Assembly: GCA_902812405.1 (NCBI GenBank)
Contig: CADDZI010000015.1
Span: 1 to 46,046 of the forward strand
Length of the DNA stretch: 46,046 bases
Source: a bacterium
GTDB lineage: Bacteria; Vulcanimicrobiota; Vulcanimicrobiia; Eremiobacterales; Eremiobacteraceae
Reading direction: 5' to 3'
Made by a program: the position numbers and the translations under genes. Every line of letters starts with the position of its first letter. The stretch's first letter is position 1. This document shows, one piece after another, positions 1 to 46,046 of this stretch. The notes beneath the pieces were generated by a model. That model searched no databases. It was given only the letters and a program-made list of their open reading frames with translations, and had not been told where the DNA came from.

Positions 1-246
1 GCGGTCGAGGTTGTCTTTCTAGCGATAATCTCCGGCAACCAGATCCACTTCTCGAGTCGCCCGGCTGCGGCGGACCCCGCGACTCCCTATCATATCCCGA
101 CCTGGGCGGTTGACGAGTATCGGGACGCAGGCGCAGCTGTTAGTGCGGCTGATGTCGTGCGATTGGTGACGTACGCGGAGACTGGCTACGGCAATGAGAA
201 GGCTTTGAGAGACTGTCACAACGCCCACCCGGGTTGCATAGCCTAA
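1..246 (+). pseudogene. Truncated ORF, possible relic of the secreted TIM-barrel-like family
   Basis: The first forward frame is open from the window edge to a TAA at 244-246. It reads like coding sequence, with a hydrophobic start (VVFLAIISG) followed by YHIPTWAVDEYRDAGA and later LVTYAETGYGNEKALRD. The order His-x-x-Thr, Gly, then VT-x-x-ET and N-x-A-x-R resembles the first 50 residues of the catalytic-type domain in the three secreted proteins at 1986-8362. There the frame would continue into a YYTNPN-type strand, but here it stops. I see no continuation in the other frames after 246. It could be a decayed, opposite-strand member of that family, or a different secreted protein with a natural end. 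The similarity is weak and judged by eye. Confidence 0.35.
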
Positions 247-420
247 CGCTTTAGGGTTGGAGGCCCATGTGCCGGGGCCCTAAGGAGCTGGCAGCGTTGG
301 CGGACTCGTGTTGTGAACTTTCTCTCACCTTTTAAATACGGTAATCCGTAAGCTAGCCGAACGGGGTATGTGAGACACCCGATTTGCGGGGAAGAAGGAT
401 TGTCAGTATCCCGAACCCCA

Positions 421-773
421 CTAAAACCCCATGCAGACTCTCTGAACCCTAAGAACTGAGCTCGCTAACCCGATGCCCGCCACGCCTTGCCCAAGAAGCT
501 TCACACCGGGCGGCAGGTTGTACTGGTCATCGAGTCGTCCGACGGCAAACATCAGGCCTGCGCCTGCAAGGCCACATGAAACTCCGGCGGCAACATCAAT
601 AGGCCGATCATAACGCTACAGAAAATCCCAAGCCCCCCAAGGCGGCTGACGGGACGGGCTTGCAGTTTGAGGCGACCTAGGAAATCTATGATACCCAAAT
701 CCTTCCCCAAGCGATCTGAGAGACCTGTAAACAGTACAGATGTTAAGAATGCAGCCACAGGATCAAGCATCAT
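421..773 (-). pseudogene. Decayed wecA/mraY-family sugar-phosphate transferase (N-terminal relic)
   Basis: The 73-residue frame starting at 773 aligns end to end with the N-terminus of the intact transferase at 14022-14999. It shares LKLQARPVSRLGGLGIF versus LKLQTQPISRLGGFGIF. The frame ends in TGA near 553. The next frame then continues the homology with LMFAVGRLDDQYNLPPG, the counterpart of LMFVVGLLDDRYSLRPG, including the family's Asp-Asp pair. It stays similar through GQGVAGIGLA before ending at a TAG (421-423). At least one frameshift is therefore present, and the C-terminal two thirds, including the later catalytic loops, are missing. The start ATG overlaps the stop of the upstream glycosyltransferase (ATGA at 770-773), a remnant of operon coupling. 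An enzyme this short cannot work. Confidence 0.85.
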
Positions 774-1981
774 CTGTTTGAATGCAGTGCGTTCTCTTCT
801 CGTGCGGCTACAGGCCCTAAAAGACTTGTCAACAATCGATCATACAAACGGGCATTCTCAGGCCAAGTAAGATGTCGGGCTGCAAACGTCCGGGCAGCGC
901 GACCCAACCTAAAGGCACCCGAGGGGTCGCCAAGCACGTCACGCAGGGCGCGAGCAAGCGCTCCAACATTGCCTGGCTCCACCAGCCGGCCGGTGTGGCC
1001 ATCCTTGACTATTTCGGGAATACCCCCAACGCGACTCGCGACGACCGGCACCTCCGCCAGCATGGCCTCGCAGAGAATAGCCGGGAGTCCCTCCCGATAG
1101 CTGGGTAAGGCGAAGACATCGGCGGCTCCCATAAGCAGACCCAACTGACGTTGCTCGACAACTCCAAAGGCTCGACATTCAATCCCGGCTCGTGCGCATT
1201 CTCGTGCAACTGCGTCCTGGTCCGGACCGCCGCCAACCAAGAGAAGCACGGGACTCAGGTCCGAGAGTAAATCTAGCGCTGCGATAAGATCGAATATCCC
1301 TTTCGATCTTCCAACATATCCGGCGAAGAGAACGACTTTGCGACTGCTCGGAATTTCTAAAGCCCGACGGGCATCGTTGCGATCACGTGGAAAGAAGACA
1401 TCGGGGTCAGCACCATTATAGATGACGTCGACCCTGTGTGCACCAAGTGCCTCAACCTTAGCGGCAATGAATTTACTCACCGCTACCACGCGATCCACGC
1501 TATGTATAATTCGCCGCGCCGTAGCCCGAAACAAACTATTGCGGAAAGGATAATCGTACGCGTCACTACCATGCGCTGTCAGGACTACTGGAACCCCATG
1601 CCCAAGAGCCATGACACCAGTCGGTAGTATCTGGTGAGCATGAATGACATGCGGTCGAAATTCGGCAACGCAAGCCTTAAGAAAACGCTTTGTCTGCAAA
1701 CCGAGAGTCTGCATGAGCCAAAAGCGCGGCAGCAGGAATACTCGAACTACTTTGACTTGCATGCCGTTGATCGTGTACTGTGCTGGGACGCGGCGATACG
1801 CGCGCCAGCGGTGGCCCAGCGGGGGAGCCCAGGGGACAAATCGGACTATCATGGCTTCCCAAGAAGATCGGGTAAGCGCTTCAACCTGTCGTAGGATGAA
1901 AATACCGGCGTGCGGACGCTGCTCGTCTGGGAAATCGTTGGCGATGACCAGTATCCGCTTGCGCAATCCTGTCTCAAACAC
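770..1981 (-). CDS. GT4-family glycosyltransferase
   Basis: Predicted GT-B, retaining glycosyltransferase that adds a sugar to the growing lipid-linked repeat unit at the cytoplasmic membrane. The N-terminal Rossmann strand RILVIANDFPDEQ is followed by AGIFILRQVEAL. The donor-binding C-terminal half has FAGYVGRSKGIFDLI and the EX7E motif in REGLPAILCEAM, roughly 100 residues before the end. The frame is open to an ATG at 2065, but that would overlap the preceding gene by 80 bases. A GTG at 1981 lies four bases after that gene's TGA and gives 403 residues, about normal for the family, so it is preferred. A TTG at 1966 is also possible. The 3' end overlaps the wecA relic by ATGA. The sugar donor and linkage cannot be told. 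Confidence 0.85.
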   Translation of the reverse strand: MFETGLRKRILVIANDFPDEQRPHAGIFILRQVEALTRSSWEAMIVRFVPWAPPLGHRWRAYRRVPAQYTINGMQVKVVRVFLLPRFWLMQTLGLQTKRFLKACVAEFRPHVIHAHQILPTGVMALGHGVPVVLTAHGSDAYDYPFRNSLFRATARRIIHSVDRVVAVSKFIAAKVEALGAHRVDVIYNGADPDVFFPRDRNDARRALEIPSSRKVVLFAGYVGRSKGIFDLIAALDLLSDLSPVLLLVGGGPDQDAVARECARAGIECRAFGVVEQRQLGLLMGAADVFALPSYREGLPAILCEAMLAEVPVVASRVGGIPEIVKDGHTGRLVEPGNVGALARALRDVLGDPSGAFRLGRAARTFAARHLTWPENARLYDRLLTSLLGPVAAREENALHSNR

Positions 1982-1985
1982 CTTA

Positions 1986-3209
1986 TCAGCGGAAAACGAT
2001 GACCGCTTCGAGCGGACCAAGTGTCTGAGGAGGCGGCGGGCCTTGCGTGGAAACGGTACCCTCATCCAAAATCCCGCCCCCCGAGAGTACTAAGGTGTGC
2101 TCGTATTTGTTACCATAAGGGTAGGCATGAGTCTGAGAGCGGCTGGGGTTAACGACAGCTGCGCACGGCCCGACCGGAGAGCCCGCTAAATAGCAAGATT
2201 GGTACTCTCTGCCATACACGCCGCTCGGTTGTTGGAGGGCAGAGATATCTAGGGGGGTCGGCACCACCGGGTTGAGGGCAACCAGTTTCGTCTCTGGTTC
2301 CACTCGGAATTTGGACGCAGTACCGTAATACTCCCAAAGAATACTCTTGTCCGGCGTGTATGTCAGCAGAAATGAGGCATATGTGTAAATGCGGCCGTCG
2401 ACTGAGCGCGAAGCGTCGGTTGTATCTTTTCCGTAGCAGAAGAATAATTTGCCATCGCGTGCCATGGCGATTTCGGTGTTTTCGATCTGTGTCCAATATC
2501 TATCCCACATCTTGGGAAATCTCACTGAACCGGAGTAGCACCCCTCCTCCATGCCACCAATAACATTGGGCACGTCATTGAGGGCGCGGGTAGCGTTGTT
2601 TTCCAGACCGTTGTACACGATGGGCACATCGACGCTGGCAATGAGCTGCTTTTCGGCAGCCAGCCACGCCTCGGGGTCATAGTTACAGGGTAACCCTGAG
2701 AGCCCCACCATGGTGTTCGCATCGTCGACAAAGAAGGCATCCCAGTGGCGGTTTGCGCTGCGCGATCTGATCACCCATTGAAATTTTGCTCGCAGAGCGG
2801 GCGATGCTGGGTCGGCAAGGTACATATGCTCGTAATGAAGCGAAGCGAGCCTGTTACCGGAACAATCGTGTGCATATACCGACTCGTCAGCCGACCGCAT
2901 CGGGTTGGTATCGTTGATCCGGTTCGGGTTGGTGTAGTACATCGTCTTGATACCGGCCGCCACAGCCTCCGGGTCATATTGCCAGGAGGTTTCCGTCCAC
3001 GTGACCCAGGGGGCGACCACCGTCGCGGGCAATGCCGTATTTTCCGGCCCTCCGAGATAATCGGCGGTCAACACGTGCATGGGTACCGTTGCACCCCACG
3101 CCGGGGGTGCCATACAAGTGAGAACAAGAGCCCAAATAATGATCCGGAACATGCTGGCACCCCGACCCTCAGTGATGATGCCGATTCCAAATGCAGGTCT
3201 CGTTTTCAT
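1986..3209 (-). CDS. Secreted TIM-barrel-like putative glycosidase, copy 1
   Basis: A 407-residue exported protein of the family that also occurs twice at 5334-8362. An alternative ATG at 3152 gives the cleanest signal peptide (MFRIIIWALVLTCMAPPAWG, then ATVP). The domain begins MHVLTADYLGG and has HWDAFFVDDAN, a likely strand end with clustered acids. Later come VIGGMEEGCY and KLFFCYGKD, and a C-terminal beta-rich stretch ending TLVLSGGGILDEG. An Asp/Glu cluster at the end of a strand, with a short second acidic motif, is typical of TIM-barrel glycosidase families (GH114 or GHL-type). I cannot place it in a named family. It lacks the Pro/Thr linker of the other two copies and is clearly diverged from them. 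The TGA lies four bases before the next glycosyltransferase's GTG, so the two are co-transcribed. Degradation or trimming of the locus polymer is an inference. Confidence 0.7.
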   Translation of the reverse strand: MKTRPAFGIGIITEGRGASMFRIIIWALVLTCMAPPAWGATVPMHVLTADYLGGPENTALPATVVAPWVTWTETSWQYDPEAVAAGIKTMYYTNPNRINDTNPMRSADESVYAHDCSGNRLASLHYEHMYLADPASPALRAKFQWVIRSRSANRHWDAFFVDDANTMVGLSGLPCNYDPEAWLAAEKQLIASVDVPIVYNGLENNATRALNDVPNVIGGMEEGCYSGSVRFPKMWDRYWTQIENTEIAMARDGKLFFCYGKDTTDASRSVDGRIYTYASFLLTYTPDKSILWEYYGTASKFRVEPETKLVALNPVVPTPLDISALQQPSGVYGREYQSCYLAGSPVGPCAAVVNPSRSQTHAYPYGNKYEHTLVLSGGGILDEGTVSTQGPPPPQTLGPLEAVIVFR

Positions 3210-3213
3210 ATTG

Positions 3214-3995
3214 TCAACTATCCTCTCCAGTAACGTTGCCGGCAGCTACCCGGTTCGCGCGATAGGCGTTTACCCTGCCGAGTAACTGCTGTCGGAGGTG
3301 GAACATTCCTTGGGCCGCATGCCGCAGATGGCGCAATGCGAAGAAACGTCCACGCTTCAGCGTCAGCATCGGCACCTGCGTCACCCCGTATTTCTCCTTA
3401 TATCTCCTTCTTATACGCTCCGCGCCCCCAATTAATTTTTCCTTAAGCCTCGATGCTTACAATAACGCATGGCGTACCAACGAAGCGCCTCGTTGGGGCG
3501 TAGATGCTGGTCGGCACGGAAACTTGCGTTGCCCCAAAACTCGACCAGTTGGTTCATTCCAGCATAGATCGCCGTGGCGATACACTTGCCGTTCGGGCCA
3601 CACCTCTCTTTTCCACCTGTCGTATCTTCTGCCGATACTCTTTGGCCATCGTTGCGCAGAGCGCGTCCTCGCGAGGCAGCCAGGAGGTCGACCTCCGCAA
3701 CATCGCCCTCGACATTGAACGCCATGTGCGAGGTGGTCCAACCGGGGAAGGGGCTGCCGAGAATCCGTAATCCGAATCGTCGTATGACCAGACCCCTGAC
3801 GTATCCAAGTACCTGCGTGCCCTGTTCAACAGCTGCAACCACCGGAGTCGCGTGTTGCGTTTCGGCAAGATACTCCAACCAGGCCTTTGTCTGGAGGAGA
3901 GTACGATCCTTACAAGAATTCAGCACGTCCCAGGGGACCGCACCGTAGTCTAGTTCCCGGAGCCGTAACGTCATGGCATGATATGCTTTCTGCAA
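3214..3995 (-). pseudogene. Decayed FemAB/GNAT-like transferase
   Basis: Relic of the gene whose intact form is at 15024-16163. From the ATG at 3995 the frame matches its N-terminus (VPWDVLNSCKDRT, then RILGSPFPGWTTSHMAFN). It then jumps over about 120-150 residues to CIATAIYAGMNQLVEFWGNA and HLRPNEALRWYAMRY, and stops at 3432. Another frame within 3554-3680 keeps MAKEYRQKIRQVEKRG, part of the skipped middle. A third frame beyond 3432 keeps YKEKYGVTQVPMLTLKRGRF and runs to a TGA at 3214-3216, five bases before the next ATG. There are thus several frameshifts and an internal deletion. The gene is non-functional, yet recognisable along nearly its whole length. Confidence 0.88.
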
Positions 3996-4146
3996 CCGGG
4001 GGGTTCGCCCTTGGGGGAACTGGTTAGGATGCCCTGAGTCTGAGGTCCCCCCACACGACAGTACAATACCTTGCCGCAGCTGGCAAGCACGGGAGACCCG
4101 CTGCTACGCGACCCACTTACGTTTTCCTCTGGGCTGGGTTCCTCAG

Positions 4147-5337
4147 ATGATTCGTGTGATTCACATTAGTACTGTGCACTCGGCGTACGATGTCAGAATA
4201 TTCTACAAGGAGGCGCGGTCTCTTGCGAACGATGGATACGACATCGTCGTTGCCGCTCTAGCAAACGGAGCCAAGGTGCATCAAGGGGTTCACATTGTCC
4301 CGCTTGGCAAGGAAGGTGGATCGCGCTGGAAACGTATAGCCCGCGTCTTTCGTGCTTTGTTCCTAATGCTTCGCGAAAAGGACAGCATCTTACACCTGCA
4401 CGACCCCGAACTGCTCTTAGCGGCCATTATTCCGAGTTTTTTGCACCGCAAACTTATCTTCGACGTGCACGAATTCTACGTAGCTCACATTGCCCATGCC
4501 GTATGGATACCGCGCTGGTTGCGCGGCTTGGTAAGTCATTCGTATGACTGGCTCGAGCGCCGGATTCTTCCTCGTTTTTCGGGTATCGTGATAGCTGTCG
4601 AATCCATGCGGGCTCGCTATGCCGAGATTATTGGAGATGAACGGGTCGCACTTGTTCGCAATTTTCCGTGCATAAGCCCGAGCGACAAACATCAAGCTCT
4701 GACAAGTGCGCATCCCTTCGGGGACAGGCCTTACATCGTCCATACCGGAGGCGCCTCCCACTTACGATCCTTCCATGTCATGGTTGAGGCTGCAGAGCTC
4801 CTGCGTAGATACCAGTGCGATTGGCCGATAGTCAATATGGGCGAGGTCAATCTATCAGGCTACGATCCACGCCAACGCGCGGAGTTTATGGCTAGGGCTG
4901 CTGCTGCCGGTATCCATAACCTGGGGAGCGTGCAGCAAGAGGTGGCATGGCGCTATTGCGCGCATGCAGAGATTGGGCTCATCTTTCTGGCTTCTGTTGA
5001 GAATTACAAGCGTGCCTTGCCCATCAAACTCTTCGAATATTGGTTTTTTGGTCTTCCTGTTGTGGCGCCTGACCTGGGCGAGCTAGCCAGATATATCAGG
5101 CGTTGGGGCGCCGGGCTACTTTTCCCCGCCGAAGATGGCGCTGCTGCAGGCGAGCTACTGCTCAGCTTAGTACGCGATCCAGACCTTAGGGCACGTATCG
5201 CCCGGCGGGCCTCGGAAGCGGGGGCGCACTTTGATTTCGCGCCCGAAGCCCGTTCCTTGAGGAGTCTATACGAACAGATAAAAAATGCAAGGCCCTACGG
5301 ACGCAGGTGGGCCGTGGACAAAAATTGTGCCCCCTAG
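4147..5337 (+). CDS. GT4-family glycosyltransferase
   Basis: A 396-residue cytoplasmic GT-B glycosyltransferase on the strand opposite to the locus. The N-terminus IRVIHISTVHSAYDVRIFYK is a typical acceptor-domain start. HLHDPELLL near residue 83 and KLIFDVHEFY are features of GT4 enzymes from capsule and O-antigen loci. In the donor domain the second glutamate of the EX7E motif is in PIKLFEYWFFGLPVVAP, but the first position is not Glu, so the motif is only half conserved. No clear Shine-Dalgarno precedes the ATG. The 129-152 bases between it and the FemAB relic must hold its promoter. Its stop overlaps the stop of the convergent lipoprotein gene by four bases (CTAG, 5334-5337). Donor and acceptor are unknown. 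Confidence 0.85.
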   Translation: MIRVIHISTVHSAYDVRIFYKEARSLANDGYDIVVAALANGAKVHQGVHIVPLGKEGGSRWKRIARVFRALFLMLREKDSILHLHDPELLLAAIIPSFLHRKLIFDVHEFYVAHIAHAVWIPRWLRGLVSHSYDWLERRILPRFSGIVIAVESMRARYAEIIGDERVALVRNFPCISPSDKHQALTSAHPFGDRPYIVHTGGASHLRSFHVMVEAAELLRRYQCDWPIVNMGEVNLSGYDPRQRAEFMARAAAAGIHNLGSVQQEVAWRYCAHAEIGLIFLASVENYKRALPIKLFEYWFFGLPVVAPDLGELARYIRRWGAGLLFPAEDGAAAGELLLSLVRDPDLRARIARRASEAGAHFDFAPEARSLRSLYEQIKNARPYGRRWAVDKNCAP

Positions 5338-6728
5338 TGGAAGACAATAATGCCCTGGAGGGCTTTAAGACTTTTTGGCGGCGCGGGGCCTGCAATTGAA
5401 ATTTTCCCCCCATCCAGGATTCCTCCACCGGTGAGGACGAGGGTGTGTGTGTATTTGGTACCGTAGGGATATGGATGGGCGTTGAAACGGTCAATGTTGA
5501 CCACGGCGGCGCATGAGCCGACGTATACCCCAGCCACGTAGCAGGCGCGGTATTCGCGGCCATAGACTTGACTGCTCACCTGTAGCGCACTCACGTCGCT
5601 AGGCTGCGGGACCACGGGGCTCAGTGCCACGAGCATGGACTCAGGCTCGACGTGAAACGCAGACGGCGTGGCATACATCTCCCATAGGATGCTGGACGAT
5701 GGCGTATAGGTTATCAAGAAGGACGCATATGTATAGAGCCGACCATCAAGGGCCGAGACAGCTGTAGTGGGATCACGATCATAGCAAAAGAAGAGTTTGC
5801 CTTGCTGCGCCATCCCCAATTCAACGTTGGCGATGTGTATCCAATAATTGCCCCACATCTTGGGATACTGACTTGACCCGCCGTAACAGCCTTCTTCCAT
5901 GCCTCCAATGACGTTCGACGATACGTTCAGCCCCATCTCATTGGCGATCTGCAAGCCGTTGTACACGATGGGGTAGGGCGCCTGGTAGCTGTTCTCACCC
6001 TGTGAAGCCGCCAACCATGAGGCGGCACTATAATTGCATGGCAATGCCGGTGCACCCACCACATCGTTGGCATCGTCCTCAAAAATCGCATCCCACTGTA
6101 CCGTATTCGTGATACGTGACGCGATGAAGTTTCTCCATAGTTGCCGTAAATCAGGCGAGGCCGGATCCATGAGATATTGACCATACGTTATAGGACCAAT
6201 CCGCTGACCCGAGCACGTATGCGCAAATGTGGATTCATCCTTGGTATACAGCGGATCCCCAGGAGCTTCGCGGTTTGGATTGGTGTAATACATCGCCTTG
6301 ATACCGGCAGCTCGCACCGCTGGGTTTGACTGAAACGACGTCTCCAACCACGTCACCCAGCGCGCTAACAGCCCAGGACTCAACGTCGTGTCACCCGCCC
6401 CACCATAGTAGTCCGCTGTCAAGACATGCGTCATCGCAATCGAACTAGGAGTCGACGTGGCCCAGGGCGTGGGGCTGGCGGTTGCACGCACCGCTGGCGT
6501 TGGGCTCATCCGCGGCGTGGGACTTGCAGTCTGTCTAAGCTGTGGACTGGGGACAGCGCTAACAACTGGAGAGACCGTGGCGGCCAGGGTTGGCGGTATG
6601 AGGTTGCGACGAATAGTACCCGCGGGCACGGGCAACGATCCCGACGACGACCCGCTGCAGTTGACCAAGAACGCGCAACAGACTGCTGCAAAAAAATAAG
6701 TCGCCCACCTCGTATACCGTGCCTGCAC
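5334..6728 (-). CDS. Lipoprotein with TIM-barrel-like putative glycosidase domain, copy 2
   Basis: The frame is open to an ATG at 6791. I prefer the GTG at 6728, which has GGGAGG just upstream. It gives a compact lipoprotein signal, VQARYTRWATYFFAAVCC then the lipobox LVNC (Cys24), and 464 residues in all. A linker rich in Ser, Pro and Thr (SPTPRMSPTP and similar) leads to the domain beginning SSIAMTHVLTADYYGG. It carries WDAIFEDDAND and GGMEEGCY as candidate acidic active-site motifs. From 5406 to 6458 the DNA is the same as in the next gene upstream. Only the signal and linker and the last 20 or so residues differ (ISIAGPAPPKSLKALQGIIVFH here). The protein is expected to sit on a membrane facing the periplasm or the surface. 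Polymer hydrolysis is inferred from fold-like motifs and context. Confidence 0.7.
   Translation of the reverse strand: MQARYTRWATYFFAAVCCAFLVNCSGSSSGSLPVPAGTIRRNLIPPTLAATVSPVVSAVPSPQLRQTASPTPRMSPTPAVRATASPTPWATSTPSSIAMTHVLTADYYGGAGDTTLSPGLLARWVTWLETSFQSNPAVRAAGIKAMYYTNPNREAPGDPLYTKDESTFAHTCSGQRIGPITYGQYLMDPASPDLRQLWRNFIASRITNTVQWDAIFEDDANDVVGAPALPCNYSAASWLAASQGENSYQAPYPIVYNGLQIANEMGLNVSSNVIGGMEEGCYGGSSQYPKMWGNYWIHIANVELGMAQQGKLFFCYDRDPTTAVSALDGRLYTYASFLITYTPSSSILWEMYATPSAFHVEPESMLVALSPVVPQPSDVSALQVSSQVYGREYRACYVAGVYVGSCAAVVNIDRFNAHPYPYGTKYTHTLVLTGGGILDGGKISIAGPAPPKSLKALQGIIVFH
5406..6458. repeat. 1,053-bp direct repeat, copy A
   Basis: I compared this with 6965-8017 line by line at an offset of 1,559 bases and saw no difference. 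The repeat lies wholly inside the coding region of the lipoprotein gene. It ends abruptly inside the Ser/Pro/Thr linker on one side and a short run of C on the other. Its ends are therefore not gene ends. Confidence 0.95.
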
Positions 6729-6892
6729 ATTACCTCCCGCTATCGGTGGCGCCCACGCATCAGCCTGTGCTCGCCTGGACGCCACGCGCATACTATATAC
6801 AGGCAGAGCCCTCCTGTAAAGCGGTGAGGAGGCGCCCCCTTGGCCGGCAGCCAGGCGAGACTAGTGCCTCTTATGAAACCGCCTTTAGCTAA

Positions 6893-8362
6893 TTAGGGGA
6901 AAACTATCGCGGAACCAAGCGCAGGTAAGTTTGCCGGTGGGAGAGGCCCCGCCACCGATATTGCCCCCCCATCCAGGATTCCTCCACCGGTGAGGACGAG
7001 GGTGTGTGTGTATTTGGTACCGTAGGGATATGGATGGGCGTTGAAACGGTCAATGTTGACCACGGCGGCGCATGAGCCGACGTATACCCCAGCCACGTAG
7101 CAGGCGCGGTATTCGCGGCCATAGACTTGACTGCTCACCTGTAGCGCACTCACGTCGCTAGGCTGCGGGACCACGGGGCTCAGTGCCACGAGCATGGACT
7201 CAGGCTCGACGTGAAACGCAGACGGCGTGGCATACATCTCCCATAGGATGCTGGACGATGGCGTATAGGTTATCAAGAAGGACGCATATGTATAGAGCCG
7301 ACCATCAAGGGCCGAGACAGCTGTAGTGGGATCACGATCATAGCAAAAGAAGAGTTTGCCTTGCTGCGCCATCCCCAATTCAACGTTGGCGATGTGTATC
7401 CAATAATTGCCCCACATCTTGGGATACTGACTTGACCCGCCGTAACAGCCTTCTTCCATGCCTCCAATGACGTTCGACGATACGTTCAGCCCCATCTCAT
7501 TGGCGATCTGCAAGCCGTTGTACACGATGGGGTAGGGCGCCTGGTAGCTGTTCTCACCCTGTGAAGCCGCCAACCATGAGGCGGCACTATAATTGCATGG
7601 CAATGCCGGTGCACCCACCACATCGTTGGCATCGTCCTCAAAAATCGCATCCCACTGTACCGTATTCGTGATACGTGACGCGATGAAGTTTCTCCATAGT
7701 TGCCGTAAATCAGGCGAGGCCGGATCCATGAGATATTGACCATACGTTATAGGACCAATCCGCTGACCCGAGCACGTATGCGCAAATGTGGATTCATCCT
7801 TGGTATACAGCGGATCCCCAGGAGCTTCGCGGTTTGGATTGGTGTAATACATCGCCTTGATACCGGCAGCTCGCACCGCTGGGTTTGACTGAAACGACGT
7901 CTCCAACCACGTCACCCAGCGCGCTAACAGCCCAGGACTCAACGTCGTGTCACCCGCCCCACCATAGTAGTCCGCTGTCAAGACATGCGTCATCGCAATC
8001 GAACTAGGAGTCGACGTTGGTGTAGGAAGCCCGGTCGGCGTGGCGGTTGGACTGGGTCGTGGGCTCATGCTGGGCGTCGCACTTGGCCCTGGAGTTAGTG
8101 TGCTGGTGGCGGTCGGTCGGGGTGATGGAGAAGCAATCACCGTCGGGGTCGCACTTGGTTGAGGAGTCGTCGCCTGGCTTGGGGTTGGAGTGGGAGACGT
8201 CGCTACCGTTGAAGACCGCGGAGACGGGTCGTCATGCTGAACATGGCTAAGACGGCTCGGTGGTAGCACCGCCGGCGACGGCCCACCACAGCCTGCGTCT
8301 ATCAGCAGGCCTCCGAGGAGGACAGCGCCGGATAATAGTGTTGTAATTCTGCGAATACCCAT
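6893..8362 (-). CDS. Lipoprotein with TIM-barrel-like putative glycosidase domain, copy 3
   Basis: A 489-residue protein. The signal MGIRRITTLLSGAVLLGG leads to a slightly atypical lipobox ending IDAGC (Cys25). Residues about 47-120 form a long low-complexity Ser/Pro/Thr linker (PTPTPSQATTPQPS and similar), the kind that spaces a domain away from a membrane. The domain from about residue 121 matches copy 2 exactly until the last 20 residues, which read ISVAGPLPPANLPALGSAIVFP. WDAIFEDDAND is at about 237-247 and GGMEEGCY at about 300-307. A 100-164 base gap separates it from copy 2, so the pair may be co-transcribed. A possible -10 (TATAAC, complement of 8421-8426) lies upstream but has no convincing -35. 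Function as in copy 1: inferred, not shown. Confidence 0.72.
   Translation of the reverse strand: MGIRRITTLLSGAVLLGGLLIDAGCGGPSPAVLPPSRLSHVQHDDPSPRSSTVATSPTPTPSQATTPQPSATPTVIASPSPRPTATSTLTPGPSATPSMSPRPSPTATPTGLPTPTSTPSSIAMTHVLTADYYGGAGDTTLSPGLLARWVTWLETSFQSNPAVRAAGIKAMYYTNPNREAPGDPLYTKDESTFAHTCSGQRIGPITYGQYLMDPASPDLRQLWRNFIASRITNTVQWDAIFEDDANDVVGAPALPCNYSAASWLAASQGENSYQAPYPIVYNGLQIANEMGLNVSSNVIGGMEEGCYGGSSQYPKMWGNYWIHIANVELGMAQQGKLFFCYDRDPTTAVSALDGRLYTYASFLITYTPSSSILWEMYATPSAFHVEPESMLVALSPVVPQPSDVSALQVSSQVYGREYRACYVAGVYVGSCAAVVNIDRFNAHPYPYGTKYTHTLVLTGGGILDGGAISVAGPLPPANLPALGSAIVFP
6965..8017. repeat. 1,053-bp direct repeat, copy B
   Basis: Second copy of the repeat at 5406-6458, in the same orientation. 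The flanks diverge at once: this copy has seven C at its low end where copy A has six. The linker sequences differ completely past 8017. Such identity between neighbours with unrelated flanks points to recent gene conversion or a partial tandem duplication. It is also a place where assemblies collapse or misjoin. Confidence 0.95.
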
Positions 8363-8524
8363 GGACCTCAGGTATCCCGCGCCACTCTTTAGCTCGGCGC
8401 CGGTTTGGCGATACGGGCATGTTATATGTTTCGATGGGTTTAGTCAGTGCGCGTGCTCACGCGACAGCAAGGTCAAGAGGTGCCGACCCAACGGGAGGCG
8501 GGAAACTGTGTTCGGGAGCACGCG

Positions 8525-8925
8525 TCATGGAACTCGTGTTGGGGCCAGCCTGCCTGGTATCATAACACGCGTTCGATTCGTAACGACCGCTGCCACACTT
8601 TCTGGTATGATGCACATACTTTCAGGATCGATGTCTGCAAACACCGGTGCAGCGCCCAGATGGATCACACATTGTGCACCAGCCACAAACGTCAGCGACC
8701 GCATAATAACCTCGTCGCCGGGACCAACATTCATGGCATGCAGACCCAGATGAAGTCCCGCTGTGCAACTGGAGAGGGCAACGGCATGCCTCACACTGCG
8801 CAGCGAACTCTCGCTCTACCTCACGCGCCACGGGTCCCGTTGTCAGCCAGCCCGACCGCAGGGCCATCGCGACTGCCTGAATATCAGCATCGTCGATGCA
8901 AGGTCGGCAATACGGAATGACCTAT
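8525..8925 (-). pseudogene. Decayed DegT/DnrJ/EryC1 aminotransferase (N-terminal relic)
   Basis: Relic of the aminotransferase whose intact form is at 16209-17378. One frame (about 8925-8795) reads IPYCRPCIDDADIQAVAMAL and then RSGWLTTGPVAREVEREFAA. This parallels IPYFKPSIDQDDIDAVNRVL and RSGWLTTGPRVQELEREFAA. The frame then shifts, and from 8794 the homology continues as [39 protein letters not shown] and PVFADIDPESMC. Similarity is lost after TNRTRVMIP near 8560. The PLP-lysine half is absent. This covers about the first third of a normal 380-residue enzyme with at least one frameshift. It lies between the lipoprotein gene and the polymerase gene. Confidence 0.87.
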
Positions 8926-8948
8926 CCAGAAACCGTCATGTGGAGATT

Positions 8949-10358
8949 CTATACTGCTGCCGTCACAACGTGAGATGTAGGCTGATGGCGGTGCTTGGGC
9001 ACCTGTCCGATAACTTGGTTTTCCGACTGCCACGCCGCATAGGTGAGACTGGCCGAGATGAATAGCAGCCATGTGTACTTTCGGTACATGATATCTAAAA
9101 ACATAGCCGCGGCAAAGAGTCCCAGTAATGCTCCCTGGCAGATGAGACGGTAGGGGTACGTGTTACTGTTCTCCGGTATTTGATTCAACATGCGGAATTG
9201 GACCCACCAGGCGCCAAGCAACAACAGAAGTCCAATCAGTCCCAACTCGACACCGGTTTGCATGAGCAGGTTGTGCGCCGCGCGTGCCCAACCAATACCA
9301 TGCGGTGTAAAGACTCGCATGTACACACGATTGAAGGCGACCGGGAAATTCTCGAGCCCTGCCCCGGTCAGCCAATAGCGCTCAAATGCAGCGAACCCCA
9401 CTCGCCAAATATCTTCGCGGCCTGATCCATGTGTTGTAAGAGCATTGCTGAAGCGGGCCCAAATCGACGTGGGCATAAAGAAACTGGTGATCACACTCAA
9501 CGTCATTAGGGCGATGACGTGAATTCGATGCCTCGATCGCCATACCAGGTATACGAAGACGACGGCTACACCAAGAAGTCCCCCTCGTGATCCCGTGGCG
9601 TAGACCCCCATAAGAAGGACCACGTCCGCTGCAACCAAGGCTAGTTTGACCCCTGGGGAGGGGGTCATGAGGAAGCCGACCGTTACAACCGCGATCGGAA
9701 GGATCATCGCTGCTGCAAAATGGTTGGGGTCAATGACGTCTTGACCGTTCGAAAGCAACAGACGCTGAGTGATGCTCGCGAGATTCTGGTGAAAGTAGTA
9801 TACTCCGTAGGCGGCCGAGAGGACGCCGCCCAGACCTGTCCCAAACATGACCGCGCGCAAGTCGACCAGTGTAACCGGCAGGAGGCTTATCACGACGTAG
9901 AGCGATATCAGTTGTAATACCGTCTCCAGCCTGCCCAGCGCAGCAGTTGAATCCAACGCCCAGAAGAGCGTGAGGCTCATCCACACGACCACCCCGAGCC
10001 ATGCGTACAGGGCCGGAGGGGGGCGACGCCAGCGCTTGTTCTTTAGCATCCAGAAAGCCATGGCGGCGACAGAGGCAGCCCCGATGAGTCGCAGAAGTGT
10101 TCCAAACTTTGAGAGACCGAGCAGCTCGTCCATCGGGGCGAGCATCGCAAATAACCCAAAGGGAAACACCAAGGGGCGCCTCGCTCCCGCATAGATGACC
10201 ATCGGGGCTAAGGCAACTGCCACTGCAAGCGCGAGAAACGTCTTCGACCCTAGCGTCTCGCCCCAGACGAAAATGTAGCTGACCAGCAACATCGTGGCGA
10301 CGGTGCCGACGCCGAGGAGCCAAGCACCGATGTCCTTGGCTCGCGGCTCATGGATCAC
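8949..10358 (-). CDS. O-antigen ligase/polymerase-like membrane protein (Wzy/WaaL type)
   Basis: A 469-residue protein, nearly all hydrophobic, with about 11-12 predicted membrane segments. A large periplasmic-type loop follows the motif GSRGGLLGVAVVF. The region around HGSGREDIWRVGFAAFERYWLTGAGLENF is the loop typical of the O-antigen ligase/polymerase (Wzy_C, PF04932) family, with a later AHNLLMQTGVELGLIGLLLLL. It probably polymerises repeat units, or ligates the polymer, at the periplasmic face. Polymerase and ligase cannot be separated by sequence alone. The start is GTG at 10358. It overlaps the TGA of the wecB relic (GTGA, 10355-10358), so translation would have been coupled to that gene. 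No Wzx-type flippase is seen in the window. Confidence 0.85.
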   Translation of the reverse strand: MIHEPRAKDIGAWLLGVGTVATMLLVSYIFVWGETLGSKTFLALAVAVALAPMVIYAGARRPLVFPFGLFAMLAPMDELLGLSKFGTLLRLIGAASVAAMAFWMLKNKRWRRPPPALYAWLGVVVWMSLTLFWALDSTAALGRLETVLQLISLYVVISLLPVTLVDLRAVMFGTGLGGVLSAAYGVYYFHQNLASITQRLLLSNGQDVIDPNHFAAAMILPIAVVTVGFLMTPSPGVKLALVAADVVLLMGVYATGSRGGLLGVAVVFVYLVWRSRHRIHVIALMTLSVITSFFMPTSIWARFSNALTTHGSGREDIWRVGFAAFERYWLTGAGLENFPVAFNRVYMRVFTPHGIGWARAAHNLLMQTGVELGLIGLLLLLGAWWVQFRMLNQIPENSNTYPYRLICQGALLGLFAAAMFLDIMYRKYTWLLFISASLTYAAWQSENQVIGQVPKHRHQPTSHVVTAAV

Positions 10359-10918
10359 AGTCCCACCCCCGCCTGGGCTGCATGTAAACGGGGTTTGCAG
10401 GCGACAGGTGCAGTGGAAACCGGTGTGCCTTCAAGGACTTTTGCCATGCGGCACGCTACTTGTGGCGGGCCAACCAGATCACCCGGCCGTCTGACTGGGG
10501 CAAGCCGCAATGCCGCCTTCTCGATGGCGTCGGTCGTCCCCGCCAGTACGTTCCAGCCGTCTTCGAGCGTCTCGGTCCACTCGGTTGTGTCACGCAGGGT
10601 GACGCAGGGTACGCCAAGGACGTAGGCCTCTTTCTGCACGCCGCCCGAATCCGTGAGAATCACCCGAGCATGCATTTCTGCGGCGACCATGTCCAGAATG
10701 AGCGCGGTCTGCACGGCATGCGACGCTGAACCAACTTCGAGATTGTACTCGGGGTCTTTGATGCCAAGTTCGTCGAAGAACACCTTCGACATCTTGTAAT
10801 CGTAGTGCTGGCCTGTATTGACCAGGCATTCTTGCCAGTGGCGCCGCGCGAGTTCCTCGCTCAGGAGAGCCGCCTTGATGAACTGCGGCCGGGCGCCCAC
10901 GACGCTGAGTACTTTCAT
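10355..10918 (-). pseudogene. UDP-GlcNAc 2-epimerase (wecB/wbpI) copy with large in-frame deletion
   Basis: From the ATG at 10918 the reading frame [19 protein letters not shown] is the same as the intact epimerase at 17384-18484. After [10 protein letters not shown] it jumps straight to [19 protein letters not shown], losing about 185 residues. The missing part holds the [16 protein letters not shown] and [10 protein letters not shown] regions needed for substrate binding and catalysis. The frame stays open (187 aa), but the product cannot be an active epimerase. DNA identity to the intact gene is very high from about 10570 upward. Then the last 60 codons (AIEKAALRLAPVRRPGDLV and on) differ strongly while still aligning as a natural epimerase C-terminus. 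That makes this gene a mosaic of two alleles. It overlaps the next gene by GTGA and the previous relic by ATGA. Confidence 0.9.
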
Positions 10919-11174
10919 GCCGTTGCACCGACCTGGACCGCGGCAGACAGCTCTCGCACGGCGGTGTCCTGGTTCTCTGCAGTCAATTCGGGGAACATCG
11001 GCAGCGAAAGTACTTCTCGAGCCGCCCGTTCGGCGTGCGGAAAGACGCCGGCCTGACCCGACGTGCGGTGCACCTCTTGAAGATGCAGCCGGCGTGCCTC
11101 GTTCCGGGCATCCAAATGAGGTAGTTCCACGCGCAAGATCGCGGCCTGCACCTCGTCCAGGCGGCTGTTGACAC
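10915..11174 (-). pseudogene. wbpE-like aminotransferase relic (C-terminal part, internal deletion)
   Basis: The last 80 or so codons match the C-terminal part of the aminotransferase at 18481-19593. [20 protein letters not shown], then after EARR a direct jump to [14 protein letters not shown], and on to [20 protein letters not shown]. About 60 residues between these blocks are missing, in frame, with a two-base microhomology at the junction. Homology starts abruptly at about 11174. The sequence further upstream (to 11299) does not match the aminotransferase, although the frame stays open. The N-terminal two thirds, including the PLP lysine, are gone. The stop overlaps the wecB relic start by ATGA, exactly as in the intact pair. 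Confidence 0.88.
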
Positions 11175-11647
11175 ATGCAGCTGCTGCCGCCACGCAAGTT
11201 GCAGCACTGATGCCTGGTATCGCCTTCATGCGATGCGGCGCGCCTAATCCCACCAAAACTTCGTGCGCGGTCCTCATTTTGGACCCCTCGTGTCGACACC
11301 GGGGTCTCGCCGATCGGTTGTCATAGGGTCTCTTTCGGTGCCTGCCGAGCTTTATCCATCTATCGACCCGTAACTTTCATTGTGTGTGGAGACCCAAAGC
11401 CTATGCCGTTAGGTTGCGAGGCCCCAGCTGCAGGACTTCCCGCAGGTGTCTGCTGAGGATGGCCCATAGGCGCTCCCGCGCTCGCATATGGGATGTCGCG
11501 AAAGAGATAGCTGCTTAACGGGTTCCACCACCGCATCTGCGATACACTCGGCAAATGCACTCCGAAGCTTGACAAACAAAGGGAGAGTAAATTGCACCAG
11601 CCGAACTGCCGTTTTAGAAGCCTATCTGTACGCATGAGAAGAACGCA
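11175..11647. other. Gap of about 470 bases without a recognisable gene
   Basis: Between the aminotransferase relic and the forward glycosyltransferase I recognise no gene. Short open frames here (11360-11635 minus and the non-homologous head at 11175-11299) have no family features. Some of it may be decayed coding sequence from the duplicated block. It must contain the promoter for the gene starting at 11648. I found no convincing -35/-10 pair. Confidence 0.5.
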
Positions 11648-12898
11648 TTGTACTCTTTCGTGATCATATCACAATACTATCCTCCTGAAGTGGGCGCATC
11701 GCAGGCGCGACTCAGCGCCCTCGTGCGTCAGCTTTCCAGGCTCGGGCATGGGGTGGAAGTGGTTACCGCCTTGCCCCATCACCTCCGCGGCAGAATCCAC
11801 GACCGCTATCAAGGCCATTTCTATGTCCGAGAAACGTGGGAAGGCATTCCGGTCTATCGGACGTGGGTATATGCCCCTCCAAGCGTCAGCGTCGCGGCAC
11901 GCGTCCTCAACTACACCAGCTTCGCGTTGACATGCCTGTATAGCCTGGCGCGGTTACGACCTCCGACCTACACCTTCGTGGAGTCTCCTCCGCTTATGCT
12001 GTTTCCGGCCGCCTGGCTGTTTGCCAAGCGTTGGCGAACCCCGATTATCCTCAACGTGGCCGACCTTTGGCCTACGTCCGTCAAGCTACTCGGCGTAATG
12101 CAAGACGGTCCGTCACTCCGCCTGGCCGAGCACTTGGAATCGTGGGCATATGCTCATGCCACCTACATTAATGCTGTGACAAAGGGTATCTATGAAGAGC
12201 TTGCGATTCGCCGCGGCTATGCATCCAAGGTTTTGTTCTTACCCAACGGCGTGGATACGGAACGATTCTCGCCCGGGAGGCCCGATCCCGAGTTGATCCA
12301 TCGCTACGGTTTGCACGGCAAGAAGGTGGTTCTGTATGCCGGCACCCACGGCCTCGCCTACCGGCTGGATATGCTCGTTGATGTGGCTGCGCTGACACAG
12401 GACTTAGATGTCGTGTTGATGTTAGTCGGAGAAGGTCATACGAAGCCAGGCGTCATGCAAGCCGCGGCCAAAGCCGGAGTCCGTAACATGATCTTTGTTG
12501 AATCGCAGCCTGAGTCCGAGATGCCCCGCTACTTTACAACCGCGTATGCGACGATCATCCCCCTGGCCCGCAATCCACTGTTTGCAGGGACGCGGCCTGC
12601 GAAGATATTTCCCTCCCTGGCGACAGGGACTCCCATTATCTACTCGGGCGAAGGCGAAGGCGCCCGATTGGTAAGCGAGGCCAATGCCGGTGTCGTCGTT
12701 CCCCCGGAGAACCCTTCAGCTATGGCCGAGGCAATCCGCAACTTAATCCAGCAACCGGCACTCCACGCCGAACTTTCTCGCAACGCACGTCGGTGCGCAC
12801 TGGAGTCTTTCAGTTGGGAGACAATTATTGCCCGCTGGCTCCGTGAGCTCGAATCACATGAATGCGACACACCAAACCGATACAACAAGCACAACTAA
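11648..12898 (+). CDS. GT4-family glycosyltransferase, WbuB-like
   Basis: A 416-residue GT-B enzyme. The start is a TTG at 11648 (no earlier in-frame start keeps the family N-terminus), reading YSFVIISQYYPPEVGASQAR. This is the hallmark of the WbuB/WcaI-like GT4 group, which transfers amino or deoxy sugars such as fucosamine in O-antigen loci. Other group features are SPPLMLFPAAWLFAKRW, then NVADLWPTSVKLLG, LPNGVDTERFSPG and LYAGTHGLAYRLD. The last motif binds the donor nucleotide. Like the glycosyltransferase at 4147 it runs against the locus. Its TAA overlaps the stop of the convergent aminotransferase by four bases (12895-12898). The precise sugar is not predictable. Confidence 0.87.
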   Translation: MYSFVIISQYYPPEVGASQARLSALVRQLSRLGHGVEVVTALPHHLRGRIHDRYQGHFYVRETWEGIPVYRTWVYAPPSVSVAARVLNYTSFALTCLYSLARLRPPTYTFVESPPLMLFPAAWLFAKRWRTPIILNVADLWPTSVKLLGVMQDGPSLRLAEHLESWAYAHATYINAVTKGIYEELAIRRGYASKVLFLPNGVDTERFSPGRPDPELIHRYGLHGKKVVLYAGTHGLAYRLDMLVDVAALTQDLDVVLMLVGEGHTKPGVMQAAAKAGVRNMIFVESQPESEMPRYFTTAYATIIPLARNPLFAGTRPAKIFPSLATGTPIIYSGEGEGARLVSEANAGVVVPPENPSAMAEAIRNLIQQPALHAELSRNARRCALESFSWETIIARWLRELESHECDTPNRYNKHN

Positions 12899-14025
12899 TT
12901 ACTATCATCCAGGACATCCCGCAGTGTCTGCACGATGACGTGTGCATCCTCCAGCGAGAGATTATTGTGGAAAGGCAGAGCAACCGTCCTTGAGGCAACC
13001 CGTTCTGTCACGGGGAGCGGGGGAACCTTGAAACCCCGGGCCTTGATGTATGGTTGCTGGTGGATCGGTGCAAAATACCCCCGCGAGGGGATGCCCCGTT
13101 CGGCAAGCTTACGAATCACTGCGTCTCGGTGCACCTGGCCGAGCAGCTCAACGATGTACACGAAGTGGCTGGTGCGACACCCGGGGCGCTGGCGCAAGGT
13201 GCGCACGCGTGGTTCCTCTGCTAGCAGCGTATCGTACATCTCGCTGACTCGCCTGCGCTTCTCCAGCAACACATCGATCCGCCTCAATTGTGCGATGCCG
13301 AGTGCTGCGCTCATTTCGGTCATGCGGTAGTTGTATCCCAATACCGCGTGCTGCAGCCACGGGCTCTCTTCGTCACGCCCTTGATTGCGCAATTGCCGAC
13401 ACGTGCGAGCCACCGCAGAGTCGTTCGTGACGATCATCCCGCCCTCTCCGGTGGTCATCTGCTTGTTGGGAAAGAAGGCAAAGACGCCACCGATTCCAAA
13501 CGGACCGCACTTTTTGCCGTAGTACTCCGCGCCTAGGGCCTCGCACGCGTCGGCAATGAGGGCCAGTCCGTGACGATCGGCGATGGCGGACAATTCGTTC
13601 CACTCAGCCGGCGTCCCGAAAACATCCACAGCCAGAATCGCCTTCGTGCGGCTCGTGATCGCCTGCTCCACCAGATGAGGATTGATGCAATACGTATCCG
13701 GCTCGATATCGACGAACACCGGTGTGGCACCCAGGTAGAGGAAGCAGTTTGTGGATGCCACAAAGCTGAAGGAGGTGGTAATCACTTCGTCGTTTGGACC
13801 AATCCCGGCTGCACAACAGAGCAGATGAAGGCCGGCCGTCCCAGAGTTCACGGCAACCGCGTGTCGGGCACCGCAGTACTGTGCGACGAGGGATTCGAAT
13901 GCATCGGTCCGCGAACCCATCGTGAGGCGCCCGGACCGAAGAGCCGCGAGCACCTCGCCAAAGTCCGCATCCTCGAGATCGGCTGCCGCCATGGCGACAC
14001 GAGTGGTATTGTGGAGACTCGTCAT
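12895..14025 (-). CDS. DegT/DnrJ/EryC1 family PLP aminotransferase
   Basis: Predicted sugar aminotransferase that transfers an amino group (normally from glutamate) to a keto-sugar nucleotide in the cytoplasm. The substrate-site start is LRSGRLTMGSRTDAFE, followed by AVNSGTAGLHLLCCAAGIGP and DEVITTSFSFVAS. The PLP-binding lysine is in FFPNKQMTTGEGGM. The end motif ALPFHNNLSLEDAHVI is also family-typical. The frame is open to 14286, but the ATG at 14025 overlaps the wecA-like stop by ATGA and gives 376 residues, the usual length. It is the last gene of the intact run. Unlike the other two aminotransferases it has no relic in the left block, so it may serve a different sugar (a 4-amino type is common for LRSGRLTMG enzymes). 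That assignment is tentative. Confidence 0.9.
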   Translation of the reverse strand: MTSLHNTTRVAMAAADLEDADFGEVLAALRSGRLTMGSRTDAFESLVAQYCGARHAVAVNSGTAGLHLLCCAAGIGPNDEVITTSFSFVASTNCFLYLGATPVFVDIEPDTYCINPHLVEQAITSRTKAILAVDVFGTPAEWNELSAIADRHGLALIADACEALGAEYYGKKCGPFGIGGVFAFFPNKQMTTGEGGMIVTNDSAVARTCRQLRNQGRDEESPWLQHAVLGYNYRMTEMSAALGIAQLRRIDVLLEKRRRVSEMYDTLLAEEPRVRTLRQRPGCRTSHFVYIVELLGQVHRDAVIRKLAERGIPSRGYFAPIHQQPYIKARGFKVPPLPVTERVASRTVALPFHNNLSLEDAHVIVQTLRDVLDDSN

Positions 14026-14999
14026 CGCGGCACCTTTACCTCCTCCGGACCTGGAGTTAGCCACCCAAGAGCGCGCGCTGCCAGAAGGAGGGCGACTGTC
14101 AGCAAAGCTGCCACCGCGATCACGATACCCAGAGGCTGGAATGACAACACCAGCGCCAAACCACCGAGCAGAATATCGAAACAGAAAATGAGAATGACAA
14201 CCTCCGTGTTGTTCTTTAGTGATATTCGCAAGCGATCGTAAAAATGCTCCCGATCGCCTGAAAACAGAGACTTTCTTCCCAACCATCTGCGCACAACGCC
14301 TGTGCTCAAATCAAAGATGGGCACTCCGGACGCTATGAGACCGCAGAGAAAGAGACGCGGACTAACGAGCAAGAGCTCTGTCAGCGCGTAGGATAGCAAG
14401 CAGCCCAACAACAGGCTGCCGGAATCTCCCATAAAGACTGTGGCGCGAGGGAAATTCCAAACTAGGAACCCCAACGTCGCCGCCGCAAAGATAGCGCAGT
14501 CATCAGCCCTCAGACCGTGCAGCCGATTCAGGAGACCAAGACTGCCAAAGGCAATAGCGGAGCTCCCGGCTGCCAGGCCATCCATGCCGTCCAAGAGATT
14601 GACGGCATTGGCGAGAACAACCGTCAGAACCATTACCGCACCCCACAGCAGGACGGTCTTCGGACTCAACTCGTGGGGGTAAAGCAGGAAGCCCGCTAGC
14701 ACCAGACCCGCCACAGTCTGACCAATCAGCTTCGTTCCCGGACGTAAGCTATATCGGTCGTCCAGAAGACCGACAACGAACATCAAGATTGCACCCGGCC
14801 ATGCTGCGTGGAGTCGGGGCACCATCAGTGAGCTTGTCATAACGCCGCAGAAAATGCCGAAACCTCCAAGCCGGCTTATCGGCTGAGTTTGCAGCTTTAA
14901 GGGACCCGGCGGATCTACGATACGCAAGCGCAGGCCCAACGCGGCACATGCCGGGGTTAGGACGGTACACACGAAGAACGCCAGCAGTACCGGAATCAT
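14022..14999 (-). CDS. wecA: WecA/MraY-family sugar-1-phosphate transferase
   Basis: Integral membrane enzyme that moves a HexNAc-1-phosphate from its UDP carrier to undecaprenyl phosphate, starting the repeat unit. It has 325 residues with about 10 membrane segments. Family motifs in order are PISRLGGFGIF, GLLDDRYSL (Asp-Asp pair, Mg2+ site), NAVNLLDGMDGLAAG and FMGDSGSLLLG. SGDREHFYDRLR stands at the place of the His-rich cytoplasmic loop. It is the only intact initiating transferase in the window, so the polymer probably begins with a GlcNAc-type phosphate. The start overlaps nothing, and the stop is coupled by ATGA to the aminotransferase. A decayed copy is at 421-773. The symbol is by family; the true substrate could be another HexNAc. 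Confidence 0.88.
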   Translation of the reverse strand: MIPVLLAFFVCTVLTPACAALGLRLRIVDPPGPLKLQTQPISRLGGFGIFCGVMTSSLMVPRLHAAWPGAILMFVVGLLDDRYSLRPGTKLIGQTVAGLVLAGFLLYPHELSPKTVLLWGAVMVLTVVLANAVNLLDGMDGLAAGSSAIAFGSLGLLNRLHGLRADDCAIFAAATLGFLVWNFPRATVFMGDSGSLLLGCLLSYALTELLLVSPRLFLCGLIASGVPIFDLSTGVVRRWLGRKSLFSGDREHFYDRLRISLKNNTEVVILIFCFDILLGGLALVLSFQPLGIVIAVAALLTVALLLAARALGWLTPGPEEVKVPR

Positions 15000-15023
15000 T
15001 ACTCCAGGCTCATCCTTCGTGCT

Positions 15024-16163
15024 CTAGCTATCCCAACAATCCTGAGCGGCAATCGCATTGTGTGGCCGCCGCGTAAGGGGAGACTCACCTTTCCGATTTA
15101 GCTGTACCAATCTCCCGAAAACCGCTTGCTTGAGTCGGAATGCATTCTGCGCAAAGTTGCGCAGATAGCCCAGGCCGCTGAAACGCCCTTTGCTCAGGGT
15201 CAGCACCGGCACACGCCGAACACCATATTTCTCCTTATACTCCCCCCGCCCCCAATTAATCCACTCCAATCCCCGGCGCTTCCAATACCTCATCGCGTAC
15301 CAATGCAGCGCCTCGTTGGGGCGCAGATGCTGGTCAGAGCGAAAACTTGCATTACCCCAGAATTCAACCATGCGATTCATGCCTGCATAAATCGCAGTTG
15401 CGATACACCGGTTATCCGGTCCACGGGCCCGCAAGAGCAGCAGGTGACCGGTGGGAGCAAGATGGCGGATAAGACTTTCTACGCGATGTACATCGTAGGT
15501 TGGGATACTGGCTTGCTTTGAGAACACATCCTTAAGTTGTTCATAAAAGTCGGTTGCAAAAGACAGATCGGTCGCCTCCTCGATACGCACGCCCCGTCTT
15601 TCCGCTTGCCGAATTTTCTGCCGGCACTCCTTTGCCATCCTGGTAAAAATCTGTTCTTCGCTTTGCGTTAGATCCGTCTCATAGGTGTGTGAAAGACGCG
15701 ACTCGAATCCGGCTGCGTTGGCATCAACTTCGCTGAATCTTTGATGATCTGATACCTCAACGTAGACGCATCGAAGTACGTTAAATGCAAACGTACTAAG
15801 AGCGGCTAACAGTTGCCCCCCCGGCACTGTCTCCAGCATGTTGAAGCCCATGTAGCTTGTCGTCCATCCCGGGAAGGGACTGCCAAGAATGGGGAGTCCA
15901 AATCGGCGTATCAGCAAACCGGTGAAGTAGCCCACGGTGTCTTTCCCCCGTTGAACCGCTGCCACGACGGGTGTCGCTCGCTGCGTTTCCGCCACGTATG
16001 CAAGCCAGGCACGGGTTTGAAAAATCGTCCGATCAGGCATGCGGTCAAGAACATCCCAGGGGATTGCAGCGTCAGGCAGCCGACGCAGCTGCAGCGTCTG
16101 ATTTGCTTGTTCGCGGGCGCACTCCGGATCTAGGGTCAGATCCATCGACGATGCCGGTTGCAT
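15024..16163 (-). CDS. FemAB/GNAT-like transferase in polysaccharide locus
   Basis: A 379-residue soluble protein of the FemAB-like double-GNAT (acetyltransferase_6 / BioF2-like) group. These use aminoacyl-tRNA or acyl-CoA to modify a lipid-linked precursor. Visible features are IPWDVLDRMPDRTIFQTRAW near residue 35, RFGLPILGSPFPGWTTSYMG, then MAKECRQKIRQAERRGVRI near 195 (a FemAB-typical basic helix). CIATAIYAGMNRMVEFWGNA and LRPNEALHWYAMRYWKRRG form the C-terminal GNAT core, followed by YKEKYG near the end. The ATG at 16163 has TAGGAG eight bases upstream. That site is part of a perfect palindrome (16164-16176). Relatives occur in exosortase/EPS loci. Here it may acylate or aminoacylate an amino sugar of the polymer, which is inference. 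A heavily decayed copy lies at 3214-3995. Confidence 0.82.
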   Translation of the reverse strand: MQPASSMDLTLDPECAREQANQTLQLRRLPDAAIPWDVLDRMPDRTIFQTRAWLAYVAETQRATPVVAAVQRGKDTVGYFTGLLIRRFGLPILGSPFPGWTTSYMGFNMLETVPGGQLLAALSTFAFNVLRCVYVEVSDHQRFSEVDANAAGFESRLSHTYETDLTQSEEQIFTRMAKECRQKIRQAERRGVRIEEATDLSFATDFYEQLKDVFSKQASIPTYDVHRVESLIRHLAPTGHLLLLRARGPDNRCIATAIYAGMNRMVEFWGNASFRSDQHLRPNEALHWYAMRYWKRRGLEWINWGRGEYKEKYGVRRVPVLTLSKGRFSGLGYLRNFAQNAFRLKQAVFGRLVQLNRKGESPLTRRPHNAIAAQDCWDS

Positions 16164-16176
16164 TAGGAGGCTCCTA
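16164..16176 (-). promoter_or_regulatory. Palindrome covering the ribosome-binding site of the FemAB-like gene
   Basis: TAGGAG, one central base, CTCCTA: a perfect 13-base inverted repeat directly before the ATG at 16163. The Shine-Dalgarno lies in the distal arm. The stem is too tight to fold on itself without opening a loop. Meaning is uncertain; it may be chance. Confidence 0.3.
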
Positions 16177-16208
16177 CACCTCTGACCACAACACGCTACG
16201 GCCCGAGC

Positions 16209-17378
16209 TCAGGAACGACTTGTTGATCGCCTGGCGGCTGAGCACACGCTGTCTGCGACGTAATGCGCATCCTCGTCGCTCATGTCGGGATAAAGGGGGA
16301 GGGAGACAAGGCGCTGAGCGGCCCACTCTGTTACGGGCAATGGACGGGTATGTAAATGCCGCATTGAGGCCAGTAAGTGGGTTGGGGGGAAGTGAACGCT
16401 CGTGCCAATACCGTTGCCGAGGAGCGAGGTTATGACAGAGTCTCTTGTTACGCCACAGCTATCGTCTACTATGATCGCGAAGACACACCAGCTGTGCCGC
16501 GCGGGCCGAAGAGGCCATTGAGTCGCAGGTACGATTCCGTTGCTTCCCTCGAAAGCGTCACAGTAGATCCGGGCCAGGCGATCCCGCCTGGCTTGCAAGG
16601 TCGACAACTTTGCCAGCTGTGACATGACGAGGGCCGCCGTCAGGTCAGGCATATTATACTTGTAACCCAACGCAACAACATCATAGGCATAGCGATTTCC
16701 CAACTCATATCTCTTCCACGCATCCCTATCCATGCCGTGCAGAGAGAGAATACGCACCCGTTCCTCGAGGTCTTTATCGTTGGTAAGGAACATGCCACCC
16801 TCACCTGAGGTGATGTTCTTTGTCGCGTAAAAACTAAACGCCGCACCATCGGAATACTTACCCGGCCACTCTCCCGTATCGTCCAGAGTCCCAACGGCGT
16901 GCGCCGCGTCCTCCAAAACTCTTATCTTGCGCTCCCTCGCGTAGCTCACGATACCGCGAATGTCCATCGGATAACCACCGTAGTACATGGGAATGATAAC
17001 TCGGGTTCGTTTTGTGACCACTGGATCAATTGTCTCGGGAGTTAGGCACAGCGTTTTAGGATCAACATCTGCAAAAACAGGTGTGGCCCCGAGATGTAGT
17101 GCGCATTGTGCCCCCGCGACAAAGGTCAATGACGGCATCACCACTTCGTCCCCCGGCCCGACACCCATCGCTCGCAGGCCTAAGTGGAGCGCTGCAGTAC
17201 AACTGGATACCGCAACGGCATACTGAATTCCAGAGCGGGCTGCAAATTCGCGCTCAAGCTCTTGTACTCTAGGCCCCGTTGTCAGCCACCCAGACCGCAA
17301 CACTCTGTTGACGGCATCGATGTCGTCTTGATCTATGGAGGGTTTGAAATACGGTATCGTGCGTCTTTGGGATTTCAT
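16209..17378 (-). CDS. DegT/DnrJ/EryC1 family PLP aminotransferase
   Basis: A 389-residue sugar aminotransferase. It starts TIPYFKPSIDQDDIDAVNRV, then LRSGWLTTGPRVQELEREFA, the signature of the PseC/ArnB-like subgroup that aminates position 4 of keto-sugars. It continues VAVSSCTAALHLGLRAMGVG, PSLTFVAGAQCALHLGATP and MYYGGYPMDIRGI. The PLP lysine is in FYATKNITSGEGGM, and SVHFPPTHLL lies near the C-terminus. With the dehydratase at 22543-24582 making a 4-keto sugar, a 4-amino sugar is a reasonable guess. Subgroup assignment is by motif only. It lies five bases from the wecB stop, so the genes are co-transcribed. A decayed N-terminal copy is at 8525-8925. C-terminal residues after SDEDAHYV look unremarkable. 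Confidence 0.9.
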   Translation of the reverse strand: MKSQRRTIPYFKPSIDQDDIDAVNRVLRSGWLTTGPRVQELEREFAARSGIQYAVAVSSCTAALHLGLRAMGVGPGDEVVMPSLTFVAGAQCALHLGATPVFADVDPKTLCLTPETIDPVVTKRTRVIIPMYYGGYPMDIRGIVSYARERKIRVLEDAAHAVGTLDDTGEWPGKYSDGAAFSFYATKNITSGEGGMFLTNDKDLEERVRILSLHGMDRDAWKRYELGNRYAYDVVALGYKYNMPDLTAALVMSQLAKLSTLQARRDRLARIYCDAFEGSNGIVPATQWPLRPARHSWCVFAIIVDDSCGVTRDSVITSLLGNGIGTSVHFPPTHLLASMRHLHTRPLPVTEWAAQRLVSLPLYPDMSDEDAHYVADSVCSAARRSTSRS

Positions 17379-17383
17379 GGGTC

Positions 17384-18484
17384 TTAGCTAACCGCCGATG
17401 TAAAATGGGAGACGAATACACGACCGCAAGCACATGCCTCTTCCAACAAATCGGCAATCCGACATGCGCTAGAGAGCGGGAAAACCGTGGCCGCAGAGAC
17501 TGGACCAGCCGGTGAGCGCTCTACCGCTGCCCTGATTGCACCCGGGTCTGTCCCCGCCAGCACGTTCCAGCCGTCTTCTAACGTTTCGGTCCACTCGGTT
17601 GTGTCACGCAGGGTGACGCAGGGTACACCAAGGACGTAGGCCTCTTTCTGCACGCCGCCCGAATCCGTGAGAATCACCCGAGCGTGCATTTCTGCGGCGA
17701 CCATGTCCAGATACGAGAGCGGTTCGCAAAAGACAATGTTGCGTGGCCGCTCCGGGAGCCGCTCAACAAGGGGTGCCGTACGGGGGTGTACGGGAAACAC
17801 GACCGGAAACGGCAGCCGGGAAATGCCCTCGAGAATGCTACGAAACGCCTCGACGTCATCGGTGTTTGAAGCCCGGTGGACGGTGGCCAAACCATACGTG
17901 CCGGCGGCGAAGGGAATGCACGACGGCAGCGGCCGCCCCCTGACGTGGGCGGCTGCTCGGCGGACCAGGTCGACCATGAGGTCTCCCACCACGGCGACGC
18001 CATCCACGATCCCTTCTCGACGCAGATTATCGGCTGCACTCTGAGTGGGTGCGAGTAGCAGTTGCGAGACATGGTCCGTAACAATGCGGTTGATTTCTTC
18101 CGGCATGCTTTTGTCGAAGGAGCGTAATCCGGCCTCGACATGTGCCAGCGGGATTTTGAGCTTGGCCGCGACCAGTGCTCCGGCAAGCGTCGTGTTGGTG
18201 TCGCCAAAGACGATAACCCAATCCGGCTTTTCGGCCGCGACCACCGGCTCCAACCGCTGCATCATGAGCGCGGTCTGCACGGCATGCGAGGCTGAACCAA
18301 CTTCGAGATTATACTCGGGGTCTTTGATGCCAAGTTCGTCGAAGAACACCTTCGACATCTTGTAATCGTAGTGCTGGCCTGTATTGACCAGGCATTCCTG
18401 CCAGTGGCGTCGCGCGAGTTCCTCGCTCAGGAGAGCCGCCTTGATGAACTGCGGCCGGGCGCCCACGACGCTGAGTACTTTCAT
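17384..18484 (-). CDS. wecB: UDP-N-acetylglucosamine 2-epimerase type enzyme (WecB/WbpI)
   Basis: Non-hydrolysing 2-epimerase of 366 residues, usual for the family. It inverts C2 of a UDP-GlcNAc-type sugar. Motifs are [17 protein letters not shown] at the N-terminus, [32 protein letters not shown] and [22 protein letters not shown] and [11 protein letters not shown] lie in the C-terminal half. The open frame extends to 18853, but only the ATG at 18484 gives the family start, and it overlaps the aminotransferase stop by ATGA. Because it directly follows wbpA-, wbpB-, wbpD- and wbpE-like genes, the likely substrate is the diacetamido-glucuronate nucleotide, as for WbpI of Pseudomonas aeruginosa. 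A plain UDP-GlcNAc epimerase is the alternative. A deleted copy is at 10355-10918. Confidence 0.92.
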
Positions 18485-19593
18485 GCCGTTGCACCGACCT
18501 GGACCGCGGCAGACAGCTCTCGCACGACGGTGTCCTGGTTCTCTGCAGTCAATTCGGGGAACATCGGCAGCGAAAGTACTTCTCGAGCCGCCCGTTCGGC
18601 GTGCGGAAAGGCGCCGGCCTGACCGGACGTGCGGTGCACTTCTTGAAGATGCAGCGGCACCGGATAGTAGACCATCGTCTGAACGCCAGCTTTGTGCAAC
18701 CGCTCGCGCACCTCGTCGCGAGCAGCCAGGCGCACGGTGTATTGGTGATACACCGCATGACAATCGGACGGTTCGGCGGGAACCGTGATGCCTGCAACCT
18801 TGGTGAGGCTTTCGGTATACCGCACGGCAATGCGCCGGCGTGCCTCGTTCCATGCATCGAGGTGAGGCAGCTTGACACGCAAGATCGCGGCCTGCACCTC
18901 GTCCAGGCGGCTGTTGACGCCAAGCTCTTCGTGATGGTATTTTCGCCGCCCCCCGTGCACCCTCAGCGCGCGCAGTCTGTCCGCCAAAGCCACGTCGTTA
19001 GTGGTGACCATACCGCCGTCGCCATAGGCGCCCAAGTTTTTCGAGGGGAAGAAACTGAAGCAGCCGATTGTACCGATCGTCCCCACCGTACGCCCGCCAA
19101 CCTTGGCACCGATGGCTTGGGCGCAATCCTCGACGACCACAAGTCCATGGCGCCGGGCAATCGCCATGATGGCGGGCATAGCCGCCGGGCATCCGTAGAG
19201 ATGCACCGGCAAGATGACCTTCGTGCGGGGTGTGATGGCCGACTCGATCTGCGCAGCGTCTATGTTGTACGTGACGGGATCGATGTCGACGAAGACTGGG
19301 GTCGCACCGACGATGCCGATTGCCTCCGTCGTCGCGACGAAGGTGAACGGCGTCGTGATGACTTCATCCCCCGGCCCGACGTCCAAAGCACGCAGCGCTA
19401 AATGGAGTGCATCCGTGCCCGAGTTTAGGCCAATCGCATGCTTGACGCCTACGTAGGCGGCGATTTCATGCTCGAACGCCTCGACGTTTGGCCCCATGAT
19501 GAACGTCCCGCTTTCAAGCACCCGGGCGATGGCCGCATCGATCTCACTCTTGAGCGCCCGGTATTGGGCGGTGAGATCCAAAATGGGGATCAT
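18481..19593 (-). CDS. wbpE: WbpE-like 3-keto sugar aminotransferase
   Basis: PLP enzyme of 370 residues. The start [20 protein letters not shown], then [17 protein letters not shown], is typical of the WbpE/DesV group that aminates position 3. [20 protein letters not shown] and [19 protein letters not shown] follow. The PLP lysine is in [15 protein letters not shown] and the C-terminal substrate region is [17 protein letters not shown]. In the WbpA-B-E-D-I route it turns the 3-keto product of WbpB into a 3-amino sugar acid with glutamate as donor. It is coupled by ATGA to both the upstream acetyltransferase (19590-19593) and the downstream epimerase. Its C-terminal segment recurs in the relic at 10915-11174 with very high DNA identity. 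Confidence 0.93.
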
Positions 19594-20186
19594 GCGGGTG
19601 CCGCCTTGCGCACGGTCCCGCCTTCTTCAACCCACGCCTGCCCGCACAATGTACAGCGCAGCGGTGCTCCCAGCGGCATCGTGCCACCGCATTCGCAAGC
19701 ATAGCCACGCAACCGGGCTGGGTTGCCGAAGACGAGAGCCCGCGGCGGTACGTCCTTGGTCACCACGGCTCCGGCACCGACAAACGCGTATTCCCCGATC
19801 GTATTGCCGCACACGATCGTTGCGTTGGCCCCGATGCTGGCCCCCCGGCGCACGAGGGTTCCCTGGTAGTCTTCGGGCCTATTGCGCGGCACTGCGGAAC
19901 GCGGCGTGCTGACATTGGTGAAGACCATGCTGGGCCCGCAGAAAACGTCGTCTTCCAGAATAACGCCTTCGTAGACGGAGACGTTGTTCTGTATTTTCAC
20001 GTTGTTGCCGATCCGCACACCCGATGCAACGAAGACGTTTTGCCCAAGCGTGCAGCCACGACCGATGACCGCGCCGGCCATGACGTGGCAGAAATGCCAA
20101 ATCTTCGTGCCCGCGCCGATCTCGCACGGCTCGTCGATGCAGGCGCTAGGGTGGGCAAAGTACTGCCGTTCCGCGGCACTCTTCAT
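19590..20186 (-). CDS. wbpD: WbpD-like sugar N-acetyltransferase (left-handed beta helix)
   Basis: A 198-residue protein built from hexapeptide repeats. Many [IV]-x-x-x-x turns are visible in [39 protein letters not shown] and [18 protein letters not shown]. The motif [14 protein letters not shown] and the later [20 protein letters not shown] are characteristic of the WbpD/WlbB acetyltransferases. Those use acetyl-CoA to acetylate the 3-amino group of the UDP-amino-sugar acid, acting as trimers. WHFCHV carries the conserved histidine of the active site. A cysteine-rich tail ([20 protein letters not shown]) looks like a small zinc ribbon, as in many members. The gene overlaps its neighbours by ATGA on both sides. 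Confidence 0.93.
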
Positions 20187-21172
20187 ACGGGCACTCCGCT
20201 CCGAGCCACCTTGACGGCCGATTCTTGAGCCATCGCCAACGCCTTCAAGACGCGTACGCCGCTATCGGCCGACGTGGGGGCTGGCCGCCCGGTCCGCACA
20301 GACTCCAGGAAGGCCGCCATCTCTTCGCGCAGCGGCTCGCTGCCGGCAATCGCAAATTCTTCTTCCTCGCCCCGGGACACGGACGGCGCACCATTCGAGG
20401 CCTGGCGTACCGCAAAGGTGCGTAACCGCAGCGAGCTGCCGGCCCGCGAATCGGTGAGCGTGAGCACGCCGCGCTCGCCAAACACATCTAGGCGAGCAGT
20501 TTTCTCGGGATCGAGCCACCCCACTTCGACGTGTGCCGAGCGTCCGTCGCCGAAATCATAGTCCACATAGGCGATGTCGCAAACATCGGGGTCACGCAGG
20601 CTGGTCTGGGTGGACACGGCGGCAACCGGCTCGCTCTCCATGATTGCCAGCATGAGCGCGACGTCATGTGGAGCAAAACTCCACCACACGTTTTCGTGCG
20701 TGCGCAGCTTCCCTAGGCTCAAGCGGCGCGAACGCAGATGCCACACTCGTCCGATGGCCCCCTCGGCAATCAGCGCCCGCAACTTTCGAACCCCGGGGTG
20801 ATAGAGCAAGACGTGCCCGACGAAGGCGGTGAGACCGCGCGCCCTAGCACGTTCGGCTACCATCCGTCCTTCGTCGACAGTCAGGGCAAGAGGCTTTTCG
20901 ACGAAGACGTGCCTGCCGGCGGCGAGAGCTTCGAGGGCCATCGCCGCATGCAGCCGGGCGGGTGAGGCGATGACCACCGCATCCACCGGGCTGGTCACAA
21001 GTTCGCTATACGAAGCATAGGCGGCGGCTTTGGGATGCGCAGCGCTTGCTGCTCGCAGCGCTGCGGGGTCGGCGTCGCACACGGCAGCCAAGACGCCCAG
21101 CTCCTCGCAGACGCGCATGAGATTGGGGCCCCAGTACCCTGCCCCGACCACGCCCACACGAATATCGCTCAT
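20183..21172 (-). CDS. wbpB: WbpB-like Gfo/Idh/MocA oxidoreductase
   Basis: NAD(P)-dependent oxidoreductase of 329 residues. The N-terminal Rossmann motif is [16 protein letters not shown], followed by [20 protein letters not shown] and the conserved [11 protein letters not shown] (Glu-Lys-Pro). The C-terminal alpha/beta domain has [14 protein letters not shown] and HDVALMLAI (substrate Asp/His region). In the pathway it oxidises C3 of UDP-GlcNAcA to the 3-keto acid. The open frame extends to 21466, but the ATG at 21172 starts five bases after the dehydrogenase stop and places the Rossmann motif near residue 5, as usual. The stop overlaps wbpD by ATGA. This WlbA/WbpB branch is well matched by motif and by gene order. 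Confidence 0.92.
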
Positions 21173-21177
21173 TGCCG

Positions 21178-22542
21178 TCAGAGGAGAATCACGTTGTCGC
21201 GAGGCTGGCGCACGGCGCGAGTCGCGTTGCGCGTGTCGATGACGAGCGGCGCATGGCGCACGACAAAGTCCCAATCCGTTTGGCTGTGATCGGTCGTGAT
21301 GAGCACGCAATCCGACTGACCCAGCGTCTTTTCCGTCAACGGGATGCTGTGCCGTGTACGCCCGTGCGCGTCCTGGAAGCTCGGCACGAAGGGGTCGTGG
21401 TAGTCCACCGCGGCCTCGGCTTGCGCCAGCAGTTCTAAGACCTTGAGCGCGGGCGATTCGCGCCAATCCGGGATATCCTTCTTGTACGCGATACCGAGCA
21501 TGAGGATACGCGAACCCTTGAGCGGCAGGCCTTTGAGGTTGAGCGCGCGGGCAACCTTGTCGCGCACGAAGTACGGCATAGAGTTGTTGATTTCGCCCGC
21601 CAGCTCGATGAAGCGGGTGTGGAAATCATACTGGCGGGCCTTCCAGTTGAGATAAAACGGATCGAGCGGGATACAGTGGCCGCCCACGCCCGGGCCGGGG
21701 TCGAAACGCATCATCCCAAAGGGTTTGGTTGCCGCCGCATCGATGACTTCCCAGATGTTGATTCCCATGCGGTCGCACAGCAAGGCCATTTCGTTGACCA
21801 GCGCGATGTTGACGGCCCGAAAGGTGTTTTCGAAGACCTTGGTCATCTCGGCCACCTTGGGGCTGCTCAGCGCCAGCACCTCCAAAATGGTCTGCTTGTA
21901 GAAACTCGTGGCGACGCTGAGGCAGGTCGCGGTGACGCCTCCCACGACCTTGTTCGTGTTCTTCGTCGTGTAGCGCTTGTTGCCGGGGTCCACGCGCTCC
22001 GGGGAATACGCCAAGAAGTAGTCGTGGCCGACTTTGAGTCCGGTCTGCGCGAACATGGGAAGCAGCACTTCTTCCGTCGTGCCCGGATAGGTCGTGCTCT
22101 CGAGGCAAATCAACTGGCCCGGACGCAGGCGGCGCGCTATTTCGCCTCCTACGTTGCGGATGTACGAGATGTCCGGATCCTTATTCTGCGTCAGCGGTGT
22201 CGGCACACAGATAATGATGATGTCGCAGTTGGCGAGGCCGGCAAAATCGGTGGTTGCGGTCAACCGCTCGTTGGCCACCATCTTGGCCAGCTCGTCGTCG
22301 TCCACGTCGCGGATGTAATTCGAGCCTTGGTTGACCTGGGCGACGCGAATGGCATTGCGATCGAAACCCACGACGCGGTAGCCAACCTTGGCCTTCTCAA
22401 CCGCCAGCGGCAGACCGACGTAGCCGATGCCGATGACGCCGACCAAGGCGGTGTGGGTCGTAATCTTTTCCCGCAGCGCCATCTCGTGGCTTAACTCGTG
22501 CAGGGCGGTGACGACCTGGCTTGCTTTCGGTGTCGACGTCAT
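21178..22542 (-). CDS. wbpA: UDP-N-acetylglucosamine 6-dehydrogenase (WbpA/WecC family)
   Basis: A 454-residue UDP-sugar dehydrogenase making the uronic acid from UDP-GlcNAc with NAD+. Domains in order: Rossmann fold with VGVIGIGYVGLPLAVEKAKV near residue 35, then VPTPLTQNKDPDISYI. The central domain has YPGTTEEVLLP, AYSPERVDPGN and KVFENTFRAVNIALVNEMA. The catalytic cysteine is in GPGVGGHCIPLDPFYLNWKA, and the C-terminal UDP-binding domain has GIAYKKDIPDWRESPALKV. It heads the five-gene sugar set. Its ATG directly abuts the TAG of the dehydratase (22543-22545). WbpA is preferred to WecC because of the wbpB/D/E neighbours, but the family motif alone does not separate them. Confidence 0.94.
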   Translation of the reverse strand: MTSTPKASQVVTALHELSHEMALREKITTHTALVGVIGIGYVGLPLAVEKAKVGYRVVGFDRNAIRVAQVNQGSNYIRDVDDDELAKMVANERLTATTDFAGLANCDIIIICVPTPLTQNKDPDISYIRNVGGEIARRLRPGQLICLESTTYPGTTEEVLLPMFAQTGLKVGHDYFLAYSPERVDPGNKRYTTKNTNKVVGGVTATCLSVATSFYKQTILEVLALSSPKVAEMTKVFENTFRAVNIALVNEMALLCDRMGINIWEVIDAAATKPFGMMRFDPGPGVGGHCIPLDPFYLNWKARQYDFHTRFIELAGEINNSMPYFVRDKVARALNLKGLPLKGSRILMLGIAYKKDIPDWRESPALKVLELLAQAEAAVDYHDPFVPSFQDAHGRTRHSIPLTEKTLGQSDCVLITTDHSQTDWDFVVRHAPLVIDTRNATRAVRQPRDNVILL

Positions 22543-24582
22543 CTAGGAGGATACTCCGGCGCTAGCTGATGTTTGCGGCTTGTCCTCGGCAACGCCGTTG
22601 CCGCCTGCGAGACCATCCGCGTGACCGTTCGCCCGTATGACAGCTTCGGGCGCGGGGTGTGACTGTGCCGCCGCCAGGTCGGCACCCACGACGGCTGGGG
22701 CACCCGGGGCATGGGCCTCTCCGTTGAGCAGGTGAGACCCAGGGCGGTAAGACGGCACGAAATTGCGCAGCACTTCGATGACCGTGTCTTGGTCACCGGC
22801 GCGCGCGGCCGTTTCCAGCGTGCGCAAGCCGGCCGCCAGGGTCTCGTAGGCGACCCTCTCCTGCTGCGCGATGAACAGCCGCTCGTGGCTCGTCTTGCTC
22901 ATGCCCTCGGTTGTCGTCAGGATCTCCTCGAAGAGTTTCTCGCCCGGCCGTATCCCGGTCTCGACAATCGGGATGTCGCGGTAGGGCGTCAGCCCGGACA
23001 GCGTGATGAGCGTCTCGGCCAGCTTGAGGATGTTGACCGGCTTGCCCATATCGAGGACAAGGACCTGTCCATCTCGCCCGATGGCCATCGCCTGCAACAC
23101 GAGGGAAACCGCTTCCGGAATCGTCATGAAGTACCGGCGCATGTCGCGGTGGGTTACCGTCACCGGGCCGCCATGCTCGATCTGCTTCTTGAAGATCGGA
23201 ATCACGCTGCCCCGGCTCTCCAGCACGTTGCCGAAGCGAACGGTAACGAACTCGGTCCCAGTCTGGTTGACGAAAGACTGGGAAATGATCTCGGCCAGGC
23301 GCTTGGTGGCACCCATGACGCTCGTCGGATTGACCGCCTTGTCCGTCGAGAGCAGCACGAACTTCGCCGTACCGACGGCGGCCGCAGCAAGAGCCACGAC
23401 GTGCGTGCCCAGCACGTTGTTGCGCGCCGCCTCGCAGACGTTGGCTTCCACGATCGGCACATGTTTGTGTGCCGCCGCGTGGAAGACAACGTGTGGCCGA
23501 TAGCGTGAAAAGACCGTCCGGATGCGCGCCGCATCCGCCACGTCGGCCAGCACGATGCGCGTGCGGGTGAACCCGTATTTGAGCCTGAGCTCTTGGTTGA
23601 TGGCGAAGAGACTGTTTTCGCCGTGTCCCAAGAGCAATAGCAGGCTTGGATTGAGGGCACAGATCTGGCGACACAACTCGCTGCCGATGGAGCCGCCCGC
23701 CCCCGTCACGAGGATGACGCGGTTCTCCACGTGGGGTCGAATCTCGGATAGGTCAACCCGCACCGGGTCGCGCGGCAACAGGTCTTCGGGCTGGACCGGG
23801 CGGATGCGGGAGACGCGCACCCCGTCGTTGAGCAGCTCCAAAACCCCGGGGAGGATCTTCACGGCGGGCGAGTTGCCTGCCGGCCCCGACTCGCGCAGGC
23901 ATTTGCCCATGATGCGCTTGACTAGGTGAGGTGGCGCCGACGGGATGGCAATGATGACGCAACCGATCTTGTGTGCGTCGATGAGACGCGGCAAATCGTC
24001 GATGCCGCCCAAAAGGGGCTTGCCGGCGACGCGCGCGGCCAACGCCTCATCGTCCACACACCCGACAACCGCGTAGCGGAAATTGTGGTTCTCTTGAACC
24101 AGGCGCACGAGCGACTCGGCGGCTTTACCGGATCCCACGACGATCGTTCGCTGCACGCCGGGTCGGCGCTCGCTGCAACGCCGGCGATAGGAGATTTCCG
24201 CCGCCCGCTGGGCCAGCACGAAGAGGACGAGCATGCCGCCCGCAATCACGCCAACTTTCGCGTTCAGCCCCAGTACGGGGATGAGGTAGCCGATGGCGGT
24301 TGCGCCGAGGGACCCGATCGCGGCGGCCCCAACTGCCGTCCACACGTCTCGCACATCCAAGGCCAAGTCGGTGACCGGCCGCGCAGCACCGCACGCCGCG
24401 AGCGCGAGAACGAAAATCACCAGAGCCGTGATGGCGCGCGCCGCATGCGCTCCGCCGTGAGAGCCTTGGAGGAGGAAGAACGCCAGCTCGCAGGCCGCAA
24501 ACGCCAGCACCGCCTGGACGCCGAGTGTAAGCGGCGCGACGTGCAGACCGGATCGTGTTCTCAGCGGGCGCTGCTGTGTCAT
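22543..24582 (-). CDS. Membrane-bound nucleotide-sugar 4,6-dehydratase (WbpM/CapD/FlaA1-like)
   Basis: A 679-residue enzyme converting a UDP-HexNAc to its 4-keto-6-deoxy form. It has three or four N-terminal membrane segments (to about residue 110), a CoA-binding-like Rossmann domain with VGSGKAAESLVRLV, then the SDR domain. VILVTGAGGSIGSELCRQI is the NAD(P) loop, and HAAAHKHVPIVEANVCEA follows. STDKAVNPTSVMGATKR carries the Ser-Met-Lys triad used by WbpM-type enzymes instead of Ser-Tyr-Lys. VTHRDMRRYFMTIPEAVSLV is a further family motif. The start at 24582 has AAGGAG five bases upstream and is preferred to 24621, which would overlap the kinase stop. The last 60 or so residues are Ala/Gly-rich and variable. 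The product could feed one of the aminotransferases or a deoxy-sugar route. Confidence 0.93.
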   Translation of the reverse strand: MTQQRPLRTRSGLHVAPLTLGVQAVLAFAACELAFFLLQGSHGGAHAARAITALVIFVLALAACGAARPVTDLALDVRDVWTAVGAAAIGSLGATAIGYLIPVLGLNAKVGVIAGGMLVLFVLAQRAAEISYRRRCSERRPGVQRTIVVGSGKAAESLVRLVQENHNFRYAVVGCVDDEALAARVAGKPLLGGIDDLPRLIDAHKIGCVIIAIPSAPPHLVKRIMGKCLRESGPAGNSPAVKILPGVLELLNDGVRVSRIRPVQPEDLLPRDPVRVDLSEIRPHVENRVILVTGAGGSIGSELCRQICALNPSLLLLLGHGENSLFAINQELRLKYGFTRTRIVLADVADAARIRTVFSRYRPHVVFHAAAHKHVPIVEANVCEAARNNVLGTHVVALAAAAVGTAKFVLLSTDKAVNPTSVMGATKRLAEIISQSFVNQTGTEFVTVRFGNVLESRGSVIPIFKKQIEHGGPVTVTHRDMRRYFMTIPEAVSLVLQAMAIGRDGQVLVLDMGKPVNILKLAETLITLSGLTPYRDIPIVETGIRPGEKLFEEILTTTEGMSKTSHERLFIAQQERVAYETLAAGLRTLETAARAGDQDTVIEVLRNFVPSYRPGSHLLNGEAHAPGAPAVVGADLAAAQSHPAPEAVIRANGHADGLAGGNGVAEDKPQTSASAGVSS

Positions 24583-24598
24583 TGTCTCCTTTTCGCGT

Positions 24599-26782
24599 CT
24601 ACGAGCTCTGCGGCGCAACACCGTCTTCGTGCGGCAGTGCCGCCGGGCTGTCGGTGTTCAGGTAGTAGGTCGCATACCCGTTTGCGGGCGTGGCGCGGTT
24701 GAGCACGACGCCCAGCATGTTGACGCCCTGCACGGCGCTCAAGCGCTGCAGAGCTTTCTTCGTCGAAGGCATATCCGTCGCGTTGGCCGAGACGACGAGC
24801 ACGACCCCATCCACTTTGGCCGCCAGCACCGCCGCATCGTAGACCGGCAAGAGCGCTGGCGTGTCGAAGACGATCGCGCGGTACTCTGTGAGGAGGTTCT
24901 CGATGAGCTCCGTCAGCTTCTCCGAGTGAATGAGCTTGACTGGATTGGGCGTCGACGTGCCGCTGCTGAGGAAGTACAGTCCGTCGTACTTGGTCGGCTG
25001 TACAGCCTCTTCCGGACGTGCTTCACCGACCAGAAGGTCGGAAAGCCCCGGGCCTGCCGCCAGCCCCAGGCGCTCGTGCAACTTGGGGCGGCGCAGGTCG
25101 GCATCGACCAAGAGAACCTTGGGTTCCATTTCGGCCATGGCGATGGCGGTGTTCATCGCAACCGTCGTCTTGCCGTCGCCTTGGTTGGGGCTTGTGATCG
25201 CCAGCGTATGCAGCGGTTTGTCGGAGGAGTACCGCAACGCCGTCACGAGCTGCAGGAACGCTTCCACGGTGAGGGCCCGCAGCCAGGGCAGCCGCTTGGG
25301 CGAGGCGCCATCCAGCTGCGGGACCGTCGTCAGCAGCGGCAAGGGGAGCGTGCGCTGCACGTCCTGGTCGTCCTTAAACGTGTTGTCGAAGAATTCAACG
25401 ACAAAGACGCCGCTGACCGCCAACACGAGGCCCAGCAGAATTGCCAAGATGAGGTTAAGCTTCCAGTTTGGTTTGACGGAGACGTCGTCCAAGGCGGCCG
25501 GCTGCGTGATCGACACGTCGCTCAGCGCGGTCGTGCGCGCGACCATGGCCTCGCTGTATTTCTGCTGGAGAGCGCCGTAGACGTCTTCCGCCATCTTGGC
25601 GTTGCGTTCCAGGTTCGCCAGCTGCATCGTCAACGCGGGGAGCGAGTGGGCGACACCTGAGGCTGCGCTCATCGCTGCTCCCAAGGTTTTCAACTGCCCC
25701 TCGTCTCCGGCAATCTGCGCCCGCAGCGCCGCCGCCTGTTGGCTTAACTGCTGGTACACGGGGTTCGGCACGATCGTGTTGGAGGAAACGATGGTCGGAG
25801 GCTGGCTCTTGATTGCCCGTTCTAGCTGTGCCTTTTGTTCTTCAAGCGCCTGAACTTGGGGGTACTGCTCCGTGTACTGCTGACGTGCCGTGTCCAACTG
25901 CACCTCGACTTGGGCGAGTTGGGTCTGCAATTGTCCGATGACCGGATTCTGCACGACGTTCGATCCGCCGCTGGAGGTGGCCGGCAAGGCGGCTATTTGC
26001 GCCAGAACGCTCTGCAACTGGGCCTGCGCCTGGTCCAAGTCGACCTTGACCTGGGCGTACTTTTGCTGCGCCGCGGCCACGGAGCTGTCGCCGCTTTGGT
26101 TATCCTGCGTGGCGACGATGTACACATCCGGGTGCGCGGCTTGAAAACGGGCCAGGGCGTCGTCGGCTTTGTGCATCGCCGCCGCCGCTAGGGGCATCTG
26201 CTTGGTCAGGTAGTCGATGGCCGAGCCGGCCTGGCCCGCGATCAGCTCGCGCTCGCGATTGACGAAGACGTTGGCGAACTCGTTGGCGATGTTGACGGCC
26301 GTCTGACGGTCTCCCCAGGTGGCCGAGAGTTGAATGATGGACGTGTTCGTGACCGGCTTCACGTCGATGTGGTTGAGGAGATTGGCTGGACCCCCCGGCA
26401 GATGGAGATTGGCCGCAACTTCGCTGACCACGGGGTCCTGCTGGATGAGGTCCACGTAGGTCTCCGGCGTCATCGTCGTGCTGGCGGCAAGCAGGGCGTT
26501 GAGGATCGGCAGCGAGGTATCGCCTTGGCGCCCCACGTCTCCCCCGGAGGCACCTGCAATGAGCTTCGTGGTGGCCGTGTACTGCTTGGGAGTGACAGCA
26601 GTCCACAAGACGACCAAAGCGACGAACCCGATGAGAATCGCAAAGAAGACGCGCTTGCGACGCAGGAGGGTGGCCACGATCGCGGCGATGTCGGTCTGAC
26701 CCGACGCCTCGGGCGGTGGGCTGGCGATCCCTCCCGGCAGTTGGTATTGTTGCGCCGAGCGGAGTGCGGGGCCGAAGTACAT
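24599..26782 (-). CDS. Wzc-like polysaccharide co-polymerase with tyrosine-kinase (BY-kinase) domain
   Basis: A 727-residue inner-membrane protein controlling chain length and export. The first membrane segment is at about residues 40-60 (VFFAILIGFVALVVLW). Then comes the Wzz periplasmic domain, with long coiled-coil stretches rich in Gln and Ala (residues 190-400). The second segment is at about 440-460 (LILAILLGLVLAVSGVFVVE). The cytoplasmic ATPase has Walker A in SPNQGDGKTTVAMN, Walker A' in VLLVDADLRRPKLH and Walker B in IVFDTPALLPVYDA. The C-terminal tail has only a small Tyr group (NGYATYYLNTD) rather than the long Tyr cluster of E. coli Wzc, so autophosphorylation may be limited. The ATG has AAAGG upstream. 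It stands between the outer-membrane export genes and the sugar genes. Confidence 0.93.
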   Translation of the reverse strand: MYFGPALRSAQQYQLPGGIASPPPEASGQTDIAAIVATLLRRKRVFFAILIGFVALVVLWTAVTPKQYTATTKLIAGASGGDVGRQGDTSLPILNALLAASTTMTPETYVDLIQQDPVVSEVAANLHLPGGPANLLNHIDVKPVTNTSIIQLSATWGDRQTAVNIANEFANVFVNRERELIAGQAGSAIDYLTKQMPLAAAAMHKADDALARFQAAHPDVYIVATQDNQSGDSSVAAAQQKYAQVKVDLDQAQAQLQSVLAQIAALPATSSGGSNVVQNPVIGQLQTQLAQVEVQLDTARQQYTEQYPQVQALEEQKAQLERAIKSQPPTIVSSNTIVPNPVYQQLSQQAAALRAQIAGDEGQLKTLGAAMSAASGVAHSLPALTMQLANLERNAKMAEDVYGALQQKYSEAMVARTTALSDVSITQPAALDDVSVKPNWKLNLILAILLGLVLAVSGVFVVEFFDNTFKDDQDVQRTLPLPLLTTVPQLDGASPKRLPWLRALTVEAFLQLVTALRYSSDKPLHTLAITSPNQGDGKTTVAMNTAIAMAEMEPKVLLVDADLRRPKLHERLGLAAGPGLSDLLVGEARPEEAVQPTKYDGLYFLSSGTSTPNPVKLIHSEKLTELIENLLTEYRAIVFDTPALLPVYDAAVLAAKVDGVVLVVSANATDMPSTKKALQRLSAVQGVNMLGVVLNRATPANGYATYYLNTDSPAALPHEDGVAPQSS

Positions 26783-26831
26783 GATAACCTTTCGTACCTA
26801 CCTTCTCTGTTGCCGTCTCATCCGGCAAGTG

Positions 26832-27647
26832 CTAGGGCGACGGTGTGTTCGTGCACCCGGTTGTGGGACACGGCGTCGGGATGGCCGGGTCGCCGCTACT
26901 TTGCACCGAGTTAAGGTCGCTTTTAATCGTGCTGTTCGTGGGGTGACTCGTATTCCAGGATGGCGGTGCAGGGTAGAGGGTTTGGTTTGCGCCGCTCTGA
27001 CTTGCGATGTCGTTGAGCAGCTGGGTCTCCGCCCCATTCGGGCTGCTCTTCAGAGTCCCGTACCAGTTCACAAGGTTGTGGAAGTTCCAGTTGTCGAACG
27101 CCGTGCCTGGATTGCCCGTCCCCTCCTGGGGCGAGAAGTAGTACACGTAGAGGCTGACGGCAGCCGTGAAGACGTCGCTCGTGCCGTTGCTGCCGTTGAG
27201 GTACAGGTTGCGGCTGGGTTTGCTCCCTGCGAAGATCGTATTCCAGGCCTCTGCGCCCGCGGCTGTGGTGGCCACGGCAATGTAGTTGCGCCCTGGTACG
27301 ACCGTGTAGGTGGGGTTCGGGGCGCTCGGCGTGGGCGTCGAGTTGGCAACCAAAGTAAAGTTGCCGCTGCTGTCCGTTGTTGCAGTTCCGGCCTGAGTGC
27401 TGCAGCCGCAGGAGAACACAACCTGGGCACTGGTTGCCGGCGCGTAGGTGAAGGCTGGGTACGTGCTAGCTGTGGCCACTTGTGCCGTCCCGTTCAGTAT
27501 GGGGCTGGACGACGGCACAGGGGGCGGTGGAGGCGGCGGAAGCGACGAGCCTCCCCCACCACCTCCGCAGGCGGCGACGACAGCGGCGCCGATCAGAGTG
27601 GCGACAGACGTTGCGATCAGGCTTGCTCTGGATGCAAAACGAGACAT
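26832..27647 (-). CDS. Orphan lipoprotein inside the export operon
   Basis: A 271-residue lipoprotein of no family I recognise. The ATG at 27647 has GAGAGGAG upstream and gives the signal MSRFASRASLIATSVATLIG with lipobox VVAAC (Cys27). Gly6 and a seven-Pro linker follow. The next 100 residues, with VVFSCGCSTQAGTATTDSSG and YTVVPGRNYIAVATTAAGAE, look like a small beta-sandwich of the carboxypeptidase-regulatory type. A distinct C-terminal part has FDNWNFHNLVNWYGTLKSSP and ends Thr/Pro-rich. The longer frame to 27677 would overlap the export gene, so it is not used. Its position between wza-like and wzc-like genes suggests a job in export or in anchoring polymer at the envelope. This is inference from context only. 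Confidence 0.75.
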   Translation of the reverse strand: MSRFASRASLIATSVATLIGAAVVAACGGGGGGSSLPPPPPPPVPSSSPILNGTAQVATASTYPAFTYAPATSAQVVFSCGCSTQAGTATTDSSGNFTLVANSTPTPSAPNPTYTVVPGRNYIAVATTAAGAEAWNTIFAGSKPSRNLYLNGSNGTSDVFTAAVSLYVYYFSPQEGTGNPGTAFDNWNFHNLVNWYGTLKSSPNGAETQLLNDIASQSGANQTLYPAPPSWNTSHPTNSTIKSDLNSVQSSGDPAIPTPCPTTGCTNTPSP

Positions 27648-27673
27648 GACTCCTCTCTTCGGTAACGGCTGCA

Positions 27674-28639
27674 TCAATGCAGCGGAATCGGGATGAACGA
27701 CCGGAGGGTCGCAAACAGGTAGTAGAGACCGGAGTTCAAGATGCCCCCGCCGCCGTTGGGCGAGCGCCCCTTCATCGAGGGCACGTACACGATGTCACCC
27801 TTTTGAAGAACGAGGTCCTTACTCAAGTCCCCGCCTTCGAGAGTCTTGTAGAGGTTGACGTGAATCGCTTCCGACTTGCCGTCGGGCAGCGTTCGCGTCA
27901 CCGTGATGTTGTTAAGGTCCGAATTGGCTGCCGAACTCGCTCCGGCCAGTGCGATGGCCATCGAGAGACGGTCTCCCTCGCGCACATCAACCTCGCCCGG
28001 GTGGTCGACGCTGCCCACGACCTGCACCCCGATCGTCGCCGGTGCCGGAATGTAGACGATGGAACCGTCCTGCAAGGGTACGTTGAGCGACGTATCGCCG
28101 TCGTGGAGCAGCTTTTGGAGCGACACCTGGGTGGTCTGCCCTCCCGGCAAGCCGATCTTCGCATCCGGATACGGCCCCTCGATGGGATTGATGCCTCCCG
28201 CCGCCGCGATGGCGTCGGTGAGCGTTGCGGTGGGCGGTAACGGGTACTTGCCCGGCGTCTTGACGTCCCCCAAAACCATGACGTTGACTTGGCCGACCTG
28301 CGTGACCGACACCGTCACCACGGGGTGACGGATGTACTTCTCCAGGGCATGTTTGATGGTTGCCGCAGCCTGGTCAGGGGTCTGCCCAGCCACCGAAACC
28401 TTCCCGATGAGGGCCAGGTCGATCGTGCCGTCCGGCAATACGGTTACCGGACCGGTGAGTGTCTGCTCGCCATAGACGACGACGTTCAGGACGTCCCCGC
28501 CGTGCAAGCGATACTGCGAATCGGCGTGCACCGGTGCAGCGGCTACCCACACGAACATACACGCCCACACCATGCCGGCAACAACGAGCGCCGCGCGCCA
28601 GGCCGCCCCGCTTTGCCCTGCATTGATTCTCGTCATCAT
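27674..28639 (-). CDS. Polysaccharide export protein, Wza-like (Poly_export plus SLBB)
   Basis: A 321-residue exported protein forming or contributing to the outer-membrane/periplasmic channel for the polymer. The start at 28639 (ATG ATG, AAGAGG just upstream) gives a signal peptide ending VAAAPVHA. The Poly_export domain has YRLHGGDVLNVVVYGEQTLTG and PDGTIDLALIGKVSVAGQTP (residues about 45-110). Two SLBB-type domains follow (NVMVLGDVKTPGKYPLPP and GVQVVGSVDHPGEVDVREGD), each followed by an AIALAGG-type turn. It ends with LVLQKGDIVYVPSM and a short tail. I see no lipobox cysteine at the signal end, unlike E. coli Wza. The frame to 28951 is antisense-like extension. It is preceded by the receiver-like gene and followed by the orphan lipoprotein. 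Confidence 0.92.
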   Translation of the reverse strand: MMTRINAGQSGAAWRAALVVAGMVWACMFVWVAAAPVHADSQYRLHGGDVLNVVVYGEQTLTGPVTVLPDGTIDLALIGKVSVAGQTPDQAAATIKHALEKYIRHPVVTVSVTQVGQVNVMVLGDVKTPGKYPLPPTATLTDAIAAAGGINPIEGPYPDAKIGLPGGQTTQVSLQKLLHDGDTSLNVPLQDGSIVYIPAPATIGVQVVGSVDHPGEVDVREGDRLSMAIALAGASSAANSDLNNITVTRTLPDGKSEAIHVNLYKTLEGGDLSKDLVLQKGDIVYVPSMKGRSPNGGGGILNSGLYYLFATLRSFIPIPLH

Positions 28640-28668
28640 CCTCTTCACGACGTTTGCACTCCCTTCGC

Positions 28669-29214
28669 TCAGCTTTCCGGGAGGCCGGGCCCGGCGCCAT
28701 GAAGCCGGGCCGCGGAGCCGTTGCCGTGTCGCGAGCCGTTGCGGGCCGATCGTCCCGCCCCGGCACGCGCCAAACTCTTGGCTAAGAGCTTGCCGGCTAG
28801 ACCGGGATCGACGAAATCCTGCCCACGGGCCAGATTCTCCAGCGCCGACACGAGCAGGCCAAGACTGGCAGAGGTGCTGACTGCCCCTTTGCAGCCCGCG
28901 GCAATCGCTTCTCGCGCCCGCTCCAGGCGGTCCGGCCCAACGAGGGCGCAAACCGGCACGGCGGGGGCAAAGAGGCGTGCCTCGCGGACGGTTGCCATGG
29001 CATCGTTGGCTTGCGCGTCAAGCGCAACGAGGAGAACAGATGCAGGCGTATCGAGCAAGGAGCGGATGTCCTGACCTCCGTGTCGGTTGCTGTGAACCAC
29101 CGCGATGGAACCGCTGTCCTCCAGCACTGCGCCGAGCGCTTCCCGGAAAAGCAGTTGATCGTCAATGAGGGCAACGCGCAGTCTGCCGCCCGAGTTCCCC
29201 GAGCCCGCCGTCAT
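28669..29214 (-). CDS. Degenerate response-regulator receiver without output domain
   Basis: The N-terminal 125 residues follow the CheY/NarL receiver fold: LRVALIDDQLLFREALGAVL with the acidic pair Asp18-Asp19, as in active receivers. The phosphoacceptor strand reads SVLLVALDAQ. Ala64 stands where the phosphorylated Asp should be, with an Asp two residues on. The conserved Lys near residue 113 (CKGAVSTSAS) is replaced by Ser/Thr. After GLLVSALENLARGQDFVDPG, typical of the NarL linker, there is no helix-turn-helix, only about 40 basic Gly/Ala/Arg-rich residues. It opens the export operon. A TACAAT box lies nine bases before the ATG, but no good -35 goes with it. It may be a phosphorylation-independent regulator or a decayed one. 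Confidence 0.75.
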   Translation of the reverse strand: MTAGSGNSGGRLRVALIDDQLLFREALGAVLEDSGSIAVVHSNRHGGQDIRSLLDTPASVLLVALDAQANDAMATVREARLFAPAVPVCALVGPDRLERAREAIAAGCKGAVSTSASLGLLVSALENLARGQDFVDPGLAGKLLAKSLARAGAGRSARNGSRHGNGSAARLHGAGPGLPES

Positions 29215-29411
29215 GATGGCTCCATTGTACCGGTTGCGGCCGCCCCCTCGATAGACCGTTACCGCCCGGCCGACCGGGCAAACGGGCCTGGCGCAACCCT
29301 TTTCGTTAGGACTTGAGCCCTAGTGAACGCGGTCGCTCCTGGATACCAAGGGCCCCCAAGAGGCCCGCACGTGGGGTTTATTCCAAGCCTTTTGCAGACA
29401 GCGCGGGTAGG

Positions 29412-29750
29412 CTAGGCTTCGCCTGCTTGCTCGCGGTCCTCGATCTCGGCGGTTGCTTCTTCGTACGCCTGACGCAGTGCCAGCAGACCGCGATGCAAGG
29501 CCGCATCCTCTTCATTGGGCGCTACATCGGCTCCCAAATCGCCGGTTTCGAACACGCCGTACTTGCGCTCCAAGACGCTGACGTAGGCGTCAATGTCGCC
29601 GCGCACTTCGTCCACTTCCTTAATGTAGCGCTGTAGCTCGGGGGTCGGGGAGTGTTCGACCGCCGCCACGCGTTCGGCGTCGTCGGCCACCGTGAACTTC
29701 TTCCAGCGGGCGACGAGCGGGCTGACCCGTTCGGCGACGTTGTCGGTCAT
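29412..29750 (-). CDS. Small acidic protein coupled to sugar ABC permease
   Basis: A 112-residue, Glu/Ala-rich, mostly helical protein (MTDNVAERVSPLVARWKKFT, then LQRYIKEVDEVRGDIDAYVS and GLLALRQAYEEATAEIEDRE). There is no signal peptide, membrane segment or cysteine. Its ATG overlaps the TGA of the permease (ATGA, 29747-29750), so it is translated with the transporter. The longer frame to 29960 lies inside the permease gene and is rejected. I recognise no family. A regulatory or kinase-accessory role for the imported sugar would be a guess. Confidence 0.65.
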   Translation of the reverse strand: MTDNVAERVSPLVARWKKFTVADDAERVAAVEHSPTPELQRYIKEVDEVRGDIDAYVSVLERKYGVFETGDLGADVAPNEEDAALHRGLLALRQAYEEATAEIEDREQAGEA

Positions 29751-30796
29751 GATGTGAGATATTGGCGGCGCAGCTGGTCCAGGAGCACGGCAATAAGTAT
29801 CACCGCACCGAGGACGACATCCTGCGCATAGGACTGGACGGCCAATAGATTCATCAGGTTGTACAGCATACCGATGAGGAGTGCCCCGACAAATGTGCCG
29901 CCGACCGAGCCGCGTCCTCCCATGAGTGACGTGCCGCCGACCACAACCGCCGCGATGCACTGCAGCTCGTAGCCCTGTCCGGACTGCGGAATGCCCGCGT
30001 TCAGCCGGCCGGCCAAAAGCAGGCTGGCCAGACCCGCCAGCGCACCCGAAATGAGGTACACCGAGAGTTTGACGCCGAAGACCCCGACGCCGGAGAGGCG
30101 AGCCGCCTCTTCATTGCCGCCGATGGCGTAGACGTAGCGCCCGAAGCGGGTCTGCGTCAGGACGTAGTGGGCGCCGATGACGACGGCCAGCATCACGAGG
30201 GCGGGCATAGGGATTCCCGGGATGCCGATGAAACGCCCAAGCGACGGCAAGACAAAACCGCTTCCGGCGAAGTTGAAGGCCGAATTGTCGATTTCGATCG
30301 GCTGCCCGTGGGTATAGAGGAACGCCAAGCCGCGGGCCATGAGCATCATCGCCAGTGTCGTGATGAAGGGTGGCAGGCCGAACTTGACCACCGGCCAGCC
30401 GTTGACGAGACCAGCCAGCGCCCCCACGCCGACCCCAACCGCAACTGCGAGCAGCATGCCGGTCGCCACGGCCGGGTGCGCCTGCATGGTGCCGGCCATC
30501 AGCACACCTGTGAGGGCAATGAGCGAACCGACGGAGAGGTCGATGCCGGCGGTGATGATGACGAAGGTCTGACCGGTCGCCAAGATGGCGTTCACGGCGA
30601 TCTGGCGCAACACGTTGATGACGTTTTCGGGACGCAGGAACGCTCCGTGGGTTAGACCGTTGAGAACCGCCAGGATGACGGCCAGGCCCACCACTAGGCC
30701 CGCTGTGCGGACGAGGGCGGCCCGCCGCAGGCCCGACGCCGTTCTGTGTGCGCTGCTGTCGGGCGCTGGGACGGCCTGGGCTTGCTCGCGTGCCAT
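29747..30796 (-). CDS. Ribose-type sugar ABC transporter permease (RbsC family)
   Basis: A 349-residue inner-membrane permease of the carbohydrate-2 (CUT2) importer family, with about 8-10 membrane segments. Family marks are GQTFVIITAGIDLSVGSLIA and ALTGVLMAGTMQA, then YAIGGNEEAARLSGVGVFGV, which sits in the loop contacting the ATPase (the EAA-like loop). GYELQCIAAVVVGGTSLMGG and RGSVGGTFVGALLIGMLYNL follow. It lies 27 bases from the ATPase stop, so both are co-transcribed. CUT2 permeases import pentoses, hexoses, inositol or autoinducer-2; this sequence does not say which. The N-terminal tail MAREQAQAVPAPDSS is variable. Confidence 0.92.
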   Translation of the reverse strand: MAREQAQAVPAPDSSAHRTASGLRRAALVRTAGLVVGLAVILAVLNGLTHGAFLRPENVINVLRQIAVNAILATGQTFVIITAGIDLSVGSLIALTGVLMAGTMQAHPAVATGMLLAVAVGVGVGALAGLVNGWPVVKFGLPPFITTLAMMLMARGLAFLYTHGQPIEIDNSAFNFAGSGFVLPSLGRFIGIPGIPMPALVMLAVVIGAHYVLTQTRFGRYVYAIGGNEEAARLSGVGVFGVKLSVYLISGALAGLASLLLAGRLNAGIPQSGQGYELQCIAAVVVGGTSLMGGRGSVGGTFVGALLIGMLYNLMNLLAVQSYAQDVVLGAVILIAVLLDQLRRQYLTS

Positions 30797-30823
30797 TGTT
30801 AGCTTGCGCTCCCGCTTGTGCCC

Positions 30824-32428
30824 TCAGGCAGCTGCCGCGGTGCCGGTGGCGTAGCGCAGGATGGCCTCCTGCGTCGCCTCGCCGCGCTCGAAGATACGGA
30901 CGATACGTCCGCCGTGCATGACGGCGATGCGCATGGACATGCCCAACACCTCCGGCAGGTCGGAGGAGGCCATGAGGATTGCCGTGCCGGCGCGCGCCAG
31001 ACCGGCCATCAACTCGTAGATTTCGGCCTTGGCACCCACATCGATGCCCCGCGTCGGCTCATCGAAGCAGATGAGCCGGGCCTTCTCCAACAGCCATTTG
31101 GCCAGCACGACCTTCTGCTGGTTGCCGCCGGAAAGGTTGCGCACCAGTTGCTCGAGTGACGGCGTGCGGATGTTCAACTCGGCTGCCAGGCGCGCTACGG
31201 CCTCCCTCTCCCGCGTGCGGTCGATCCGGCCGTAGCGCACGAAATCCGCAAGGTGTGGCAGGGTGATGTTCTCGCGTACGCTCATGCCGAGGATGAGGCC
31301 TTGATTCTTGCGATCCTCGGTGACGAGGGCGATGCCGGCGGCAATGGCGTCGCGCGACCCGCGCAGTCGCAGAGGGATGCCATCCAAGGCGATCTCGCCG
31401 GCCGCCGGGCGTTCTGCACCCGCGATGACCCGCAAGAGCGAGGTGCGCCCGGCGCCGATGAGCCCCGCCAGCCCAACGATCTCGCCCGCATAGACGTCGA
31501 GACTCACATCGCGGAGGCGTTTGGGCAGGCTGACGTGGCGTACTGAGAGCAGGGGTCGCTCGCGCGGCGGGTTGGGCGGCAGATCGGGAAAGTGGGCGGA
31601 GAGGCTGCGGCCGACCATGAGCCGGATGAGATCGTCGGGCGTGAACTCGCGGGTTAGGCCGGTGGCGACGAGGCGGCCGTCGCGCAGCACGGTCACGCGA
31701 TCGGCAATCTGGAAAACCTCTTCTAGGCGGTGCGAGATGTACACAATGCCGACGCCCTCCTGCGTGAGAGTGCGGATGACCTCGAAGAGTTTGAGCACTT
31801 CGTTTTCGGTGAGGGCGGCCGTCGGCTCGTCCATGATGATGACGCGGGCGCGCGTTGCCAGGGCCTTGGCAATCTCGACCATCTGCTGCTGGGCGACCGA
31901 GAGGCGCCGCACTTCTTCATGAAGGGGCACGTCGACGCCGAGGCGCGCCAGGGGCTGCGCGGCGGCGGCGTGCAGGGCACGCCAGTCGATGCGCGCCCCG
32001 CGAACGGGTTCCCGGCCCAGCATGATGTTCTCCGCCACGGAGAGCGCCGGGACGAGGTTGAACTCCTGGTAAATGACCGCAATCCCCAGCTCCTGCGCCT
32101 GGCGCGGGGAGGTAAGGGTGACGGGCCGGCCTTCAATGAGAATGTCTCCCCGGTCGGCGCGCACCGCGCCCGCCATGATGCGCACGAGCGTGGATTTGCC
32201 GGCGCCGTTTTCGCCGACCAGGGCATTGATTTCACCCGGATAGACAGAAAAGCTCACCCCGTCGAGGGCCTGTACGCCGGGGTAGGCCTTCGCGATGTCG
32301 CGGACCTCGAGGAAGGGATGGGGCGTCAATCGCGGGGGCGTTCTGTGGGTTTGGGCGATACCCTTTCCCCCACGGCCAAAGGCGGCCCCGTAGGGGCTTA
32401 CCCCTCCCGGTTCGTGTAGCGGCCGCAC
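30824..32428 (-). CDS. Sugar ABC transporter ATP-binding protein, double ATPase (RbsA/MglA family)
   Basis: The cytoplasmic energy subunit of the CUT2 importer, with two fused ATPase domains in 534 residues. First: Walker A GENGAGKSTLVRIMAG, signature LSVAQQQMVEIAKAL, Walker B VIIMDEPTAAL. Second: a degenerate Walker A GLIGAGRTSLLRVIAG (Arg for Lys-Ser), signature LSGGNQQKVVLAKWL, and FDEPTRGIDVGAK. This asymmetry is usual for the family. The domain starts FLEVRDIAKAYPGVQALDGV about 40 residues in. The N-terminal Gly/Pro-rich segment is odd, so translation may start later, for example at a TTG at 32329 or GTG at 32401. It is separated from the binding protein by a 124-base gap filled with palindromic repeats, which may tune expression of the ATPase against the abundant binding protein. 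Confidence 0.93.
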   Translation of the reverse strand: MRPLHEPGGVSPYGAAFGRGGKGIAQTHRTPPRLTPHPFLEVRDIAKAYPGVQALDGVSFSVYPGEINALVGENGAGKSTLVRIMAGAVRADRGDILIEGRPVTLTSPRQAQELGIAVIYQEFNLVPALSVAENIMLGREPVRGARIDWRALHAAAAQPLARLGVDVPLHEEVRRLSVAQQQMVEIAKALATRARVIIMDEPTAALTENEVLKLFEVIRTLTQEGVGIVYISHRLEEVFQIADRVTVLRDGRLVATGLTREFTPDDLIRLMVGRSLSAHFPDLPPNPPRERPLLSVRHVSLPKRLRDVSLDVYAGEIVGLAGLIGAGRTSLLRVIAGAERPAAGEIALDGIPLRLRGSRDAIAAGIALVTEDRKNQGLILGMSVRENITLPHLADFVRYGRIDRTREREAVARLAAELNIRTPSLEQLVRNLSGGNQQKVVLAKWLLEKARLICFDEPTRGIDVGAKAEIYELMAGLARAGTAILMASSDLPEVLGMSMRIAVMHGGRIVRIFERGEATQEAILRYATGTAAAA

Positions 32429-32432
32429 GTAG

Positions 32433-32452
32433 CGGCCGGCTTTAGCCGGCCG
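32433..32452. repeat. Hairpin repeat, type 2, copy 1
   Basis: CGGCCGGC-TTTA-GCCGGCCG, an 8-base perfect stem. It lies just upstream of the ATPase gene's open frame. A related copy is at 41393-41406. It may stabilise the 3' end of the binding-protein mRNA. Confidence 0.6.
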
Positions 32453-32500
32453 TCGCGCTTGCCGTGGCCGGTTCGGCCTCCCAAGTCGTCACGTGCCGTC

Positions 32501-32524
32501 GGCTGCGCAAGCGCAGCCGCTACA
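32501..32524. repeat. REP-like palindrome, copy 1
   Basis: GGCTGCGC-AA-GCGCAGCC followed by GCTACA. First of a dispersed family found only between genes; arms 8 bases with a two-base centre. This copy has T:A swaps that keep the arms paired, so pairing rather than sequence seems to be preserved. Confidence 0.7.
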
Positions 32525-32552
32525 GAACTCCACCCTACAGGCAACCTGTGCG

Positions 32553-33632
32553 CTAACTCTTCTTGCCCGTGTAGGCGCCCACCGGCACCGCAATCACTTT
32601 CGGCGGCGTGTGACCCGTGAAGTAGGCGTGGATCTGGTCAATCGTCAAACGCCCGATCTCTTCCGGATGCTGCTCCGGATCGCCGACCATCTCGCCGGCG
32701 TCGATCTTTGCTCGCGCGGCGGGCGTCGCATCGTAGCCGACGATTTTGATTTTGCCGAGCTTGCCCGCCACCGTGACCGCACTCACGGCGCCGAGAGCCG
32801 AATTGTCGTTGATGCCGAAGACGCCGTTGAGGTTGGGATAGGTTTGTAGCAGGTTATCCATGACGGTGGCCGCCTGCCCCTGGTCGCCGCCGGCGGGCTG
32901 GTCGGCGACGATCGTGATGTTGGGATACTTGGCGGCCAATTCTTCACGAAAGCCCTTGACGCGGTCTTGGACGGAGGTCACCTCCGGCTGATCGATGATC
33001 GCGACTGTACCCTGACCGCCCAGAGCCGCCCCCAAAAGATCCGCCGCAACTTTGCCGCCCTGCACGTTGTCGGACGCAACGTGAGAAACGACCGTGCCCT
33101 CCTTGGCCGTGCTGGCGATGTCGGCGGTGAAGACCGGGATGCCCGCATTATTGGCCTCGACGATGGCCGGACCCACCGCCTTGGAATCCACCGGAGCCAA
33201 GACGATGGCGCTCACGCGTTTGCTGATGAAATCTTCAACTTGCGATGTTTGGCGCGCCTGGTCGCGGTTGGCATCGGCAAAGGTGATCGCATAGCCGTAC
33301 CTTTTCGCCTCGTCGCGCATGCCTTGTTCCATGGCCACGTAAAATTGAGCTTGGAGGTCTTGGATGGAGACCCCGATGGTCTTCTGATTCTGGTTTGCAG
33401 CTGTCCCCGCAGCTGTCTGGCCGGCTGGGGGCTGCGCGCCGCCCGGCGGCTGCTTTGCAGAACAGGCGGCAGTGATCAGCGCGAGACCGATCCCGATGAT
33501 GGCTGACGGACGGCGGACGCTCCGTGCGGCACGACGGAAAGGCGAGGCGGATGCGCGGCATGACAACCCGGTACGTGGCAGGCGGGCGGCGGCACGACCA
33601 AAACGCCATAACCCCAGGGTGAGGTGGCTCAT
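32553..33632 (-). CDS. Sugar ABC transporter substrate-binding lipoprotein (RbsB family)
   Basis: A 359-residue periplasmic-type binding protein for a sugar, type I fold. The start at 33632 has AAGGAG nine bases upstream. The earlier ATG at 33788 has no such site. The unusually long, Arg-rich N-terminus (to residue 42) precedes SAIIGIGLALITAAC with lipobox Cys57. Then a Pro/Gln/Ala linker leads into TIGVSIQDLQAQFYVAMEQG, VDSKAVGPAIVEANNAGIPV, EVTSVQDRVKGFREELAAKY and a C-terminal VGYDATPAARAKIDAGEMVG. These are typical of the ribose/galactose/autoinducer-2 family. It is the first gene of the transporter operon. A palindrome with LacI-operator look lies about 206 bases upstream of its start. 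Confidence 0.92.
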   Translation of the reverse strand: MSHLTLGLWRFGRAAARLPRTGLSCRASASPFRRAARSVRRPSAIIGIGLALITAACSAKQPPGGAQPPAGQTAAGTAANQNQKTIGVSIQDLQAQFYVAMEQGMRDEAKRYGYAITFADANRDQARQTSQVEDFISKRVSAIVLAPVDSKAVGPAIVEANNAGIPVFTADIASTAKEGTVVSHVASDNVQGGKVAADLLGAALGGQGTVAIIDQPEVTSVQDRVKGFREELAAKYPNITIVADQPAGGDQGQAATVMDNLLQTYPNLNGVFGINDNSALGAVSAVTVAGKLGKIKIVGYDATPAARAKIDAGEMVGDPEQHPEEIGRLTIDQIHAYFTGHTPPKVIAVPVGAYTGKKS

Positions 33633-33995
33633 GTACGGCTTCTCCTTGCTGTCGGTTGCGGAACACTGAGCGCGCATCGGAACACGCTCCTTAACCTTCA
33701 CGCGCTTAAGCTTTTCCATCGGGTGTGGGTTCTCCGTGGCGCTCGTGGCGGACAACCCGGAAAACCCACCTCCTGCCCGCCTTTCCACACCCCCGTGGAG
33801 GCGTGATGTGGATATGTGGATGAGATGGTGAAGCTATCTTAAAGCGGCTTTAAGGTCCGGGTCTTTTGGGACCGTGCTCCCGCCGGTGCCAAATGCGCGT
33901 TCCCCAGCGAGTCAGGGTAGCGTTGACGAGCCATCCTGGGAAGTGATAAACTGGTTTGTAATCTAGTCTATATGCCTAGGAGGTTCGTAGAGAGA
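33633..33995. promoter_or_regulatory. Divergent intergenic control region between the sugar transporter and VapBC
   Basis: Over 360 bases without a gene. It holds (i) a perfect inverted repeat CTTAAAG-CGG-CTTTAAG at 33838-33854, resembling a LacI-family operator and fitting control of the sugar operon, and (ii) a good promoter for the toxin-antitoxin genes: TTGACG (33924-33929), 16 bases, GATAAA (33946-33951). The strong AGGAGG ribosome site at 33978-33983 follows. No further gene seen. Confidence 0.55.
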
Positions 33996-34235
33996 ATGAA
34001 GACCGTCGGCGCGTTTGAGGCCAAAACGCGGCTCTCGGAGCTCTTGGTCGAGGTCGCTGCGGGAGCTGAGATTCTTATCACCCGGCGCGGGATACCCACG
34101 GCCATCCTGTCACCGGCGCGCGGGCAATCCGTCGAAGCGGCCCGCGACGCGGTCAACCGCATCCTGAGCCGGCGCGGCCTGCGCCTGCGCGGCACGACGC
34201 TGCGTGCGCTGATCGATGCCGGGCGCAAACTGTAG
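33996..34235 (+). CDS. vapB: VapB/Phd-YefM-type antitoxin
   Basis: A 79-residue antitoxin. MKTVGAFEAKTRLSELLVEV and then ILITRRGIPTAIL form the N-terminal Phd/YefM DNA-binding fold, which would autoregulate the operon. The C-terminal Arg-rich tail (VNRILSRRGLRLRGTTLR) is the part expected to wrap and inhibit the toxin. An earlier ATG at 33972 exists, but AGGAGG at 33978-33983 lies inside that reading and points to 33996. The toxin GTG starts eight bases after the stop. Confidence 0.87.
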   Translation: MKTVGAFEAKTRLSELLVEVAAGAEILITRRGIPTAILSPARGQSVEAARDAVNRILSRRGLRLRGTTLRALIDAGRKL

Positions 34236-34243
34236 CCAGGCCT

Positions 34244-34699
34244 GTGATCGTCGTCGATGCTTCGGTGGCCGTTGCCTGGTTTGCCTCGGATGAGGCAAGC
34301 TCGTACGCCGACGCCGCCTTGGACGTGATCGCGGAACGCGGCGCAATCGTGCCGCAGATCTGGGCGTTTGAGACCCTCAATGCGTTGGTAACCGCCACAC
34401 GCACGCGGCGCATGACGGAGTCTCGCTTCCTCGAAGCCCTGGAGGAGATCGCAAGCTTGCCCATCACGTGCGATCCCGTGCCGGGAGAGCACGTGAGCGC
34501 GGACGTCCTCGTGCGACTTGCCGGCGTGGCCCGCACCCACCGCCTGTCCGTCTACGATGCCGCCTACCTAGACCTGGCCCGCAGTCACGGACCGCTGGCA
34601 ACCTTGGATGCGGGCTTGGCTGCTGTGGCCAAGAAGATGGAGGTCTACTGGTCGCCTGGCGGCGGTGCTTCGTCCACCCACCTTACCTCGTCTAGGTAG
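34244..34699 (+). CDS. vapC: VapC-type PIN-domain toxin (RNase)
   Basis: A 151-residue PIN-domain endoribonuclease, the toxin of the pair, starting at a GTG. The four acidic Mg2+ ligands are visible: Asp5 in IVVDASVAVAW, Glu43 in WAFETLNAL, Asp105 in SVYDAAYLDLA and Asp122 in ATLDAGLA. Likely targets are tRNA or rRNA, as in VapC relatives. Active, since nothing key is missing. The C-terminal 18 codons overlap the end of the convergent zinc-finger gene (34645-34699). Its own tail (GGGASSTHLTSSR) is poorly conserved, so the overlap may be an extension by lost stop. Confidence 0.88.
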   Translation: MIVVDASVAVAWFASDEASSYADAALDVIAERGAIVPQIWAFETLNALVTATRTRRMTESRFLEALEEIASLPITCDPVPGEHVSADVLVRLAGVARTHRLSVYDAAYLDLARSHGPLATLDAGLAAVAKKMEVYWSPGGGASSTHLTSSR

Positions 34700-34929
34700 C
34701 ACCATCTCCAGGTTTGACCCGGTTCGGCGGACTGCATGACCGGATGACCGGTCGCCATGAAGTGCGCGGTTGCGTGACGGCCGGGCGAGGAGTCGCAGCA
34801 TCCGACGTGACCGCACTCCAAGCACATGCGCAGCGCAACCCAACGCGTGCCGGCTGCGAGGCATTCCTCGCAGCCCTGCGTTCGCGGGGTGACCGGCTTG
34901 ATGCGGTCACGGTGGGTGCAGGCCGCCAT
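34645..34929 (-). CDS. UBP-type zinc-finger protein
   Basis: A 94-residue single-domain protein of the zf-UBP family, the ubiquitin-binding fold of eukaryotic deubiquitinases that also occurs free-standing in bacteria. All metal ligands are visible: Cys4/His6, Cys20/Cys23, Cys36/Cys39, Cys44 or Cys45, and His52, His56 and His62. CLECGHVGCCDSSPGRHATAH and GHPVMQSAEPGQTWRWCYLD are typical. The frame to 35037 overlaps the peptidase and is rejected; ATG 34929 begins MAACTHRDRI. It starts four bases after the peptidase stop, so both are likely co-transcribed. What it binds in bacteria is unknown. Confidence 0.85.
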   Translation of the reverse strand: MAACTHRDRIKPVTPRTQGCEECLAAGTRWVALRMCLECGHVGCCDSSPGRHATAHFMATGHPVMQSAEPGQTWRWCYLDEVRWVDEAPPPGDQ

Positions 34930-34933
34930 GCCG

Positions 34934-37207
34934 TCAGTGCCTGGCGCGCGCCGTCGCGGTAACCCGCTGCGGTACGCGAATGGGGTAGGCGGCAAATGCC
35001 GGATCGCCGCATTGCCACAACAGGAACGCATACTCATCGGTCAGCAGCTGCTCGCTTTGAACGCGTGACGCGGCCAAAAAGCCATGACCCGCATCGTAGT
35101 CCACGCGTAGGAGGATCGGGCGGCCGCTCGTGGTCGCCGCTTGCAGGCGCGCCGCGAACTTCGCCAATTCCCACGACGAGACGCGCGGATCATTGTACCC
35201 CGTGATCAGCATGACCGCCGGATACTTCGTGCCGTTGACGACGTGTTGGTAGGCATCCATCGCGTAGAGCGCCTTGAAGCCGGTCTCGTTCCTGACGGTG
35301 CCGAACTCGGGGACGTTGGGCGGGCCGTTGGGCGTGAACTCTGAGCGCAGCGCGTTGCTCACGCCGACCACGTCGAGCGCCGCGGCAAACAGGTCCGGCC
35401 GCGTCGTGATGGCGCGCCCAATGAGGATACCGCCCGCGCTCGTGCCCTCGCCCGCCAGGTGTTCGGGAGACGTGAACTTGTGCGCGATGAGCCACTGGGC
35501 ACAGGCGATGAAGTCTTGCCAAGTGTGCGGCTTGGTCGCGATCATGCCGGCCTTGTGCCAGGCCTCGCCGTACCAGCCGCCGCCGCGCACGTGGCACACC
35601 GCATACACACCGCCGCGCTCCAGCCATGCCACGCGCGTCGCGCTGAAGTAAGGTTCGATCGTGATGCCGTAGGCGCCGTACCCTTCGAGGTAGGTGGGAT
35701 GCGAGCCGTCAAGCAGCAGGCCCTTGCGGTAGACGACCGAGAGCGGAATCAGCGTACCGTCCGCGCTGCGAGCTTGAACCTCCTCGGAGGTGTACGCGGA
35801 TTCATCCACCGGCGAAGGCGGCTTGATGTGGGTGTCGCTGACGGCACCGCTGGGCGAGGCGTAGTAGTACAGAAGAGAGTGCGTCCAATCCGTCAGCCCG
35901 AAGGTGACGCCCGGCGATGTGGGATCTGTGATGAGGCCCGGAATGTCGCCGCGCAGGGGCAAGGCAATGGTTGACGATGCACCCGGACTGCCGTCCGGGC
36001 CAAGAGCGACTTTCGTGATCCGGCCGAAGCCGCCGTCGCGCGAGAGGACGTAGAGACCGTCTTGCGCGATACCCAGGCCCTCGACGATGCTCGTCCCGGC
36101 GGGAATGACCGTGCGCGCCCTGCTAAGGTCGGGGTGCTCGAGCGAGGTTGCGATCACTTTGTAGGTGGGCGCATCCTTGTGGGTCAGCAGGTAGAGGGTT
36201 GTGCCCACGGGCGCAAACCCCGTGACGTCGTCGGTGGCGGCGACGAGGTGTTGCCAAAAGACGTCACCCGAGGTCAGCTTTGCCTGGGGCACGGCGTAGA
36301 GGTCGACTTCGTTCTTGACGCCATGCGCCACCAGGCCAATCGTGTAGCCGGGCGCGGACGGCGAGTAGATGAGGATGGGGAAGTCAGTCGGCGCAAACGG
36401 CACCTTGGGATTGACACCGTAGCCGAACACCGGCGGGTCGTCGCCCGGGTTGCGGCCCAGCACGTGCAGGTAGGCCACCGCGCGCGTCTCTTTGTCCATT
36501 TCCGACTCGCCGGGTTTGAGCTGCGGAAAACGGACGTAGTAGAAAGACTTGCCGTCGGGCAGCCAGCTGGAGACACCGACGAAGTACGCACGGTCGATCG
36601 CATCGGGGAGAATCTTGCCGGTTGCGGTCTCGACGACGTGGATGACCGCCGCTTCCGAGCCGCCCTCCGAGATGCCGTACGCCACGTACGCGCCGTCCAG
36701 GGAAGGTTGGAAGTAATTGATCGTGTAGTGCTTGCCGGCCGTGGCCAGCGTTCCCGGATCGACCAGGACGCGCTGATCGCTGCCGTCGAGGTTGGAGACA
36801 CAGAGCTTGCCGACGTTCTCGCCGGGGAGTAGACGGATGAAGAAGTAGTGCGAGCCGGCACGCGTGACGTCGGATACCGAGACGCCGGCGTTGTCGAGCC
36901 CCTGGATGCGCTGGAACAACTGCTCACGCGGCCCGTCCAGGCGGTCCAAAACGGCCCGCGTGTAGGCGTTTTGCTCCTTGAAGAATGCAGCCACGACCGG
37001 ATCGTTCATGTTTTCAAAGTAGCGGTACGGGTCGACAACGGTCTGGCCAAAGTAGGTTTCGGCAACGGGCTTGGGAGGCGGGAGGGGCGGCGGAGTCGGG
37101 AACGCCTCGGGGTCGGCAGCAGCGCGGACAGCCGTTGCGTAGAGAGCGGCTCCCGAGGCGAGAAAGGCTGTAGCGAGGATGAACAGGGCAAGTCTCTTTT
37201 TCATCAT
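34934..37207 (-). CDS. Prolyl oligopeptidase family serine peptidase (S9A), exported
   Basis: A 757-residue periplasmic or secreted peptidase cutting after Pro in short peptides. The start is ATG-ATG with the signal MMKKRLALFILATAFLASGA and then AAD. A Pro-rich segment leads to VVDPYRYFENMNDPVVAAFF, the family N-terminal motif. A seven-bladed propeller region follows (about 100-450). The alpha/beta-hydrolase domain has VCHVRGGGWYGEAWHKAG, the nucleophile in GEGTSAGGILIGR (about residue 590), the Asp in ITGYNDPRVSSWE and the His in DAGHGFLAAS. All of the triad is present. Length is normal. Paired with the zinc-finger gene; no other peptide-use genes nearby. Confidence 0.93.
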   Translation of the reverse strand: MMKKRLALFILATAFLASGAALYATAVRAAADPEAFPTPPPLPPPKPVAETYFGQTVVDPYRYFENMNDPVVAAFFKEQNAYTRAVLDRLDGPREQLFQRIQGLDNAGVSVSDVTRAGSHYFFIRLLPGENVGKLCVSNLDGSDQRVLVDPGTLATAGKHYTINYFQPSLDGAYVAYGISEGGSEAAVIHVVETATGKILPDAIDRAYFVGVSSWLPDGKSFYYVRFPQLKPGESEMDKETRAVAYLHVLGRNPGDDPPVFGYGVNPKVPFAPTDFPILIYSPSAPGYTIGLVAHGVKNEVDLYAVPQAKLTSGDVFWQHLVAATDDVTGFAPVGTTLYLLTHKDAPTYKVIATSLEHPDLSRARTVIPAGTSIVEGLGIAQDGLYVLSRDGGFGRITKVALGPDGSPGASSTIALPLRGDIPGLITDPTSPGVTFGLTDWTHSLLYYYASPSGAVSDTHIKPPSPVDESAYTSEEVQARSADGTLIPLSVVYRKGLLLDGSHPTYLEGYGAYGITIEPYFSATRVAWLERGGVYAVCHVRGGGWYGEAWHKAGMIATKPHTWQDFIACAQWLIAHKFTSPEHLAGEGTSAGGILIGRAITTRPDLFAAALDVVGVSNALRSEFTPNGPPNVPEFGTVRNETGFKALYAMDAYQHVVNGTKYPAVMLITGYNDPRVSSWELAKFAARLQAATTSGRPILLRVDYDAGHGFLAASRVQSEQLLTDEYAFLLWQCGDPAFAAYPIRVPQRVTATARARH

Positions 37208-37263
37208 GCCTCGCCCCTACGCCCCGCGCCGTGCTCAAACCTGCGCCGCGCGCAACCTCGCCG

Positions 37264-37333
37264 CGTAGCGGTCGCGCTTGCGCGACCGTGAGCGACCTTC
37301 GGCCTTGGCCAACCGTCGCGCTTGCGCAACCGG
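37264..37333. repeat. REP-like palindrome, copies 2 and 3 (inverted pair)
   Basis: GTAGC-GGTCGCGC-TT-GCGCGACC at 37265-37287 is the family in reverse orientation. A second, imperfect copy (GTCGCGCTTGCGCAACC) lies at 37315-37331. They sit upstream of the peptidase gene, in a gap (37208-37417) that otherwise holds nothing recognisable. Confidence 0.65.
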
Positions 37334-37417
37334 GGCAAAGGTGCACGCTCGCAGGAAACAGCGCAAGGCTCGCGCCAATGACCCCGGAAACATGGCGCGT
37401 GACCTGGATTTCTTACA

Positions 37418-37699
37418 ATGACGAACGTGAGCAAAACAGATGTGCTCGGCCCCCTGCACAAGACACCGGCGGATTTGCGCTTGGCACTCGGCTCGCAAGC
37501 GGGAACGCAGACGGCTTGGAACAGCCTAACGCCGTTGGCGCGGAACGAATGGATTTGTTGGGTCACCTCAGCCCGACAAGTCACAACCCGGCGTCGCCGG
37601 CTCCAACGTACGATCAAGGACCTTCAGGCAGGGAAACGCCGCCCGTGTTGTTGGCCTGGCTGCCCGCATCGCCGGCCCAGCGCAAAAAGGGTGGTTTGA
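37418..37699 (+). CDS. YdeI/OmpD-associated family protein
   Basis: A 93-residue protein ending in the domain of the YdeI/OmpD-associated family (PF13376). WNSLTPLARNEWICWVTSAR then RRRRLQRTIKDLQAGKRRPC and CWPGCPHR are its typical run. The family is small, basic and cytoplasmic; in E. coli YdeI relates to peptide resistance, but the activity is unknown. The ATG is not preceded by a visible Shine-Dalgarno, and a TACAAT box ends at the start codon, so a leaderless mRNA is possible. It stands alone between two clusters of palindromic repeats. Confidence 0.8.
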   Translation: MTNVSKTDVLGPLHKTPADLRLALGSQAGTQTAWNSLTPLARNEWICWVTSARQVTTRRRRLQRTIKDLQAGKRRPCCWPGCPHRRPSAKRVV

Positions 37700-37748
37700 A
37701 AGACGACCACGCTGACGCGTCATCGATGTGGCGGGGTGACGTTCTGTC

Positions 37749-37882
37749 GGCCGCGCAAGCGCGGCCGCTACGGAGAGTGCCGCTCTGGGCAGTTCTCTCC
37801 TCAACGCCTGCGTATTCTCTCGCACGCGCAAGCGCGGCCGCTACACATCTTACCTCGCGGCCGCGCCAGCGCGGCCGCTACA
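37749..37882. repeat. REP-like palindrome, copies 4, 5 and 6 (cluster)
   Basis: Three same-strand copies: 37749-37772 (GGCCGCGC-AA-GCGCGGCC then GCTACG), 37822-37845 (left arm changed) and 37859-37882 (centre CA). Each ends GCTAC. They fill most of the gap 37700-37927 downstream of both convergent genes, where they could act in mRNA 3' ends. No other feature there. Confidence 0.75.
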
Positions 37883-37927
37883 GGCGCCGCGCGCGGCACA
37901 AACGCCAGCGACTGTTCGAAGGATCTC

Positions 37928-39511
37928 TTATAGCCCGTTTTGAGTGAACGACCGGTCCAGACTGCGATAGCCCACGGCTTCAGCAATGTGTGCGGCCGCG
38001 ATGTTCTGGGAACCGGCCAGATCGGCGACCGTACGTGCGACCCGCAAGATGCGGTCGTGGGCACGCGCCGATAAATGGAATTTCGCCACGGCTGCGGCTA
38101 GTAACGACCGCGAGGCATCGTCAAGGACGCAGACATCACGCAGTTTCTTGGCCGGCATGAGAGCATTGCATCCCTCACCTCCCAGGCGCGCACGCTGCAC
38201 CGCCCGAGCACGCTCCACTCGCTCGCGGACAACTGCCGAGCACTCTGCACCGCCCGGGCGCGCCAGGCTCTCGTAGGATAAGCGGGGCACCTCCACGTGA
38301 ATGTCGATGCGGTCGAGGAGCGGACCGGACAACTTCGAGAGATACTTGCGGATGGCATGAGGCGAACACGAACAACCGCGCAGCCGATCGCCTGCGTAGC
38401 CGCAGGGGCACGGGTTCATGCTCGCGACCAAGATGAAGCTTGAAGGATAGGTGATGGTGCTGGATGCACGGCACACGGTAACAGAGCGGTCTTCCAGCGG
38501 CTGACGCAACACCTCCAGTGCTGCCCGAGGGAACTCCGGCATTTCATCCAGGAAGAGGACGCCGCCATGAGCCAGCGATACCTCTCCGGGGCGCGGCAGG
38601 CTGCCGCCGCCGGCGAGTGCCGTGGCGCTCACCGTGTGGTGCGGCGCCCGAAAGGGTCTCGTGGTGACGAGCCGCGATTTGTGTCGCAGGAGTCCGCTGA
38701 CGCTGTAGAGTTTGGTCACCTCCAGAGCCTCGTTGCGCGTCATGGCCGGCAAGATGGAAGGCATGCGGCGCGCCAGCATGGTCTTGCCGCTCCCCGGTGC
38801 ACCGATCATCAAGAGGTTGTGGCCGCCCGCCGCGGCCACTTCCATCGCCCGCTTGGCGCGCTCTTGACCGCAGACGTCTTCCAGGTCTTCGATGTAGCGT
38901 ATCGGCTCGACGTCGTCTTGGGCAGTCGGGCCGCCGCTTCGAACGCCGAGATCGCTGAGGCCGAGGACCACCTGGACCGCCTGCTGCAGCGTGCGAACGG
39001 GATAGAGGGTCAGGCCGTCGACGAGTGCCGCTTCGGGCAGGTTGTCCGCCGGCAGGAGAAACTTCGAGAAGCCGGCTTTCTTCACACCCAGTGCCGCCGG
39101 GAGCACGCCGCCCACCGGTTTCACGGCACCATCGAGCGCCAGCTCCCCAAGGCAGACGATATCGCGCAGGCGTGCGGCGTCCAGCTGCTCGTCCATCGCC
39201 AAGACACTTAAGGCCAAGGCGACGTCGAAAGCCGCCCCTTCCTTGCGAATGTCCGCCGGCGCGAGGTTGACGACCACCTTGTAGGTGGGAAAGAGAAAGC
39301 CGCAAGATCGTACGGCGGCGTTGACGCGTTCCTTGGACTCTTGAATCGACCGGTCGGCGAGCCCCACGATGTGAATGCCGGCGTCGGTGGTCGGCACGCC
39401 GACGACTTCGACGCGCACGATGTAGGCGTCGATGCCGCGCAGAGCGGCGGAGTACCCCAAGGCGATCACGTTGGGAATATCACGCGATCTGAGCCTGCGG
39501 CGAGCCCTCAT
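37928..39511 (-). CDS. comM: ComM/YifB family Mg-chelatase-like AAA+ ATPase
   Basis: A 527-residue cytoplasmic AAA+ helicase of the ComM/YifB family, which helps branch migration during natural transformation. The N-terminal LonC-like domain has YSAALRGIDAYIVRVEVVGV and LADRSIQESKERVNAA. The ATPase has Walker A in GAPGSGKTMLARRMPSILP (about residue 235), Walker B in GVLFLDEMPEF and an arginine-bearing region CPCGYAGDRLRGCSCSP. C-terminal helices include LSARAHDRILRVARTVADLA. Family members begin at about VIALGYSAALRG, so the GTG at 39469 may be the true start; neither start has a clear ribosome site. It is a single gene facing the YdeI-like gene. Confidence 0.92.
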   Translation of the reverse strand: MRARRRLRSRDIPNVIALGYSAALRGIDAYIVRVEVVGVPTTDAGIHIVGLADRSIQESKERVNAAVRSCGFLFPTYKVVVNLAPADIRKEGAAFDVALALSVLAMDEQLDAARLRDIVCLGELALDGAVKPVGGVLPAALGVKKAGFSKFLLPADNLPEAALVDGLTLYPVRTLQQAVQVVLGLSDLGVRSGGPTAQDDVEPIRYIEDLEDVCGQERAKRAMEVAAAGGHNLLMIGAPGSGKTMLARRMPSILPAMTRNEALEVTKLYSVSGLLRHKSRLVTTRPFRAPHHTVSATALAGGGSLPRPGEVSLAHGGVLFLDEMPEFPRAALEVLRQPLEDRSVTVCRASSTITYPSSFILVASMNPCPCGYAGDRLRGCSCSPHAIRKYLSKLSGPLLDRIDIHVEVPRLSYESLARPGGAECSAVVRERVERARAVQRARLGGEGCNALMPAKKLRDVCVLDDASRSLLAAAVAKFHLSARAHDRILRVARTVADLAGSQNIAAAHIAEAVGYRSLDRSFTQNGL

Positions 39512-39558
39512 GACACGCTGCTTCGTGATGACCTGTGCGGCAGCCGTCAGGTTCCATC

Positions 39559-39582
39559 GGCCGCGCCAGCGCGGCCGCTACA
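39559..39582. repeat. REP-like palindrome, copy 7
   Basis: GGCCGCGC-CA-GCGCGGCC followed by GCTACA, identical to the copy at 37859-37882. It lies between the divergent ComM and Tat-protein genes, in a 237-base gap (39512-39748) without other features apart from GGAGG before the next start. Confidence 0.72.
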
Positions 39583-39748
39583 GCCCGCTCAAACCGCAGT
39601 GGCGCACGCGCGGTTCGCAGCATGGCGAACGTGTGCAGCAGGCCCCGCGACGAAGGCCGCCAAACCCGATGGTCCGACGAGCTGTCGGCGGATTTACCCC
39701 GATGGCCGTCGAGCGTTCGGCGGACGTACTGAGATGGAGGATCTTCCC

Positions 39749-40595
39749 ATGTCAGGACATGACGCAAGCCCGGCCCGATGCACCTGTACGCGCCGGCGCC
39801 TCATTGCCGGCCTCGCCGCGGCCGCGGTTTTGCCCTCGCTGGGCGAGGCAGGCGAGGCGGCACCCACCGCCGCGAGCGGGTGTACCACGGCAAACGGCGG
39901 TACAGAACCCTATCCGATTCCCTGGCTAGATAAGAACGGCAGCCACAACCAGCCGGCGGGTCCACACCGGGAGCCGTCCCACATCTACCACTTTCAAGGA
40001 TTTGTCGCGCGGGCGAGCACGTTTGTCGGCATGGTACCGACAACGCTGGCAATCGTATCCCGTTTGGCAGCCCGACGACTGACTTCGGCTTCATGAGCGG
40101 CGAGTACTGGGCGGGGCGAACGACCGAGGCGTCTTCGCCCACATCTGACTCACGCTCTTTCGGGGACAGGTCGTCCCCGCTCACCAAATTCACGATCTGC
40201 ATCCCCCCATCGCGTCCTCGGGCCTCTATTGGGTGGTTTCGGTGCCGCAGACGGCCGTTCGCCTGGATAAGGATCGAACGCGGCTTGTGGTTGAGATGCA
40301 CGACGTTCCCGTCATCGATCAACCTCGTTGGCCGGCTCTCGATGCATGCGCCACTCCGGCACGCATGTCGTTCCGCATCGTCTGGGAGTCAACCGGAACG
40401 CCCGTCCGCTACGAAGATGCATCGCGCCAATTTCTCTTTCGCGGGACGAGGGCTACCTGCCGGTTGGAGGCCAGGGCGCACGTCCCGGCAATCGGCTTCT
40501 CGTGGCGCTCGGATCCCCTGGAGACATCACGCGCAGCCTTCGCCATCATGGGGGAGGAGCGCAACGGCCGCTACTATCCGCCGCACCCCTCGTAG
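39749..40595 (+). pseudogene. Frame-shifted Tat-exported protein of unknown function
   Basis: The ATG at 39749 (GGAGG eight bases upstream) opens a twin-arginine-type signal, CTCTRRRLIAGLAAAAVLPS. Then come TEPYPIPWLDKNGSHNQPAG and PSHIYHFQGFVARASTFVGM. The frame shifts near 40033, where one G seems lost. The next frame reads GTDNAGNRIPFGSPTTDFGF, MSGEYWAGR. A second shift near 40120 brings GVFAHI, then a TGA at 40147. The same frame goes on with LTLFRGQVVPAHQIHDLHPP and VSVPQTAVRLDKDRTRLVVE to the TAG-type end after YYPPHPS. Joined, these give a coherent protein of about 280 residues. Two single-base losses plus a stop mean a decayed gene, or base-calling errors in the assembly. I know no function for this family. 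Confidence 0.78.
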
Positions 40596-40928
40596 TTCCA
40601 CTCGCACCGCCTCTCCAGTGGGTCGCCCTCTCCTCGCCTTCTGACCGCCCGCTGACGGCGCCAGGGACCAGCTCGACCGCCAGACACAGCCCTCGGAGGA
40701 GGGGCTTTGGCCGGCCTATGCATGACCCTAATAGACACACAACCAGGCCCCACGCACGTGACTCTCGACTTTGGACGCAGTTGCATGACTGAATCTTCTG
40801 CTATCGTTTTGGATACTATGTAATTTTTGATAGCGTCGTGGGTATAATATAAATCGGATCAAGGGCGCCGCAGTGTTCTTTGTGGGCGTGTCCGACGATA
40901 GTGACGACCCAAGGAGTTGGTAACATCC
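40596..40928. promoter_or_regulatory. 333-base gap with AT-rich promoter for the DUF5069 gene
   Basis: No gene is recognised here. The left part is GC-rich. Positions 40795-40860 are strikingly AT-rich for this genome and contain a consensus -10, TATAAT (40843-40848), with a TTGATA at 40827-40832 too close to be its -35. AAGGAG at 40911-40916 serves the ATG at 40929. Confidence 0.5.
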
Positions 40929-41372
40929 ATGGACCTTACAAAGCACTACCCTCGCAGTCCCAAGGAGAAGTTCGGCGGCGTGGTGATGCTCGCCCGGACC
41001 ATCGACAAAGCACGGGCCTGGAAGGCAGGCACCTTGGGCGAGTATCGCTACGAGTGCCCGATGGACCAGCGGGTTTTCGAATTCTTGGGCATCGACCCCA
41101 AGGTCTTGGCCGACAAAGCTCAGGAGCTTGATGACCGCAAGCTCGAGCAGTGGCTGCGGGATACGTACATCTCGAAGAAGAGTCCGCAGCAGATTGAAGA
41201 GTTTAACTGGCGCTTCCTCGAGGAGATGAAGCCGCAGCCCGGCTCCGAGTCGGAGAAATACTTCCTCGAAACCCGCAACCGCATCGACCCGTCGCGGACT
41301 GACATCACGACGTGGGCGGATCTCCTCGATCTGGAGGAAGGCCGCGACGTTCCGCGCCGGACCGTGGCCTGA
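40929..41372 (+). CDS. DUF5069 domain-containing protein
   Basis: A 147-residue cytoplasmic protein of the DUF5069 family. MDLTKHYPRSPKEKFGGVVM, ARTIDKARAWKAGTLGEYRY and ECPMDQRVFEFLGID are the usual run. Then come WLRDTYISKKSPQQIEEFNW and TDITTWADLLDLEEGR at the end. Full length. The role is unknown. AAGGAG lies 12 bases before the ATG; the longer reading from 40917 has no room for a ribosome site. The long minus-strand frame over it (40728-41381) is a shadow. Confidence 0.9.
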   Translation: MDLTKHYPRSPKEKFGGVVMLARTIDKARAWKAGTLGEYRYECPMDQRVFEFLGIDPKVLADKAQELDDRKLEQWLRDTYISKKSPQQIEEFNWRFLEEMKPQPGSESEKYFLETRNRIDPSRTDITTWADLLDLEEGRDVPRRTVA

Positions 41373-41392
41373 ACGTCTCAAGGGAGCTGCGC

Positions 41393-41406
41393 CCGGCTTA
41401 AGCCGG
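41393..41406. terminator. Hairpin repeat, type 2, copy 2 (possible terminator)
   Basis: CCGGCTT-AAGCCGG, a perfect palindrome 20 bases after the DUF5069 stop, followed by CCGTCT. It resembles the hairpin at 32433-32452. No T-run follows, so a simple intrinsic terminator is unproven. Confidence 0.4.
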
Positions 41407-41483
41407 CCGTCTCAACCGCCAGACGAAAGCAGGACGCCAGACCTCACATGGCGCACCCCCTGCGGAAAGGAGGTCTGTTTTTG

Positions 41484-41855
41484 ATGCGCCTTCTGTTTTT
41501 TGCCCTTGTGGTGTCTGCCGTCGGGGTTGCATGCGCAGTCTCCCGGGGTGCCGTTGCGGCACCCAATGACATCGCCAGAGGCGAATATCTGGTGACGCGG
41601 GTTGGTTTGTGTTCCGATTGCCACGGGGCGAAACTGCAGGGTGCGTTTCTCGGATTCATGCGACCCGGCATGCCTGTGGCGTATCGGGCTCCCAAAATTG
41701 CGGGCTTGCCCCAGCTCACGACGGCACAAGCGATACGCTTCCTTGAAACCGGCAAGCTGCCCAATGGCAAATACGCCCGGCCGCCGATGCCTGCGTTCCG
41801 TCTGACTCCCCAAGACGCGGCGGCGGTCGGCGCGTACCTTAAGAGTCTCAAGTAA
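41484..41855 (+). CDS. Small monoheme cytochrome c-type protein
   Basis: A 123-residue exported electron carrier. The start at 41484 has AAAGGAGG ten bases upstream. The signal (MRLLFFALVVSAVG and on) ends near AVAA; the Cys17 in GVAC could also be a lipobox. Heme is bound by CSDCH (43-47) in GEYLVTRVGLCSDCHGAKLQ. The likely axial Met is Met102 in PPMPAFRLTPQDAAAVGAYL. This looks like cytochrome c class I, of the type accompanying dehydrogenases, but no dehydrogenase neighbour is seen. Confidence 0.87.
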   Translation: MRLLFFALVVSAVGVACAVSRGAVAAPNDIARGEYLVTRVGLCSDCHGAKLQGAFLGFMRPGMPVAYRAPKIAGLPQLTTAQAIRFLETGKLPNGKYARPPMPAFRLTPQDAAAVGAYLKSLK

Positions 41856-41868
41856 GATGAACCACAGG

Positions 41869-42453
41869 CTATCCCAAGCCCAGGGCGGCCGCGTTGTCGG
41901 ACAACGCCCCGATGAGGAAGGCGATGTGGTCGCACAGATCAACGCCGAACTCGCGTGCCCCGGTGTACACCTCTTCCCGATTCACACCGGCCGCGAACCT
42001 CTTGTCCGCCAGTTTTTTCATGACCGCTTCGACCGTGACGTCGGCAATACGCCGGCTGGGTCGCACGTAGGCCACGGCAGCGAGGAAACCGGTTAGCTCA
42101 TCGCAGGCGTACAAAGCTTTGGCCATGTCGGTCGTGCGCGGCACGCCGAGGTAATCGGCGTGGCCGCGGATGGCCTGCACGACATCCTCGGGGTAGCCCA
42201 GCTCCACCAGCATGCGACAACCCAATTCCGGGTGCTGCTCGGGCGTTGGGTGAATCTCCCAATCAAAATCGTGCAGCAGCCCGGTGATACCCCATCGTTC
42301 CTCATCTGCACCGCGCAGGCGCGCGTAGGCGCGCATCGCAGTTTCCACGCCCAGCATGTGACGGCGCAGCCCTTCGCCATGAACGTAGCGGCACACAAGC
42401 GCCCACGCGGCCTCGCGACTGGGTAGCGGCGCAATTCCTTTCGCCATCATCAT
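41869..42453 (-). CDS. HD-domain (HDIG-type) hydrolase
   Basis: A 194-residue metal-dependent phosphohydrolase-like protein. It begins at one of three ATGs in a row (42453, 42450, 42447). The HD ligands are in EGLRRHMLGVETAM (His), LLHDFDWEIHPTPEQHPELG (His-Asp) and AIRGHADYLG (His), with MAKALYACDELTGFLAAVAY further on carrying another Asp. This is a common bacterial HDIG form; the substrate is unknown (nucleotides are typical). It faces the cytochrome gene tail-to-tail with 13 bases between. Confidence 0.88.
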   Translation of the reverse strand: MMMAKGIAPLPSREAAWALVCRYVHGEGLRRHMLGVETAMRAYARLRGADEERWGITGLLHDFDWEIHPTPEQHPELGCRMLVELGYPEDVVQAIRGHADYLGVPRTTDMAKALYACDELTGFLAAVAYVRPSRRIADVTVEAVMKKLADKRFAAGVNREEVYTGAREFGVDLCDHIAFLIGALSDNAAALGLG

Positions 42454-42648
42454 CGTTCTCGTGCGCTGTCGTCGGCTGGTGCTCCTACCTGATTCCATCT
42501 CGCACCTGACGCAGTCTGGGACAAGGATGGAGCATCAGCCTAGAGGTTTGTATGGGAAATTCCCAAATCGTCATCGTGTCGTGGTGACGCTGGCGTCCGA
42601 GGCCCAGCCGATGTTCCTTTCTTACGCTTTCTTACGGGGGAATGTACC

Positions 42649-43182
42649 ATGTTGTTCCGAGCAGTATCCGCCGCGTGCGCACTCGCCGTGATTCTCGTGC
42701 CGCTCACCGCCGCTGCCGACGCCTTCAGCGATGTGAGCCACGTGGCTGCAGCGTTCAAGGCAGTCCATTCCTTCCATGCGGTCGAGCAGCTATCAAGCGG
42801 GCATACGATTCTGGTCGACTACGTTGCACCCGACCGCTGGCGCGTGCAGCCCTCGGCGAATGTGAATGAAGTGGTGATTGGTGACAGCGTCTATATGAAT
42901 GGCAGGCTTCTCCCCGCCTCGGTCGGGCAGCTCGTGCAATCGAACCTGAAGAGCATGGCTGTGATGGCCACGGATGAAGTGAAGAGAAGCGTGCGCGACC
43001 TTGGCTGGCAAAGCGTGGGCGGCGTTCGGGTGCACGTGTACTCGTTCACGGCAAACAACGTTCCGGAGACTCTCTACGTGGGTCCGAATCACCTTCCGGT
43101 TCGGGCAGTTGTGCAGATCCCGCAGGGCACCGTCACGATTACCTACTCCCGCTACAACGCCCCTCTTGTCATCAGCCCGTAG
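42649..43182 (+). CDS. Secreted LolA/LppX-like protein
   Basis: A 177-residue periplasmic protein. The signal MLFRAVSAACALAVILVPLT ends near AAADA. FKAVHSFHAVEQLSSGHTIL, DYVAPDRWRVQPSANVNEVV, VIGDSVYMNGRLLP and LPVRAVVQIPQGTVTITYSR resemble the open beta-barrel of LolA/LppX lipid carriers. The identification is by general pattern only, and it is shorter than usual. A lone gene with 150 bases of control region upstream. Confidence 0.6.
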   Translation: MLFRAVSAACALAVILVPLTAAADAFSDVSHVAAAFKAVHSFHAVEQLSSGHTILVDYVAPDRWRVQPSANVNEVVIGDSVYMNGRLLPASVGQLVQSNLKSMAVMATDEVKRSVRDLGWQSVGGVRVHVYSFTANNVPETLYVGPNHLPVRAVVQIPQGTVTITYSRYNAPLVISP

Positions 43183-43343
43183 CCTGCGGCGGGTTCACCG
43201 TAGGGCCTGATTCACAGGATCCGGGCTGTGCGAGGAGCCAGCATCTGCACCCTTTGTGTTCGCAAGTGGCACCCGCTGCTCGCCGCAACAGCCGGCGTGC
43301 GTGATGTACGGTCCATGAACCAAGGGAAGTACAGGGCTGGGGC

Positions 43344-43601
43344 GTGAATCCTCAACCCGTGGAAGCCAGACTGGGCTACGTCGAAGGTGCGCTCGTCCAG
43401 ATCGCAGACCGGCTCAATGGGATCGATCGCCGGTTCGACACGCTTGAACGCCTCATCGAATCGCGATTCGCTCTGGTCGAGCAGCGCCTCGGGCTGGTTG
43501 ATCATCGCCTGGCAGGTATCGACCAGCGTCTCCTGTGGCTTATCGGGCTCATCGTCAGCACGTGGATCACGACGATTTTCACCATCGTCTTCCGCCATTA
43601 G
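43344..43601 (+). CDS. Small coiled-coil protein with C-terminal membrane anchor
   Basis: An 85-residue protein starting at GTG. Residues 5-63 form a helical heptad-like repeat (ADRLNGIDRRFDTLERLIES, then VEQRLGLVDHRLAGIDQRLL). The last 20 are a membrane helix (IGLIVSTWITTIFTIVF). The layout is like small phage- or membrane-linked coiled-coil proteins. A C-terminal match lies at the window's right edge (45884-46046). Function unknown. Confidence 0.65.
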   Translation: MNPQPVEARLGYVEGALVQIADRLNGIDRRFDTLERLIESRFALVEQRLGLVDHRLAGIDQRLLWLIGLIVSTWITTIFTIVFRH

Positions 43602-43666
43602 ACCCTGAGACGTCAGACGCGGCACCCACTGCGCCTGCAGCGGCTGTTTGCCCAACTCGTCCCGGC

Positions 43667-44998
43667 TCATTCATTATCGGGCGGACCATAACGCCACCGC
43701 GCGATAATCTGTTGCTTGGACAGGGGAGCGCTGACCGGGTGGTAGGATAACGGCACCTGCGAGAAGTTAAAACAGTCGGACAGATCATCGGCCCGGGCGT
43801 CCGTGAAGCCCAGTGACCCCAGGTCGAACTGTTCTTCGATGAACTTCAAGATAGAGCCGAATTCGTGCGGCACGTGGGAGACGTAGCCGGGCTTGGCATA
43901 GGGGGAGATGACGATGAGCGGCACCCGAAAGCCGAGTTCGTAGGAATTGTAGATCGTGGGCTTAACGTGGTCGTACCAGCCGCCCCAGTCGTCCCAGGTC
44001 ACGAAGATGACACTGTTCTTCCAGTACGGACTTGTGCCGATGGCATTGACGACGGACGCCACCCAGGATGGACCGGAGGTCGAATCGCTGCCGGCATGGT
44101 CGGAGTTCTGCGCGGTGGGTACAACCCAAGCAACAACGGGCAGCTTGCCTTGGCTGATGTCGTTGAAAATATTGGTTTCCGGCACGGACACGTTTGCCCA
44201 ATCCGGTCCATAGCGGAGGTGGCGGATGGCGTCCGCCGCCGACCATAAATAGTACGGGAAAGGCGTGTAGTACTTCCAGCTCAGGCCCCTAGCATCCAAG
44301 AGATCCATGAGCGTGGGGTGTTCAAAGCACGGGAACGTCCGCTGCGCTTCGCTGCCGCTGGGGTCAATGAGTGGCACGAGACTCCCGGCAGGCGAGTCGC
44401 AGCCCTGATTGGTGTTCGGGGGGTTGGGAGGGAAAATGACGTTCTCCGACACCAACAGGTCGCTGCCGACCGAGGGCTCCGACGTTCCGGCGATGATAAA
44501 CTGGTGGGCGGGAAAACTCGGGCCTTGATTGGTCTGGAACATGTGGTCGGCAAACGTGAACTGCTCGGCCAGGGCAAAGTAGGGTGCCGATTCCGCGTGT
44601 GGCACGTAGCCATATGCGGGGTACGGAGGTGGGGTGTAGTGAGAATGCGGGTCGATGCGTTCCCGATCGAATCCGTTCATCGCACCGCCGTTGTACTCGG
44701 TCAGAAAGCCGCGATGAGAGTGGTCCAGGTCGTACGGGGCGGCGAGCGAGATAGGTTGCAGAGGAACGACTTTGCCCGTCGAGGTCGGCCCGGAGCTCAC
44801 GGTATCGGCGCCCGGAAATCCTTGAAAGAGGTTGTCAACCGTGCGATTCTCCTGCACGATGATGACGACGTGTTGGATGGGCGATGTCGGGACGGGGCCG
44901 GGTGACGGGAGGCCGGCGGTTGTCCCGCCGGCACTGCAGGCAGCCAGAAGCACTGCCAGACACCCGCTGGTGAGTTCTGGGAGTTGGGTCATTCGCAT
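43667..44998 (-). CDS. Phosphoesterase-family lipoprotein (phospholipase C / acid phosphatase type)
   Basis: A 443-residue exported enzyme of the PF04185 family, cleaving phosphoesters of lipids or other substrates. ATG with AAGG upstream; lipobox LLAAC (Cys21), then Gly/Ser/Pro linker. The domain begins HVVIIVQENRTVDNLFQGFP (Asn/Asp, metal and nucleophile region). DHSHRGFLTEYNGGAMNGFD, PSFPAHQFIIAGTSEPS, VIFVTWDDWGGWYDHVKP and GFRVPLIVISPYAKPGYVSH follow, all family motifs. All key acidic and His residues appear present. A 269-base gap upstream (44999-45267) holds no gene. Confidence 0.9.
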   Translation of the reverse strand: MRMTQLPELTSGCLAVLLAACSAGGTTAGLPSPGPVPTSPIQHVVIIVQENRTVDNLFQGFPGADTVSSGPTSTGKVVPLQPISLAAPYDLDHSHRGFLTEYNGGAMNGFDRERIDPHSHYTPPPYPAYGYVPHAESAPYFALAEQFTFADHMFQTNQGPSFPAHQFIIAGTSEPSVGSDLLVSENVIFPPNPPNTNQGCDSPAGSLVPLIDPSGSEAQRTFPCFEHPTLMDLLDARGLSWKYYTPFPYYLWSAADAIRHLRYGPDWANVSVPETNIFNDISQGKLPVVAWVVPTAQNSDHAGSDSTSGPSWVASVVNAIGTSPYWKNSVIFVTWDDWGGWYDHVKPTIYNSYELGFRVPLIVISPYAKPGYVSHVPHEFGSILKFIEEQFDLGSLGFTDARADDLSDCFNFSQVPLSYHPVSAPLSKQQIIARWRYGPPDNE

Positions 44999-45267
44999 TG
45001 GCTACCTTACTTGGCGGACCCGGTCCGTCTCATGAGAAGTGGATGAGAAAGTGTGCGCGAAATGATCGGCGCGGACATGTCCTTTTTTGATGGCTACTTG
45101 CTGGCCGATTTTGGCATCGCACCGGGGACGTTGCCTGTTCTGACCTGCTCCCGGCATTCCTTGCGGGGGCTGCGCTCCCACATCCCAACACATCCCGCTA
45201 GCTGGTCGCTTGAGCGCATGCAACCGCACGTCTCTCACCACTTGCTTCGCCTGAGTACAATAGCGCG

Positions 45268-45822
45268 ATGGGCCTCTTGACCTTCGCACTCAACCTGACG
45301 CTGGACGGGTGCTGCGACCACCGCGAGGGGATCGCGGACGACGAGCTGTACGCCTACTTCACGCAGCTGATGGACGCAGCCGGGGCGATGCTGTGGGGGC
45401 GCATCACGTATGAGCTAATGGAGAGCGCCTGGCCGCCGGTGGCGCGCGACGAGAATGCGCCACGTGCCATGCGGGAGTGGGCGCGCAAGCTGGACGCCAA
45501 GCCGAAGTATGTGGTTTCGGCCTCGCGCCGCGACTTCCCGTGGAACAACACATTCCTCCTTGAGGGCGACCTGCGTGAGGCCGTGACGCAGCTGAAGGAG
45601 AAGACCCCGCAAGGGGTGTTGGTGGGCAGTCCCACGCTCGCGGCGGCGCTCGAGCGGCTCGGACTGATTGATGAGTATCGTCTCGTCGTCCACCCCGTCA
45701 TCGCCGGTCACGGGCCGACCTTGTTTCAGGGCCTGGAAGCCTCGCGCCGCCTCGAGCTCATCTCGACCAATATCCTGAAGTCCGGGCAGGTGGCCATGCA
45801 TTACCACCGCAAGGAAAGATGA
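45268..45822 (+). CDS. RibD/dihydrofolate-reductase-like oxidoreductase
   Basis: A 184-residue cytoplasmic reductase of the RibD C-terminal / DHFR-like family. It begins LLTFALNLTLDGCCDHREG. Then come MLWGRITYELMESAW (usual GRxTYE site), KYVVSASRRDFPWNNTFLLE, VLVGSPTLAAALERLGLIDE (NADPH loop) and YRLVVHPVIAGHGPTLFQGL. Typical length. Substrate unknown; often an orphan gene. Confidence 0.9.
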   Translation: MGLLTFALNLTLDGCCDHREGIADDELYAYFTQLMDAAGAMLWGRITYELMESAWPPVARDENAPRAMREWARKLDAKPKYVVSASRRDFPWNNTFLLEGDLREAVTQLKEKTPQGVLVGSPTLAAALERLGLIDEYRLVVHPVIAGHGPTLFQGLEASRRLELISTNILKSGQVAMHYHRKER

Positions 45823-45883
45823 GCCAATCCAGGCCGAGCGGTCCCTCGTCGAGGTACTCGTCGATCCCGTTGAGGATTGCTGA

Positions 45884-46046
45884 GAGGATCTGGTCCTTGA
45901 TGGCGTCCGGGTCAGGCCAGTCTGTGTACGGCTGAGCAGCATCGACCGGCGCTTGGAGTCCGTGAGGGAAGCCATCGCCGCGTTTCAATGGCGCGTGGTC
46001 TCGGTTATCGTCGGAACCTGGATCACAACGCTTCTCACAGTCATTT
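45884..46046 (+). pseudogene. Partial coiled-coil/membrane-anchor protein (window edge)
   Basis: This frame is open from 45884 (after a TGA at 45881-45883) to the window edge. From about 45929 it reads RLSSIDRRLESVREAIAAF then VVSVIVGTWITTLLTVI. The second half closely resembles the C-terminus of the protein at 43344-43601 (VSTWITTIFTIV). No ATG stands before the coiled-coil part, only a GTG at 45962. It is a relic or begins at an unusual codon; the end is beyond the window. Confidence 0.4.

Follow-up and report, generated by a model that had tools for sequence, protein, structure and literature searches.

Two neighboring GHL15 genes with a core identical as assembled

Two adjacent genes in an exopolysaccharide cluster of an uncultured Eremiobacterota bacterium, each predicted to encode a lipoprotein-like glycoside hydrolase of the GHL15 family, appear from their sequences to be old tandem paralogs whose cores were made identical recently. 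Gene conversion between them, in which the core tract of one gene overwrote its counterpart in the other, is the probable cause. The window analyzed is the entire contig C15 (46,046 bases) of a MAG of 2.32 Mb in 110 contigs. Both genes lie on the reverse strand just downstream of wzy, gene 1 at 6893 to 8362 (489 amino acids) and gene 2 at 5334 to 6791 (485 amino acids as listed). For gene 2, a likelier start is the GTG at 6728, which has GGAGGT, read from the sequence as a ribosome-binding site, just 5' of it and gives a protein of 464 amino acids. GHL15 (Pfam PF14885, hypothetical glycosyl hydrolase family 15) has a gathering cut-off of 27 bits, which the two proteins pass only just, with 29.6 bits for gene 1 and 29.7 bits for gene 2, and NCBIfam assigns neither to a family. 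The spacer between the genes (6792 to 6892, reverse strand) holds a lone weak promoter-like match (6820 to 6792), which is at chance level, as were the promoter and terminator scans around the pair.

As the first-pass annotation had claimed, the cores are identical as assembled: exact comparison matches 1,053 of 1,053 bases between 6965 to 8017 in gene 1 and 5406 to 6458 in gene 2 (both reverse strand, offset 1,559). Mismatches directly flank the tract, which thus stops sharply at both ends. Chance is excluded, because no other exact repeat, direct or inverted, exceeds 127 bases in the ~427 kb sampled from the genome. In gene 1 the tract covers the end of the linker, a TIM barrel, and most of a C-terminal beta region. 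With 506 bases between the two identical stretches, recombinational instability would be expected.

The ends had been called unrelated, which holds for the signal peptides and extreme N-termini, where no alignment was obtained, and fails for the C-termini. The diverged tail of gene 1 (AISVAGPLPPANLPALGSAIVFP plus stop; 6893 to 6964, reverse strand) and that of gene 2 (KISIAGPAPPKSLKALQGIIVFH plus stop; 5334 to 5405, reverse strand) agree at 13 of 23 residues and, with the stop codon counted, at 35 of 72 bases, and a tail resembling them is found throughout the GHL15 family members compared. The linkers align weakly, with 54 to 58% identity per 24 codons. Their alignment score is 0.5, against -11.4 ± 4.9 and a maximum of 3.0 in 200 shuffles, and they are probably homologous because this alignment beats most shuffles. 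Upstream of the tract, gene 1 (8018 to 8362, reverse strand) encodes a signal peptide with a putative lipobox Cys25 and a Ser/Pro/Thr linker, with ~91 residues to the tract, while gene 2 (6459 to 6791, reverse strand) encodes an N-terminus with a putative lipobox Cys45, numbered from the listed start, and a linker, with ~67 residues to the tract. Judged by eye, these putative lipoboxes, IDAGC and FLVNC, are only near-canonical, being off at position -3 in gene 1 and -1 in gene 2; clearer ones, such as WLAGC, occur in many GHL15 proteins of relatives.

The tract was described as ending inside the linker and near the C-terminus. The upstream boundary does fall within the low-complexity linker. 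In an AlphaFold model of the core (pLDDT 90.3, pTM 0.90), the downstream boundary corresponds to residue 348, with strands 349 to 351 and 366 to 370 still to come, so that the tract ends at no domain edge; it stops inside the folded C-terminal beta region, just past the conserved ILDGG motif of the family.

Core and tail divergence

To place the pair among its relatives, core identity was compared with tail identity. In the 65 comparison pairs with tails about as similar as those of genes 1 and 2 (identity 0.57), core identity is 0.45 ± 0.09 (range 0.35 to 0.75), whereas the cores studied here have an identity of 1.00. The pair is also the largest outlier in a regression over 629 pairs, with a z of 7.8 that is a description and not a probability, as the pairs share ancestry. 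Some other pairs, too, have a core better conserved than the tail, with z reaching 4.7 in a tandem pair. In the GHL15 tree, genes 1 and 2 stand alone on a long stem. The homologous, diverged tails, the mismatch between core and tail identity, and the boundary inside the fold together suggest old paralogs with a recently homogenized core, with an age that can be estimated only roughly since the tail has just 23 residues.

Probable gene conversion between tandem paralogs

Under the explanation that we favor, genes 1 and 2 would have diverged as tandem paralogs within the exopolysaccharide cluster, and the neighbors would then have misaligned, with recent RecA-dependent gene conversion as the most likely route. 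A tract of ~1,053 bases from one gene would have been substituted for its counterpart in the other, and the flanking signal peptides, linkers, and tails would have stayed diverged. The products would be a pair of GHL15 hydrolases, attached to the surface or associated with the envelope, whose catalytic domains are nearly the same and whose substrate is probably the polymer of the cluster or a related one. The conversion mechanism, lipoprotein attachment, hydrolysis, and substrate are the parts of this explanation that we infer. Homogenization by gene conversion, one of two routes offered by the first-pass annotation, is supported by the position of the identical core between old homologous tails. 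This is the arrangement expected of conversion, a near-identical tract between homologous, diverged flanks, with the linker side being the less certain. Base composition of the two copies did not tell donor from recipient.

The bacterial paralogs tufA and tufB are known to undergo gene conversion. Concerted evolution by this process among bacterial paralogs, including rRNA operons, is covered in a review (PMC6002687). Such paralogs resemble genes 1 and 2 in having a homogenized tract between the homologous flanks of two copies in one genome. Unlike the rRNA operons or tufA and tufB, genes 1 and 2 are one pair of predicted surface hydrolases, for which one assembly suggests a single event. Core homogenization is ordinary as an evolutionary event; here it offers a fairly clean case of a single enzyme core in two differently anchored surface proteins from a little-studied phylum.

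Of the other explanations, we regard it as unlikely that the repeat is largely an effect of assembly, with copies that differ somewhat in sequence or in number and a merged graph path that was walked twice. The last 127 bases of C15 (45920 to 46046) are exactly the start of contig C80, and the far end of C80 overlaps the start of C16 by exactly 127, making these contigs graph neighbors; such 127-base overlaps are the mark of a de Bruijn assembly with k=127. The 1,053-base repeat is longer than ordinary short-read inserts, and a wrong number of repeats is a common error in MAGs according to curators (PMC7111523). Probably the assembler met a simple loop and passed through one graph path twice, which makes the perfect identity and the copy number provisional: copies that differ slightly may have been merged, and the unit count may be off. 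Against a largely artificial repeat, however, cores as unlike as the tails would not be merged at k=127, and the bin has no other such core except a third paralog. The contig also contains four different junctions between core and flank (two N-terminal flanks and two tails), each needing reads of its own, which makes it unlikely that the genome has a single core.

Less probable still is a recent tandem duplication of the whole gene, after which one copy had its N-terminus and tail replaced. A fresh duplicate would have an identical core, and tandem GHL15 duplicates are common among relatives. Yet two additional replacements would be needed, one of which would have to exchange the tail for a homologous, diverged GHL15 tail, and a single conversion tract is preferred because it is simpler. 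The other route in the first-pass annotation, by which an unrelated surface protein with its own anchor and linker acquired the catalytic domain, is very improbable and was set aside: the signal peptides cannot be aligned and the upstream boundary lies in a low-complexity linker, as it would predict, but the tails are homologous, the linkers probably are as well, and at its downstream end the tract stops within the fold.

GHL15 genes in the window and in relatives

A third paralog at 1986 to 3209 (reverse strand) has a secreted-type N-terminus without a linker and is ~57% identical to the core at the protein level, an identity despite which the Pfam GHL15 search does not report it. This gene is unhomogenized, its longest exact run being 17 nucleotides.

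Several genomes of the family and class have more than one GHL15 gene, and these copies are often tandem. No close match to the locus was found in the genome contigs searched, and the species is the only one of its genus among the genomes compared. Some GHL15 genes of relatives adjoin genes for Wzy, a DegT aminotransferase, or a glycosyltransferase, and other copies lie elsewhere. Where they are neighbors, the core is moderately conserved, the N-termini usually cannot be aligned, and divergence is gradual. None of the tandem pairs found in relatives has an identical core, and the longest exact run in the other within-genome pairs is 38 nucleotides. Collapsed identical copies were considered at the GHL15-bearing contig ends of G007 and G009 and rejected, as these ends have just 33 and 56 imperfect bases in common with other contigs.

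In the tree, the upstream and downstream GHL15 genes of genomes G002, G009, and G012 fall in separate groups, and those of G003 and G010 are sisters, which, on the tree, may reflect duplication or an older conversion. In both of the latter genomes the neighboring cores are mutually closest even though the linker is long in one gene and nearly absent from the other. Taken as a hint, this makes it conceivable, if doubtful, that tandem GHL15 genes in exopolysaccharide clusters of Eremiobacterota repeatedly swap the catalytic core and keep their position-specific anchors and linkers, which would maintain the same enzyme at two placements. Lineage-specific duplication fits the sister cores of G003 and G010 equally well.

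Several other GHL15 genes of relatives have unusual structures. In G006, the GHL15 domain ends an open frame of 1,585 residues (L037:921-5675) with two stretches of laminin-G/concanavalin-like matches, and one such stretch is present at L035:2174-4306; judged by these matches, carbohydrate-binding modules may be part of some GHL15 proteins. A frame-broken GHL15 remnant in G007 (L052:5259-5916) lies beside two other GHL15 genes and is a case of gene birth and decay within GHL15 arrays.

Predicted fold and activity

The modeled core consists of a TIM barrel and, after it, a C-terminal beta region. Its best fold matches in the PDB are glycoside hydrolase TIM barrels, with GH168 fucanases first and GH66 and others after them. 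The GH168 endo-fucanases 9nhf, 8rg3, and 8ya6 match with TM-scores of 0.56 to 0.62, and Fun168A, also of GH168, resembles the model in having a TIM barrel and then a small beta sheet. At ~13% identity, the likeness to GH168 is one of fold only, and the substrate is not transferable. A profile search of the PDB found no sequence match to the core among solved structures at an E value of 0.1, and GH168 membership was rejected, the likeness being confined to the fold. The invariant acidic residues D125, which follows the strand at 121 to 124, and E186, at the end of the strand at 180 to 186, are candidate catalytic residues in the alignment and model.

That the two proteins have the same activity, as was proposed, is likely from their sequences if the assembly is right, as the domain is common to both except for the last 23 residues. 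The accompanying proposal of a different reach or placement is weak: both N-termini are lipoprotein-like, and ~91 and ~67 residues of linker separate the putative lipobox cysteine from the tract. As of 2017, no GHL family apart from GHL1 had been characterized (PMC5765458). GHL15 has no known activity in the papers found, and its position next to Wzy in exopolysaccharide clusters suggests a substrate that can be tested.

The exopolysaccharide cluster

Upstream of the pair, a gene for a Wzy-type polymerase/O-antigen ligase with a Pfam Wzy_C match lies at 8949 to 10358 (reverse strand). The rest of the cluster extends from 11648 to 28951 and includes genes for glycosyltransferases, DegT aminotransferases, a UDP-GlcNAc 2-epimerase, a UDP-sugar dehydrogenase, a Wzz/kinase, and a Wza-type export protein. 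This gene content points to a polymer that probably contains amino sugars and uronic acids, and the likeliest role for the GHL15 pair, judging by its setting, would be to trim or release this polymer at the cell surface. PelA, PslG, and PgaB are glycoside hydrolases encoded inside exopolysaccharide operons. The predicted secreted hydrolase genes described here are likewise part of a cluster for polysaccharide synthesis and export, but they belong to another family and are present in two or three copies close together.

Two further genes of the window have partial copies in it. The stretch from 10355 to 11299 is a shortened copy of the UDP-GlcNAc 2-epimerase gene (full gene at 17384 to 18918), with segments 94 to 98% identical to parts of 17545 to 18658, an 88% identical piece near 11082 to 11172, and ~552 bases missing; it is a second recent duplication in the cluster and is probably decaying. 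At 3432 to 3995, all that remains of a duplicate of the FemAB-like acetyltransferase gene (15024 to 16163) is two pieces, with 64% and 83% amino acid identity, that are joined by a deletion.
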